This document shows, piece by piece, positions 1 to 64,000 of a DNA stretch of 64,000 bases. The translations under genes were made by a program, and so were the position numbers. The DNA comes from Siphonodentalium dalli (lineage: Eukaryota; Mollusca; Scaphopoda; Gadilida; Siphonodentaliidae): assembly GCA_032622095.1 (NCBI GenBank), contig CP136066.1, positions 42,235,835 through 42,299,834 on the forward strand. The letters run 5' to 3'. A model generated the notes under the pieces. It had not been told where the DNA came from and ran no database searches. It worked only from the letters and a program-made list of their open reading frames with translations. The first letter of the stretch is position 1, and every line of letters begins with the position of its first letter.

Positions 1-567
1 CTTTAATGACCCCCACTCGCCCCAGTTGTTACTTGTTTATCAAACATGTCAGATAAGATCTGACAACCTGTGTAATAAGGCATACTTATCGACAATATTG
101 TTACAGTGCATGAAAAAGTGTTTCATAACAGGGGTGTTTTTTTTCTTCAAAACCTTGTTTTTTATATAAAACAAAATTTGTTAAATCTAAATTAACATAA
201 TTTTTCTTGAATTATTTAAAGTTATTTTGAAGTGAGTAAGGAGTCCAATCTAATTTTTTAATTAATATATTTAAGAGTTATGTCGCTGGCTCCGTCCATA
301 TTTGATCCAGTGACCCCATTTGAAAAAGTCTGAACCCCAGTCACCCAAGGATCCTCCAAACCAAATATAAGCTAAATAGGCCTGATGGTTGAGAAGAAGT
401 TGTTTTAAGAATTACTATGGATGGAAAGAGTGATGGCCCTGGTTTTTCAACTATTTGACTATATGAGGAAGATGTTTAAAGAATTGTTGACGGACAGATG
501 GACGGAGAGACAGTCTATGAGTAATGACCAAAGCTCCACTTGAGATTTGTCTCAGGCGAGCTAAAAA
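1..567. repeat. Dispersed repeat, copy of the 60784-63126 family
   Basis: Shares the phrases gtgaccccatttgaa, aagaattgttgacgga and the terminus ggcgagctaaaaag with 60784-63126. Its first 200 bp also match 43045-43260 (agttgttacttgtttatcaa). Cut by the window edge. No coding sequence seen; repeats with gacggacgg tails and a gagctaaaaa end are common in mollusc DNA. Confidence 0.7.
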
Positions 568-840
568 GGTCATAAATCAGTTTTAAAATATGCATATATC
601 CAGTAGGCCTGAAGTTTTACTATTGCTGAAACCCAAACCTGGCTGATGAATCTCAAATACATGAAACAATCTAGGGTTATGTTAAATTCTTAAATAATGT
701 AATGATACATAAGACAAGTTCTCCAATGCATGCCTAATTGCCTATACTATAGTATAGCCACTGCAATTGGGGGGGGGGGGTCAGGACTGAAAAACAGTAG
801 AAAAGCTTGCGGTACCAGTTAGAAAACTCAAACACAAACC
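568..840. other. No gene seen
   Basis: AT-rich, with a 12-G run at 769-780 and a small palindrome near 740. Nothing else recognised. Confidence 0.6.
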
Positions 841-860
841 TGGTTATAAAGTGTGTTTCA

Positions 861-1206
861 TCAGAATGAGGTCCCCAGAGGGCAAGCCTTGAAATAGGGT
901 GTCTGTCATTTGCAGAATGAGGTCCCCAGAGGGTGAATTTAGTGATGCTACCCCACATAGCGGGCTAGCATCACCAAATTCACCCTCTGGGAACCTCATT
1001 CTGCTGAGGTGTAAGCAGAATGAGGTCCCCAGAGGGTGAATTTGGTGATGCTAGCCCGCTATGCGGGATAGCATCACTAAATTCACCCTCTGGGGACCTC
1101 ATTCTGCAAATGACAAGACACCCTATTTCAAGGCTTGCCAGAGGGTGAGTTTAGTGATGCTATCCACACAATGGGCTAGCATCACCAAATTCACCCTCTG
1201 GGGTCC
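861..1206. mobile_element. Foldback hairpin copy interrupted by a second foldback element
   Basis: Outer copy reads cagaatgaggtccccagaggg, is broken at 883, and resumes at 1138 with ccagagggtgagtttagtg to end in caccctctggggtcctc. The insertion is a complete foldback element at 883-1137. Confidence 0.8.
883..1137. mobile_element. Foldback MITE (family A), hAT-like, 8-bp target duplication
   Basis: Begins CAAGCCTTGAAATAGGGTG and ends with its reverse complement ...CTATTTCAAGGCTTG. Flanked by the 8-bp repeat CCAGAGGG (875-882 and 1138-1145). Inside are two 90-bp palindromes (GAATGAGGTCCCCAGAGGG arms) back to back, so it is a palindrome of palindromes. 8-bp duplications are the hAT hallmark; no ORF. 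Confidence 0.85.
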
Positions 1207-1497
1207 TCTCTTCTTATGGGAAGTATCTTGTCTCAAATTATATATATCTTTATTCCTCCATACAATGAAGAGCATATATATAAACAAAACAAAGAAGAAA
1301 AAAAAAAATCATTACAAATAAGTTGAGAACAAAAATACATCAAAATTTGGCAATACAATATACATGGTTATATAATTTGACTGCCAAAAGAGACAGATAC
1401 GAACATACGAGTACACGAGTACACGCTCGATCACGCACTTGCATATGCACTTCATGCATATACACATACATCCACTTATACATATATAGACACTTTC
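1207..1497. other. No gene seen
   Basis: A/T-rich spacer with an A-run near 1300; nothing recognised. Confidence 0.55.
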
Positions 1498-1640
1498 ACA
1501 CACACACACACACACATACACACCCTCACACACACACAAACACACACGAACACACCCTCTCCACCCTCTCACACGCACGTGCACACCCTCACGCACACAC
1601 ACACACCCTCACACACACACACCCACCCTCACACACACAT
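1498..1640. repeat. CA-rich microsatellite
   Basis: Imperfect (CA)n with interspersed cctcacac. Long reading frames across it are low-complexity artefacts. Confidence 0.9.
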
Positions 1641-1904
1641 CCACGCATATATATGAATACATTATGTAACGTCATGCACCTTTATATGCAGTGTATATGT
1701 GCATGTACATGGAATTAACTACACCAAAGCATATTATGTGGGACATTATGAGGAAATAAGGAGTATGAAATAATTCACGTCGAGCTGAAGCGGGACTTTA
1801 AATTGTGTATAAAACGGTTATACAATATGTTAATTAACAGGGTTATCTTAAGTGCAAGCGAGATATCTCCAAGGTTTGAATAATTGCAAAAGTTGTATGG
1901 TATT

Positions 1905-2080
1905 TATATACACATACATATGTATACACACATACGCATGCATGTATACATATACATATACGGACTATACGCATACATACACACATACATATACATATAC
2001 ATATACATACACATGTATATATACATACACATACATACATATATACATATACATACATATACATACATATACATACACAT

Positions 2081-2138
<58 letters not shown>

Positions 2139-2146
2139 GCACACAC
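1905..2146. repeat. (ACATAT)n and (AT)n microsatellite
   Basis: tacatatacata-type repeats followed by an AT run of about 45 bp (2091-2135). It lies just past the 3' end of the LINE. Confidence 0.9.
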
Positions 2147-2456
2147 ACATACGTGTAGATATGGGTATGGCTTGTGCCATCATGTATCCGGAAGAATACT
2201 AAGATTCATGGATGTCCGTTGAAGTCAGGTTATGTAAAATGTATCGTACGTAAACTGTTAAACAGCCTACACATGCAGGAAGATATGGGTAATTTGAAGT
2301 ATATATAATTATACATGTTTGGCGGAACGGTGCATGGTACTGAATTGACCAAAGCTGTGACTGAGATAATTTACCAACTAACTGTAAATGTATTAATAGA
2401 AGAAAAAAAGAAAAAGATAACGCCATTATATTCCGAAAGAGCGCTGATCACTTTAG

Positions 2457-5400
2457 TTAACCATCATCAAAATGAAACTGTTTCCACATAAATGCTGTTG
2501 TCCTAACGAGCAACCGAGATAAATTAAGGTGGTTATCTGAGAGCAGATCGAGATCTCTATGTGGCGATCCCAGAAGGGCAGACAGTAGCTGCAAACGGGG
2601 TAATTGGTCTAGGTAAAGGAAACATTCAATGCCATGTTGGTCAATGACGTGATACCACATGTCATTCCGAATATGTAGCAATGATGGGCAATCTAACAAG
2701 ATATGTTGTACTACACATGGGTAGGTCGCTAAACAGTGTTTGCATGTGTCAGTTTCTCCGAAAGCTGTATGTGCGATTATGCGACCAATCAGGAGGAATA
2801 CAAATTTTTCCTTCGGAAATTGTGAGCACAGTTTCCATATACCGATCGTTCGCAGCGTGGGATGAATGGTACGGAAAGCTGCTAAAGAGGAGTCGCTGGC
2901 GATATGATTATTCCAGTCGAGTTCATCTAACTCCTGTACAGCTGACCGCACCAAACGTTTCCACGCCACGACCGATGGAAATTTATTGGAAATAGCATAT
3001 TCAATAAGGTGATGTTCGATATTATATTTACATAGAATGCACCATATGTCACAAATAAAAGATGTTTCATCAGTTGAAAGACCTGAAATAAAATCATATA
3101 GGCGTCTTAAGAATAATTGTTTTGATGTTTTCTCGTAATTTGGCCTACAGAAAGCGCCAAATATTGAGAGTTTCCGACGATCAATCCACGATTCTAGCGA
3201 GGAACAGCCCAGACAGCCTTGTGCGATAACTGTACGGGTCCTCGTCGGAAAGCCTTGCATATGCTTGATGCAAACTCTATGGGCCTTCTCAAGCTTCTCT
3301 TTTTGAGTTGCGTTAAGGTTCCAGAGAAGTTCGCTGCCATATAGCCCTGAAGGAATAACTATTGTTCTGTAAAGTTTGTATGAGCTTTGAGGCGAGATAC
3401 CACCAGGGTATAGGCCAACATCGGAGAGGCCGAAATATGTACCCCTTAATTTTGTACATATGGCATCGACAAAATTATTATTGAAATGGGATTTGGACAG
3501 AAGAATTCCAAGGTGAGTATATGAGTCAACTTCGCTGAGAAAAGATGATCCAAATGGCCACGATCTAGCACATTTTTCGGCTTCTTGTTTGGTTTCATTG
3601 AAAACCATTATGACGGTTTTGGAAGAATTATAGCTGAACCGCCACTTATAACTGTATTCAAGGCATAACTCGTATAGGCCAATAAGACCTGGGCGAGATA
3701 ACGAAATAAGCATCATATCATCGGCTTGTGTTGGGGATGAACAGTTCAATGAGTGAATACGAAGGCCTAATTTTGACTTCTCAATAATATGGAGGAGGTC
3801 GTCTGCGTATATTTTGTACCACAGAGGTGATAATATGGATCCTTGTCTGGTTCCTTGAGATAAGGAGAACCAGTCGGAATATGTTCCGTCGTTGCGGATA
3901 CAACATTTTATGCCAGATAATAAATCTCGTATGATGAGCCATGTTTTGCCTTGTAATCCTCTGAGGAATAATTTGTACAAGAGGCCATTGATCCAAACAC
4001 AATCGAAAGCTTTACGCACGTCTAATAGACATGAGTAAAGCTTGTTGTGTTGTTCTCTGGCGTAACTAATACATTCTTGCACGAAACAGGATGTCATGGC
4101 GCAACTGATCCCTTTTTCAAAACCGTGTTGTAACGGATGGACGGCGATTGAAGACGGCATGTACGTTTCCAGTCTAAGAGAGACAACTCTCTCAAATAAC
4201 TTGTAAATTGCAGGTAATATGGTAATTGCTCGGTAGCTATCAAAACTGTCTTTAGGTTTTCGACCTCCTTTGTAAAGAGACACCATGACGCCCCGTTTCG
4301 CTGCAAGAGGTACATGTGAATATTCAAACATATGTGAAAATAAATATGCCAGGCAACTGAGCAACGCTTCACCTCCGTAAATTATGTGTTCATATGAGAC
4401 TGAGTCATAACCATGCGCTTTGTTCTTGTCAAGTCTGTTAAGTAAATTACTGAGTTCATCTGCAGTTACTGGATGTGTAATAAGTACATCGCATGAGCTT
4501 GAAGATGAGTGACTAGAGGCGTTATTAATGAAATTATTTACAAAGTTATAATTATCTTCATCAAAGAGTGGATCAGTTGCCTCGCTTAATATTGCTTTAT
4601 AGTACTCCGCCCAAGCATTGACTACCTCAGTTTTACCTCTGAGAATGGTATTGTTTTGTTTGAATAGAGGGAGACTTGTGTTACGACTTTTACGGTCGTT
4701 TTTCAGCAAGCGGTAGAAAGTTGCTTGATCGAGCTCGGCCAAATTGTCCAGCTCAGAGTGTTTGTCCCGTAAAAATTTACTGGCTTTTCGACGGTGTAAA
4801 GACCGGAAGTCTCGTTTAGCATGCTTGTAGTTTACAAAGGAGGAGAATGAATCTCCCCTAGGTCGACCCTCTTGGATCCAAATAGACCTTAACTTTTCCA
4901 TATCTTTATGTAGAGTCTGAAGTTCGTCGTCCCAAAAGGGCTTCAAGTGCTTTTTAAATTTCGATTTGGGGATGACTTCACGCGATGCACGAGTAAGAGC
5001 ATTAACGATGTCGTCATAGAAATTATCTAAAGTGGAATGATTTGTAATGAGAAGCTTGGGCAGATAAGCTGCCAGTTGCGACTGGTATGACTCTATGAGT
5101 CCCATGTTGTTGTTGACGAGTTTCCACCTTAGTTTTTCTGCCATTTTACTGATATTTGTGGAATTTGGGGCAGATTTTACATCAATAATAATTGACGTCA
5201 TAATTGGCCTATGGTTGGAAACATTTAGGGATGAATCGTCGATTATTTGAGCGTTGTCCACATTGTATAAATCTGCAGATCTGAGTAGGAAATGATCAAT
5301 ATTAGATCCCGCGGACGGATCACAAGCCGGAACGAATGTAGTTAAGTTCGAATATGTGCAGAGTACGTCAATAACAGATTTCAAAGAAAAATGAGCGAGC

Positions 5401-6008
5401 AACGCTTTAAATCGCTTGTTGCGCGCATCATCTTTCTTCAAATTCACATTGAAGTCACCCATCAGGATCGGAGTACCTAATGGTATAAAGAATTCTAATA
5501 GATCAAATACAATTTTGATGTACGAATCGTATAGTTCCACAGGAGTATTTGTGGAAGGCATATATACCTGAAACATATATATAAAGATATTCGGTGATAG
5601 TTCGAATTGTATGGCTGCAATCCGATCATCCTGTAAATCAATTACTGAAATCGAAGTATCGTGACGTTTGTGCCACAGGATACTAGCACCGCCCGAGAAT
5701 CTGCCTCTCTGGTTTGGTTGTCGCTGTCTCTGGTCGCACACTGTGTGGGCGCAGTAATTGGAACTCAGAGAGTCCAAGAAACCAGCGTTTGCGCTGCACA
5801 ACCAGTGTTCGCTAACACCAAAAATGTCTATTGAGCCATCGGACAGTAAATTTTCGAGATAAGTTGAAGAACTGAAGATACCAGTCACATTCCAAGTGAA
5901 AAGCTTCAGCTTAAAGGTACTCAACCCGATAAAACTCCTCTCAATTACTATTTCAATGGCTTCGGGGGTCAAAAATATTTGATTCGAGTCGAGGAAGTCA
6001 CCCATCAA
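2457..6008 (-). CDS. LINE 1 ORF2: endonuclease and reverse transcriptase, 1183 aa
   Basis: Makes and integrates DNA copies of the element's RNA by target-primed reverse transcription. Apurinic-type endonuclease at about residues 35-270: LFTWNVTGI, GVSEHWL, ILMGDFNVN, SNHRPI. Reverse transcriptase at about 520-800: SYRAITILPAIYKLFERVV, LLDVRKAFDCVW, LSQGTRQGSILSP, and the catalytic Asp pair in QADDMMLIS. A C-terminal zinc knuckle is seen as CKHCLATYPCVVQHILLDC. No RNase H domain was recognised. The frame is uninterrupted over full length, so the copy may be young and active. The first Met pair precedes the endonuclease by about 35 residues. Confidence 0.92.
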   Translation of the reverse strand: MMGDFLDSNQIFLTPEAIEIVIERSFIGLSTFKLKLFTWNVTGIFSSSTYLENLLSDGSIDIFGVSEHWLCSANAGFLDSLSSNYCAHTVCDQRQRQPNQRGRFSGGASILWHKRHDTSISVIDLQDDRIAAIQFELSPNIFIYMFQVYMPSTNTPVELYDSYIKIVFDLLEFFIPLGTPILMGDFNVNLKKDDARNKRFKALLAHFSLKSVIDVLCTYSNLTTFVPACDPSAGSNIDHFLLRSADLYNVDNAQIIDDSSLNVSNHRPIMTSIIIDVKSAPNSTNISKMAEKLRWKLVNNNMGLIESYQSQLAAYLPKLLITNHSTLDNFYDDIVNALTRASREVIPKSKFKKHLKPFWDDELQTLHKDMEKLRSIWIQEGRPRGDSFSSFVNYKHAKRDFRSLHRRKASKFLRDKHSELDNLAELDQATFYRLLKNDRKSRNTSLPLFKQNNTILRGKTEVVNAWAEYYKAILSEATDPLFDEDNYNFVNNFINNASSHSSSSSCDVLITHPVTADELSNLLNRLDKNKAHGYDSVSYEHIIYGGEALLSCLAYLFSHMFEYSHVPLAAKRGVMVSLYKGGRKPKDSFDSYRAITILPAIYKLFERVVSLRLETYMPSSIAVHPLQHGFEKGISCAMTSCFVQECISYAREQHNKLYSCLLDVRKAFDCVWINGLLYKLFLRGLQGKTWLIIRDLLSGIKCCIRNDGTYSDWFSLSQGTRQGSILSPLWYKIYADDLLHIIEKSKLGLRIHSLNCSSPTQADDMMLISLSRPGLIGLYELCLEYSYKWRFSYNSSKTVIMVFNETKQEAEKCARSWPFGSSFLSEVDSYTHLGILLSKSHFNNNFVDAICTKLRGTYFGLSDVGLYPGGISPQSSYKLYRTIVIPSGLYGSELLWNLNATQKEKLEKAHRVCIKHMQGFPTRTRTVIAQGCLGCSSLESWIDRRKLSIFGAFCRPNYEKTSKQLFLRRLYDFISGLSTDETSFICDIWCILCKYNIEHHLIEYAISNKFPSVVAWKRLVRSAVQELDELDWNNHIASDSSLAAFRTIHPTLRTIGIWKLCSQFPKEKFVFLLIGRIIAHTAFGETDTCKHCLATYPCVVQHILLDCPSLLHIRNDMWYHVIDQHGIECFLYLDQLPRLQLLSALLGSPHRDLDLLSDNHLNLSRLLVRTTAFMWKQFHFDDG

Positions 6009-6009
6009 A

Positions 6010-6415
6010 GCTCAGATTTGTTAGATATCGATTTTATAAATCTATTATTTTTCATTATCGGGAATACTATCTGGCCCAGAACTCAGTCAAAATTGCCACT
6101 TGATTTTAGAGTTATTCATCCTTGTCTGTTTGAATAGATTTGAGGTACACATCCAGAGCAGATTACGGCAGTTATTGGTACTCATCTCGAGAACATAACA
6201 AATTTCAAAAATCAATATCTAATAACTCTGAGCTTTGTTTGATGGGTTCCTCGACTCGAATCAAATATTTTTTACCCCCAAAGCCAAAGAAATAGTAATA
6301 TAGGACCCTCTGATCGGATTGTTGTTGTTGGAATCTGTTGAGATGGGGACCCTCTTTACGGGTTGAGTACCTTTAATGAAATTAGATGTCTGGAATTGTG
6401 CCATTGTTGAATCTA
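6010..6415 (+). repeat. Inverted, diverged duplicate of the LINE 1 ORF2 start
   Basis: Plus strand from about 6238 reads cctcgactcgaatcaaatat, acccccaaagcc, gaaatagtaat and ggttgagtacctttaa, the same phrases that open ORF2 on the minus strand, with an extra 40 bp. About 230 bp separate the two arms. Confidence 0.8.
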
Positions 6416-6943
6416 TTAATAAGAGAATATTTCCCTACAGTCTATTCTAGCAGGCCAGAAGTGTGGGGTCGTGACCTGATCAGCATGAGATTCGAGGACG
6501 TTTATAGTGGCAAATGCTGGATTATTGTGTTTATCAACGTACATCCTAACGACTGAGAAGAGAACTCCTTTGGAATGGAGGTGCTCTTCTACTTGGTTTT
6601 GGGTGACGGATTGTACGAAGTTCTCCACTCTAAATCGCACTGTTCTGATTGGAGCTCGACTGCTGTAACGAGACTTTCTCGAGTGCAGACGTTTGAATTT
6701 GTGATGACGATCCTGCCTCAGCTCTTCGTCGTCGGAGTTAGAATTAGGCTGGCGAGTGTTCCTGTCGTTGCTCTGGTATTTTCTGTTCAGTGGCGAATCA
6801 ATGTCGTCGATTACTATATATGAGTTATCCTTCGAGTGTGTGCTCGGAATTGATTCGTCCTGATTGGTATAGTTAAACGGGGAACCTGCACCTGGAGAAG
6901 AATTGTGATGAAATCCATGTGGTTTGCTCGAAAAGTCATCCAT
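6416..6943 (-). CDS. LINE 1 ORF1 protein, partial
   Basis: Probable RNA-binding ORF1 protein of the LINE. The first 95 residues are Ser/Asn/Arg-rich and look disordered; the last 75 (VRFRVENFVQS...PHFWPARIDCREI) resemble the C-terminal domain of LINE ORF1 proteins, with the typical FWP near the end. The frame stays open upstream to about 7034 (KLSEQCVSFIKATVGGFFDE), so the annotated Met is probably internal and the true 5' end lost. Domain assignment is by resemblance only. Confidence 0.65.
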   Translation of the reverse strand: MDDFSSKPHGFHHNSSPGAGSPFNYTNQDESIPSTHSKDNSYIVIDDIDSPLNRKYQSNDRNTRQPNSNSDDEELRQDRHHKFKRLHSRKSRYSSRAPIRTVRFRVENFVQSVTQNQVEEHLHSKGVLFSVVRMYVDKHNNPAFATINVLESHADQVTTPHFWPARIDCREIFSY

Positions 6944-7050
6944 TTTGTCACGTAACTCATCGAAGAAACCACCAACTGTTGCTTTGATGAATGAAACACA
7001 CTGTTCGGATAGTTTGTTATTGTTTATCTGATCCTAGGTCTCCCAAAGCA

Positions 7051-7156
7051 GTGAGAGCTTTCTGATGAATGGCAACAAGCCATATTTCCGACTAAATCCT
7101 GAAAAGTTACCCATAATTCTGCTGTGGTTAATGAGTCGATTATTTAGAGCATTACT
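7051..7156. mobile_element. Half copy of foldback family C
   Basis: One arm only (tctgatgaatggcaacaagc ... gtcgattatttagagcatta) of the palindrome seen whole at 22403-22618. Confidence 0.8.
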
Positions 7157-8540
7157 TGATTTGATTGATTGATTTTTTGATTGATTTATTTTTGATATAA
7201 AGACATACACGTATATTGTTTTAACAGGTTACAAATATAATAAATTACAAGCAAATAAAAAGGAGTTTTTAACATAATTTCAGTTGTTAGGCTATATAAG
7301 AAATCGCAAATTTTGAAACAAAAATGAGGCTGTAAAGAAGTCAAAGTGAATACCAATGGTATGATGACTGAAATTTAGAGAAAAAAAATCGTAGAGTACA
7401 TGTACGGCTAGATATCGGGGATGGCACAAAAAGCACTCGAAGGCTTAATTCCATTGTGGTCCCCTGATATGCTACCGGCCACGAGGCAGACAATATAGTT
7501 ACCACAAAATTCTCCATTTTGATACTAAAAAATAATGGTAATGACATCAATGTTAATATATTTATATTTTACATTGATAAAGCCATCATCAATGTGGATA
7601 AAATAATTTATCATCATAAGTGCTACATTTACAAGTAATCTTATGATTGTGAATATGTTTATTTTAAAAGAAATGATCATTTCACCGACCAGGTGGATGA
7701 GACGCCTGGCAGATCCATTTAACATAACAAGTCTGACACTCGTCTCATTCACCGGGTCTATGAATACTGACCGATATAATATTATATTAATATTAGTGCT
7801 GCTGCAAGAGGTGCCTGTGGGATCTGTGTCAGTTCGGTGACTTTGTAAATGATGGATACGCACCACTGCATATACGCACCACTGCCATGTATGGCCGGTT
7901 TTGGACTGGTCTGTCCATGACCGAAAGATGGAAACCCGAAATACAGGCAGCAGTAACAATATATGCAGAGATGAGTAATTGTTTGGCAAAATTTTTGTCA
8001 CAGTTTCAATTCAGTAGTACAGAAAGGGATCTTCCTCTCGGTCCTTCAGTTTAGATAAGAGATGTTTTATTATGCAAAATTTCCGGTACTTGATGTCAAT
8101 GGGTAGATGTACAGTTTTGTCAAGTCTATTCCAGTCTTATTCCTGTGTAGAAAAAAGACTTTTTCCCATAACAACTTACATGAGGGAGGATGAATTTCAG
8201 TTTACCTGACCGGGTTTCAGATTGATCAGCCTCATTGTCCGAAACATTTTACTGTACTTTCTTCATCAAGTGACAATACTTTACTGCTTTGATGTTTCAA
8301 AATAAGACAATGTAGGCGAATCATTGCTCATATATGATGATATATATGTTACCGACCAGACCTATTTAATTTTTTTCAGTTCCCATCTGTGCACATTTTC
8401 ATTGTCCCTTTTGTGATGTTTTGTCCAACTCTAAATTGATTAGTTATTTTTTGTATGTGATTCGTATTTTTGTTTATTTTCGGGCTTCTAAATGATCTCA
8501 TATTTTGGTTTTTAAAGAATATTCTAGCCAGCATTAACCT
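7157..8540. other. No gene seen
   Basis: AT-rich, many stops in all frames; short ORFs at 7340-8000 show no recognisable motif or codon structure. Confidence 0.6.
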
Positions 8541-8544
8541 TGCT

Positions 8545-8725
8545 CAATTGAAACACTCACCCATGTCCCTGGATGCCGTCACCCATTTCCATTGAGACCC
8601 TCACCCGTTTCCCTGGAGACCCTCACCCATGTCCCTGGATGCCCTCACCCATTTCCCTGGATGCCCTCACCCGATTCCATTGAGACCCTCACCCATGTCC
8701 CTATAGACCCTCACCCATGTCTGAC
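8545..8725. repeat. 24-bp minisatellite
   Basis: About 7-8 imperfect copies of ccctcacccatgtccctgga. Confidence 0.85.
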
Positions 8726-8842
8726 AATATTCCATACTGAGGGGGGAGGGGGAGATATTTTAAAATAAAACACACACATGTGATAATTTATTAATGGTTT
8801 TGTTGATTTGTGATTAATGCAGAATTTATCTGAAATCCACTG

Positions 8843-9030
8843 TTAACCCTTTCAGTGCCAAGTCCGATTTTTGTATCAAACCATATTTCCTTGATAATTT
8901 TTTCAAATTTATTGATTATAATAATGTGATATATTGATAGAAAGAGCTCTTATTATAATCAATAAATTTGAAAAATGATCAAGGAAATATGGGTTGATAC
9001 AAAAATCGGACTTGGCACTGAAAGGGTTAA
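8843..9030. mobile_element. TTAA-flanked palindromic MITE (piggyBac-like)
   Basis: Starts TTAACCCTTTCAGTGCCAAG and ends ...CTTGGCACTGAAAGGGTTAA; almost wholly palindromic, 188 bp. TTAA duplication and a CCCTTT terminus are typical of piggyBac elements. Confidence 0.85.
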
Positions 9031-9870
9031 CGATGATGGTGAAAGTGACAGTTCATGATTATGGGAAGTATGAAGAATACATGAAAGACAGGTTTATAAT
9101 GTACGTTAATACTCATATAATATCCATCCAAGTTTGGAACAGATACACCTTTTCATTGGTAAAATGAGATTAATTGAAAGTGTCAATGACACTGACGCTA
9201 AACTTGGAGAGGGGATAAAAAAATGTCATACAATGCAGCAATAAGGAATGTGGAAAGTTGAAATGTTTAGGTAATATTGGAGGTCAATCCAAAGACGGCT
9301 GTAAATTTTCAAAACATTTCACTGAATGAACTATCCGGTCCCGATTTCACCCCAAGTGTATTCTCACTAAAAATTACATCTGTAATCCAAATCCACTTCA
9401 TTCTGAACAGCCAACGGAACTTTGAGTCCATAAATGACAGTACTCATGCGATCTGACCTCTGGAAACCGAACGAGCATGCATGACGGATTAGTGTCTTCA
9501 TACCAATGTCAAACTTACTGGCCTTACAGTTGTCTTTTGTTCGAATAAAGCATTTAGCTCAAATAGATATTGCTAAATTTGCTATGTTCGTTCGTTCGCT
9601 TTTATCCCGATTAGATATTGCTATGTTCATTTCACAATTTTAAAATGAAACAATTTAGACTACAGTTATATTACATGATTGGCAGTCTGTTTACACTAAT
9701 TGATACAATATAGTCAAAGGGCGGGGGTTGCCCAATGGCTCTTGAGTCCAGACAACATATACCACATATTCTTTGTATGACCTAATTTTTGTCAAATATG
9801 ATTTTGGAATATACCTCATTTATATAACAGCAATATGTATATTCAACTATTATAATTAAACGTAACTATA
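9031..9870. other. No gene seen
   Basis: AT-rich, no ORF over 60 codons and no repeat recognised. Confidence 0.55.
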
Positions 9871-9994
9871 GTAATGCCCTAATCCCCGAGAGCTTTCCGA
9901 TGAATGGCAACAAGCCATATTTCTGACTAAATCCTGAAAAGTTACCCATAATTCTGCTGTGGTTAAGGAGTCGATTACTTTGGGCATTACTGTA
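9871..9994. mobile_element. Deleted copy of foldback family C
   Basis: Keeps both ends (agtaatgccctaa / gggcattactgta) but most of the left arm is missing. Confidence 0.8.
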
Positions 9995-10025
9995 TAATAG
10001 ATGATTTCAGGATGTGCCTGACCTG

Positions 10026-10287
10026 TTAACACTTTCATGATGGGAGCTGCTCTAGTGCAGAATAAAGATCCTGTGCCAGTGCATTCTCTTATATATGTGT
10101 GTCTCCCATAGGGAGCATCACATATATAAGAGAATGCACAAGCTTTCACGATCAAGGTAAATATTGTTAGGCAAATGCATTCTCTTATATATGCAAGGCT
10201 CCCTATGGGAGACTCGCATATATAAGAGAATGCATTGGCACAGGGTTTTCACAAAATTTCAGGAAGCTCCCAGTCATGGAAGGGATA
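10026..10287. mobile_element. TTAA-type MITE with two type-B hairpins
   Basis: Left end ttaacactttcatgatgggagctgc, right end agctcccagtcatggaagggataa. Holds two hairpins with gcattctcttatatatg arms. Confidence 0.75.
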
Positions 10288-10544
10288 ATTGTGGTGATGT
10301 CCCTCTCCCAACATCACTCTCTTCAATCCATATGTTATCAGACTAATACTCGAGGAAATTACACTTCCTCAAAAGGATTATTCAGCACCGCTCACACTAG
10401 CACTTAGATGACTGATTACTTTATGACCGCATTAACACTGAATTAATCACTATCCCATGGTTTCTGGACTAGGGTACTTAGTAGTCCAAGTTTCCATCGA
10501 CGTAAACCAACCAGTGAAATCGGAAGGGAAAATACTGCTTTAAG

Positions 10545-11094
10545 CTTTAAAGATGGATTATCTCTTTAAATAACAAATTTTAAAAAGTTGCGTGGGTATA
10601 AAATAATCAATATGAACTGAAGAACCCTGTCCGGAAAGGCTTCTATCAATTAATATTGATTTTATTTCGAATATTTTATTGGGCCCGTTTATTTGTCTAT
10701 TTTTCGAACAGACCAATCGGGTGATACCATATGGCGATAGAGAGCATTAGGCTGTTCCTATGGCTACGTACCGAACGTCAAATGTCCCAGATTGATTGGT
10801 TGTATTGTTTTATTCCATAGTTATAAGCGATAATGGGTATAATTAACGTTTATTTGTGACAAAATTACGCTATAAAATTTCTGGTCTCTGTTAACAGTAA
10901 CTACTATTGTTCGTTCGTTAAACAACCACACCTTTTTAGACCAGAAAATATTTGAAATAAAATCAATATTAATCGATAGAAGCATTTCCGGACAGGAGTC
11001 TTCGACTCAGATCTAATATTTTATACCACGGTAACTATATAATACATGTTTACAAAGAGATAATCCACCTTTAAGCGGACTTAAAGCATAAATC
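10545..11094. mobile_element. Inverted-repeat element, about 550 bp
   Basis: Ends tttaaagatggattatctct and agagataatccacctttaag; the arms continue as cctgtccggaaaggcttct / agaagcatttccggacagg and aatattgattttatttcgaa / gaaataaaatcaatatt. The middle is single-copy with no ORF. No obvious target duplication. Confidence 0.7.
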
Positions 11095-11189
11095 AGTTGC
11101 TCATCTAAAATCACCAGAGACGGTAATAAAATGTCCCAATTGTGAAAATAAGTTTATTCCATATAAAACATTATATTTGTTCTGAACCA

Positions 11190-11656
11190 AGCCTTGAAAT
11201 AGTGTGTCTGTCATTTGCAGAATGAGGTCCCCAGAGGGTGAATTTAGTGATGCTACCCCGCATAGAGGGTGAATTTGGTGATAATTTTTTTTAACAGCAC
11301 CATTTTCTTAATCAGCATCATAGCAATTCCACATGACCCACCAACATCATAACAAATTTGAAAGATGACGTAACCAGTCCTATCATATAAAGCTGCTCAG
11401 TTCACGTGAAATTTACAAGCCTTGAAATAGTGTGCCTGTCATTTGCAGAATGAGGTCCCCAGAGGGTGAATTTAGTGATGCTACCCCGCATAGCGGGCTA
11501 GCATCACCAAATTCACCATCTGGGGACCTCATTCTGCTTGCACCTCAGCAGAATGAGGTCCCCAGAGGGTGAATTTGGTGATGCTAGCCCACTATGCGGG
11601 GTAGCATCACCAAATTCACCCTCTGGGGACCTCATTCTGCTTGCACCTCAGCAGAA
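11190..11656. mobile_element. Family A foldback, one truncated and one near-complete copy
   Basis: aagccttgaaatagtgtg at 11193 and again near 11410, with paired palindromes and the cttgcacctcagcag spacer. The right end lacks caaggcttg. Confidence 0.85.
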
Positions 11657-11979
11657 TACAAACTCATTTGACCTTGTGAACTTTGTAACAGTTCAGATCT
11701 TCTCTATAGACATAAACAACCAGATAAAATGTGAGGTCACTCCTAATCACACGGCACATTCTGTGTGTTATTTAATACAACAGTAAGATTATAATACACC
11801 ATTCTGACCATAAGATATCAATATTTCTTATAATTATAGCATTTTGTGTTGATTTGTATGATAATAAAGTAAATTAAAATTGACGAAAAATCTCGCCACT
11901 GAATCTGGGTGTAAGGGCCTCTATAGAAGAGTAAGGCAACCAAACATCGACGTAAACTAATATTACCCCCCTACCAATT
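11657..11979. other. No gene seen
   Basis: AT-rich; nothing recognised. Confidence 0.5.
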
Positions 11980-12434
11980 GTGACCCGCCATATCAAATTC
12001 AGTCGTATGTCGGGATTTTTTTACCCTGTGCCAATGCATTCTCTTATATATGCGAGTCGACCATATGTCGCCTCGCATATATAAGAGAATGCATTGGCCT
12101 AACAATTTTTTATCATTTTTTTAAATAAATGTTTCTTACAATTTTTAGGACATAAAATAAAAAACATCCATTACCCTGCAGGGAGCCCCACACATATATA
12201 GAAGCATATAGAAGAGTGTCGTCTGCTCATGTTTGTCTGGGGCTCTGTATGGGTGAAATTATAAAATTGTTAAAGAATACAAGAAAAAATTATTAAAATT
12301 GTAAAATATTATTAGGCCAATGCATTCTCTTATATATGCGAGGCGACCTATGGTCGACTCGCATATATAAGAGAATGCATTGGCACAGGGTAAAAAAATC
12401 CCGACTTACGACTGGATTTGATATGGCGGGTCAC
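11980..12434. mobile_element. TIR element (GTGACCCGCC ends) with two type-B hairpins
   Basis: Left GTGACCCGCCATATCAAATT..., right ...TTTGATATGGCGGGTCAC; flanked by AATT on both sides. The type-B hairpins sit just inside the terminal repeats. The same element occurs at 51612-56928, flanked by AACT. Confidence 0.85.
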
Positions 12435-12595
12435 AATTTTACTAGCTGGTTTACATCGAAGGAAACTTGACTAGGTAAATCAAATTGGCACTGACACATC
12501 AACTGAATCTGTTGAGGACGCACCATAATACAATCGACTACGCAATTTTTAACCTATGCACATGTTTTATAAGCATGAGTTTAGTGTGCCTGTCA

Positions 12596-12955
12596 TTTTC
12601 AGAATGAGGTCCCCCAGTGGGCTAGCATCACTAAATTCGCTCTCTGGGGACCTCATTCTGCTTAGGCCTCATCTTCTCTGCAAAGTTTCTTTATTATCAA
12701 ATTTATATAGAAACTTCTTCATAGATTCTATTTTTGTTTTGTTTAGTTTCTCTATATCACCAAATTGGCAGATGACACATTGCATAATCGAGGTTCCCAA
12801 TGGGTGTACATCACAATATTCACCATCTGGGAACTTCAATCTGAGTCATGTCTCACATAGCAGAATGAGGTCCCCAGAGGGTGAATTTGGTGATGCTAGC
12901 CCGCTGGGCGGGATATCATCACTAAATTCACCCTCTGGGGACCTCATTATGCACC
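12596..12955. mobile_element. Family A long-form foldback
   Basis: Hairpin halves with gaatgaggtccccagaggg, separated by the caaattggcagatgacacat / gaggttcccaatgggtgtac linker found in other long copies. Confidence 0.8.
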
Positions 12956-13302
12956 TCGTTTCATTAAATCTGGATTTTCAAACAACAATTTTCAAACCTG
13001 AATATTTATAGACCACGTCTTCTCTGTCCACAGCAGCTTGGGATATCGGTTGGGATGATGCAGTTTTGGACCAAGTCCTGTACCGTTACTCTTCTATAAC
13101 AGACTTTCATTGAAAAGGCAAACCACATTTACAATTGGAGTCCGGGCATTCAATTGAAACCCTGAATGTGATTAATCATCTGATATGTCAGCAATTAATC
13201 TGTCTTCAAAATGATATATCATTTACTGTGATAGCAAAAGGTAAAGTGAAATACGATCATTTCATATATTGTTTACATACATCTGATAGCACGACAAATT
13301 GA
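12956..13302. other. No gene seen
   Basis: Nothing recognised. Confidence 0.5.
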
Positions 13303-13375
13303 CAGGGTTCGTACACCCTGTCTGGAATCATTTTCCAGTATATTCCAGTATATTTCCAGTACTGATATTATGAAT

Positions 13376-13470
13376 TTCCAGTATGGCGAATTAGGGTTAG
13401 GGTTAGGGCTACTCTACTCGATCCCAGGTTTAGGGTTAGGACTACTCTACTCGATCCCAGGTTTAGGGTT
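13376..13470. repeat. Short TTAGGG islands in a 44-bp repeat
   Basis: Three islands of 2-3 TTAGGG units joined by ctactctactcgatcccagg. Too short to be a telomere; they lie inside the transposon. Confidence 0.8.
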
Positions 13471-13673
13471 AGGGTTACGTACTGTCACAGACTTAGCCAG
13501 GGAGGTGACAGGAGTCTCTACGGCCCCCAACTTCAGTATTACGACTCCTTACGGCCACCAAAATTTACCAAGATTTGAACCAATGAACTCACCCAAACAT
13601 TGTTTTTAATGATAATTCACATGTTGGCTTCATTATGTCAGTGATATTTAAGTCACTGTCTATAAACAGCACC

Positions 13674-14206
13674 TCAAAACCATGCAACAATACTATCAGA
13701 AAACATTTCTTTGAATAGAACATCAATTTTCTCATTTGATATATATGAGTGATGAGCTGAAATAGTGTGTAATATCCATATTATTTCTGATTTCAGACAC
13801 TCTTCTCTTGTTGCATTCTGTGCATTTCGAATCGTGGATGTGGTAGAATTATCACTGCCACTAGCAGGTGCTGCCGTCACTGTTGAGCGTGTAGTTCTAC
13901 TAGTACTTGCACTACTAGTACTAATTGTAGCAGCAGAATTTGAATTGCCAGATGTATTAGAGTTAGAAGTTGAAGTACTTATACAAAAATATGTACGAAC
14001 GTTCATGCCATCTCTGATTTTCATGGCATTTATGTGGTTTTTACCAATAGCGTGACTACGAAGTGCATGTTGTCCCATATTTCCAATGTCAAATGTCTTT
14101 GAACAAGACACTTCGCACGATGTCGGTCTCCATCGACGGCAGCCAACCATCCACTAAACTCGGTAATCTCAAGCCAATTCTCGCGAGAAACACACCTCCC
14201 GCGCAT
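13674..14206 (-). pseudogene. Transposon zinc-finger protein, frameshifted and truncated
   Basis: An upstream ATG (14206) starts a frame reading FSGWLAAVDGDRHRAKCLV; a one-base shift near 14100 moves into a second frame reading KTFDIGNMGQHALRSHAIGK. Together these make a BED-like C..C...H..H finger. A Ser/Thr-rich linker follows, then EIIWILHTISAHHSYISNEK and KEMFSD, a pattern I know from N-terminal parts of hAT-like transposon proteins. It stops at 13674 with no catalytic domain. Opposite-strand ORFs here are shadows. Confidence 0.6.
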
Positions 14207-14536
14207 GTTTTGAATGTGTTAAATGTGTAATTTACAAATTTATAATTCATCTAGAATTCGCGCTGAACTACACATCTATTCTAAATTTATAAACCGGTGC
14301 TGTAGACATAAGACACGAGAAAATAAATGGTCAAACAGGAAGCACCGCGTGCTTTACCGGTGTTACGAAAAATAACAACTGGTGCCAATGACCGGTGCTA
14401 CATAAAATCGGCCGATTCCAGTATATTCCAGTATCGATCGGCCGCAGATCGTTTTTCAAGTATATTTCCAGTACTGGAAAGTTGAATTTGCTTTTTCCAG
14501 TATATTCAAGTTTCCAGTACATGCGTGCGAACCCTG

Positions 14537-14833
14537 AATTGAACTTCTCTGGAAAACAAGGCTTTGTTTACTTATAAATCTCATTGCTTTAACATTCAAC
14601 AAACCTCTGATAAACACATGTTTGATATCATCATGCTTGGGAAAGGCTATGCAAAGGGTCTATTTGACCTAATCCAAAGATATACAAGCAAAATAACGTC
14701 CACCCACTGTTCCACCTACGATTTTGGGCATAAAGTCTGTTATGCAAGAGTAACGGTACAGGACTCGGTCCAAAACAGCATCAACCCAACCGATGTCCCA
14801 AGCTGTTGTGAACCAAGAAGACTTGGTCTAACA
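14537..14833. other. CRNKL1 downstream region, no gene seen
   Basis: No ORF with recognisable motifs; no clear poly(A) signal for the minus-strand gene. Confidence 0.5.
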
Positions 14834-15087
14834 CAAGCCTTGAAATAGTGTGCCTGTCATTTGCAGAATGAGGTCCCCAGAGGGTGAATTTAGTGATGCT
14901 ATCCCGCATAGCGGGCTAGCATCACCAAATTCACCCTCTGTGGACCTCATTCTGCTTACACCTCAGCAGAATGAGGTCCCCAGAGGGTGAATTTGGTGAT
15001 GCTAGCCCGATATGCGGGGTAGCATCACTAAATTCACCCTCTGGGGACATCATTCTGCAAATGACAGACACACTATTTCAAGGCTTG
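14834..15087. mobile_element. Family A foldback in the CRNKL1 3' region
   Basis: Complete CAAGCCTTG...CAAGGCTTG element, two palindromes with the ttacacctcagcag spacer. Begins 40 bp past the stop codon, so it is probably transcribed in the 3' UTR. No target duplication is visible. Confidence 0.88.
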
Positions 15088-15127
15088 AAACCATGGGATA
15101 ATGACCAATTTAGTCTCAATGGGATTG

Positions 15128-15472
15128 CTAGTCTTCATCGCTGCTGCTGCTATAAACATCTCCGTCTCGGACGGCTTTATCACTGTCCGCGTCACTCTCA
15201 TACGGATCATCCCTATCGAGGTCCTCATCATTGTTTGTCCTATCACCAATATCTTCATTCCGAATATCCTCCTTCCAGTCAACGTCATTCTCGTAGTCTG
15301 GTTTATTAACATTATCTTTCTCATTGAAATTGTCTTTTTCATTTTCGTCATCTTCTGTTGTGTCCTGTTTGATTTTCCATTTTTTAGCCATGGCCAGAAG
15401 CTTGAGATTTGGTTGGGATGACTCCTCGTCAGGGAATATATAATCGTAGTACTCTTCCCATCCAGAATCAAT
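15128..15472 (-). CDS. CRNKL1: CRNKL1 last coding exon W15 (residues 616-729, stop)
   Basis: Starts [17 protein letters not shown], then [14 protein letters not shown], then an acidic, Ser-rich tail ending SSSSDED and TAG. Acceptor TATTTTCAG. The acidic tail is longer than I recall for the short human form. No clear AATAAA was seen downstream before the foldback element at 14834-15087. Confidence 0.95.
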   Translation of the reverse strand: MDSGWEEYYDYIFPDEESSQPNLKLLAMAKKWKIKQDTTEDDENEKDNFNEKDNVNKPDYENDVDWKEDIRNEDIGDRTNNDEDLDRDDPYESDADSDKAVRDGDVYSSSSDED

Positions 15473-18400
15473 CTGAAAATAATAATCCATTATATATTTT
15501 GGAACTTCTTTCTGTCTGTGTGTATGTGTGTATTAGAGTTTAATATATGCTCGGGAATTGAAAAAACAGGAACCGGGAATGAAATCCCTTCAGAACCGGG
15601 AACCGGGAACGTTCCGGGGAAATGTTTGGCTTGTATGCACGGGTTATGCACAATTTGGATAGTTTGGGTGATAGGGTCGAGGGATCGTAATAATGACAAT
15701 TTAGATTTACTAATGGATATTCAAAATTGTTTTATTTGACCTTCTCGGGCCACATAATGGTCTACAGCGTAACATTACACAAGTTGGAAAACATAAAACC
15801 ATTGTTCAGACTTCCCAAACTCAACTTCAAACGAACTGTTGGCGACGTTGTGAACTTCTCGTGGCATCTCGTAACTTGTCTTTGTACGTTAACTTAAGAG
15901 AATACAAAATAAACAGTCTATATATAGTTCGATGAAATGTGTGTGTTAATTTCCAGTACTTTTTAGTGTCCTGACTTTTTATTTTATTGGGAGTCGGATG
16001 TAGTCTTGAAAATGACATTCGTAGCAACACCAAGTCACCCAGTGACTTGTCAGTCTAGTAGCCATTGTGCTGTACATTATGTCTACATTGCGTAACTTGC
16101 GTTATAAAGGAAGCTCGAAATGTAAGGTTATAATATTCTGACATTCACAAGACTCTCAAGTTCACAACAAAAATGGGGCTGAATACTGAGCTACAACCAT
16201 AGTTATTATTAGTGTATTTATTCCCTATCGAATGAATGCAAAAGTTTCCATTAATCAAATCCAGCATGTGGTCATCTCCATCTGAGGAATGGCTTTTGAG
16301 TTTACACCAACATGTTTTGGTCGGTACTGTATAAAATACAAAGAAAGCAGGCACGCAGAACGTGTGCAAAGCACGTAACATGAGCTCTGACGTAACACGT
16401 GTTCCTGCTGGAGTACGCTTGACACTGAGTGTGTCTTTCCAACCCCAGTAATTTCTTTGATGTTGGCTTTTAATATTGCTACAGTTATAAAAGTCATTGT
16501 ATAGGCCAATCTTGTGGGGCTTACATACTTTTAGTTCATTAACTTGAGATCAAAGAAAGACGATCTGTTTTAATTTGGTTTCTATACGAAGCTTCAATGT
16601 TCCTGCTTATTGCCTCTTAGTGCAAGGAAATGGCTACTTTTCAGTGATAAACATCAAATTTTTCTCCCGAAAGGGCGCCGGGTATGTGCTTCCCAAATAC
16701 GGCCACATTCCCCCAACCCCTAGCGGAAACCCTGGATCAAATAACAGTTTTTTTCTTTCTCCTAATACTTTTCAACGTTGTTCACTCCTAAATAGCCCGG
16801 ACGAAGCGGGCACATCCGCTAGTTATACATATTTTCATCAAATTTGTTTGCCTTGACTAAATTGGGAGGAGTATTCAATAAAGTAAATGTCATATAGATA
16901 AACCAACATGGTAAAGGAAGGTTTTTCTAATGAAGTAATTCTATGAATATTCATACAGGAATGATAAGATACTAAGGATTGCCCATCAAAAATGACGGGC
17001 GACAAACATGATATGCAGGAATGTCGTGTTAAGAACTAGATTAAGCTGGTGATAAACGCTCTTTATTGCTAATTATTAGTGCCTCTTTAAGTCACTTGAG
17101 GACAACTATCCTGTGACATTTGATTTAAACAATATTTATTTGCCCCAATTAATATTACAATTATGATGAAAAACATGAGTAGAATAGAAAAGGGGAAGAG
17201 GATCTAGCAGCAAGCAGATATATGCTTTTGTTGAGCTATATCCCCGTGAAATTTGCAGTGTTATATTACCTCTATGCACCAAACTTCCCGAATATTTTCC
17301 AAGCGGATATAAACCATCTTTAATATATTAATAATGCTATTGATCAGTCCCCCTTTAAGTCATCTGACCAAAGAATATGAATTCTTCTTCACTTGTATTA
17401 TTTTTTTGTTTTACCCAACAAACCGGCCAAATAAAGATTCAACAGCCTAAAATATCTTCGGTCTGTCTCAATAGAACCATACAAATATGGATATCATTGG
17501 AACCGGCTCCTTTACCACATTGTGATAGTTACAGTTATGCCATGTGCCGATGCATTCTCTTATATATGCGAGTCGACCATAGGTCGCCTCGCATATATAA
17601 GAGAATGCATTGGCCTAAAAAAAATCTTTTTACCATTTTTTCTTACATTCTTTAACAATTTTATAATTTTTAATGTGTTAAGCCAATGCATTCTCTTATA
17701 TATGCGAGGCGACCTATGGTCGACTCGCATATATAAGAGAATGCATTGGCACAGGGCCGTTCTGTTGGGTAAAGGGTTAAACATAGATCAGACCTAGGAT
17801 ACAAAAACTGAAACAATTACTTTACTGCCTGTAGCAGACTCTTTGAAAGGGCGACGAAAATCCTATATCGAAATTACGTCTCTGGAACTCTCTATTAAAA
17901 TTAGGTTCTGTGTTGAAAGGATTCCCTACATTTCATTGGAGAGTGGCTGTTTATGGCATAGCAGATCACGTCAGAGATCAGAGGTCAATGAAGTGTTGAC
18001 AATTTTCCCACACATTGTCAAACTCAACTATTGTTGGAAAACTGAATACAGGCGATATATCCATAGTTAATTTTACTCATCGCAATATAGGAGACATCTT
18101 CAAGTTTTTATCAGTAAACGATATTCATGACTGATTATTCTTTAGCATCTAGTTGTGTTATAACTATCTCTAAATACTACGATTCTCACACACATTTACA
18201 CCAGGAATGCACTCCATATTTGAAAACGGTTTATTACATCAGGTTGGGAATGCCACATCGTAGAAATGAAATATTATGGACACATCTGGAGACGTAATTC
18301 CGATATAGGATTTTCTGTCAGCTTTTCAAAGAGCAATAAGGGCATGAAGCATTACATGAACCATTAAAATATAATAATGTTGTGTCACGGTCAGGTAACT

Positions 18401-21400
18401 TCGACACGGACAGGTACAGAAATGCCTTAAGTAATCGACTACATAACCACAGCAGAATTATGGGTAACTTTTCAGGATTTAGTCGGAAATATGGCTTGTT
18501 GCCATTCATTGGAAAGCTCTCCCCGAGAGCTTTCCGATGAATGGCAACACGCCATATTTCCTACTAAATCCTGAAAAGTTACCGATAATTCTGCTGTGGT
18601 TATGGAGTCGATAACTTCCGAGTCACGATCAGGTAACTTTGTTACACGTACCCCATCCTCATTCTGTATCTTCCTTCTCTTCTTCACTTTTTGTGGCAGG
18701 AGTTGAGTAACCTTAGCTTGTGTTTCACTGTTTCCTTCTTCAGTCTGAAAGACAGATGATATGCTTGAAAACAAGAGACAATGAACTAATTGAAATATGT
18801 TTCAGAAACGCATAGCAGTTTCAAAGCAAGACACAAGAAAATTTTTGCAAACATTTGGAGTTCATGCGAAGTTTGCTGAATAAAATCATAGTAAAATCCT
18901 TTGATCGTATTAAATGTATTAGGTGTTCAAAGTTTTTATTCACTAATTTAGCCATTAGTAACACAAGTTTAACCCTTTCGAACTAAATAGTCATTAATGA
19001 GTAGTTCACTCAGGTTCACTTAGGAAATTGTTGATCTTATTTTCTGAACATTTGCCTCATATAAATAGGACTCCTTCTGCACTTTTATTATCTGTCGTCT
19101 GCATATTTTTCATAAACATCCCTCCAAATGAATAATAGACCATTCCAATTAATACTTTTATAAGTGAATGGGAGAATGCATTCAGTATAGAAAGAAATAG
19201 ATTATCTTTGCCTGTCATTTCTGAATGAGGTCCCCAGAGGGTGAATTTAGTGATGCTATCACGCATAGCAGCTAGCATAACTAAATTCACCCTCTGGGGA
19301 CCTCATTCTGCTTAGGCCTCTTCTCTGCAAAGTTTCTTTATTATCAAATAGATTCTATTTCTTTTTTAGTTTAGTTTCTCTATAATTGGCAGATGACACA
19401 TTCCATAATCGAGGTTCCCAATGGGTGTACATCACAATATTCACCAATTGGGAACTTAAATCTGAGCCTACATCTCCCATAGCGATGAGGCCATGCAGAA
19501 TGTGGTCCCCAGAGGGTTAATTTGGTGATGCTAGCCCATTGTGCGGGATAGCATCACTAAATTCACCCTCTGGGGACCTCATTCTGCAAATCACAGGCAC
19601 ACCAAACTCAGGCTTGGTAATATCCTGTTATTTCTGTGACCTCCGTCATTACATTAGTGTCAAATTTGTTTCTATTTACACTTATACATGCATTCGAGCT
19701 ATGGAACTTGAATGTAGCATGTTGGTTGGTTGAAATCGCGTCATGTGACATTGACCATGAGCTCCAACTTACTTCCATATTATATTAATGCAACTTGCTG
19801 TCAGAATATTAGTGCGAATGGTCACTAAATGCTCTTAATCTGCTGGCAAAGCTGAATGTAAATATAAGGAATGATATTGATTTTATTGTATTCCGTAGAC
19901 TCTCCACCACTCCCTTTAGTGCTCACCTCTGACAGTTGCCACGCCTCTCAGAACATAAGCTGCTATCTAATGAACTCTCCTCACCCACCCCAATGCATTT
20001 TAGTGCTCACCTCAAACAGTTACCATGCCTCTCACAACATAATCTGGTATCTAATGCACTCTCTTTACCCCCCCCCCAATTCACTTTAGTGCTCACCTCA
20101 AACAGTTGCCACTCTAACAACATAAGCTGGTATCTAATGCACTCTCTTTACCCCCCCCCCCCCCAATTCACTTTAGTGCTCACCTCAAACAGTTGCCACG
20201 CCTCTCACAACATAAGCCGCTATCTAATGGACTCTTGTCTACCACCCCCACCCCCACCACAATCCACTTTAGTGCTCACCTCAAACTGTTGCCACTCTAA
20301 CAACATAAGCCACTATCTAATGGACTCTCGTCTACCACCCCCACCTTAATCCACTTTACTGCTCACCTCAAACTGCTGCCACGCCTCTAACAACATTAGC
20401 CGCTCCTCCTTCATATTTGTATTCTTCAGCGAACGGTGCGATTCCCTGTATACGCCCCGAGCTTTATCTAACGAACTGTCCGATTCTAGCAGTCTCTCAA
20501 ACTGTGCAAAACTTATCCACACCTATAATTATATAGAAATATTTAATATCTTATCCACACCTATAATTATATACAAATATTTACATGAAACTTAGCTGCA
20601 CCTATAAATTATATACAAATATTTACATGAATCTTATTTGCACCTATAAATTATATACAAATATTTACATGAAACTTATCCGCACCTATAATTATATAGA
20701 AATATTTAATGGAACTTATCCACACCTATAATTATATACAAATATTTACATGAATCTTATCTGCATCTCTAAATTATATACAAATATTTACATGAAACTT
20801 AGCTGCACCTATAAATTATATACAAATATTTACATGAAACTTATCTGCACCTATACATTATATACAAATATTTACATGAATCTTATCCGCACCTATAATT
20901 ATATAGAAATATTTAATGAAACTTATCCACACCTATAATTATACACAAATATTTACATGAATCTTACCTGCACCTATAAATTATATACAAATATTTGCAT
21001 GAAACTTAGCTGCACCTATAAATTGTATACAAATATTTACATGAAACTTATCTGCACCTATAATGATATAGAAATATTTAATGAAACTTATCCACACCTA
21101 TAATTATATACAAATATTTACATGAATCTTATCTGCACCTATAAATTATATACAAATATTTACATGAAACTTATCTGCACCTATAATGATATAGAAATAT
21201 TTAATGAAACTTATCCACACCTATAATTGTATACAAATATTTACATGAATCTTATCTGCACCTATAAATTATATACAAATATTTACATGAAATGAAACTT
21301 ATCCGCACCTATAATTATATAAAAATATTTACATGAATCTTATCTGCACCTATAAATTATATACAAATATTTACATGAAACTTATCTGCACCTATAATGA

Positions 21401-24400
21401 TATAGAAATATTTAATGAAACTTATCCACACCTATAATTGTATACAAATATTTACATGAATCTTATCTGCACCTATAAATTATATACAAATATATACATG
21501 AAATGAAACTTATCCGCACCTATAATTATATAGAAATATTTACATGAATCTTATCTGCACCTATAAATTATATACAAATATTTACATGAAACTTATCTGC
21601 ACCTATAATGATATAGAAATATTTAATGAAACTTATCCACACCTATAATTATATACAAATATTTACATGAATCTTATCTGCACCTATAAATTATATACAA
21701 ATATTTACATGAAACTTATCCACACCTATAAATTATATAGAAATATATACATGAAATGAAACTTATCCGCACCTATAATTATATAGAAATATTTAATGAA
21801 ACTTATCCACACCTATAATTATATACAAATATTTACATGAATCTTATCTGCACCTATAAATTATATACAAATATTTACATGAAACTTATCCACACCTGTA
21901 ATTATATACAAATATTTACACGAAACTTATCCACACCTGTCAATATTTACAATCACATGCACCCAGTGTGAAACTTGAATCCAAGGTGTTGGTTGGTTCA
22001 GTCTTCAAAATATGGTGCTGGATATTTACAGAATGAGGTCCCCAGAGGGTGAATTTATTGACGCTACCAGCACAGAGGGCCAGCATTACTAAATTCACCC
22101 TCTGGGGACCTCATTCTGCTTTGGTCTCATCTTCTCTGGAAAGTATTTTTATTATCAAATAAACCAGTTTTTTAGTTTCTTTTTCTTTTTTTGTTTAGTT
22201 TCCCTACATCCCCAAATTGGCAGATGACATGATGCATAATCGAGGTACCCAATGGGTACACATGCGGGATAGTGTCACTAAATTCACCCCCCCCCCGGGA
22301 CCTCATTCTGTAAATGACAGACACACTATATGCAGGCTTGGTGAAAATATAAGGAATGTATGTTGATTTTGTTGAGTTCCATGGATGCCAGTTGGTCTGA
22401 CATACAGTAATACCCTAAGTAATCGACTCCTTATCCACAGCAGAATTATGGGTAACTTTTCAGGATTTAATCGGAAATATGGCTTGTTGCCATTCATCGG
22501 AAAGCTCTCGGGGACAGCTTTCTGATGAATGGCAACAAGCCATATTTCGACTAAATCCTGAAAAGTTACCCATAATTCTGCTGTGGTTAAGGAGTCGATT
22601 ACTTAGGGCATTACTGTATATATACATGTGCGGCACCAACTTGCATAATTGCATCCATACTACATGGAAAGCAACACAATCAAGATCTATTTCTTAAATG
22701 TTACATGCAGTTGTATGATTGATTTTTTTTTATTGTTAGGCGACACCAATTTTTAAGTCTGGTATACAAACATGTGGGGAGAAAAAAAGTAGATGCAGGA
22801 GGGAAAAAAATAAAAATAAAAAAAATTGTCCCCCTAATTTATATTGAGTAAATCGAGGAATTTTACAAAATTTTTACAAAAATTGTTTTTGAATGAAATT
22901 CTGAACCAAACAAGACATTTCTTGTCATGAAATACATGAAACTATGGATCAGTAAATGATTATAAGCAGAACCGGATGCGACAGCACATGAAAATCAGTA
23001 TGTCTGTAAATAAAAATTGGGAGAAAAAAGTTTTATTTTTTTTCATGAAATGGAAAAAAAGTTGTAGGAGGTGTTCGTAAACCAGACTTATAAATTAGTG
23101 TCGCCTTAGCCAATTGGTGGAAAAGCATGCAAAAGACCTGTATTATAAGTTCATTAAAACTAGATATGTGTTTTCTAAGGCAATTATATGTGGAAATTTG
23201 GAAGAGGGAGCAAGCTTGCTGTGCAGGATAGCATCACTAAATCCATCCTATGGGGACCTCATTCTGCAAATGACAGACACACTATATCAAGGTCTGAGAG
23301 AGTAAACAACAAGCCTGAGTATAGTGCTCCTTAGAGGTTTGGGAGGGAGTGAAATTTATAAGCAATCTACAGAATCTTTCCCACAACCCTGAGAATATGG
23401 TGCCTGACATTTTCAGGATTGGATGAGTCACCAAATTCATCCTAAGTGGACCTCATCTGCTATGGGAGACCTAGATAGAGATTTCAGTTCCCATATGGTG
23501 GAGATGGTGATGTGCACCAATTGGGCACCTCGATTATGCATTGTGTCGTCTGCCAATTTGGGGATATAGAGAAAACTAAATAAAAAAGATAAAGAAACTT
23601 TCTAAAGAAACTAAAAACATTTCCAGAAGATGAGGCCTAAACAGAATGAGGTCCCCAGAAGGTGAATTTAGTGATGCTAGCCTGCTGAGTGGGGTAGCAT
23701 TACAAAATTAACCTTCTGGGGACCTCATTCTGCAAATGTCAGGAATCATATTTTTAGGCCTGCCCCAATGCATTCAGCCATTACATCTTCAAACGAACCC
23801 TATCTAGATTGCTGATAAATTGATTGAGTTTTGAGCCTTTGAAAATTATAGATCAATTTGCGAATAATTTTTGTTCACAAAGCCCTCTTTGGGTGATGAG
23901 GGAGGTGTCTTTTATTATTTATTGTCTGAGACGGCGTAAACTATAAAAGCCAGAATGAAGCTTCATTTTACCTTTACATGCTGTGTTCTCTGTAGGAGTC
24001 GTCGGTATAATTCTCTCGTATTCTCAAATTCTTCCTGGTCTCCTTCGAAGTCGATATAAGATTTCCACAGCACCTCTGGCATGTCTAACTTTGGCTGATT
24101 TATAGCCAACTCATATAAGGATCTCGCTCGCTGGTCGTCTCCCAGAATGTTTTCAAGCTCAGCAAACTGAAAATTTTATGGCCTATTAATCATTTATTAA
24201 CCCTTAAAAAGCTTCCTGAAATTTTGCGAAAACCCTGTGCTCCCATGGCATAGGGAGCCTCGCATATATAACAGAATACATTGGCCTAATAATATTTACC
24301 TTGACCTTGTAAGCCAGTGCATTCTCTTATATATGTGAGGCTCCCTATTGGAGTGTAAGGGAATACACTGGCTTACAACGTCAAGGTAAATATTCATTGT

Positions 24401-27400
24401 TAAGCCAATGTATTCTCTTATATATGAGAAACTCCCTATGGGGAAACTCGCATTATTGGTATTGGCAAAATTTCAGGAAGTTCCAGTCATGGAAGGGTTA
24501 ACCCTTTACCCAACAAACCGGCCAAATAAAGCTTCAACAGCCTAAAATATCTTCGGTCTGTCTCAATAAAACCATACAAATATGGATATCATTGGAACCG
24601 GCTCATTGACCACATTTTGATGGTTATAGTTATGCCCTGTGCCAATGCATTCTCTTATATATGCGAGTCGACCATAGGTCGCCTCGCATATATAAGAGAA
24701 TGCATTGGCCTAAAAAAAATCTTTTTTAAACACTTTTTACCATTTTTTCTTACATTCTTTAACAATTTTATAATTTTTAATGTGTTAAGCCAATGCATTC
24801 TCTTATATATGCGAGGCGACCTATGGTCGACTCGCATATATAAGAGAATGCATTGGCACAGGGCCGTTCTATTGGGTAAAGGGTTAAGGGCTCATTTTGC
24901 CATAAATAGTTGGTGCTTCACACCATGTATGGCCTCATTCTGCTTAGGCCCTCTACTTCTATGGTAGACCTAGGATCAGATTGAAGTTCCCGAGTTGAAG
25001 TTGGTGATGTTCACCCATTGGGCACCTCGATTATGCATTTTATCTTCTGCAAATTAGGGGGATATAGAAACTTCCCAGAAGGGAAAATGTAAATAAAAAA
25101 AAATGTTAATTTGATACTATAGATACTTCCCAGAAGATGAGGCCTAAGCAGAATGAGGTCTCCAGAGGGTGTATTTAGTGATGCTATCCCGCTATGCGGG
25201 ATAGCGTCACTAAATTCACCATCTGGTGACCTCATTCTGCAAATGACAGACAGGCTGATAGCTTTAGGTTTCTCTCCATTTCTACCTTTCCCAAGCCTGT
25301 GTGTGCGACCTATTTCCAAAGCCTGTGTGTGCGACCATTTTCCCAAGCCTGTGTGTGCGACCTTTTTCCCTTGGTTAAATTTGAACTTTAAGCTCATCAT
25401 TAACAATTTCACATGCTATTTTATTTGTGTTTTCTTCAGAATTTCCAGGTACCCCATGAATCAACAATTATTTTCCCACAAAGCTCTCTTGATTGGCGAC
25501 ATCACGCTCAAAGACAACGATAAATTCATTCTCCTTGATGCAGCCTTAAAATTTATTAAATCGTCCGGCAGATTCTCGTGATTAATCAATAAACTAAATT
25601 TATTATATATGTATCCTTGTGTATATCTGTATATCTATGTATACATAAGCGTATATAGAATTCAGTCATCATAAAAACCATTAAGTAAAACGTTCATGTA
25701 CAAACTCCCCTGTCGGCTATATAGTTAGCCACCCCTAACAAATGTACCCCCATTAACGAACCACATGACTTATATATTTAACTCGCACCCCAGACTTACC
25801 CCCACCACCACCACCACACTATCACTCACCAGTAATAATTAATAGTATAGTTATTCAAATTCAATTGTTATTGTATACATGCACCCGTCATGCCAAACCT
25901 ATTCTGTTTAATATACCATTTATATTTGTTGTCATACTTATTCTGTATTGTGGGGAGCGGAGGACCATCCAAGTTTTAAGAACTTGTCCTCCAATCCCCT
26001 AGTATCTGTATATGAATATACTATTAAAATATGTTTAACCCTTTCAGTGCCAGGGGCGGATCTCATCGGCCTCAATTTACGGTCTGTAAAATCGGCCCTA
26101 AATTTTATTTTAAATTTTGTTTTTTTTGTTTAGATTTTTTTGGGTTGAATTTTTTTTGGGTATTCTTAAACATGCTATAGCGAGCTAAAAACAAACTGGA
26201 TAAAACCTTAGGGGTATGTTATAACTCAAAACTATCACCAAGTATTCATAGTAATAATTTTGATGCCCATGAAAAACGTAAGATTCCCTGGCACTAAACC
26301 TACAAAATAAGTCTGTTAAAGAATATAAGAAAAAAATATTAAAATTGTAAAAAATTATAAAAAATAATAACAAATGATGAAAAATTGTTAGGCCAATGCA
26401 TTCTCTTATATATGCGAGGAGACCTATGGTCGACTCGCATATATAAGAGAATGCATTGGCACAGGGTATATGGGTTGATACAAAAATCGGACCTGGCACT
26501 GAAAGGGTTAAACCAAAAATCAACAGTTGTGCTGTATTATTCAAGGTTATCAAGTTCATCCTTCAGTTTTAGATTATCTAATCGAAGCCCAAACACTTCA
26601 TGTTCGAAGTCCTTAACCCTTTCATGACGGGAGCTGAGCTGGTTCAGCATTAAAAATCCTGTGTCAGTGCATTCTCTTATATATGCGAGTCTCGCATATA
26701 GTGAATGCTATGGCTTACAAGGTCAAGGTAAATATTGTTAGGCCAATATATTCTCTTATATATGCAAGGCTCCCTATGGGAGATTTGATATATATAAGAG
26801 AATGCACTGGCACAGGATCATTAATGCTGCACCAGCACCTGGGGACCCCATTCTGCTAATGCCCAGCACCATATTTTGAGTCCTGTTAACTATTTTAACC
26901 AGCAATACGATGATGAACTGGGGTAAACATAAGAAATTAGACAAACCTTCATCCATGTTGTACAGTTCTCTGGACCATACTCGAGGAATTTTCCGTATAA
27001 AATCCGACATCTGTCAAACTCACGGAGTTGAAGCTCCAGGTCAATGTAGTTTCTAAACAGTTTATTCTTTGGACATTTTCCGATAGATGCTCCCTGAAAT
27101 ATGAAGCATAGTAAACTGATATAAAATTTAAATAAAAGGTCAGCAGACTACAGTGTCCCCCGACAACGTGACAAGTCGATGCCGCTTTGTTAAAGAAATT
27201 TTAAAAAATGTCGAAAAGGGTTAATAACTCCGTCAAAATATAATTTTTCCGTCATCTATATACATGAAGCACATCTTCAGTATATGGGCAACAATATTCT
27301 GAAGTTTCAAATCTCTGGGATGAAATCTGCAGGAGGAGATGATTACACCATGAAGGTACTCAAAAGTGTGACGAACTGACGGATGAACGGACGGCTAGAC

Positions 27401-30400
27401 AAACGGACGGACAGAGCCCGTTTCTATAGTCCCCCGAAAACAAATTTTTCGGGGGACAATAAATGGCTGCTATGCAACACGTAGGAATGACAATACAAAG
27501 ATTTTTAAATTTGAAAGGATAAATATATACAAGAGAATAATTATCAATATTGCATATATATTCAGTGAAATATTCAAGTGCAAAGAGATATCTTACATCT
27601 ATACAAATCGTAATACCCAAGTATTTTGTATGTTACAAGCTCCCTCTGTGAATCATTTTCTATGTTATAATAATAACAAAATAATATTGCTTATATAGCG
27701 CTTATCTCCAGTACCATGAGCCGACCCCAAGCGCTTCACATTATTACCCCAGCTGTTGAGTAATGCCGAGTCTTGTGCCTGCTGCCATTTTACAGGCGCT
27801 TCACTAGAGAGGCTCAAGCCTTGAAATAGGGTGTCTGTCATTTGCAGAATGAGGTCCCCAGAGGGTGAATTTAGTGATGCTACCCCGCATAGCGGGCTAG
27901 CATCACCAAATTCACCCTCTGGGGACCTCATTCTGCTTACACCTCAGCAGAATGAGGTCCCCAGAGGGTGAATTTGTTGATGCTAGCCCGCTAGCATCAC
28001 TAAATTCACCCTCTGGGGACCTCATTCTGCAAATGACAGGCACCCTATTTCAAGGCTTGGTCAGAGGCTTAAGCTTGCTGAACAAACCAGGTCGCTATTT
28101 CTCGTCTATATACGACAAAGCAAGCACAGTACAAGTTACTACAGGTGTGAGATTTGAACGTCAAACATCTCTCAGACTAATAGTGATATATTATCAAGTC
28201 TTGAAATCAGAATGAGGTCCCAGAGGGTGAATTTAGTGAATCTACCCCACACAGTGGGCTAGCATCACTAAATTCACCATCTGGGACCTCATTCTGTGTA
28301 GGCCTCATCTTCTGGGAAGTATCTATAGTCTAAAATTAGCATTGTTTTTAGTGTTCAGTTTCTATATCCCCTAATTTTGCAGAAGATAAAATGTATAATC
28401 GAGGTGACTGTTGGGTGAACATCACCAACATCAACTGGGAAACTTCAATCTGATCCTAGGTCTCCCATAGCAGTTGAGATCTAAGCAGAATGAGGTCCCC
28501 AGAGGGTGAATTTGGTGAGGCTAGTCCACTGTGCGGGATAGCATCACTAAATTTACCCTCTGGGGACCTCATTCTGCTTAGGCCTCATCTACTGGGAGGT
28601 ATCTATAGTCTCAAATTAGCATTGTTTTCAGTGTTCAGTTTCTATATCCCCTAATTTTGCAGAAGATAAAATGTATAATCGCGGTGACTAATGGGTCAAC
28701 ATCACCAACATCAACTGGGAAACTTCAATCTGATCCTAGGTCTCCCATAGCAGTTGAGATCTAAGCAGAATGAGGTCCCCAGAGGGTGAATTTGGTGAGG
28801 CTAGTCCACCGTGCGGGATAGCATCACTAAATTCACCCTCTGGGGACCTCATTCTGCTTAGGCCTCATCTACTGGGAGGTATCTATAGTCTCAAATTAGC
28901 ATTGTTTTCAGTGTTCAGTTTCTATATCCCCTAATTTTGCAGAAGATAAAATGCATAATCGCGGTGACTAATGGGTCAACATCACCAACTTCAACTGGGG
29001 AACTTTAATTTGATCCTTGGTCTCCCATAGCAGTTGAGATCTAAGCAGAATGAGGTCCCCAGAGGGTGAATTTGGTAAGGCTAGTCTGCCGTGTGGGATA
29101 GCATCACTAAATTCACCCTCTGGGGACCTCATTCTGCAAATGACAGACACACTATTTCAAGGTTTGTATATGATGTATTCAGGGTTGCAGGACTATTTTT
29201 TTTATGAAATCAAATACTGTGAATGGCATTAATTTTGTCAGTATCAATTTTTGTGGTTTAGCAACAATAGACTTTTTCTTGGGTTCATAAATTTGTGGGT
29301 TATCTGAAAGACATTATCTTGTTTGAAATAATATAAATTTTCCATTTATTTTGTATAGTTTCAATGACTTAGAAGGGGAGCAATAATTATTGAATTGGCA
29401 AAATGACACTGTTTGGTATTTATAAGTCATATTGGTTTTTTTTTTTTAGTAGAATAAAACCAATTAGATATGATTTTGTATATTGTGGTTTATTTATTGG
29501 GGTTTCGTATCGCTTCCAGAAGTGAGGGCTATATCATGACGTTGCCAGTTTTATCGGTGATGGGAAACTCTGTGCACTAAGGTAAATCTAGCAGTGATTT
29601 TATTGGCTGGAAAAATGACCCATTGTGGCCGGCGATACCACAGACCATCACCGAGTAACTGGCAACTCCCCCAGATAGCGATATGTGATACAGTCAGCGA
29701 TGACTCCACTGGGAATTGAACCCATATCTCTAGCGCTGGAGAGTGAGTCGGTCTGGAGCAGAGCCCCTTACCGACTGAGCCACCGGGGTCCCTATATTAA
29801 TGTTGTAACTAAAGGTATAAGCAAGCCTTGAAATAGTGTGCCTGTCATTTGCAGAATGAGGTCCCCAGAGGGTGAATTTAGTGATGCTACCCCGCATAGT
29901 GGGCTAGCATCACCAAATTCACCCTCTGGGGAATGAGGTTCCCAGAGGGTGAATTTGGTGATGCTAGCCTGATATGCGGGGGAGCATCACTAAATTCACC
30001 CTATGGGAACCTCATTCTGCAAATGACAGACAAACTATTTCAAGGCTTGGGTATAAGTATAAAAATCCTGAACATATCCTTAAGTTTCTATTAATAAATA
30101 CCTACCAGGATTTTTCGTGCGGCCAGTATATTTTTCTGTCTGACCTCAAACTGTGCAAACAGTATCCACAGCTTGGCGAATGTGAACTTTTTATGTGGAA
30201 GAATATCGAGGCAAGCTTTATAAATGTCTCTTGTTCGTTCTATATTCCTGGCTTCAAGCTCCTCAAACACAGCATAGTTTATCCACAAATAAATATATCG
30301 CCTCCAATGTCGCTTCTCCTGAAACATGAATAAATAACTTTAACACATCCATGCGCCTTTTTCTGAAATAAAAATAACTATTTATAAATACCAATGTCCA

Positions 30401-33400
30401 ATGTGTTTTTGTGTTGAAATATAAATAAATATAATGTGCCTCAAATGTCGCCATCAGAGCTGTTAAGTTCCACGGATTGTCCGTGAGACTCACGGATTTC
30501 CACGGCAATTCCGCAAACACGGATAACCCCCAATTTCTCACGGATTCGTCAAAACACCACATTGAAAATCCCAAAACGAAGTTTTTTTTATTTTTTAAAT
30601 TAGTGCATTTGCGGGAATTCCCCAAATGACAGTGACTTCCTTATTTCCGGTACCGTAAATACCCACACATTAACATTCACAGAATGTATCGTCGGTAACT
30701 TTTGATTGAAGACTCAATTTGTGGTGAACTGTGACTGATATTAATTGATTTTCACACTCTGGTGAAGCCACACGTATGGAGGGTGTTGTTTTAGTAAACA
30801 ATACGTATAATCACAAGTGTGCAAAGTTCTGTATTGTTAGGCCTCATTGATGAACATTTCTTAGTAACGGATTAGTGGCATGCATTGCAAACGAAATAAA
30901 ACAATACGTTTAATCACAAGTGTGCAGCTGTATTGTGAGGCCTCATTGATGAACATAAGTAATGGATACTTTATGATTTAAGTTCACTGATAGTGGTATG
31001 CATTGAGAACGGAATGTGTCTTTTATTTTGCGGGTAAAACTTTTAAGACGGGTCATTTTGTACTTTCGGTTTCACGCATACATGTCCGGTTGTAACCTGT
31101 GTAACTCGGATTCGTTTTGACTAACTTTAAACAAAGTTTCTGCTTCTTAAAATTTGTTAATAAATGGTGGAATGTGTGCATTTCTTTTGTGGGTTAAACC
31201 GTAAGACGAGTCCATTTTGTCGTTTATTACGATGTTGTACTTTCGGTTTCGCGCATATCCGGCTGTTTCCGGTGGAATTCTGAATATTTTTACGAAGTGT
31301 GATCTGCTTCTTTCTTTTTAATAAATGGTGGTATCTCCCACACAGAGCAGCTCTATTACAATTACCAACAGGACATTCATTGCGATTTTATTTAGGTCTA
31401 TATATTTATAAAATAGAAACTCATAAAAATTATGCAATCTTCATCATAAAAATTATTTTTGGAACATGAACATATTTGGGCATACCTCACGCAAAAATCT
31501 CACGGATTGACATTTTCAAAACTTAACAGGTCTGGTCGCCATCCTGAATTTTAAGGAAAAGTTTTCAGAACTAGAGGTGTATGTATACGGACCTGAGAGA
31601 TGGGGTATGTATAATGACCTGAGAGATGGGGTATGTATACTGACATGAGAGAGGGGAGTATGTATACTGACCCGATAGAGGGGTGTATGTAAACTGACCT
31701 GAGAGATGGGGTATGTATACTGACCTGAGAGAGGGGTGTATGTATACTGACCCGATAGAGGGGTGTATGTATACGGACCTGAGAGAGGGGTGTATGTATA
31801 CTGACCCGATAGAGGGGTGTATGTATACGGACCTGAGAGATGGGGTATGTATACTGACCTGAGAGAGGGGTGTATGTATACTGACCCGATAGAGGGGTGT
31901 ATGTATACGGACCTGAGAGATGGTGTATGTATACGGACCTGAGAGATGGGGTATGTATACGGACCTGAGAGATGGGGTATGTATACTGACCTGAGAGAGG
32001 GGTGTATGTATACTGACCCGATAGAGGGGTGTATGTATACTGACCCGATAGAGGGGTGTATGTATACTGACATGAGAGAGGGGTGTATGTATACTGACCC
32101 GATAGAGGGGTGTATGTATACTGACCCGATAGAGGGGTGTATGTATACTGACCTGAGAGATGGGTATGTATACGGACCTGATAGATGGGGTATGTATACT
32201 GACCTGAGAGATGGGTATGTATACGGACCTGAGAGATGGGGTATGTATACGGACCTGAGAGATGGGTGTATGTAAACTGACATGAGAGAGGGGAGTATGT
32301 ATACTGACATGAGAGATGGGTATGTATACTGACATGAGAGAGGGGAGTATGTATACTGACATGAGAGAGGGGTGTATGTATACTGACCTGAGAGATGGGT
32401 GTATGTATACTGACCTGAGAGATGGGGTATGTATACTGACCTGAGAGATGGGTATGTATACGGACCTGAGAGATGGGGTATGTATACTGACCTGAGAGAT
32501 GGGTGTATGTATACTGACCCGATAGAGGGGTGTATGTATACTGACCTGAGAGATGGGTATGTATACTGACCCGATAGAGGGGTGTATGTATACGGACCTG
32601 AGAGATGGGGTATGTAAACTGACCTGAGAGATGGGGTATGTATACGGACCTGAGAGAGGGGTGTATGTATACTGACTGAGAGATGGGGTATGTATACTGA
32701 CTGAGAGATGGTGTATGTAAACGGACCTGAGAGATGGGGTATGTATACTGACCTGAGAGATGGGGTATGTATACGGACCTGAGAGAGGGGTGTATGTATA
32801 CTGACATGAGAGATGGGGTATGTATACTGACATGAGAGATGGTGTATGTATACTGACATGAGAGAGGGGAGTATGTATACGGACCTGAGAGATGGGGTAT
32901 GTATACGGACCTGAGAGATGGGGTATGTATACGGACCTGAGAGATGGGGTATGTATACGGACCTGAGAGATGGGGTATGTATACGGACCTGAGAGATGGG
33001 GTATGTATACGGACCTGAGAGATGGGGTATGTATACGGACCTGAGAGAGGGGTGTATGTATACTGACATGAGAGATGGGGTATGTATACTGACCTGAGAG
33101 ATGGGGTATGTATACGGACCTGAGAGAGGGGTGTATGTATACGGACCTGAGAGATGGGTATGTATACTGACCCGATAGAGGGGTGTATGTATACGGACCT
33201 GAGAGATGGGTATGTATACTGACCTGAGAGATGGGGTATGTATACTGACCTGATAGAGGGGAGTATGTATACTGACATGAGAGATGGGGTATGTATACGG
33301 ACCTGAGAGATGGGGTATGTATACGGACCTGAGAGATGGGGTATGTATACGGACCTGAGAGATGGGGTATGTATACGGACCTGAGAGATGGGGTATGTAT

Positions 33401-36400
33401 ACGGACCTGAGAGATGGGGTATGTATACGGACCTGAGAGAGGGGTGTATGTATACTGACATGAGAGATGGGGTATGTATACTGACCTGAGAGATGGGGTA
33501 TGTATACGGACCTGAGAGAGGGGTGTATGTATACGGACCTGAGAGATGGGTATGTATACTGACCCGATAGAGGGGTGTATGTATACGGACCTGAGAGATG
33601 GGTATGTATACTGACCTGAGAGATGGGGTATGTATACTGACCTGAGAGAGGGGTGTATGTATACTGACATGAGAGATGGGGTATGTATACTGACCTGAGA
33701 GATGGGGTATGTATACTGACCTGAGAGATGGGTATGTATACGGACCTGAGAGATGGGGTATGTATACGGACCTGAGAGAGGGGTGTATGTATACTGACAT
33801 GAGAGATGGGGTATGTATACTGACATGAGAGAGGGGTGTATGTATACTGACCCGATAGAGGGGTGTATGTATACTGACCTGAGAGATGGGTATGTATACT
33901 GACCCGATAGAGGGGTGTATGTATACGGACCTGAGAGATGGGGTATGTATACGGACCTGAGAGATGGGTATGTATACTGACCCGATAGAGGGGGGTATGT
34001 ATACGGACCTGAGAGATGGGGTATGTATACGGACCTGAGAGAGGGGTGTATGTATACTGACTGAGAGATGGGGTATGTATACTGACTGAGAGATGGTGTA
34101 TGTAAACGGACCTGAGAGATGGGGTATGTATACTGACCTGAGAGATGGGGTATGTATACGGACCTGAGAGATGGGGTATGTATACTGACCCGATAGAGGG
34201 GGGTATGTATACGGACCTGAGAGATGGGGTATGTATACGGACCTGAGAGATGGGGTATGTATACGGACCTGAGAGATGGGGTATGTATACTGACATGAGA
34301 GAGGGGTGTATGTATACTGACATGAGAGAGGGGTGTATGTATACTGACATGAGAGAGGGGAGTATGTATACTGACATGAGAGAGGGGAGTATGTATACTG
34401 ACATGAGAGAGGGGTGTATGTATACTGACCCGATAGAGGGGTGTATGTATACTGACCTGAGAGATGGGGTATGTATACGGACCTGAGAGAGGGGAGTATG
34501 TATACTGACATGAGAGAGGGGAGTATGTATACTGACATGAGAGAGGGGTGTATGTATACTGACATGAGAGAGGGGAGTATGTATACTGACATGAGAGAGG
34601 GGAGTATGTATACGGACCTGAGAGAGGGGAGTATGTATACTGACATGAGAGAGGGGAGTATGTATACTGACATGAGAGAGGGGTGTATGTATACTGACAT
34701 GAGAGAGGGGTGTATGTATACTGACATGAGAGAGGGGAGTATGTATACTGACATGAGAGAGGGGTGTATGTATACTGACCTGAGAGATGGGGTATGTATA
34801 CTGACCCGATAGAGGGGTGTATGTATACTGACCCGATAGAGGGGGTATGTAAACTGACATGAGAGAGGGGTGTATGTATACTGACCTGAGAGAGGGGTGT
34901 ATGTATACTGATCTGAGAGAGGGGTGTATGTATACTGACCTGAGAGATGGGGTATGTAAACGGACCCGATAGAGGGGTGTATGTAAACTGACCTGTGATG
35001 GAGGAACATTGGCTATGGCTCGTTCGTACGTCTCCTCTACCTGAGCGATATCACCATCTGATTCCAGGAGTCTGAGGTAATCAAACCATGAATCATAATT
35101 GGTCGGATTTTCTTTGATCTCCTAAAAATGAGTATTAAAAAGACATGTTATATTCAGGCAATATTTAACCCTTTACCCAACAAACCGGCCAAAACCGGCC
35201 AAATAAAGCTTCAACAGCCTAAAATATCTTCGGTCTATCTCAATAGAACCATACAAATATGGATATCATTGGAATCGGCTCCTTGACCACATTGTGATGG
35301 TTACAGTTATGCCCTGTGCCAATGCATTCTCTTATATATGCGAGTCGACCAAAGGTCGCCTCGCATATATAAGAGAATGCATTGGCCTAAAAAAAATCTT
35401 TTTTTAACACTTTTTACCATTTTTTCTTACATTCTTTAACAATTTTATAATTTTTAATGTGTTAAGCCAATGCATTCTCTTATATATGCGAGGCGACCTA
35501 TGGTCGACTCGCATATATAAGAGAATGCATTGGCACAGGGCCGTTCTGTTGGGTCAAGGGTTAATAAATGAAAGTGTCAACGACACTGTAGCTCAACTTA
35601 GGTAGGGGAATAATTTAATGGTTGACAATAAATGGAGGAATAGGAAAGGTGTTAATTGAAATGTCTAAGTAAGACAAGATGAACATGTCAATATCAACAT
35701 TCATGACAAGTTCCATGATGATCGGATCAGGGATGTGGTGAGTATGGTGTACCAAAGGATTTAGTGATGCAAAGAGTAAATTCTAAAATGGCCACCGGCA
35801 GCCATGTTTTTTGCCGAATGACCCCAAAATAACTCGTTCCCATCTACATGTCATTGTTAACATCCATCGCTGGAGGTGCCGTTTATGTCATTGACGGAAT
35901 TGCAGCAACAACTCCCTTATGACAAATTTCATTATGATCAGACGAATAGTACGACCTGTAGCCCGCGCCAATGGATTTAATTTTGAAATCCAAGATGGCC
36001 ACCAGTGGCCATGTTTTTTTGGCCGAATGAACCCAAAATGACTCGTTCCCATCTACATGTCAATGTCAACAGCCATGACAAATCTCATAATGATCTAACC
36101 AAAGATACAACCTGTAGCCTGTGCCAAAGGATTTAGTCATGCAAAGAGTAAAATCCAAGATGGCTGCTGGCGGCCATGTTTTTTGGCCGAATGACCCCAA
36201 AAGGTCATTGCTAACATCCATGACAAATTTCATGATGATCATACGAATAGTACGACCTGTAGCCCGCGCCAATAGATTTAATTTTGAAATCCAAGATAGC
36301 CGCCAGCGGCCATGTTTTTTGCCCGAATGACCCCAAAAGGACTCGTTCCCATCTACATGTCATTGTTAACATCCATGACAAATTTCATGAAGATCCGACC

Positions 36401-39400
36401 AAAGCTACGACCTGTAACCCGCGCCAAAGGATTTAGTCATGCAAAGAGTAAAATCCAATATGGCTGCTGGCGGCAATGTTTTTTGGCCGAACGACCCCAA
36501 AATGACTCGTTCCCATCTACATGTCAATATTAACATCCATGTCAAATTTCATGATGATCATACGAATAGTACGACCTGTAGCCCGCGCCAATGGATTTAA
36601 TTTTGAAATCCAAATTGTCCACCAGCAGCCATGTTTTTTAGCCGAATGAACCCAAAATGACTCGTTCCCATCTACATGACAATGTCAACAGCCATGACAA
36701 ATCTCATAATGATCTAACCAAAGATACGACCTGTAGCCCGCGCCAAAGGATTTAGTCATGCAAAGAGTAAAATCCAAGATGGCTGCTGGCCGCCATGTTT
36801 TTTGGCCGAATGACCCCAAAATGACTCGTTCCCATCTACATGTCAATATTAACATCCATGACAAATTTCATGATGATCAGACGAATAGTACGACCTGTAG
36901 CCTGCACCAAAGGATTTAATTTTGAAATCCAAGATGGCCGCCAGCGGCCATGTTTTTTGGCCGAATGACCACAAAATGACTCGTTCCCATCTACATGTCA
37001 ATGTCAACAGCCATGACAAATCTCATGAAGATCTGACCAAAGCTACGACCTGTAGCCCGCGTCAAAGGATTTAGTCATGCAAAGAGTAAAATCCAAGATG
37101 GCTGCTGGCGGCCATGTTTTTTGTCCGAACGACCCCAAAATGACTCGTTCCCATCTACATGTCAATATTAACATTCATGACAAATTTCATAATGATCAGA
37201 CGAACAGTACGACCTGTAGCCCACGCCAATGGATTTAATTTTTAAATCCAAGATGGCCACCAGGGGCAATGTTTTTTGGCCGAATGACCTCAAAATGACT
37301 CGTTCCCATCTACATGTCAATGTCAACATTCATGACAAATTTCCTAAAGATCAGACCAAAGGTACGACCTGTAGCCCACGCCAAAGGAAATTGTTGACGG
37401 ACACACATACACACGGACGACGGACGCCAACCCACGGCAATAGCTCAAACTTACAAAGTAAGTTGAGCTAATAAATGCAATATCATTGAAGAGAATTATT
37501 TTTCCGTGAAATGCTTCTCTAATGTCAGCACTAGCCATCAAATAAAATTACCTTCATTTGTCATTCCCTGTTGGTTTTATTTAGTGGGAGATACACGGCT
37601 AGCTTCACTAAATTTATCTTCTGGGGACCTCATTCTGGTTAGGCTTACTCAGCCTTCCTGGGAAATATCTACAGTCTCAAATTAACCCTTTACCCGACAG
37701 AGCAGCCCTGTGCCAATGCATTCTCTTATATATGCGAGTCGACCATAGGTCGCCTCGCATATATAAGAGAATGCATTGGCTTAACACATTAAAAATTATA
37801 AAATTGTTAAAGAATGTAAGAAAAAATGGTAAAAAGTGTTACCATATATAAGAGAATGTGTCGCATATATAAGAGAATGCATTGGCACAGGGCATAACTG
37901 TAACTATCACAATGTGGTCAAGAAGCCGGTTCCAATGATATTCATATTTGTATGGTTCTATTGAGACAGACCGAAGATATTTTAGGCTGTTGCAGCTTTA
38001 TTTGGCCGGTTTGTTGGTTAAAGGGTTAACATTGTTTTCAAATACTTTTTCCTTTCTGTTCAATTTCAATATCTCCTTTTTGCAGAAGATAACATGCATA
38101 ATCGAGGTGACTAATGGGTGAGCATAACCAATTTCAACTGGGAAACTTCAATCTGATCCTAGGTCTCCCATAGCAGTTGAGGCCTAAGCAGATTGATGTA
38201 CCAGAAGGTGAATTTGGTGATGCTAGCCCATTGTGCGGAATAGTGTCACTAAATTCACCCTCAGGAAACCTCATTCTGCAAATTACAGACACCCAATTTC
38301 AATGCTTGCTGGTTCTCAGTTCATTCCTTAATATGAGGACGCTTCCATTGCCCTATTTCAAGGGCGTATGTGGGAAGAGAAATTTTGGTTAGGGGATAGG
38401 AACACTAAAAGGCTGTCTGGCGGAAACCATGAATTATTAGTACACCAGTCTTACCTCCTCATACTGGAATCTTACCATGAATTATTAGTACACCAGCCTT
38501 ACCTCCTCATATTGGAATCTTACCATGAATTATTAGTATTGGAATCTTACCATGAATTACCTCCTCATACTGGAATCTTACCATGAATTATTAGTACACC
38601 AGCCTTACCTCCTCATACTGGAATCTTCTCTTGCTGACTATCACGTCTTCAATCGCTGCCCGACTTCCAAACTTCTTCTCGTGGACGGTGTAAGCCTTAT
38701 ACACTTCTACACATCTATCTTTTGGCAGATGATCCAAGGCATATTTATAGATGACTCTGGCTCTCTCGTGCTACAAGAACAATATCACAGTGAGCTTAGT
38801 TTTACAAATTTCTGTAACTTTTCTTCTGTATATCAGGACAAAATATTGTCATTTTGTCATCTTAACCCTTCCATGACTGGAGCTGCCTAATATTTGCGAA
38901 AAACCCTGTGCCAATGCATTTTTTATATATGCGAGTCTGCCATTGGGAGCCTCAAGTATATAAGATAATACATTGGCCTAACAATATTTACCTTGACCTT
39001 GTAAGCCAGTATATTCTCTTATATATAAGAGAATGCACTGGCACAGGATCTTTAATGCTCCACCACCACAGCTCCCGTTATGAACCTCATTCAATCATAT
39101 TAATTTTGTTCATGATTTTATTATATTTACACTCACACATGCATTCGTACTGTGGAAGATGAATGCAGGACGTTGGTTGGTCAATATTATGTCACATGAC
39201 GTCACATGCTGACCCCAACTTGCATCCATTTTTGTGTAGATGCAACTTGCACCGAGCCACGATAATAACGTTGGAAATGGGCACTTAAAACTCATTTAAT
39301 CTGCCAGTTGACTCGGTTGAGTGTAAATATAAGTAATGGATGTTGATTTTGTTGCGTTCCATAGAGTATGGATGCAAGTTGGTCTGACATTTTAATGTGT

Positions 39401-42400
39401 GGAACGCTTTCGCGTTCCACACAAAATGTCAGACCAACTTGCATCCATACTCTAGGAAACGCAAGCAAATCAACAACCATTTCTTGAGTAGAATTAAAGA
39501 TGAAATCAGGGTCCCAGGCCTCCAGTTACAACATCAACATAAAAGATATCTAATAACTGGATCACTGAATAAAAAAAAAAAACCTTTTTATTGAAGGTTG
39601 TTCATCTTTTTAAGTGATCTTTGCACCTATATCTTGTTTATGGCGATCAGTAGGGCATGCTGGCATTTGTTTTGACTAATCAACTGGCGGATTTCAGCGT
39701 GGACTTGTTTAATAATCAAGTCCAACGACATCGATTAGTCGACTAATCGTTTCAACACTACATTGCATGTTCGACATTTAATTAAGGTTCACAATGGGTG
39801 CACATCACAATATTCACCATCTGGGAACTTATATCTAGATCTTCCATAGCAGATGAAGCCATGCAGAATGAGGTACCCAGGGGGGGGGGGGATTTAATAA
39901 TGCTATCCCATTGTGCGGGGTAGCATCACTAAATTTACCCTCTGCGGACAACTGGAAACTTACCTCCTTCTGGGCTTCTTCAAATTTCGAAAAGGCAATC
40001 AGCAATTTTTCATCAACATTATCATCTCCAAAGTACTCAACAGCCCGTTCATAAATTCTTCGTGAACTGTTAATGTAATGGTTCTTTTCTTCAAACTTTG
40101 CGTACTTTATCCAGTTTTTAACCACGGGATGAACAATAACAAGTAAGAAGAGTCAAGGAAAATAAAATCAACAAACTGAACACGATGTCTCTAAATTCTA
40201 TAACTTAACCCTTTACCCAACAAAACGGCCAAAACCGGCCAAATAAAGCTTCAACAGCCTAAAATATCCTCGGTCTGTCTCAATAGAACCATACAAATAT
40301 GGATATCATTGGAACCGGCTCCTTGATCACATTGTGATAGTTACAGTTATGCCCTGTGCCAATGCATTCTCTTATATATGCGAGTCGACCATAGGTCGCC
40401 TCGCATATATAAGAGAATGCATTGGCCAAAAAAAATCTTTTTTTTAACACTTTTTACCATTTTTTCTTACATTCTTTAACAATTTTATAATTTTTAATGT
40501 GTTAAGCCAATGCATTCTCTTATATATGCAAGGCGACCTATGGTCGACTCGCATATATAAGAGAATGCATTGGCACAGGGCCCTTCTGTTGGGTAAAGGG
40601 TTAAAACATACAATAACAAAATAACAATTTGAGCTTACAAAGAATATCTGAAGTACCCCTAATTTCAATGCCAAAATTCTAAAGCGAAAAAGGGATAGAT
40701 AGATAGATAATTTATTGGCAAAAGTGCATTCATTATACAAGAATACAGGATACAAAAATAATCATAAATAGGATTGAATCGTCAAGTGCATAAGATCAGT
40801 TACTTGCCCAGTTGAGGGTCAGCAAGATATGGATATATGACAATCCACATCATGCTGACTCCCAAATAGGTTGCACTCAGGGATGTAACTAATGTAAAAA
40901 TAATTGGAAGGAACCCATATTAGAATTTGGCCTGTTTTTTTAGCTCGGAGATACACATACTAACTTTGGTTCAGATCAAATATTCCAATTTGACCTGTAA
41001 TTTGTGCTAGTAAACCCACATACCAAGTTTCATTCCATTCTGTTCAGACTAACTAAAGTTATCATCCAGAAACAACTAGAGGTGTGACTGTCCCAATGGG
41101 ACTATGGATACCCCCCTGTTTTTAAAATACTAAGATGTTTCACATGTCAGTCAACATTTAGTTAAAATAATAAAATAACAGTTCCCATTGCAGGTGTACA
41201 ACCATAACCCTAATCTTAAACCTATTGACCGAAAAATGTAGGAATAAAAGATTGGACAAAATTATGCATGTTGCAAAAAAAAAATCTAAGTCGAAAAAGG
41301 GGGATAACTCCACCAAAAAATATTGGACAGACGTCATAATCACAGGTGCACAAGTTCCCATGGTACTAAATATCTGTGCCACGTTTTAAAAAAATTGACT
41401 GAAAAATGTAGGAATAAAAGCTCTCACAAAATTATACATATTGCAAAAATTTTATAAGTCGAAAAAGGGGGGATAACTTCACCAAAAAAAGTCCGACAGA
41501 CGTCATAATCGCAGGTGCACAGGTTCCCATGGTGGTTGATGTCTGTGCCAAGTTTCACGGAAATTGATCAAAAAACGACTGAGAAAAACTCCGGACAAAT
41601 TTGTGTCCACGGACGGACGACGGACAAGCTGACTCCAGTATACCCCCCCTAACTTCGTTGCGGGGGGTATAAAAAAGCGAATAGATGGACAACTTATAGT
41701 CAATATTGGCAATGCATAGCATTATGAAAATTCCAACATGGTATCTTTGCATACATGAATAATTTAACAACGCATCACATATTCATGATGGATTGAAACG
41801 TGAACTAAGATAGTGATCCTTCGAAAAACACAAGTAAACAAACCAGTCCTAGTCAGTAGTTTTTCACATATAATAAATATAACAAAGTTTCAAACGAAAA
41901 ACAATTTTATAAATATTTAAGATCATTCTTTTATGATATCTCATATATATTTTGAAGACCTCTGTCTGTATGTTTGTCTGTCTGTATGTTTGTCTGTATG
42001 TTTGTCATTAATACAAATCTACGATTCTCGACCGATCGGGACGAAACTTGGTGCGTGTGTGTAGTTTGACCAGGCGGTGGACGTTGTCATATTGGCGAGC
42101 CCGTGCGGCGCCCGCTTCGCACATGCGCAGACGAGATCTCGGAAACGGGTGGAGCTATCGACTTGAAATTTGGTATGTGAATGTATCTTGCCCCGGATAC
42201 AAATTTTATCGGGTCGCCGAGCCCGTGCGACGCCAGCTTCGCGCATGCGCAGACGAGATCTCGGAAACGGGTGGAGCTATCGACTTGAAATTTGGTATGT
42301 GAATGTAACTTGACCCGGATACAAATTTTATCGGGTCGCCAAGCCCGTGCGACGCCAGCTTCGCGCATGCGCAGATCAGATCTCGGAAACGGGTAGAGCT

Positions 42401-45400
42401 ATCGACTTGAAATTTGGTTTTTGAATAGCCCGGACAACGTCGGGCTCATCGGCTAGTCATATATAAAAGGATATATCGTTCATATATATGTCTGGCCCTG
42501 TCAAGTTCCTTGTATCGGAGTTCGAAGTTGATGTAAGAATGCCACGCTTGTTCCTCGGGTTGCCACTCCATCCATCTCTCAAATGCCTGTCTTGCTCCTG
42601 TCAATTAAATTAATTTTCATTAACGAGAGGCCGATCATGAACGGCAGATGTTTAACCCATACCTTGGCGATAGCGATTAGCTATAACTGATAATTTGTCA
42701 AAGATATGATCACAGGAATCCAACTTGAAATAAAAAGCTCAAATAATGTGTCTTAAGAAAGGGTTAAATTATTTGGGGTGGGGAAGGAGTAGTTTTAAAT
42801 CTCTTAACTCTGTCCCTATTCACCCAAGGACCTCTCACTGTGAGATCCAACGGTTTAGTGATTTCGGAGGATATGTTTAGGAGTTTAAGTTAACTCATTG
42901 GAAGCAAAAGTGATAAATCAATATCTCTGCAACTTTGACATGCCAGATATTCAAAATTTATTCATTTCTAAAGAGAAATTATAATTTGTTGACAAGCCAG
43001 ACAGCTTAGAACATACATGTAGGGGATTCCATCTCATATTTAAATGGTACTTTAATTACCCCCCCCCCCCTTCCCCCATTCTCCCCAGTTGTTATTTGTT
43101 TATCAAACATGGACAGATAAGATCAGATCTGACCTGTGTATTAAATAAGATTAAGTGCTTCATAACAGGGGTGTATGGTTTTCAAAAATATATGTAGTTT
43201 ATACAATACAAAAGTATTATCTACATAATGTTATACAGACATAATATGATGAGGATGCTGGCCCCTATGACCCCTAAATCGAAACAGATTACCATAGTTA
43301 ATATAAAAGAAAGTAAGTAGCCCTCAATTAAATGGTTTCACACATTACAATGTTTTACAAGTAGCTTGGAAACTAAAAGCCACAACCTTCGATGTTAATC
43401 TTCTAAGCGCTCTGTGGCCCCTAAAATTCAATCAACAATGACAATATGAACAAATGGGAAAATACGGTTCCTGGAAATATTAACAACATCTACCATATTG
43501 ATTTTCAAAACAAGGCATCACTTAATTACAATAGTCATGTAGATTTATCTGCCTGTTACCCATTGCATAGATAAATCATATTGGCTATCAGCCATTATGA
43601 GTCCATGTACATTATAGCATGTTAATTTTTTTTTTATTATTATAAAAGTTAAATTTTTTTTTATAATATTTGCTTTGTTAAACTGAGCAAGGAGTTAAAT
43701 ATATAAAAACAAATCTAACTTTTTGTGTGAAAAAGGTTCATAACTCCTTTAAAATAAATCAGATCAAACCCATATTCGAACTCGGTCTGTATTTTAGGCT
43801 GAGAAACCTACATTTTGTTCCAATAAAATAAAGATGTTAGAGTTATGGCAGCATGCATGAATTCTAAGTCGAAAAAAGGCCATAACTCTGTAACAAAAAC
43901 TCGGATCAAACCCAAATTCGAACTTGATCTGTATTTTGGGCTGAGAAACAATATTTTCCAAAAAAGTTAAATATATATCTCCTAGAAGTATCTTGCCCAC
44001 TGAACTATATGGTATATCCCCAAAATATTAACAAGGAAGGGTTACCAAACCCGTACGAAAATTCTATGGTATATTTTATCCTGTTTCGTGAACTGTAACC
44101 TCTGATGACGTCATCTCCAAATGTCCCTATATAAGCTCTGTAGCCAGACCGCTTTTCACTTTTTCCCCTTGTTAACGGAGGACACGAAGATAAGTCTTGA
44201 TAATATATATATGTTTTTTTTGTTATACAAAAAACATTATCTCCGTTGATTATTATTTGTTGTGTGCAAACTTTACTAACGCGTTGCTATACGTAATTTT
44301 GTCGTCCAATCCATGTTTTTAAATAGACAAGTCCACATGAAACGAAACTTGTCGAAGGCATCTTTTATTTTCTTTATATTATTTGTCACGGAAAGACAGA
44401 CGAATAATAGATGCACATTTGGATATGACTAAGGACGCTCAGAATCTTTATAGCAAGAATAGATTGCACGCATGAGAGATTTTCTATAGTCGAAGCAAAT
44501 TAGCCACGTGGGCGGTTGCATAGTAACAGTATCACGAAATTCGGTGACTTAATTTCGACCGTCTGACGGCTTGGTAATACTGTAGCTACAATTTGGCCAA
44601 TCGGCAAACATGATTCCGTCTGCAATATACAGGCTTATAAATATATAATGATAATGACAGCACTATGACAGTGTCCTACCTGCAACATTCCCAAGCATCT
44701 CCTCCATGTATGTGTATTTATACCAGAATTGATTGGCTCTCGGAAGTATAGTAACAGCTCTGTCCCAAATGTTCCTGGCATGGTTAACTTGTCGAGCTCT
44801 GTCATCATTAAAACGAAAAATTATTAAGAAATGTGAAAAACATTATGCTAGAATACGGCATGCATCTGAGTCAAGAAGCTGTATAAAATAAGATGTGGAC
44901 AGTGTAGTTATATATATAGACAGAACACAAAGTGGATATTCATCAATAGTTTTTTATCAAAATGAGTTGTGGATGGCGCAAGGATATATTTAACGAAAGC
45001 GGAGCTTTGGTGAAATATTTTGTCTATGCGCCATCTGCAACAAGTTCGATAAAAGTTTCTGGATTATGATTCTAGTTGTGTTCTGTATTTATTCCACACC
45101 ATGTGTCTGATAAGTTTAATCAATGACTGTAGTACTATAACTACCTTTAATGTGATTTAAGTCTGACAGCATATAGAGCGAAGTGGATGACTGATGTTAT
45201 GTATGTCATTGCTCTTACCATGTAGCAACAATGTCAACCTGAGGTAGTTCCGACTTTTATTCAATAAGAGATTACGTTGAATACATGTGCCTCATGTCAA
45301 CGGGTGTGGAATAAAACAGAATATGCCATCTGCAATGGGTTCAATATAAGATTCAAATTTTTTTAAAGCATCGTGTTCTGGTTTATTCTACACCCTTGTA

Positions 45401-48400
45401 TCTGAAAAGCCCCACTGCTGTGAATTCCTTGATGCATTATAGATATAATTTTTAAAGAAAACTGGGAAGTTTTTAGACATCATCACAAATATAGCACGAT
45501 TCTTCTGCAGGGAGATTAAAGAATAATTTCATCCAACAGACATGTTCCTCAATGTTAATACAATATAGACATATCTATCAATATTATGTAGTCAAAAAAC
45601 TTTTTTTTTTAAATATTCTATACTTTTTGGGCACATCTGTACACTGTGTTGGTTCCAATTACAATACTTTTCTAACAAGAGCACCGCATTGTGAATGCGT
45701 CGCAGAGGTAGCTTTTCGTTGAGATGTGTTAATATTCTGAGGTGGTTTAACTTGAAAGATATCTCAACCCTTTCTATACTAAAACATCATTGACAAGTAG
45801 CTATCCTATAGGAAATGTTCAGATAATAAGTTAAAACCTTTCTATACTAAAGCATCATTGATGAGTAGTTATCCCATAGGAAATGTTCAGATAATAAGTT
45901 AAAACCTTTCTATACTAAAGCATCATTGATGAGTAGTTATCCCATAGGAAATGTTCAGATAATATGTTAAAACCTTTCTATACTAAAGTATCATTGACAA
46001 GTAGCTATCCCATAGGAAATGTTCAGATAATAAGTTAAAACCTTTCTATACTAAAGCATCATTGATGAGTAGTTATCCCAAAGGAAATGTTCAGATAATA
46101 AGTTAAAACCTTTCTATACTAAAGCATCATTGACAAGTAGCTATCCCATAGGAAATGTTCAGGTAATAAGTTTAACCCTTTCTATACTAAAGCATCATTG
46201 ACAAGTAGCTATCCCATAGGAAATGTTCAGATAATAAGTTAAAACCTTTCTATACTAAAGCATCATTGGTGAGTAGTTATCCCATAGGAAATGTTCAGAT
46301 AATAAGTTTAACCCTTTCTATACTAAACCATCATTGGTGAGTAGTTAACCCACAGGAAATGTTCAGATAATAAGTTAAAACCTTTCTATACTAAAGCATC
46401 ATTGATGTGTAGTTATCCCATAGGAAATGTTCAGATAATAAGTTAAAACCTTTCTATACTAAAGCATCATTGATGAGTAGTTATCCCATAGGAAATGTTC
46501 AGATAATATGTTAAAACCTTTCTATACTAAAGTATCATTGACAAGTAGCTATCCCATAGGAAATGTTCAGATAATAAGTTAAAACCTTTCTATACTAAAG
46601 CATCATTGATGAGTAGTTATCCCATAGGAAATGTTCAGATAATAAGTTAAAACCTTTCTATACTAAAGCATCATTGACAAGTAGCTATCCCATGGGAAAT
46701 GTTCAGGTAATAAGTTTAACCCTTTCTATACTAAAGCATCATTGACAAGTAGCTATCCCATAGGAAATGTTCAGGTAATAAGTTAAAACCTTTCTATACT
46801 AAAGCATCATTGATGAGTAGTTATCCCAAAGGAAATGTTCAGATAATAAGTTAAAACCTTTCTATACTAAAGCATCATTGGTGAGTAGTTATCCCATAGG
46901 AAATGTTCAGATAATAAGTTTAACCCTTTCTATACTAAAGCATCATTGGTGAGTAGTTAACCCATAGGAAATGTTCAGATAATAAGTTAAAACCTTTCTA
47001 TACTAAAGCATCATTGACAAGTAGCTATCCCATAGGAAATGTTCAGGTAATAAGTTTAAACCTTTCTATACTAAAGCATCATTGAGAAGTAGCTATCCCA
47101 TAGGAAATGTTCAGGTAATAAGTTAAAACCTTTCTATACTAAAGCATCATTGGTGAGTAGTTATCCCATAGGAAATGTTCAGATAATAAGTTTAACCCTT
47201 TCTATACTAAAGCATCATTGGTGAGTAGTTATCCCATAGGAAATGTTCAGATAATAAGTTTAACCCTTTCTATACTAAAGCATCATTGATGAGTAGTTAC
47301 CCCATAGGAAATGTTCAGATAATAAGTTTAACCCTTTCTATACTAAAGCATCATTGATGAGTAGTTACCCCATAAGAAATGTTCAGATAATAAGTTTAAC
47401 CCTTTCTATACTAAAGCATCATTGACAAGTAGCTATCCCATAGGAAATGTTCAGATAATAAGTTTAACCCTTTCTATACTAAAGCATCATTGACAAGTAG
47501 CTATCCCATAGGAAATGTTCAGATAATAAGTTTAACCCTTTCTATACTAAAGCATCATTGATGAGTAGTTACCCCATAGGAAATGTTCAGATAATAAGTT
47601 TAACCCTTTCTATACTAAAACATCATTGACAAGTAGCTATCCCATAGGAAATGTTCAGATAATAAGTTTAACCCTTTCTATACTAAAGCATCATTGATGA
47701 GTAGTTACTCCATAGGAAATGTTCAGATAATAAGTTTAACCCTTTCTATACTGAAGCACCATTGATGAGTAGTTATCCCATAGGAAATGTTCATATAATA
47801 AGTTCAATAACCGACCGCAGGTATGGAAGAAACTTGTTCCGCATGGATATCCTTTCCACCATGGTGGTTCAGAGATCATTTAAATTAGGCTATGGTGACT
47901 GCTTCAAAGTTGTTATGATTGAACAGATGCCCAAAAAACAGACGGACGTAACCTATTTCTATATCCCCCGCTGGGGGAAATAAGGTACATGTAAATTGCA
48001 AGTAAAACCCACCTCATTTCCATCTCAGTATATTTCAGCCAGACAGGAATGCATCTGTGATCGACATCAAGCGCTCTCTCAAACACAGATCTTGCCCTGG
48101 AAAAATTATAAACTATAAATAATAGTGAATAATACATAAAACATTACAACATACTCAAAAATAGACAATATTCTTAGATTATGAAATAAATAAAAGGCCG
48201 ATAGGCCACACATCGCCCGAATAAGGTGGCTTTCTTTGACTGGAACGAACCCAAATTTGAACTTGAGCTGTATTTTCATGTGATTAATCCAAATACTAAA
48301 TTTGAAAGTTATTGGATAATCAAACTTGAGTTATCATCCAGACAACAAAATAATAAGCAAATTCTAAGTCCAAAAGGGGCATAATTCTGCAAGAAATTGC

Positions 48401-51400
48401 CACACTGGATACAAATTTGAACTAAGATTCATCAAATTCATCAAGATGCTATTCAAACATTTCGGCGGACGGTAAGACAGATAGACGTTAGACAAGCAGA
48501 TGGTAAGATAGATCGACGTTAAACAGACGGACAGACAGATTGAGCGAGATAAATAACAATTTGTCTCGTTCACGAATGACATAATGTTTGATATCCACTC
48601 AAAAACACTAGATATTCTTTTTATTATATGCATTTACAAACCTCTGAATCTCCTTCTGGCTTTCTTCAAATGCGGCATATTTAATCCAGTTAATCATCAC
48701 AGATCTGTTCTTCCTGATGTTATCCTCAAAAGCCTGCAATGAAATACAGCAATAAGAATAATTACACAGTGGCAGCACCAAGTCAAGACTAGTGCACATC
48801 TGTCAACATCACTAATTTTCTTAAGGAATTTTTAAAAAATCTCAATTTCCAACTATCAATTTCAAGGGGAAAAACATTACCCTCTATAACCAATACGAAA
48901 ACAACACCGGAGAATCGCATTACCCTATATAACCAATGTATGCAAAAGTATTATAACAACACCGGAGAAAATCATTATCCACTATAACCAATGTATGCAA
49001 AAGTATTATAACAACACCGGAGAAAATCATTATCCACTATAACCAATGTATGCAAAAGTATTATAACAACACCGGAGAAAATCATTATCCACTATAACCA
49101 ATGTATGCAAAAGTATTATAACAACACCAGAGAAAATCATTATCCTCTATAACCAATGTATGCAAAAGTATTATAACAACACCGGAGAAAATCATTATCC
49201 ACTATAACCAATGTATGCAAAAGTATTATAACAACACCGGAGAAAATCATTATCCACTATAACCAATGTATGCAAAAGTATTATAACAACACCGGAGAAA
49301 ATCATTATCCACTATAACCAATGTATGCAAAAGTATTATAACAACACCGGAGAAAATCATTATCCACTATAACCAATGTATGCAAAAGTATTATAACAAC
49401 ACCAGAGAAAATCATTATCCTCTATAACCAATGTATGCAAAAGTATTATAACAACACCGGAGAAAATCATTATCCACTATAACCAATGTATGCTAAAGTA
49501 TTATAACAACACCGGAGAAAATCATTATCCACTACATGTATAACCAATGTATGCTATGTATACTATAACAACACCGGGAAAAAATCATTATCCTCTATAA
49601 CCCATGTATGCTATGTATACTATAACAACACCGTGACCTATTCACCCTCTCAGTATGAGAGCTATGTTCAAATTATGTAAAAAGGCGGGTTTAAAAAAAC
49701 ATTACGCCCCCACATCACCCTGGAGCCTTGTTTCAGTATGATAGGTACCAGTTAAGGGAAATAAGTTGAGTCATGAAACCATATGCACACTGAGGTGAGG
49801 TGCCATAGGGCACCTCACATATATAAGAGAATGCATTAGCATAACAATATTTACCTTGACCTTGTAAGCCAGTGTATCCTCTTATATGGGAGACTCTCAT
49901 ATACAAGAGAATGCACTGGCACAGGGTCTTTAATGCTGCACCAGCACAGCTCGCATCATGAAAGGGCTAAGAAATGTATTAACCCGTTGAACCCGTAACA
50001 CCGATATTTAGGTGCAAACGAACAGTGACTATATCACGTAACACCGATATTTCGGTGCAGCGACGACATGATTCGGTAGCAAATTTAGATATAGTATAAC
50101 GAGCGTCAGACCCACTGATTTATATTTAAATTGCCCCCCACATATGTCAGCGGCGCCCATGGTTCGTATGGAATGGTTGGCCGCTAGTATCGGGTAGAAA
50201 TATATGCGCATGCGCATAGCATATAATCTACAAAGCGAACTGTGTCGCTATATTTAGGGCATATAATTTCGTGTTCCCAGTGTATGTACAGCACAGACAT
50301 AATTTAGACACACAATTTCAGTTTAAATTACCCTCGCGTATATTAGTCAGTGTTCTGCTACATATGGGGAAGGGTCTATCGCCTATCAAGTTGATTTATT
50401 CGCGCATGCGCAGACCAGCACAATGACAAATAAATGGTTTATAACATACTTATACACGACATACCAACTAATATATATATTTAAATGGGCCTATTGAAGT
50501 TAGCGCTGGCAAAGGTGTGTATATGGATTGGCTGCCCACTAGAAACGGGCAGGAAAATATGCACATGCGCGCAGGCTATAGTTCATTTTGAAAAATGCGT
50601 TTAAGTGAATTGTGGCGCTATATATGGCATATAGTTGCATGTTTCACATGTTCAGTAGACACAATCTAGACAGCTTACTTGAACAATGGGGCCACGATAT
50701 GTTACGGGAAATTACGTTGTTTCTGCATGGTCTCTGTAATATCAGTCTCTGTTATGCCACATGCGGCAAAAAGTCTATCGCATATCAAGTTGACTTACTC
50801 GCACATGGTCAGGTATATCTTAAATTTCACATTAGGATATTGGTTGCATCGAAACGCAATTCGCTGATGTATAATTACAACGTTAAAAGCTAGAATTCTT
50901 TTATCCTGCAAATTTCGGGTAGTTGCCAAGTAACCGTTTCTAAGGAGAGATCGGGTGGCAAAGTATCCCGGTCTTAAAATGATCAGTGGTCCATGCATGC
51001 ATAGCATGCCTGCACAGTTTCAGTTATGTGTCCCCTTTGAACATAACCAACACCACGCGACTATAGACACTGTCTAAATTAAGGCAAAACATACCACTAA
51101 ATAGTTAGTGCAATGTCATTCGATCATTAGTGGTATTTGCTTAGCAACCAGTGCTACCCATAAATGGGATATTTGGTTCACTATTCTGGTCGGGTATATC
51201 TCAAATTTCACGTTAGGGTATTACCTGTATCAAAAAACGCAATCACTGGGGTTGAATAACGATGCTATAAGCTATATTTACATTTTCCAGTCAATTCAGG
51301 GTAGTTGCCTAGCAACCATTACCAAGGAATTGCCACGAGGCAAAGTCTCGCGATCTTATAATGATCGCTGATCCATGGGGGACTAACCTGTAAAGTTTCA

Positions 51401-54400
51401 GACCTGTGTCAGTTTGAACATAATCAACACCATGCGACTAGACACTGTCTAATTTAAGCGGAAATACCACTGGGAGCCCCGGGTCAGGGTGTCGATCACT
51501 GTGGGGCGTCAGGGTTCAAAGGGTTAAGAAAGGTTAGATGTTTCTGAGAATGGGGGTACAGCGTAATAATACCTCTATGAGCTCTTATAAGATTTTTACA
51601 TCTCCTTAACTGTGACCCGCCATATCAAATCCAGTCGTAAGTCGGGATTTTTTTTACCCTGTGCCAATGCATTCTCTTATATGTACCGTTATCCTCCCAT
51701 AGTCAGAGCAAACTAGTAACAGAGAATAAATCATCGCCTAACAGAAAAGTTGTCACCCATAAGCCGAAAGTTGTCTTAATCGGCACATCTAACATTCGGA
51801 AAATAGACCCTAAGAAAATGTCACAGAGATTTGACCTACATAAAATAGAAGCTTACACACTGGATGAGACTGCAAAAGAACTTAACGAACTAATCAAAGA
51901 CAAAGACCAAAATAGTTATCCAGATATTCTGGTCTTACATTCTCTCACAAATGACCTGAAATCGAATCCTGAAAGTTGCGCAACAAAAGTGAGAGCATTG
52001 GCATCAACAGTGAAAAATAAAATGCCAAAAACTAAATTAATAATTTCCTTAGCGACTCCCAGAAGCGATTCCGAAAAACATCTTGCCAATGTCAACGTGG
52101 TAAATGCAACACTGAAACGTGACTTCCTAAATGTAAAGGAAATTACACTATGTGACCATCGAAACATGTGGGACTGGGATCAACCTAGACAACAACTTTT
52201 AAATCAAGATGACTTGTACCATCTATCTGGTCATGGCGCTATAGTTCTCGCCACTAATATTTCAATTAAAATCAAAGAACAGCCAATACTCATCAGCATG
52301 AACATCAAATCAAAGGATGGACAAACTACAACAACCGCAATCCACGGAACTACATAAATGAAAATGACCAAAGCTACTCTAGTAGAAACAATGGTTTCAC
52401 ACAAAACAATAGGAGTCATCAACGTTCCTACTCAACCTGGCCATACAGCCAGGACTACTAGTACAGGTGACAATTGTTCCAACAAGCTGACTCATCAGCT
52501 GAAAATCCTATCATGGAATGTTGGAGGTTTAACATCAGGATCATATAAAAAGTACAATGATCCATATTTCCTTCAACATATTCATGATTGCAATATCATT
52601 CTTCTAACTGAAACACATGTGGGTCCCGAAGAAAGTATTAATGTAAACGGTTTCAAGTATTTCCCAGTATGTCGGAATATTTCTTCAAACGGTAGATACT
52701 TTGGTGGCCTGGGTATTTTAATAAGTACCAGCATAGCCAAAGGAGTACACCTTTTGAAGAACACCAGTGTAGACTACCAATGGCTCCAACTTGATAAACA
52801 TTTCTTCAATTTAACAAAAGATTTATATATTTGCATAGCTTACATCATCCCGGCAAATTCACATTATGAGAGTAGGCTCGATTATGATGTATTAAGTTCA
52901 ATAGAGGAGGACATAACGAAAACTTATTCAAAGAAAGGTCACATTATGATTTGTGGAGACTTGAACTCTCGAACTGGTAACAGAGTTGACATTGTTGAAA
53001 ATGACGATGATCACCAAATGATTGATCTTACAGACAATTCAAGTCAAATTAATATAAGAACTAATTCTGACCCAATCAGTGACAAACAGGGTAAACAACT
53101 GATAGACATGTGTGTTTCACAAGGCTTAATATTATTAAATGGTAGAATTTTTGGAGACTCCATTGGTAGTCCCACTTGCTTTAAGCCGAATGGTGTGAGT
53201 GTTGTGGATTATATGATAGTCTCAAGGGAGCTTATGGACCAAATTTTAATTTTCAGGTCTCTCCATTCCAACCTACAATGTCTGACTGTCATTGCAGCCT
53301 TAAATGTATTATATCTACAACATTCAGAAAAATCAAATCAAAATCACATTCAACCGATCATCAGAAACCAGCCCCTGGCAAATTTAGCTGGTCAAACACT
53401 TCCAAATCTGCATTCCAGCATGCACTCCATTGTCCGAATATCCAAAAACAAATATACAAATTTCAACAATCAACTTATTCCGCAGAGCAGATTGGCGAAG
53501 CAACAGTAGATCTAGAAAATATTTTAATTCAGGCAGCCAACATATCACTAAAGTTCAAAAACTCCAAATACCACAATCGGAAACGCACAAATAATTGGTT
53601 TGATGGTGAACTGAGAGATAGGCGCAAGACATTACAATATAAGGCCAACGACATGTCAACAAATCCCTTCAATAAGGCAAAACGTGATAGTTATTTCAAA
53701 TCCTACCGACAGTATAAAAAAATACTCCGAGTAAAAAAAAAGAAATATAAATTGCTTCTCCTACAGAAGCTCGGTAATCTTAGAGAGAATAATCCTAATG
53801 AATACTGGAAACTACTCAAAACTCTTCAATATGAAGAAGGCAGCCAGGAACCCAGGTTGGAAAACAATATTGAACTGGACAGTTGGGCATCCTATTTTAA
53901 GAACCTCAATCAAATAAACCCATCTGTCTCTGACAGAAATAAACAATTATCGGAATGCTTGGAAAATCTTGAAAGAGAAAAAACTTTTTCAGAACTCGAC
54001 TTTCGTATCTCCATGGAGGAGACTGAAAATAGTCTCAAATCGCTCAAGAGCAACAAAGCTGTTGGGTTAGACTCCATATCAAATGAGATCATAGGTGTCA
54101 GTCTACCATATCTTCTCAAACAATATCACAAACTGTTTAATCTAATATACTCAAATGGAATTTATCCAAAAGAATGGACCCAAGGGTATATCATACCAAT
54201 ATTTAAACAAGGTGACCCCAAAGATCCTAATAATTATAGAGGAATAACTATAAATTCATGTCTGGGGAAAGCATTTAACAAGATTTTGAACACACGGTTA
54301 ACCAAATACCTCGATCAACATGTCATGTTATCAGACAGTCAGGCCGGTTTCAGAAAAAATTACAGAACAGCAGATCACATGTTCATTCTGACAAGTCTCA

Positions 54401-57400
54401 TAGATAAATACACGGGTGACAAAGGGGGGAAATTATTCTGCTGTTTTGTGGATTTAAGAAAAGCTTTTGATACCGTTAGTCATCAGGGCTTACTCATAAA
54501 ACTCTTAAAATCTAATATCAGTGGGAAGTTCTACGACATAATAAAAAACATGTATTCAAAGGGTGAATTATCTGTAAAAGTAAATGGATGTATTAGTAAC
54601 TCTTTCGCATCAAATATCGGTGTGAAACAAGGGGACACATTAAGCCCCTTGCTGTTCAACCTATATGTTAATGACCTACCTTCATATCTCTCATCATCAA
54701 AAGACAAGGTAAAACTAGTTGAAAATGAAATTGAATGCCTAATGTATGCAGATGATCTGATTCTTATGTCACATACTGCAACTGGATTACAACAGAAGCT
54801 TCAATTACTTGAACAATATTGCAATGATTGGTGCCTTACTCTTAACACAGCTAAGACAAAAATTATTATTTCAAAACTTCATTTACAACAATTGTATAAT
54901 TGAGTGTGTCCAAAAATATAAATATCTAGGTCTAATTTTTCAATCAAGCGGTCTGTTCACACACGGTAGGCAGGATATTTACAATAGGTCCCTTAAGGCA
55001 TCTTTTAAATTAAGTAAAATAATGTCAAATTCTAGAGCCTCTCCTGAAACCATGTTACACCTATTCGATCACACCGTCAAACCAATTCTACTCTATGGAG
55101 TAGAAGTCTGGGGAGGTTACAACCCTAACTACAAGGCAGTTCAAAGAGCTAGTACAAATGCGAACCCTTTTAGTACAATATATGAGGACAACATTGCTGA
55201 CCGATCGCATATAAGATTTTGTAGATTCATTCTGGGAGTAAACAAAAAAAGCCCCAATATAGGAGTTCAATCTGAGCTAGGAAGGTTCCCAATGTATTTT
55301 CAAATAGTCAGATATCTCATTATATATCTACATCGTCTTCACCATAATGCCAACCCCCTATTACAAGAGGCTTTTCGGGCAACACAGTTAGGTCATAAAA
55401 AGGGCATCAACACATGGTATTCTACCATGACCTCAATATTGCAAAACCTAAAAATGAGAGAACAAGCCATTCTAAATCTCCCACTCGAGCAAGTTCTGAG
55501 AATTACTGATAAACAAATGTATAAAATGTTCAAGAAAGAATGGCACTCTATTCGTGACTCATATCTTACAAATGGGGAGGGCAAACTGGACTCATATTTC
55601 ACTTACAAAAACACATTTAAAAAAGAAGAATATTTAAATCTAGATAACTATGAGTCAAGAAAAGCTATGTGTCAACTCAGAATTAGTGCTCATAACCTGA
55701 GGATAGAGATGGACAGACATAAACCAAAAAACAAAAAACCACCCCGGTCCTTACGATTATGTAAAGTATGCAATGAGAATAAAATTGAAAATGAATATCA
55801 TTTTTTGACAGAATGCTCAAGATATCAGAATTCAAGAAAACAATTATATAAAGAAATAGGTTATCAGTGTACACATTTCACAAACCTGAGTAACCAGCAA
55901 AAATTTCATTGGCTCATGTCAACTGAAAACATTCACTCACTTAAGATTATTAGCAATTTCATTAAGGAAAGCTTTATACTTAGACAAACTGCTTTATCCC
56001 AATAATCCAGGGCTGTACATTAAATACCCATAACTTTCAATATGGAATTACCTTAACCTTTCTTATTGTCACACTGTATTACTTATCTCTTTTATTCTCA
56101 TTATTTAGTATGTTTCAAGAATCTAGTCACTTACTTATTTATCACTTAACCCATGCTGTACCATGACTGCCGACTACTCGGACAACGTCACGCCTAGCCA
56201 AGGCCTATATAGCTACTAGATTAGCTTTTTATACAAACACAAAAGCTAACTCCAGTCTCAAATGCTACATATTTAAATCTTTTGGTTTAAAAAAACAAAA
56301 AAAAACAAAAAAATTCGTTTTATTCACATTACTTGCTAACAACCATTATCTTATTCAAAGCAAGGGCATAAAGTTCTTACTAGTTATGCAGTCATGGTCA
56401 CTTTATATGTTTGTATCTGATTATATCTAGCTGTTACACCCTATACTATATGTTTGTTATGCTTATAACACTTTGTAACTTACCCACTGAGGGCCTTTAT
56501 TGGTAAATAAACTCTATTCTATTCTATTCTATTCTATTCTATATGCGAGTCGACCATAGGTCGCCTCGCATATATAAGAGAATGCATTGGCCTAACAATT
56601 TTTTACAATTTTAATAATTATTTCTTGTATTCTTTAACAATTTTATAATTTCACCCATACAGAGCCCCAGACAAACATGAGCAGACGACACTCTTCTATA
56701 TGCTTCTATATATGTGTGGGGCTCCCTGCAGGGTAATGGATGTTTTTTATTTTGTGTCCTAAAAATTGTAAGAAATATTTATTTTTAAAAAATGATAAAA
56801 AATTGTTAGGCCAATGCATTCTCTTATATATGCGAGGCGACCTATGGTCGACTCGCATATATAAGAGAATGCATTGGCACAGGGTAAAAAAATCCCGACT
56901 TACAACTGGATTTGATATGGCGGGTCACAACTATGTTTTCCACTCCATAATGGATATAAAGAATTAAAGTCGATTGCTAAATCATTGACTTACCTTTCTT
57001 TTCCTCATTCTGTAGTTCGCTAACTCATCTGGATCAGAAATCTTCTGTTTTGGAGGCTGTTAAATGATTGAAAAAATTCAAATCAATATTGTTATAGCTG
57101 CAACTCAATTCTGCCTACTATAGTTTTTTTTATTAATCTACATGTATCTTAGGCCGACAAAAAAAAATAGTGATGTTTCCAGTAACCCACCCACCCCTAG
57201 CCAAAACCTCCGCCCCAACTAATTTTATTGACCTCATGAAAACATAAATAAAAGACAAAAATTGAAACACAAAAATCGCATAAAAACTGCTGATCAGTCG
57301 CTGACCTGCATTATTTTACAATTATACCAAATGTTGGTGTTTGAAGATTAAATTAATTCATTTCCACCCTTCATTTTGTTCCCTCCGTTACTGGAAACAT

Positions 57401-58189
57401 CCCTATTTTGTTTTAGGACTTATGCATATTCTACTGATGAATTGAAGCTGATGATAACAGACGCAACTGTTAAAAATTCTAGGTAGATAATTCTAATTTA
57501 ATACGGACCAAACATCTAGAAATATCATTTGAAATATTTATCAATTCTGGATGGATATTTCCAAATTTGTATGGATCATACATGTAAGAATTCAAATTTG
57601 TACATGTGCATCTGAATTTATATCAGTTTTATGGAGGCCTTTCATTTGGTATAAGACCAAGATGAAAAAACATAATAAATTCTCTCAGGGTTTCAAACCA
57701 CAAGATTACAAGAGCAACAACAATAGTGACATCACTTGCAATTTGTATTTGCTTAGTAAGACGGAGGAATGGTCAGGCCATTTATATACAGGCCATTTTG
57801 CTGGAAAATATATCATAAATAATTGTACTTTGAAATCTCTTTCAAAGACTAGTGCTTACATGTACTAAAATGAAGCTATTTATATAACTGTTTTTGTTTG
57901 GGATTTCTATGAAACTAACAAACGATGTCAAATTTATTCAAGTAGTCAGTCACTGGCTATTTAAACCTATAAGTGAGGCCACTGATTTTACATGATGCCT
58001 GTCGACAGGTGAAGCAAGGTCAATGCTACACATATAGAAATGATTGTGAGGAGAATCGTTTTGTGCAAATAGGGCGCTAGAACAACTAATTATACTCACG
58101 GCTGCCACCACTTCCAGTTCTCTCTCCTTGGCTTCTCTGAGGAGCTGCTCGGCTGTGATTTGTACTGACGCTGGCATTTTGTTCTTAAC
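15128..58189 (-). CDS. CRNKL1: Crooked neck-like 1 (spliceosomal HAT-repeat protein), 15 exons
   Basis: Core protein of the Prp19/NTC part of the spliceosome (yeast Clf1/Syf3, fly crn), a nuclear scaffold of HAT (half-a-TPR) helical repeats needed for pre-mRNA splicing. Coding segments, in transcript order: 58189-58100, 57056-56994, 48733-48642, 48096-48013, 44798-44680, 42597-42475, 40142-39964, 38770-38609, 35121-34993, 30318-30106, 27093-26947, 24166-23972, 20522-20367, 18744-18652, 15472-15128. They total 2190 nt, keep one frame throughout and end at TAG. Residues 1-30 match the family N-terminal [20 protein letters not shown] block; about residues 50-590 are HAT repeats (W.KYA.FE, RAR.(I/V)(Y/F)ERA signatures); KVKKRRK and the [24 protein letters not shown] block precede an acidic Ser/Asp/Glu-rich tail. 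The family start (about 20 residues, ending IPKVAK in human) lies on an exon I did not find. All introns are GT-AG except one AT-AC. Identification rests on recalled family sequence and is very secure. Confidence 0.96.
15473..17409. other. CRNKL1 intron W14-W15, mostly unassigned
   Basis: Unassigned AT-rich sequence. 16680-16815 carries a dispersed repeat ending agcccggacgaagcgggcac, related in style to 41935-42458. Confidence 0.55.
17410..17780. mobile_element. TTAA element type 1, decayed left end
   Basis: ttacccaacaaaccggccaa ... two type-B hairpins ... ttgggtaaagggttaa. Same element as at 24498, 35165 and 40205. Confidence 0.85.
18415..18620. mobile_element. Foldback family C, full palindrome
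   Basis: taatcgactacataaccaca ... tgtggttatggagtcgataa around a ctctccccgagag centre; about 95-bp arms. Confidence 0.85.
18652..18744 (-). CDS. CRNKL1: CRNKL1 exon W14 (residues 585-615)
   Basis: Encodes [18 protein letters not shown], the basic KVKKRRKIQ motif and NEDG. Acceptor GTCTTTCAG, donor GTACGT. A 200-bp foldback element begins about 30 nt past the donor. Confidence 0.93.
19210..19605. mobile_element. Family A long-form foldback
   Basis: Two hairpin units joined by the caattgggaacttaaatctg-type linker. Confidence 0.8.
19871..20366 (-). repeat. Array of the W13 donor junction, 84-95 bp units
   Basis: gctcacctc (transcript GAG|GTGAGC) occurs at 19921, 20005, 20091, 20178 and 20273 besides the real donor at 20361. 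Units also copy the last ~45 nt of exon W13 (plus-strand ttgccacgcctctcacaaca) plus a poly-C stretch. Confidence 0.9.
20367..20522 (-). CDS. CRNKL1: CRNKL1 exon W13 (residues 533-584)
   Basis: Encodes [20 protein letters not shown] ... [15 protein letters not shown]. Acceptor AATTATAG|GTGTGG, donor GAG|GTGAGC. Both junctions are the seeds of tandem arrays: the acceptor upstream (20523-21950) and the donor downstream (19871-20366). Confidence 0.95.
20523..21950 (-). repeat. Array of the W13 acceptor junction, ~41 bp units, ~34 copies
   Basis: Unit acttatccacacctataatt plus atatacaaatatttacatgaa. On the transcript strand each carries ATTATAG|GTGTGGATAAGT, the real W13 acceptor plus the first exon bases. 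Two main subtypes (tgcacctataaa, ccacacctataatt). Confidence 0.92.
22020..22330. mobile_element. Family A long-form foldback, decayed
   Basis: gaatgaggtccccagagggtg hairpin at 22032, linker, then a partial right hairpin with a poly-C tract at 22286. Confidence 0.75.
22365..22680. mobile_element. Foldback family E split by family C
   Basis: Left arm gttgattttgttgagttcca ... ggtctgaca; right arm accaacttgcat ... aagcaacacaatcaa. The family C element 22403-22618 sits at its centre. Intact family E is at 39333-39473. Confidence 0.8.
22403..22618. mobile_element. Foldback family C, complete, TA-flanked
   Basis: TACAGTAATACCCTAAGTAA ... TTAGGGCATTACTGTA; nearly perfect 100-bp arms. TA flanks would fit a Tc1/mariner-like MITE; no ORF. 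Confidence 0.85.
22690..23100. other. Inverted-repeat fragment, no gene
   Basis: gttaggcgacaccaatttttaa and ttataaattagtgtcgcct mark two ends of a roughly 375-bp element, A/T-rich within. Terminal match is short. Confidence 0.5.
23210..23760. mobile_element. Decayed family A copies
   Basis: Partial right half at 23225-23295 and a long-form copy at 23380-23760, many substitutions. Confidence 0.75.
23972..24166 (-). CDS. CRNKL1: CRNKL1 exon W12 (residues 468-532)
   Basis: Encodes [20 protein letters not shown], the conserved [18 protein letters not shown], and [11 protein letters not shown]. Acceptor AATTTTCAG, donor GTAAAA (weak). 65 codons, phase 0 both ends. Confidence 0.96.
24197..24501. 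mobile_element. TTAA element type 3
   Basis: ttaacccttaaaaagcttcc ... ttccagtcatggaagggttaa, with decayed type-B hairpins. Shares its right TTAA with the next element. Confidence 0.75.
24498..24887. mobile_element. TTAA element type 1
   Basis: TTAACCCTTTACCCAACA ... attgggtaaagggttaa; two type-B hairpins (24640-24712, 24785-24862). Confidence 0.9.
24920..25250. mobile_element. Family A long-form foldback
   Basis: Linker gggatatagaaacttcccag and hairpin gaatgaggtctccagaggg at 25152. Confidence 0.75.
25280..25375. repeat. Short tandem repeat, 28 bp
   Basis: Three copies of aagcctgtgtgtgcgacc with spacer. Confidence 0.85.
25380..26034. other. No gene seen
   Basis: Intronic AT-rich sequence, nothing recognised. 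Confidence 0.5.
26035..26511. mobile_element. TTAA element type 2 with one type-B hairpin
   Basis: TTAACCCTTTCAGTGCCAGG ... cctggcactgaaagggttaa; same ends as 8843-9030 but a different inside, including a type-B hairpin at 26390-26466. Confidence 0.85.
26613..26820. mobile_element. TTAA element type 3, right end lost
   Basis: ttaaccctttcatgacggga, two type-B hairpins, then joined to other repeat sequence at about 26820. Confidence 0.7.
26947..27093 (-). CDS. CRNKL1: CRNKL1 exon W11 (residues 419-467)
   Basis: Encodes [20 protein letters not shown] ... [13 protein letters not shown], 49 codons. Acceptor CATATTTCAG, donor GTTTGT. Confidence 0.95.
27094..27665. other. CRNKL1 intron W10-W11, dispersed repeat
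   Basis: 27370-27465 holds a gacggacgg tail and a cccccgaaaacaaatttttcggggg-type hairpin, a repeat end also seen near 47950. Rest unassigned. Confidence 0.5.
27818..28058. mobile_element. Family A foldback
   Basis: CAAGCCTTGAAATAGGGTG ... CCCTATTTCAAGGCTTG with paired palindromes. Flanking sequence (27666-27817, 28060-28207) looks like one repeat it entered. Confidence 0.85.
28207..29160. repeat. Tandem family A long units, 280 bp period
   Basis: gagatctaagcagaatgagg recurs at 28476, 28756 and 29036. Each unit is a hairpin plus the linker with atccccctaattttgcagaa-like text. The last unit ends ctatttcaagg. Confidence 0.9.
29465..29793 (-). mobile_element. tRNA-derived SINE
   Basis: On the minus strand: A box TGGCTCAGTCGG, B box GGTTCAATTCC, 5' head GGGACCCCGGTGGC. 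A body of about 240 bp follows, ending in ATAAATAAACCAC. The head is too long and lacks an acceptor stem, so it is not a tRNA gene. Confidence 0.8.
29822..30049. mobile_element. Family A foldback with 8-bp target duplication
   Basis: CAAGCCTTGAAATAGTGTG ... CTATTTCAAGGCTTG flanked by GGTATAAG at 29814-29821 and 30050-30057. Ends 57 bp from the donor of W10. Confidence 0.92.
30106..30318 (-). CDS. CRNKL1: CRNKL1 exon W10 (residues 348-418)
   Basis: Encodes [20 protein letters not shown] ... [20 protein letters not shown], 71 codons. Acceptor ATGTTTCAG, donor GTAGGT. Confidence 0.96.
30455..31534. mobile_element. Non-autonomous hAT-like element, 1080 bp
   Basis: Ends CAGAGCTGTTAAGTT and AACTTAACAGGTCTG, flanked by a perfect 8-bp GTCGCCAT (30447-30454; 31535-31542). 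Inside are two copies of a cacaagtgtgca...gaggcctcattgatgaaca block. No transposase frame. Confidence 0.85.
31571..34992 (-). repeat. 25-27 bp minisatellite seeded at the W9 splice donor, ~130 units
   Basis: Transcript-strand unit GTCAGTATACATACACCCC plus TCTCTCAG. It begins exactly at the W9 donor (CAG|GTCAGTTTACATAC). Unit joints are CAG|GTCAGT, CAG|GTCCGT, CAT|GTCAGT or CGG|GTCAGT. No stops occur in any minus frame for long stretches, giving spurious ORFs over 1000 codons. Confidence 0.95.
34993..35121 (-). CDS. CRNKL1: CRNKL1 exon W9 (residues 305-347)
   Basis: Encodes [20 protein letters not shown], then [23 protein letters not shown]. Acceptor CATTTTTAG; donor CAG|GTCAGT, which is the first unit of the 3.4 kb minisatellite. 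Confidence 0.95.
35165..35564. mobile_element. TTAA element type 1
   Basis: TTAACCCTTTACCCAACA ... tgttgggtcaagggttaa, 400 bp, two type-B hairpins. Confidence 0.9.
35745..37400. repeat. ~160 bp satellite with alternating unit types
   Basis: gactcgttcccatctacatg recurs about every 155-165 bp (nine copies, one deleted near 36195). Units alternate between tgcaaagagtaaaatccaag and atttaattttgaaatccaag, giving a 320-bp dimer. The gacggacacacataca tail to 37470 shows it is the expanded inside of a dispersed repeat. Confidence 0.85.
37585..38310. mobile_element. Family A long form split by a TTAA element
   Basis: Hairpin half at 37590-37680 (ctggggacctcattctggtt), then a TTAA element, then the linker from 38030 and the second hairpin at 38190-38280. 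Confidence 0.75.
37682..38029. mobile_element. TTAA element type 1, inverted
   Basis: ttaaccctttacccgacaga ... ccggtttgttggttaaagggttaa; opposite orientation to the other copies, with the second hairpin damaged. Confidence 0.85.
38425..38608 (-). repeat. Array of the W8 donor junction, ~50 bp units
   Basis: ttacctcctcatactggaat (transcript AGTATGAGGAG|GTAA) at about 38451, 38500 and 38556 besides the real one at 38605; units joined by cttaccatgaattattagta. Confidence 0.9.
38609..38770 (-). CDS. CRNKL1: CRNKL1 exon W8 (residues 251-304)
   Basis: Encodes [20 protein letters not shown] ... [15 protein letters not shown]. Acceptor CTTGTAG, donor GTAAGG, both phase 0. Its donor and last exon bases are repeated in tandem just downstream (38425-38608). 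Confidence 0.95.
38862..39085. mobile_element. TTAA element type 3, decayed
   Basis: ttaacccttccatgactgga at the left; type-B hairpin remnants; right end degenerate. Confidence 0.7.
39333..39473. mobile_element. Foldback family E, intact
   Basis: gatgcaagttggtctgacat ... atgtcagaccaacttgcatc arms about 60 bp long with a gaacgctttcgcgttc centre. Sequence at 39110-39330 is also repeated at 19690-19880. Confidence 0.8.
39780..39960. mobile_element. Family A remnant next to W7 donor
   Basis: caatgggtgcacatcacaat linker and a hairpin with a G10 run at 39881-39890; ends 3 bp before the donor. Confidence 0.7.
39964..40142 (-). CDS. CRNKL1: CRNKL1 exon W7, starting after an AC acceptor
   Basis: Two bases finish Phe, then [20 protein letters not shown] through [13 protein letters not shown]-type HAT sequence, 59 codons. 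Acceptor is the U12 AC; donor is an ordinary GTAAGT. A foldback hairpin ends right next to the donor. Confidence 0.94.
40205..40604. mobile_element. TTAA element type 1 inside the U12 intron
   Basis: TTAACCCTTTACCCAACA ... tgttgggtaaagggttaa, 400 bp, two type-B hairpins; 62 bp from the AC acceptor. Confidence 0.9.
40900..41675. repeat. Dispersed mollusc-type repeat
   Basis: Internal repeats gtcgaaaaagggggataact and acagacgtcataatc; ends gacggacgacggacaagctg and cgttgcggggggtata. Related text at 43700-43950 and 48240-48560. Confidence 0.65.
41935..42458. repeat. Dispersed repeat with 122-bp tandem core
   Basis: tctgtatgtttgtctg run, then three units (agatctcggaaacgggt at about 42133, 42255, 42377) rich in gcgcatgcgcag; ends gcccggacaacgtcgggctc. 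Ends 16 bp from the U12 donor. Confidence 0.8.
42475..42597 (-). CDS. CRNKL1: CRNKL1 exon W6, ending at a U12-type donor
   Basis: Encodes [20 protein letters not shown], then [21 protein letters not shown]. Acceptor AATTGACAG is ordinary; the exon ends GAACGAT and the intron starts ATATCCTTTT, the AT-AC class U12 5' splice site. The single T left over joins TT of W7 to make Phe. Confidence 0.93.
42598..44679. other. CRNKL1 intron W5-W6
   Basis: 43045-43260 repeats the text at 1-200, with a C-run at 43060. 43700-43950 has ataactccttt / ataactctgta repeat phrases. Otherwise AT-rich; no gene. Confidence 0.55.
44680..44798 (-). CDS. CRNKL1: CRNKL1 exon W5 (residues 110-150)
   Basis: Encodes [20 protein letters not shown], then [19 protein letters not shown]. 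Acceptor GATGACAG, donor GTAGGA. The join to W6 gives NVAGARQ as in human. Confidence 0.95.
44799..45760. other. CRNKL1 intron W4-W5, no gene seen
   Basis: Unassigned; tgttctgtattt / gtgttctggtttattc phrases at 45075 and 45380 hint at a weak internal duplication. Confidence 0.5.
45765..47805. repeat. 68-bp satellite, ~30 copies
   Basis: Unit aacctttctatactaaagca plus tcattgatgagtagttatcccataggaaatgttcagataataagtt-like sequence. Variants: gatgagtagt vs gacaagtagc, and ttaaaacc vs tttaaccc. A marker pair (aatatgttaaaacc then aaagtatcattg) recurs at 45961 and 46505, exactly 8 units apart. Confidence 0.95.
48013..48096 (-). CDS. CRNKL1: CRNKL1 exon W4 (residues 82-110)
   Basis: Encodes [20 protein letters not shown] and LKYTEMEM; split Arg codons at both ends. 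Acceptor TTTTTCCAG, donor GTGGGT. Confidence 0.95.
48190..48560. repeat. Dispersed repeat
   Basis: aggccgataggccacacatc ... aaatttgaacttgagctgta ... gacggacagacagattgag. Same family as 58220-58900. Confidence 0.65.
48642..48733 (-). CDS. CRNKL1: CRNKL1 exon W3 (first HAT repeat)
   Basis: Starts [20 protein letters not shown] and ends KEIQ plus two bases of an Arg codon. Acceptor TCATTGCAG, donor GTTTGT. Strongly conserved segment (human [10 protein letters not shown]...). Confidence 0.95.
48885..49640. repeat. 55-bp satellite, ~13 copies
   Basis: Unit aaccaatgtatgcaaaagta plus ttataacaacaccggagaaa plus atcattatccactat. Variant ccagagaaa...cctct recurs 275 bp apart (49127, 49402), i.e. 5 units. 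Confidence 0.95.
49795..49970. mobile_element. TTAA type 3 remnant with type-B hairpins
   Basis: tcacatatataagagaatgc, ttaccttgaccttgtaagcc, ends agctcgcatcatgaaaggg. Confidence 0.65.
49979..51527. mobile_element. TTAA-flanked non-autonomous element, 1.55 kb
   Basis: TTAACCCGTTGAACCCGTAA ... TCAGGGTTCAAAGGGTTAA. Inside, two diverged copies of a ggcatata...gcgcatgcgcag...gaccagc block. acaccgatatttcggtg hairpins at the left end. No transposase seen. A left-end fragment lies at 58970-59115 in reverse. Confidence 0.75.
51686..52357 (+). CDS. LINE 2 ORF1, SGNH/GDSL esterase-like, 5'-truncated
   Basis: The frame is open from the insertion junction; the first Met is at 51818, but the homologous sequence begins earlier. 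[10 protein letters not shown] is the block I Ser motif of SGNH hydrolases (GTS in place of GDS); [12 protein letters not shown] follows; LYHLSGHGA supplies the block V His. Esterase ORF1 proteins are known in CR1-group LINEs, where a role in lipid or RNP handling is only surmised. It stops with TAA directly followed by the ATG of ORF2 in the same frame. Confidence 0.75.
   Translation, partial: PLSSHSQSKLVTENKSSPNRKVVTHKPKVVLIGTSNIRKIDPKKMSQRFDLHKIEAYTLDETAKELNELIKDKDQNSYPDILVLHSLTNDLKSNPESCATKVRALASTVKNKMPKTKLIISLATPRSDSEKHLANVNVVNATLKRDFLNVKEITLCDHRNMWDWDQPRQQLLNQDDLYHLSGHGAIVLATNISIKIKEQPILISMNIKSKDGQTTTTAIHGTT
52358..53252 (+). pseudogene. LINE 2 ORF2 part 1: endonuclease
   Basis: About 300 codons: [48 protein letters not shown]. 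The frame breaks near 53252; the next frame continues [15 protein letters not shown], the expected SDH-type end of the endonuclease. Confidence 0.9.
53253..54864 (+). pseudogene. LINE 2 ORF2 part 2: reverse transcriptase
   Basis: Linker rich in Lys, then [74 protein letters not shown] and the catalytic YADDLILM. Frame lost near 54865 in the thumb, after [10 protein letters not shown]. Confidence 0.9.
54865..56005 (+). pseudogene. LINE 2 ORF2 part 3: thumb and C-terminus
   Basis: [27 protein letters not shown], and a C-terminal [19 protein letters not shown] zinc knuckle, ending at TAA 56005. Confidence 0.9.
56541..56805. other. Middle of the split TIR element
   Basis: Rest of the first hairpin, then gagccccagacaaacatgag ... 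gtgtggggctccctgcaggg, the same middle as 12100-12310 in opposite orientation. Confidence 0.8.
56994..57056 (-). CDS. CRNKL1: CRNKL1 exon W2 (residues 31-51)
   Basis: Encodes [20 protein letters not shown] plus K, matching the proline and KITDEEEL..KLRKRK stretch of the human protein. Acceptor TTTAACAG, donor GTAAGT, both phase 0. Confidence 0.93.
57057..58099. other. CRNKL1 intron W1-W2, no gene seen
   Basis: AT-rich, no repeat family recognised; the least repeat-filled intron of the gene. Confidence 0.55.
58100..58189 (-). CDS. CRNKL1: CRNKL1 exon W1 (residues 1-30 of the part seen)
   Basis: Encodes [15 protein letters not shown]..., matching the family N-terminus. Acceptor GATTGTAG, donor GTGAGT; both ends phase 0. 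VKNK before the internal Met is conserved in human CRNKL1, so the Met is probably not the start and a further 5' exon should exist. I looked between here and 64000 on the minus strand and saw none. Confidence 0.93.
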
Positions 58190-58219
58190 CTACAATCATC
58201 AATAATAAAATATATGTAG

Positions 58220-58671
58220 GATAAAAGGCTGCTTGGCCACATGTCCTCTGATTAAGGTGACTTTATTTGACCCGTGGCTTTTTCAGAAATGAAAATTTAT
58301 CCTGGGAACAACTTTTGAATCAACTTTCCTTCCAACTGACTATGTTAACTTTTTCTGAATGAAAGGTCGCTGACCAATATGTCACCCGACGGTGGGCGGT
58401 TTGAAAGTTTTATGGGTGTCATTAAGGACCATAACTCATGTATAAATAGTCGGGTGGTATCCAAATTCAAACTTGACCTGTATTTTCACCCAAAATCCAA
58501 AATAATCATCAAATTATAAGTCAACAAGGTCAAGGACCATTATGTAAATTCGACCTTGACCTGTATCTTCCTATGAGTAATCCATATACAAAATTTGAAA
58601 TCAATCAGATAACTAAAACTAAAGTGATCATCCGGAAACCATCTGGGACGGACACCACTGTGTTTCTACAG

Positions 58672-58710
<39 letters not shown>

Positions 58711-58900
58711 CCAGGCGCGGCTAACGACCATGTTAATTCCAACAAAATGACATAACTGGCAGGCAGAACCAAATTCAAACTTGACCTGAATTATAGGCTA
58801 GTATACTCACATACCAAATTTCATTTCAAACTTTACCTGTATTTTGTGCTAATAAACCCACATACCAAATTTCATTCCATTCAGTTGATTTCATCATCAG
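58220..58900. repeat. Dispersed repeat with a 38-C run
   Basis: aaattcaaacttgacctgta phrases; C38 at 58672-58709 (G38 on the CRNKL1 strand). Confidence 0.7.
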
Positions 58901-60060
58901 AAAATCATCAGTTCGCTTAAAATATTGTATGTTTTTGTAGATTATATGCTATGCATATTTATTTCTAGCCGATACTAGAGGTCAACCATTCCATACACAC
59001 CATGGGCACCACTGACATATGTGGAGGTCAAGTTGTCATTGCACCGAAATATTGGTGTTACGGGATACAGACACCATTCATTTTCACCGAAATATGGGTG
59101 TTACTGAGTAGGAATTGATATCACAATGTTCACAAAGGACGCGATATTTATCAGTTGTCGATATCAGCCGGGAGATTAAATTTTGGCGATATCGATATTT
59201 TGCTGATACCACATATATCCACCCGACCAATAGCCGATACCGATAATTGGTGCATCACTAAATGTAGCTCAACTTGGGGAGGCATTAATTTTATGCTGAG
59301 CAGAGCAGGCAATAGAATGATTAAGAAGGAAAGTCAAAACGTTTCTGTATTAAATGAGATTGCATTGTGCAGATGAAATTATTTTTATTTCAAACATTTC
59401 TTCAATAAATGTGGGGTGGAGGGTGTGCCAATGGATTCAAAATTTCAAATGTGAAATTCAAGATGGCTGCTAGGTTTTTTTTATTTTATTTCGTGTGTAC
59501 CGGCCACTGCCAATAAACTGGGCCACCCAGTCAAAGAATCAATAACTGAGATCAAACTAAAAAGAAAAGCTGGGGAAAAAAAATCATCTGCTTCTACATA
59601 TTATTCCGACGACTTCTATTTACTGAAAATTATGCGGAGGTCCAAGTGCTACCATGGCTGAGTAACTTTATAACCCTGTGGTGACTCCAGTAGCATTCTT
59701 TAACATGCATGTACCAACAGGGCTCGATTTGACTGGATTCGCATCGAAATTTGCAATGCAATTTGAAATTATCAGCTAACCTATTTACATTGAAAAAACA
59801 TATATTGGTAGGGAATGCTATGCAAAATCTACACAGAGCTGCAAAATGCTATGCAAATTTTTAAAATTATATCGACCCTGCGTACCGAGGCGTGTACACG
59901 GGTCAGTCCTTAATTTCCGTGCCCGATCAGATATCGGACAACATACCTGGACAAATGTTGTAATGGCTGTAAGTTGGCATTTTGCATTCGGATCTTTATT
60001 CAATAATCTATCTGTAACTGTACGTCCCAGTATACAAGTTTGACTTTTATGGGACGGCGG
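58901..60060. other. No gene seen
   Basis: 58970-59115 is a reversed piece of the 49979-51527 element (ccgaaatattggtgttacgg). The missing first CRNKL1 exon was sought here without success. Confidence 0.5.
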
Positions 60061-60071
60061 AGAGAGCGCAT

Positions 60072-60783
60072 TTATTTTTCTCTCCTAGTGAGTGCCGCTT
60101 TGAATGTTTCTATATCTGCGGCGTTGACCGTGTCGTCGTCAAGCTTATTCCAGTCCAGAATGGTGCGCGGGAATAAGGAATACTTGAACTGGTCTGAGTT
60201 TGTTTGAATCGGTTGGAATGATTGTTTGTTGTTGGTCTCAGACTTTTCCACAATGTTGGTATAGACACAGTGATGAACCGTGCTGATTTTCTTTGCACCT
60301 TTTCCAGCATTGATGAATACTTAGCAGTGTACGGGTCCCAGATTGTTGCGGAGTATTCCGTAATTGGTTTTACCAGAGCAATGTATGCTGTTTTTCTGCA
60401 TTTTTCTGGGCAGTGTTGGAGGTTCCTCTTCAAGAAGCTGAGGGTGGAGTTTGCCTTCTTTGTGATGTTGTTTATATGTACGTCCCACTTGAGGTCGTTT
60501 GACAGTTGGACGCCGAGATAGGGATTTGTGGGTACTTCCGCGAGGATTTGGCCGCCCAGTGTATAGAATTTCTGGGTTTTCTGTTGGATGCTCATTATGT
60601 AGCATTTGCTGGTGTTGAACCGCATCCCCCACTTCTTTGCCCATTCTTCTAGCTTATTCAGATCGTTCTGTAGTATGTTGTGGTCTTCGTAATTGTTGAT
60701 AGGCCGATAAAGAGTAGGCAGTCGTCGGCGAAGAGTCGGACTTGCAATTTAACTGTGCTGGGAAGGTCGTTTATTTGGCACAG
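60072..60783 (-). pseudogene. Jockey-like LINE (LINE 3), 3' part of reverse transcriptase
   Basis: Reads CQINDLPSTVKLQVRLFADD (catalytic FADD), a frameshift near 60705, then WGMRFNTSKCYIMSIQQ, YLGVQLSNDLKWDVHI, ITEYSATIWDPY and, in a further frame, ILDWNKLDDDTVNAADIE ending at TAA 60072. The 5' half is at 63127-64000. Confidence 0.88.
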
Positions 60784-63126
60784 AACAAGACAGTCAATGA
60801 CTGTGGGGTCGCTCACCAGACTACAAAGACTGATAAGACTGGGACTCTGGAGACTACAACAGTCAGAACTTTTCATAATTACTTTAAAAGAAATAGCTCT
60901 AAACAGGATATGTGGCTAGAGAGATTTCACATATGTAGATTGGTGAAAATCCACCTTGAAATTACCAACTGTATACTACTGATCACCCCCTCCTCCTCCA
61001 GCTCAACAAGTCCCCTTTGACCGGTATACAGACTCCCAAGTCTTAGGTTGGAATTTCACAACTGACACCTCAAACTTTCTCAATTGTTGGAAATTTCCAA
61101 TCTCACAAGCGCCTTTTTACAAAACCATTTAGACATGTTTGAAGCCCAATTATCCATGGATCCAAAACACAATACATGTAAGTCAGATTAATCAGTCAGG
61201 TGGTTCCAAGGTAGATGTTTTAATGAATTTGGCATTTCAATGATTTTATTAGACACAAAAGTGTTAACTCCCCATAGCCCCACCATTTCTTGACAAATTG
61301 ACCTCATTTTAACAAATCTGAATCTCAGTCACTTAAGGATCCTCCTGATTGCTCCATACTATATGTAAGCTAAATAGTCCAACCTCTCTTGAGAAGACAT
61401 TTTAAGAATTACTATAGAGACATATAGTTATGTCCCTGGTCCCACCCTATTTAACCTAGTGACCCCATCTGAATAAATTTAAATCCCAGACACCAAAGAA
61501 CCCTTCATACATATCATAAATATCAGTAAAATAGACCTGATGGTCCTTGTGAAGGAAGCATATTAAGAGGGAAACTGTTCTTCGTTTGGCCCCTATTTGA
61601 CCAAGTGACCCCATTTAAAAAAAATCTGAATTGCAGTCAAGGAAGAACATTCCATGCTAAATAAGCCAACCAGTTCTTGCAAACATATTTGAAGAATTAC
61701 TATGTAGTGAAATAGTCTCTGGCTCTGCCCTTATTTGACTTTGTGATCCCATTTTCACAAAGGTAATTTCATACCAAATATAAGCAAAATAGGCCATTTG
61801 ATTATTGCATAGAAGACACATCATGAATTACTATGTAGAGAAAGAGTAATGTAGCTGGCCTTGCACCTACTTGACCTGGTGACCCTGATAGAACAAATCT
61901 GAACCACAATCACCAAAGGAGCAAGCCTGCAAATAGTGCACCTATTCCTACATTGTATGTGCCTGGCCTCAAGCAACACAATGTATTATACAATCAAGCC
62001 TTGATAGTGTGTCTGTCATTTGCGGAATGAGGTCCCCCAGAGGGTGACTTTAGTGACGCTATCCTGCACAGTGGGCTAGCATCACTAAATTCACCCTCTG
62101 GGGACCTCATTCTGCTAAGGCCCTCAACTGCTATGGCAGACCTAGGATAAGATTGAAGTTCCCCAGTTGAAGTTGATGTTCACCCATTGGACACCTCAAT
62201 TATGAATTTTATATTCTGCAAATTAGGGGATATAGAAACTTCCTAGAAGGGAAATGTAACTAACAACTGTGTGGGATAGCATCACTAAATTCACCCTCTG
62301 TGGACCTCATTCTGCAAATGACAGACCTCCTATTTGCCATGTTGAACAATACATGATAGATTGTACCTCTTATTAATGATTCTCTGACCTGCAAATGTCA
62401 GACACACTAAATTCAGGCAGTTTGTTTAAATTGCTAGCAGTATGTTTATACAAGCTGTCAGTGACATTGTATTCCTTGATTAATGACCTGTGTTTCTCTC
62501 TGTCTATCCACAAAGAGATATCTGCAACTTTAATAGAACAGGTATTAATGTTGGAAGCTGGAAATGATATCCATTGGAAGGGATGTTGGTTGGGTGTAGG
62601 CCACTGCAGGGTGGGGGTGCATCTGGGCCATGTGGGAGGGGGATGGGTAATGGAATATTTCTGTAATTTCAGAAGATTAAAGATTAAAGTTTCATAAATC
62701 TGCAGATGTTATAATGGTGTCACTTTTTCAAATTTTATAACATGGTTTTTTTTTTTTAGTTATGTCACTGGCTCTGCCCACATTCGACCCAGTGACCTCA
62801 TTTGAACAAATCTGAATAACAGTCCCCCAAAGACCCTTTGTACCAAATATGAACCCATTCGGACCAATGAAATTTGAGAAGAAGTTGTTGTAAGAATTAC
62901 AGAGTTATGGCCCTGGCTTCGCAACTATTTGACCCAGTGACCTCATTTGAACAAATCGGAATGAGAGTCACCTAGGGAACATCCACACCAAATATGAACC
63001 CATTTGGTCTTACGGTTCCAGAGGAGAAGATGTTCAAAGAATTGTTGACGGACGGACGGATGGACGGACGGACGACGGACGAGGAGTGATGACTATAGCT
63101 CCACCGGAGACTTCGTCTCAGGTGAG
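60784..63126. mobile_element. 2.3 kb insertion splitting LINE 3
   Basis: Right end gacttcgtctcaggtgagctaaaaa, a gacggacgg tract, and repeated gacc(c/t)agtgacc(c/t)catttgaa phrases shared with 1-567. It contains a family A foldback at about 61995-62330. No ORF with recognisable motifs. The element's left end is not defined by a clear terminal repeat. Confidence 0.75.
61995..62330. mobile_element. Family A long-form foldback
   Basis: caagccttgatagtgtgtct, hairpin gaggtcccccagagggtg, linker ggggatatagaaacttccta, right half ending gcaaatgacagacc. Confidence 0.8.
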
Positions 63127-63600
63127 CTAAAAAGCAGCGGACCTAATACAGTACCTTGGAGTACTCCTGACTGCACATCAACTTCTCTTGAGAACTCCCC
63201 TTCAAGCATGACTCTCATGGATCGTCTGGTTAAGAATGTTAGCCAACTATGTGTTTGACCATCGATGCCGTATGTTGTCATTTTGTGAAGAAGCTTGTTG
63301 TGGGGCACCGTGTCAAACGCCTTTGAAAAGTCGAGTATGGCTACGTCAACCTGCTTTCCGTTGTCGTATTTTTGAAGTAGGTCGTGGAGTGTGACTGCCA
63401 ATTGTGTCTCGCATGAGTATCCAGTTCTGAAGCCATGATTTAGTGATGTTAGGATGTTATTCTGCTCAAGATGTTTCATGATGTGGCGACATATGATATG
63501 TTCCAGAATTTTACAGGCGACTGATGTTAGGGATACCGGTCTGTAGTTTTCTGCCTGGTGCCTGTCTCTGGTGCTGGTTTTGTCACCATCAGCTGTTTCC
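63127..63600 (-). pseudogene. LINE 3 reverse transcriptase, 5' part
   Basis: NYRPVSLTSVACKILEHIIC, LNHGFRTGYSCETQLAV, VAILDFSKAFDTVPHNKLLH and SGVLQGTVLGPLLF, where the 2.3 kb insertion cuts it. The missing next residues are found at 60783 and below. Confidence 0.9.
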
Positions 63601-64000
63601 AATCCACGTTAGGGCAGTTGAAGTCGCCGCACAGGATGGTCTGTTTGTTGTCTCCAGCTGCCAGTTTGATAGACTTCTCTAGCTCATTTATGTGTTTGTC
63701 TTCGCGATGGGGCATATAGAAAGATCCGATCAGGATGTCTTTGTTCGACCGTGCCTTTATCTTGACCCACATTATTTCGCAGTCGGTGATGAGTTGTGGC
63801 TGCTCCGTTGATATGAGGCTTTTGTGTGCCAGGACGAAGACTCCTCCCCTTACTGATTCTCTGTCGTTCCGATATATGTTGTAGTTATCGGGGAAGATTT
63901 CACTTGATTTGATGTGCCCGTCTGTTGGTTTTTTGCCTGGCTTCACTCCTTTCAGCCAAGATTCTGATCCACAGATGATGTCCGGTTTTACATATTCGAT
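63590..64000 (-). pseudogene. LINE 3 endonuclease fragment, runs off the edge
   Basis: RGGVFVLAHKSL, DILIGSFYMPHREDKHI, ILCGDFNCPNVDWKQ. It joins almost directly to the reverse transcriptase, in another frame, so the later endonuclease and linker (several hundred residues) are deleted. Confidence 0.88.

Follow-up and report, generated by a model that had tools for sequence, protein, structure and literature searches.

A splice donor array of 129 joints beside exon 9 of CRNKL1 in the mollusc Siphonodentalium dalli, most likely amplified from the exon's own donor

The window analysed (64,000 nt of Siphonodentalium dalli, GCA_032622095.1, contig CP136066.1, positions 42,235,835-42,299,834, forward strand) holds a CRNKL1 gene, the product of which is a spliceosome protein. 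Exons are numbered from the first exon located (Table 1), as the search did not recover the most N-terminal coding exon. The conserved CRNKL1 protein runs straight on from exon 9 into exon 10. A whole-genome search found no CRNKL1 retrocopy showing the exon 9-10 junction; of its 15 matches, 14 lay within CRNKL1 itself and one was on C1 at 26% identity.

Table 1. CRNKL1 features and splice-site arrays, in positions of the window (W9 and W10 are the exon names of the preliminary description).
Feature	Position	Strand	Remarks
CRNKL1 gene	15128..58189	(-)	15 exons located
Exon 13 donor array	19907..20404	(-)	about 87-bp units of exon tail + GTGAGC; 6 donors including the true one
Exon 13	20367..20522	(-)	arrays on both flanks
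Exon 13 acceptor array	20509..21952	(-)	35 units of about 42 bp; 34 decoys + true site
Exon 10 (W10)	30106..30318	(-)	
Intron 9	30319..34992	(-)	4674 nt; array is 73% of length
Exon 9 donor array	31571..34992	(-)	129 joints 25-27 bp apart; commonest unit TACATACCCCATCTCTCAG|GTCCGTA
Exon 9 (W9)	34993..35121	(-)	129 nt; donor is the array's first GT
Exon 8 donor array	38426..38627	(-)	48-bp units of 19 nt exon tail + donor; 4 GAG|GTAA donors including the true one
Exon 8	38609..38770	(-)	

Exon 9 ends on the minus strand as CCTCCATCACAG|GTCAGTTTACATAC, and the array begins at the donor G (34992), its first unit including the donor GT and adjoining intron bases. TRF reported a single array at 31579-34995 (period 26/27, 129.7 copies). 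The preliminary description, which had placed about 130 copies beside the exon with the array starting at the exact donor, was borne out on both points. It had also stated that every unit repeats the donor, which overstates an array that is real and does start at the donor: AG|GT was kept in 74 of the 129 joints and broken in 55 (AG itself in 50), and CAG|GTCAGT was present in 27. The joints comprised AG|GTCCGT (46), AT|GTCAGT (30), AG|GTCAGT (27) and GG|GTCAGT (19), with four that had lost one base (AGTCAGT) and three singletons. Across units the two AG columns (84.5% and 73.6%) were among the most variable. The donor consensus GTRAGT wants a purine at +3, where GTCAGT has C and so departs from full consensus. 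Many joints had been read as an acceptor AG followed directly by a consensus donor; CCCTCTCTCAGGTCAGT, the string quoted, occurred five times and TCTCTCAGGTCAGT 26 times. The exact 17-mer was found five times in the whole 2.2-Gb genome, all inside the array.

The array itself is not due to chance. A pyrimidine-tract-AG|GT site appeared in 0.6% of single-base shuffles of the consensus unit and in 35% of those shuffles that contained AGGT. The pyrimidine tract is therefore unremarkable once AGGT is present, and AGGT is accounted for if the unit descended from the donor. The order of unit types, examined by eye, shows repeated blocks, which indicate segment duplication within the array and suggest turnover, as judged from one assembly. 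Three exon nucleotides (CAG) are certainly in the unit, together with donor and intron sequence, and the donor-spanning 24-mer of exon 9 had no local copy within three mismatches. The exon 9 tail scored 9 against the unit (the next best of the other 13 exon ends scored 3), and among 56 coding 16-mers with a terminal CAG, the exon 9 tail being one of them, five matched the unit at least as well as that tail; any likeness beyond CAG is suggestive only. An unrelated intronic minisatellite ending at the donor by chance, with the common CAGGTCAGT a coincidence, would be compatible with so short a certain overlap and with introns so rich in arrays that 1794 of 6102 sampled positions in CRNKL1 have a local copy. 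We regard this as improbable, given that an exon-edge overlap of 15 nt or less arises in 1.9% of the allowed placements for an array of this size and that three other boundary arrays of the gene plainly carry exon sequence.

These three arrays, at the exon 8 donor, the exon 13 acceptor and the exon 13 donor, have units that join exon to intron sequence across a splice site, as expected of a "mirage" minisatellite. The exon 13 acceptor unit combines (T)ATAG| with 14 nt copied from the start of the exon, and each of the 34 upstream copies would, if used, give an in-frame stop. Site-crossing copies detected by blastn (E up to 1e-3) numbered 3 at the exon 8 donor, 27 at the exon 9 donor, 20 at the exon 13 acceptor and 4 at the exon 13 donor, with none at the remaining 25 of the 29 CRNKL1 splice sites. 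In CRNKL1, exon boundaries were crossed by 4 of 15 arrays (TRF arrays of period 20 or more, hand-merged, in a test devised after the fact), compared to an expectation of 0.5 when exon overlaps of at most 40 nt are allowed (P 0.0012) or of 1.0 when the limit is 100 nt (P 0.017). Arrays thus touch CRNKL1 boundaries more than expected, and this could reflect some targeting.

Outside CRNKL1, 80 exon loci of the genome were screened, and 11 were flagged for boundary-crossing duplications. Removal of redundancy left 9 independent cases in 57 loci (chaperonin 8/43, myosin 1/14), compared to 3 of 15 CRNKL1 exons with boundary arrays. Read by eye at one locus per case, eight were clear and one (L062) weak. 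Local copies were found for 4/113 of the 30-nt windows at exon edges, 1/263 of those in exon interiors and 20/788, 31/1125 and 161/3040 of those in introns (2.5-5.3%). Exon edges were thus duplicated about as often as introns and exon interiors less, the edge rate resting on four windows. This pattern fits untargeted duplication, with duplications at edges tolerated because splicing uses the exon-proximal site. Targeting to splice sites was favoured by the in-gene test and not by this wider control. The exon 9 array is the largest case seen here of the short tandem duplications that cross exon edges in this genome, and such duplications seem to be tolerated and are not good evidence for a stepwise splicing device. 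Long open-frame values in the myosin and chaperonin loci had separately raised the idea of further giant arrays; eight of these loci were examined, none held a frame of 200 residues or more, and the idea was dropped.

By computed pairing with the 5' end of U1, 46 of 127 decoy donors in the exon 9 array matched or exceeded the true donor, and 90 of 127 were predicted to fall no more than 0.1 kcal/mol short of it or to pair better. Of 1723 other CRNKL1 GTs (a set that leaves out the listed arrays but takes in exons and true donors), 1.2% pair that well. The units are therefore good predicted U1 targets, as the preliminary description had supposed. An array that holds U1 and/or U2AF as a decoy, and so slows or regulates splicing of intron 9, perhaps as feedback on a spliceosome gene, would make use of exactly this property. 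It was marked down once the survey had turned up such arrays in genes for chaperonin and myosin as well, at a frequency (9/57 loci) to be set against that in CRNKL1 (3/15 exons), since nothing then links mirages to splicing factors, and we consider such a sponge unlikely.

Recursive (ratchet) splicing, in which exon 9 would be spliced to AG sites of the array, each restoring a donor, and the intron removed in steps, was the function first considered. The 74 joints with AG|GT do juxtapose acceptor and donor (the donor half with C at +3), a splice into any intact unit would remake CAG|GT, and the mean pyrimidine share before the joints (0.73) lies at the upper end of the range for the 14 AG acceptors of the gene (0.41-0.76). 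Set against this, the two AG positions rank with the most variable columns, as judged within the array, and intron 9 spans only 4.67 kb, whereas work on flies places recursive sites commonly in introns >40 kb, where they are conserved (PMC6110457), and states that ratchet points require a cryptic exon downstream (PMC8605326). With a spacing of about 26 nt between joints, pairing would be possible between distant units only. Similar arrays occur at an acceptor and two further donors of CRNKL1 and in other genes, where ratchet logic is not needed. The proposal lost ground after the joint and column counts, is not supported as a function of the array, and appears unlikely.

All three minus-strand frames are open across the array (ORFs 31516-35121, 31551-35012 and 31571-35050), and translation continuing past exon 9 would append about 1150 residues of repeat protein. 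Striking at first, these frames lost their weight because 39% of shuffled units are stop-free in all frames. A protein search with exon 9 and the first part of the array translation (8000 scored candidates) returned two unnamed proteins with CRNKL1-type Pfam domains, covering 15% of the query, and exon 10 directly continues the conserved protein. A coding extension is thus extremely improbable.

We conclude that the exon 9 array most likely arose by amplification of a splice donor next to the exon that it serves, as originally described, and is probably a minisatellite spanning a splice site, of the kind termed mirages in amphioxus. A short tandem duplication would have formed first across the donor of exon 9 and may then have expanded, by slippage or unequal exchange, to about 129 units within the intron. 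The CAG|GT end of the exon would be the source of the AG|GT joint, to which the neighbouring C-rich tract lends its ratchet-like look. As all extra copies are on the intron side, the original, exon-proximal site is presumably still used and the copies leave with the intron, and the duplications would then be nearly neutral and build up at much the same rate as in plain intron. Should exon 9 be mis-spliced to an intact AG|GT unit, the donor would be remade and the error could be corrected, which may aid tolerance. A stronger proposal, that arrays in which every unit keeps AG|GT have no net effect on splicing at the RNA level and are self-correcting, would follow from a splice from exon 9 to the array restoring the same donor, with retained units removable again. 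If true, this would leave the copying of splice sites almost unlimited and would account for the two largest mirages read here (129 joints and 35 units, AG|GT being present in many units of both) being those with this joint. It is doubtful, as most small mirages read here also have AG|GT, and L065 (ATG|GTAAGC), which lacks it, has 11 copies.

How the spliceosome picks a true site among identical neighbours is mostly investigated in constructed reporters, and this genome offers a natural test many times over. Exon 9 faces 127 donor-like copies, 46 with computed U1 pairing at least equal to that of its own donor, and exon 13 has 34 acceptor copies upstream; should normal mRNA be produced, the preference for the exon-proximal site must be very robust. 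Mirages have already been reported from amphioxus; the present ones lie in mollusc genes for CRNKL1, chaperonin and myosin, and we found no earlier mollusc case in the open-licence literature; a Conus intron paper, in the portion available, speaks of microsatellites and has the word "minisatellite" in a reference only (PMC3862624). Their presence in a mollusc suggests that mirages are a more widespread, overlooked supplier of splice-site copies and perhaps of new introns.

Several known systems resemble the arrays in part. Drosophila ratchet points share with the exon 9 array the AG|GT joint preceded by a pyrimidine tract with no exon between, but they are conserved and lie in very long introns, whereas here 129 variable tandem copies occupy an intron of 4.67 kb. 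In the Rogers model an intron is gained through tandem duplication of AGGT, with a fission yeast intron across four 24-bp duplicates cited (PMC4974935). In that model, described for fission yeast and potato, tandem AGGT copies supply the GT and the AG, as they could here; the difference is that the copies in CRNKL1 fill an existing intron. In human duplicated genes, internal tandem repeats located at exon-intron boundaries are reported to change splice patterns (PMC2812944); they differ from the present arrays in belonging to paralogues in segmental duplications, where variable copies alter the mature transcripts. The human CBS 31-bp VNTR, c.1444_1467+7(16_21), also spans a donor (PMC2630376). 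By its notation the unit has 24 exon and 7 intron nt, and the donor is repeated 16-21 times, comparable to the exon 9 array; it is unlike that array in being a single human locus of 16-21 units, with a unit that is mostly exon. In the amphioxus mirages (Adh3, the globins BflGb6 and BflGb9, PGBD5 and TnC), repeats span exon-intron boundaries and normal splicing is reportedly undisturbed (PMC3087553, PMC3902484). Both the amphioxus arrays and those described here are tandem repeats over donors or acceptors with AG/GT in many but not all units (here 74/129). They differ in that the present arrays occur in a mollusc, with four in one gene and further cases at 9 of 57 exon loci elsewhere, and reach up to 129 units compared to the 6 and 3 given for two BflGb6 haplotypes of amphioxus.

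The minus-strand gene of the window encodes crooked neck-like protein 1 (CRNKL1), with a 423-residue translation matching 8c6j_S, a chain named "Crooked neck-like protein 1", with an E-value of 6e-227, and molluscan CRNKL1 proteins at up to 82% identity. Searching by tblastn combined with splice-site reading gave 15 exons with an open frame, and no second CRNKL1 copy was found in a search of the 2.23-Gb genome. A 31-protein tree (midpoint root as drawn; window sequence without exon 14) placed it among molluscs, in a supported group of 21 rows, a placement at mollusc level and not at class level. Intron 6 runs from GAT/ATATCCTTTT to TTCCTTGACTCTTCTTAC/TTG, ends that read as those of a minor-class AT-AC intron; joining GAT to TTG restores ERFVIVHP, the same as in P0001.

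The tandem repeat of intron 9 (exon 9 array) starts, on the minus strand, at the donor of the exon ending CCTCCATCACAG/GTCAGT and occupies 73% of the 4674-nt intron; its copy number, as assembled in one assembly, agrees with the ~130 copies starting at this donor in the preliminary description. Cutting units at the string TACATAC gave 130 anchors and 129 joints (unit boundaries, written with a slash), spaced at 27 (n = 62), 26 (n = 51) or 25 nt (n = 16). The joints read AG/GTCCGT (46), AT/GTCAGT (30), AG/GTCAGT (27), GG/GTCAGT (19) and AGTCAGT (4), with three singletons. Sixteen of 27 alignment columns were invariant, counting the anchor columns, which are invariant by construction. That every unit repeats the donor is too strong: GT is nearly constant (T invariant, G 99.2%), but AG/GT is unbroken in only 74 of 129 joints; the two AG columns stood at 84.5% and 73.6% (sixth and fourth in variability among the 27) and the +4 column at 63.6%. 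By eye, blocks of unit types recur along the array, which points to duplication of segments within it.

Coordinates of features in the window
Feature	Position	Strand	Description
CRNKL1	58189 to 15128	minus	15 exons
CRNKL1 intron 6	40143-42474	minus	
Exon 9 array	31579-34995	minus (as read)	TRF, one array, period 26/27, 129.7 copies
Open frames	31516-35121	minus	Three of three frames open across the whole exon 9 array; 39% of shuffled units lack a stop in any frame
Intronic array away from exons	45769-47804		68 bp x 29.9
Intronic array away from exons	48900-49633		55 bp x 13.2
Short repeat	13393-13478		33-bp unit x 2.6, with TTAGGG-like motifs
Candidate retrotransposon frame	2457-6011	minus	1184 residues, resembling non-LTR endonuclease and reverse transcriptase (by eye)
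Reverse-transcriptase-like pieces	60110-60748, 63093-63608		
Recurrent inverted-repeat element containing GCATATATAAGAGAATGCATTGG, found within several introns	24600-24900, 35300-35550, 37700-37850, 40300-40560		By eye; DNA read at 35320-35540, other places judged from translations

Scoring the units as splice sites, a check proposed earlier, was run as pairing energy with the U1 5' end. GTC[AC]GT occurs 128 times in the array, and its first occurrence is the true donor (-8.0 kcal/mol). Among the 127 others (decoys), 46 paired at least as well, 44 being stronger (25 at -9.9, 19 at -9.2) and two equal; 44 more reached -7.9 and 37 were weaker. Elsewhere in the gene, beyond the listed arrays, 1.2% of 1723 GTs reached -7.9, exons and true donors counted. 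Because many decoys pair as well or better, the true donor is not singled out by U1 pairing alone.

The pyrimidine share ahead of the joints averaged 0.73, compared with 0.41-0.76 in the 14 AG acceptors of the gene, and with an unbroken AG/GT this gives many joints the look of ratchet sites. Such tracts are, however, common by composition, preceding AGGT in 35% of C/T-rich shuffled units carrying it. The AGGT itself would be inherited by descent from CAG/GT, and descent together with C/T-rich make-up would thus account for the ratchet appearance. The array was probably born at the exon 9 donor. A longer exon 9 tail fits the unit best of 14 exon ends; this birth is likely and not proven, since on the exon side only CAG is surely shared and, when 56 coding 16-mers with CAG at their 3' end were compared (exon 9's own tail among the 56), 5 reached this fit.

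Other CRNKL1 boundaries are also duplicated. The exon 8 donor is followed by 48-bp units, each with 19 nt of exon tail plus GTAAGG (four donors in total). Upstream of the exon 13 acceptor lie 34 extra acceptors, each with an exact or near copy of the exon's first 14 nt, and use of any would give an in-frame stop; the exon 13 donor with its exon tail occurs six times, the true one counted. By blastn of 80 nt around each site, copies crossed these three sites and the exon 9 donor, and none of the other 25 of 29 CRNKL1 splice sites. Random placement of 15 hand-merged arrays without breaking exons (overlaps of 40 to 100 nt allowed) gave 0.5-1.0 expected crossings against four seen (post hoc P 0.0012 to 0.017).

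Boundary-spanning minisatellites (mirages, a name from amphioxus) were surveyed elsewhere in the genome in two gene families; together with 1.5-kb flanks, 30 of 85 matches to the myosin head and 50 of 53 to chaperonin were covered. Screened for exon 20-mers that have local copies, 2/30 and 9/50 loci, respectively, were flagged. After leaving out 12 myosin loci (likely paralogues, by hand) and 11 further loci whose exons shared 93% identity or more, nine independent cases remained among 57 loci, so CRNKL1, with three of 15 exons affected, is not unusual beside these loci. Read by eye at one locus per case (L019 and L077 representing retained L017 and L076), eight of nine had an acceptor or donor duplicated together with exon sequence; L062 was a weak case that included little of the exon. 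Outside CRNKL1, the largest mirage read was at a chaperonin exon (L065, 1600-2060) with 11 copies of its tail (RAFRKATHM), six followed by GGTAA. Several myosin paralogues (L026, L034-L037) carry a 44-bp array of ~13 copies at a similar position, which could serve to date array turnover.

Across the 57 retained loci, 30-nt windows with at least half of their words locally copied numbered 4/113 at exon edges (profile-match edges, not exact exon ends; small counts; two loci being long single matches) and 1/263 in exon interiors, compared with 20/788, 31/1125 and 161/3040 at distances of 100-300, 300-600 and 600-1400 nt. Exon edges behave like introns, since their share is close to those of intron windows. 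The simplest reading is that tandem duplication is frequent everywhere, purged within exons and tolerated over boundaries, where the exon-proximal site would still function.

PMC3087553 and PMC3902484 describe amphioxus mirages as tandem repeats over exon-intron boundaries, with AG/GT in many, not all, units, as in part of the units here, and with RT-PCR suggesting normal splicing. The human CBS VNTR c.1444_1467+7(16_21) spans a donor by its notation (PMC2630376), and published work describes the gain of introns through tandem AGGT duplication (PMC4974935). The earlier fly ratchet comparison stands for the AG/GT form of those joints, whereas fly recursive sites, as described in PMC6110457 and PMC8605326, differ in intron length and conservation. 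Given the amphioxus precedent, the CBS repeat and this difference, we class the finding, the exon 9 array probably included, with mirages of the kind already known from amphioxus; what is new is their presence in several genes of a mollusc, with one array very large.
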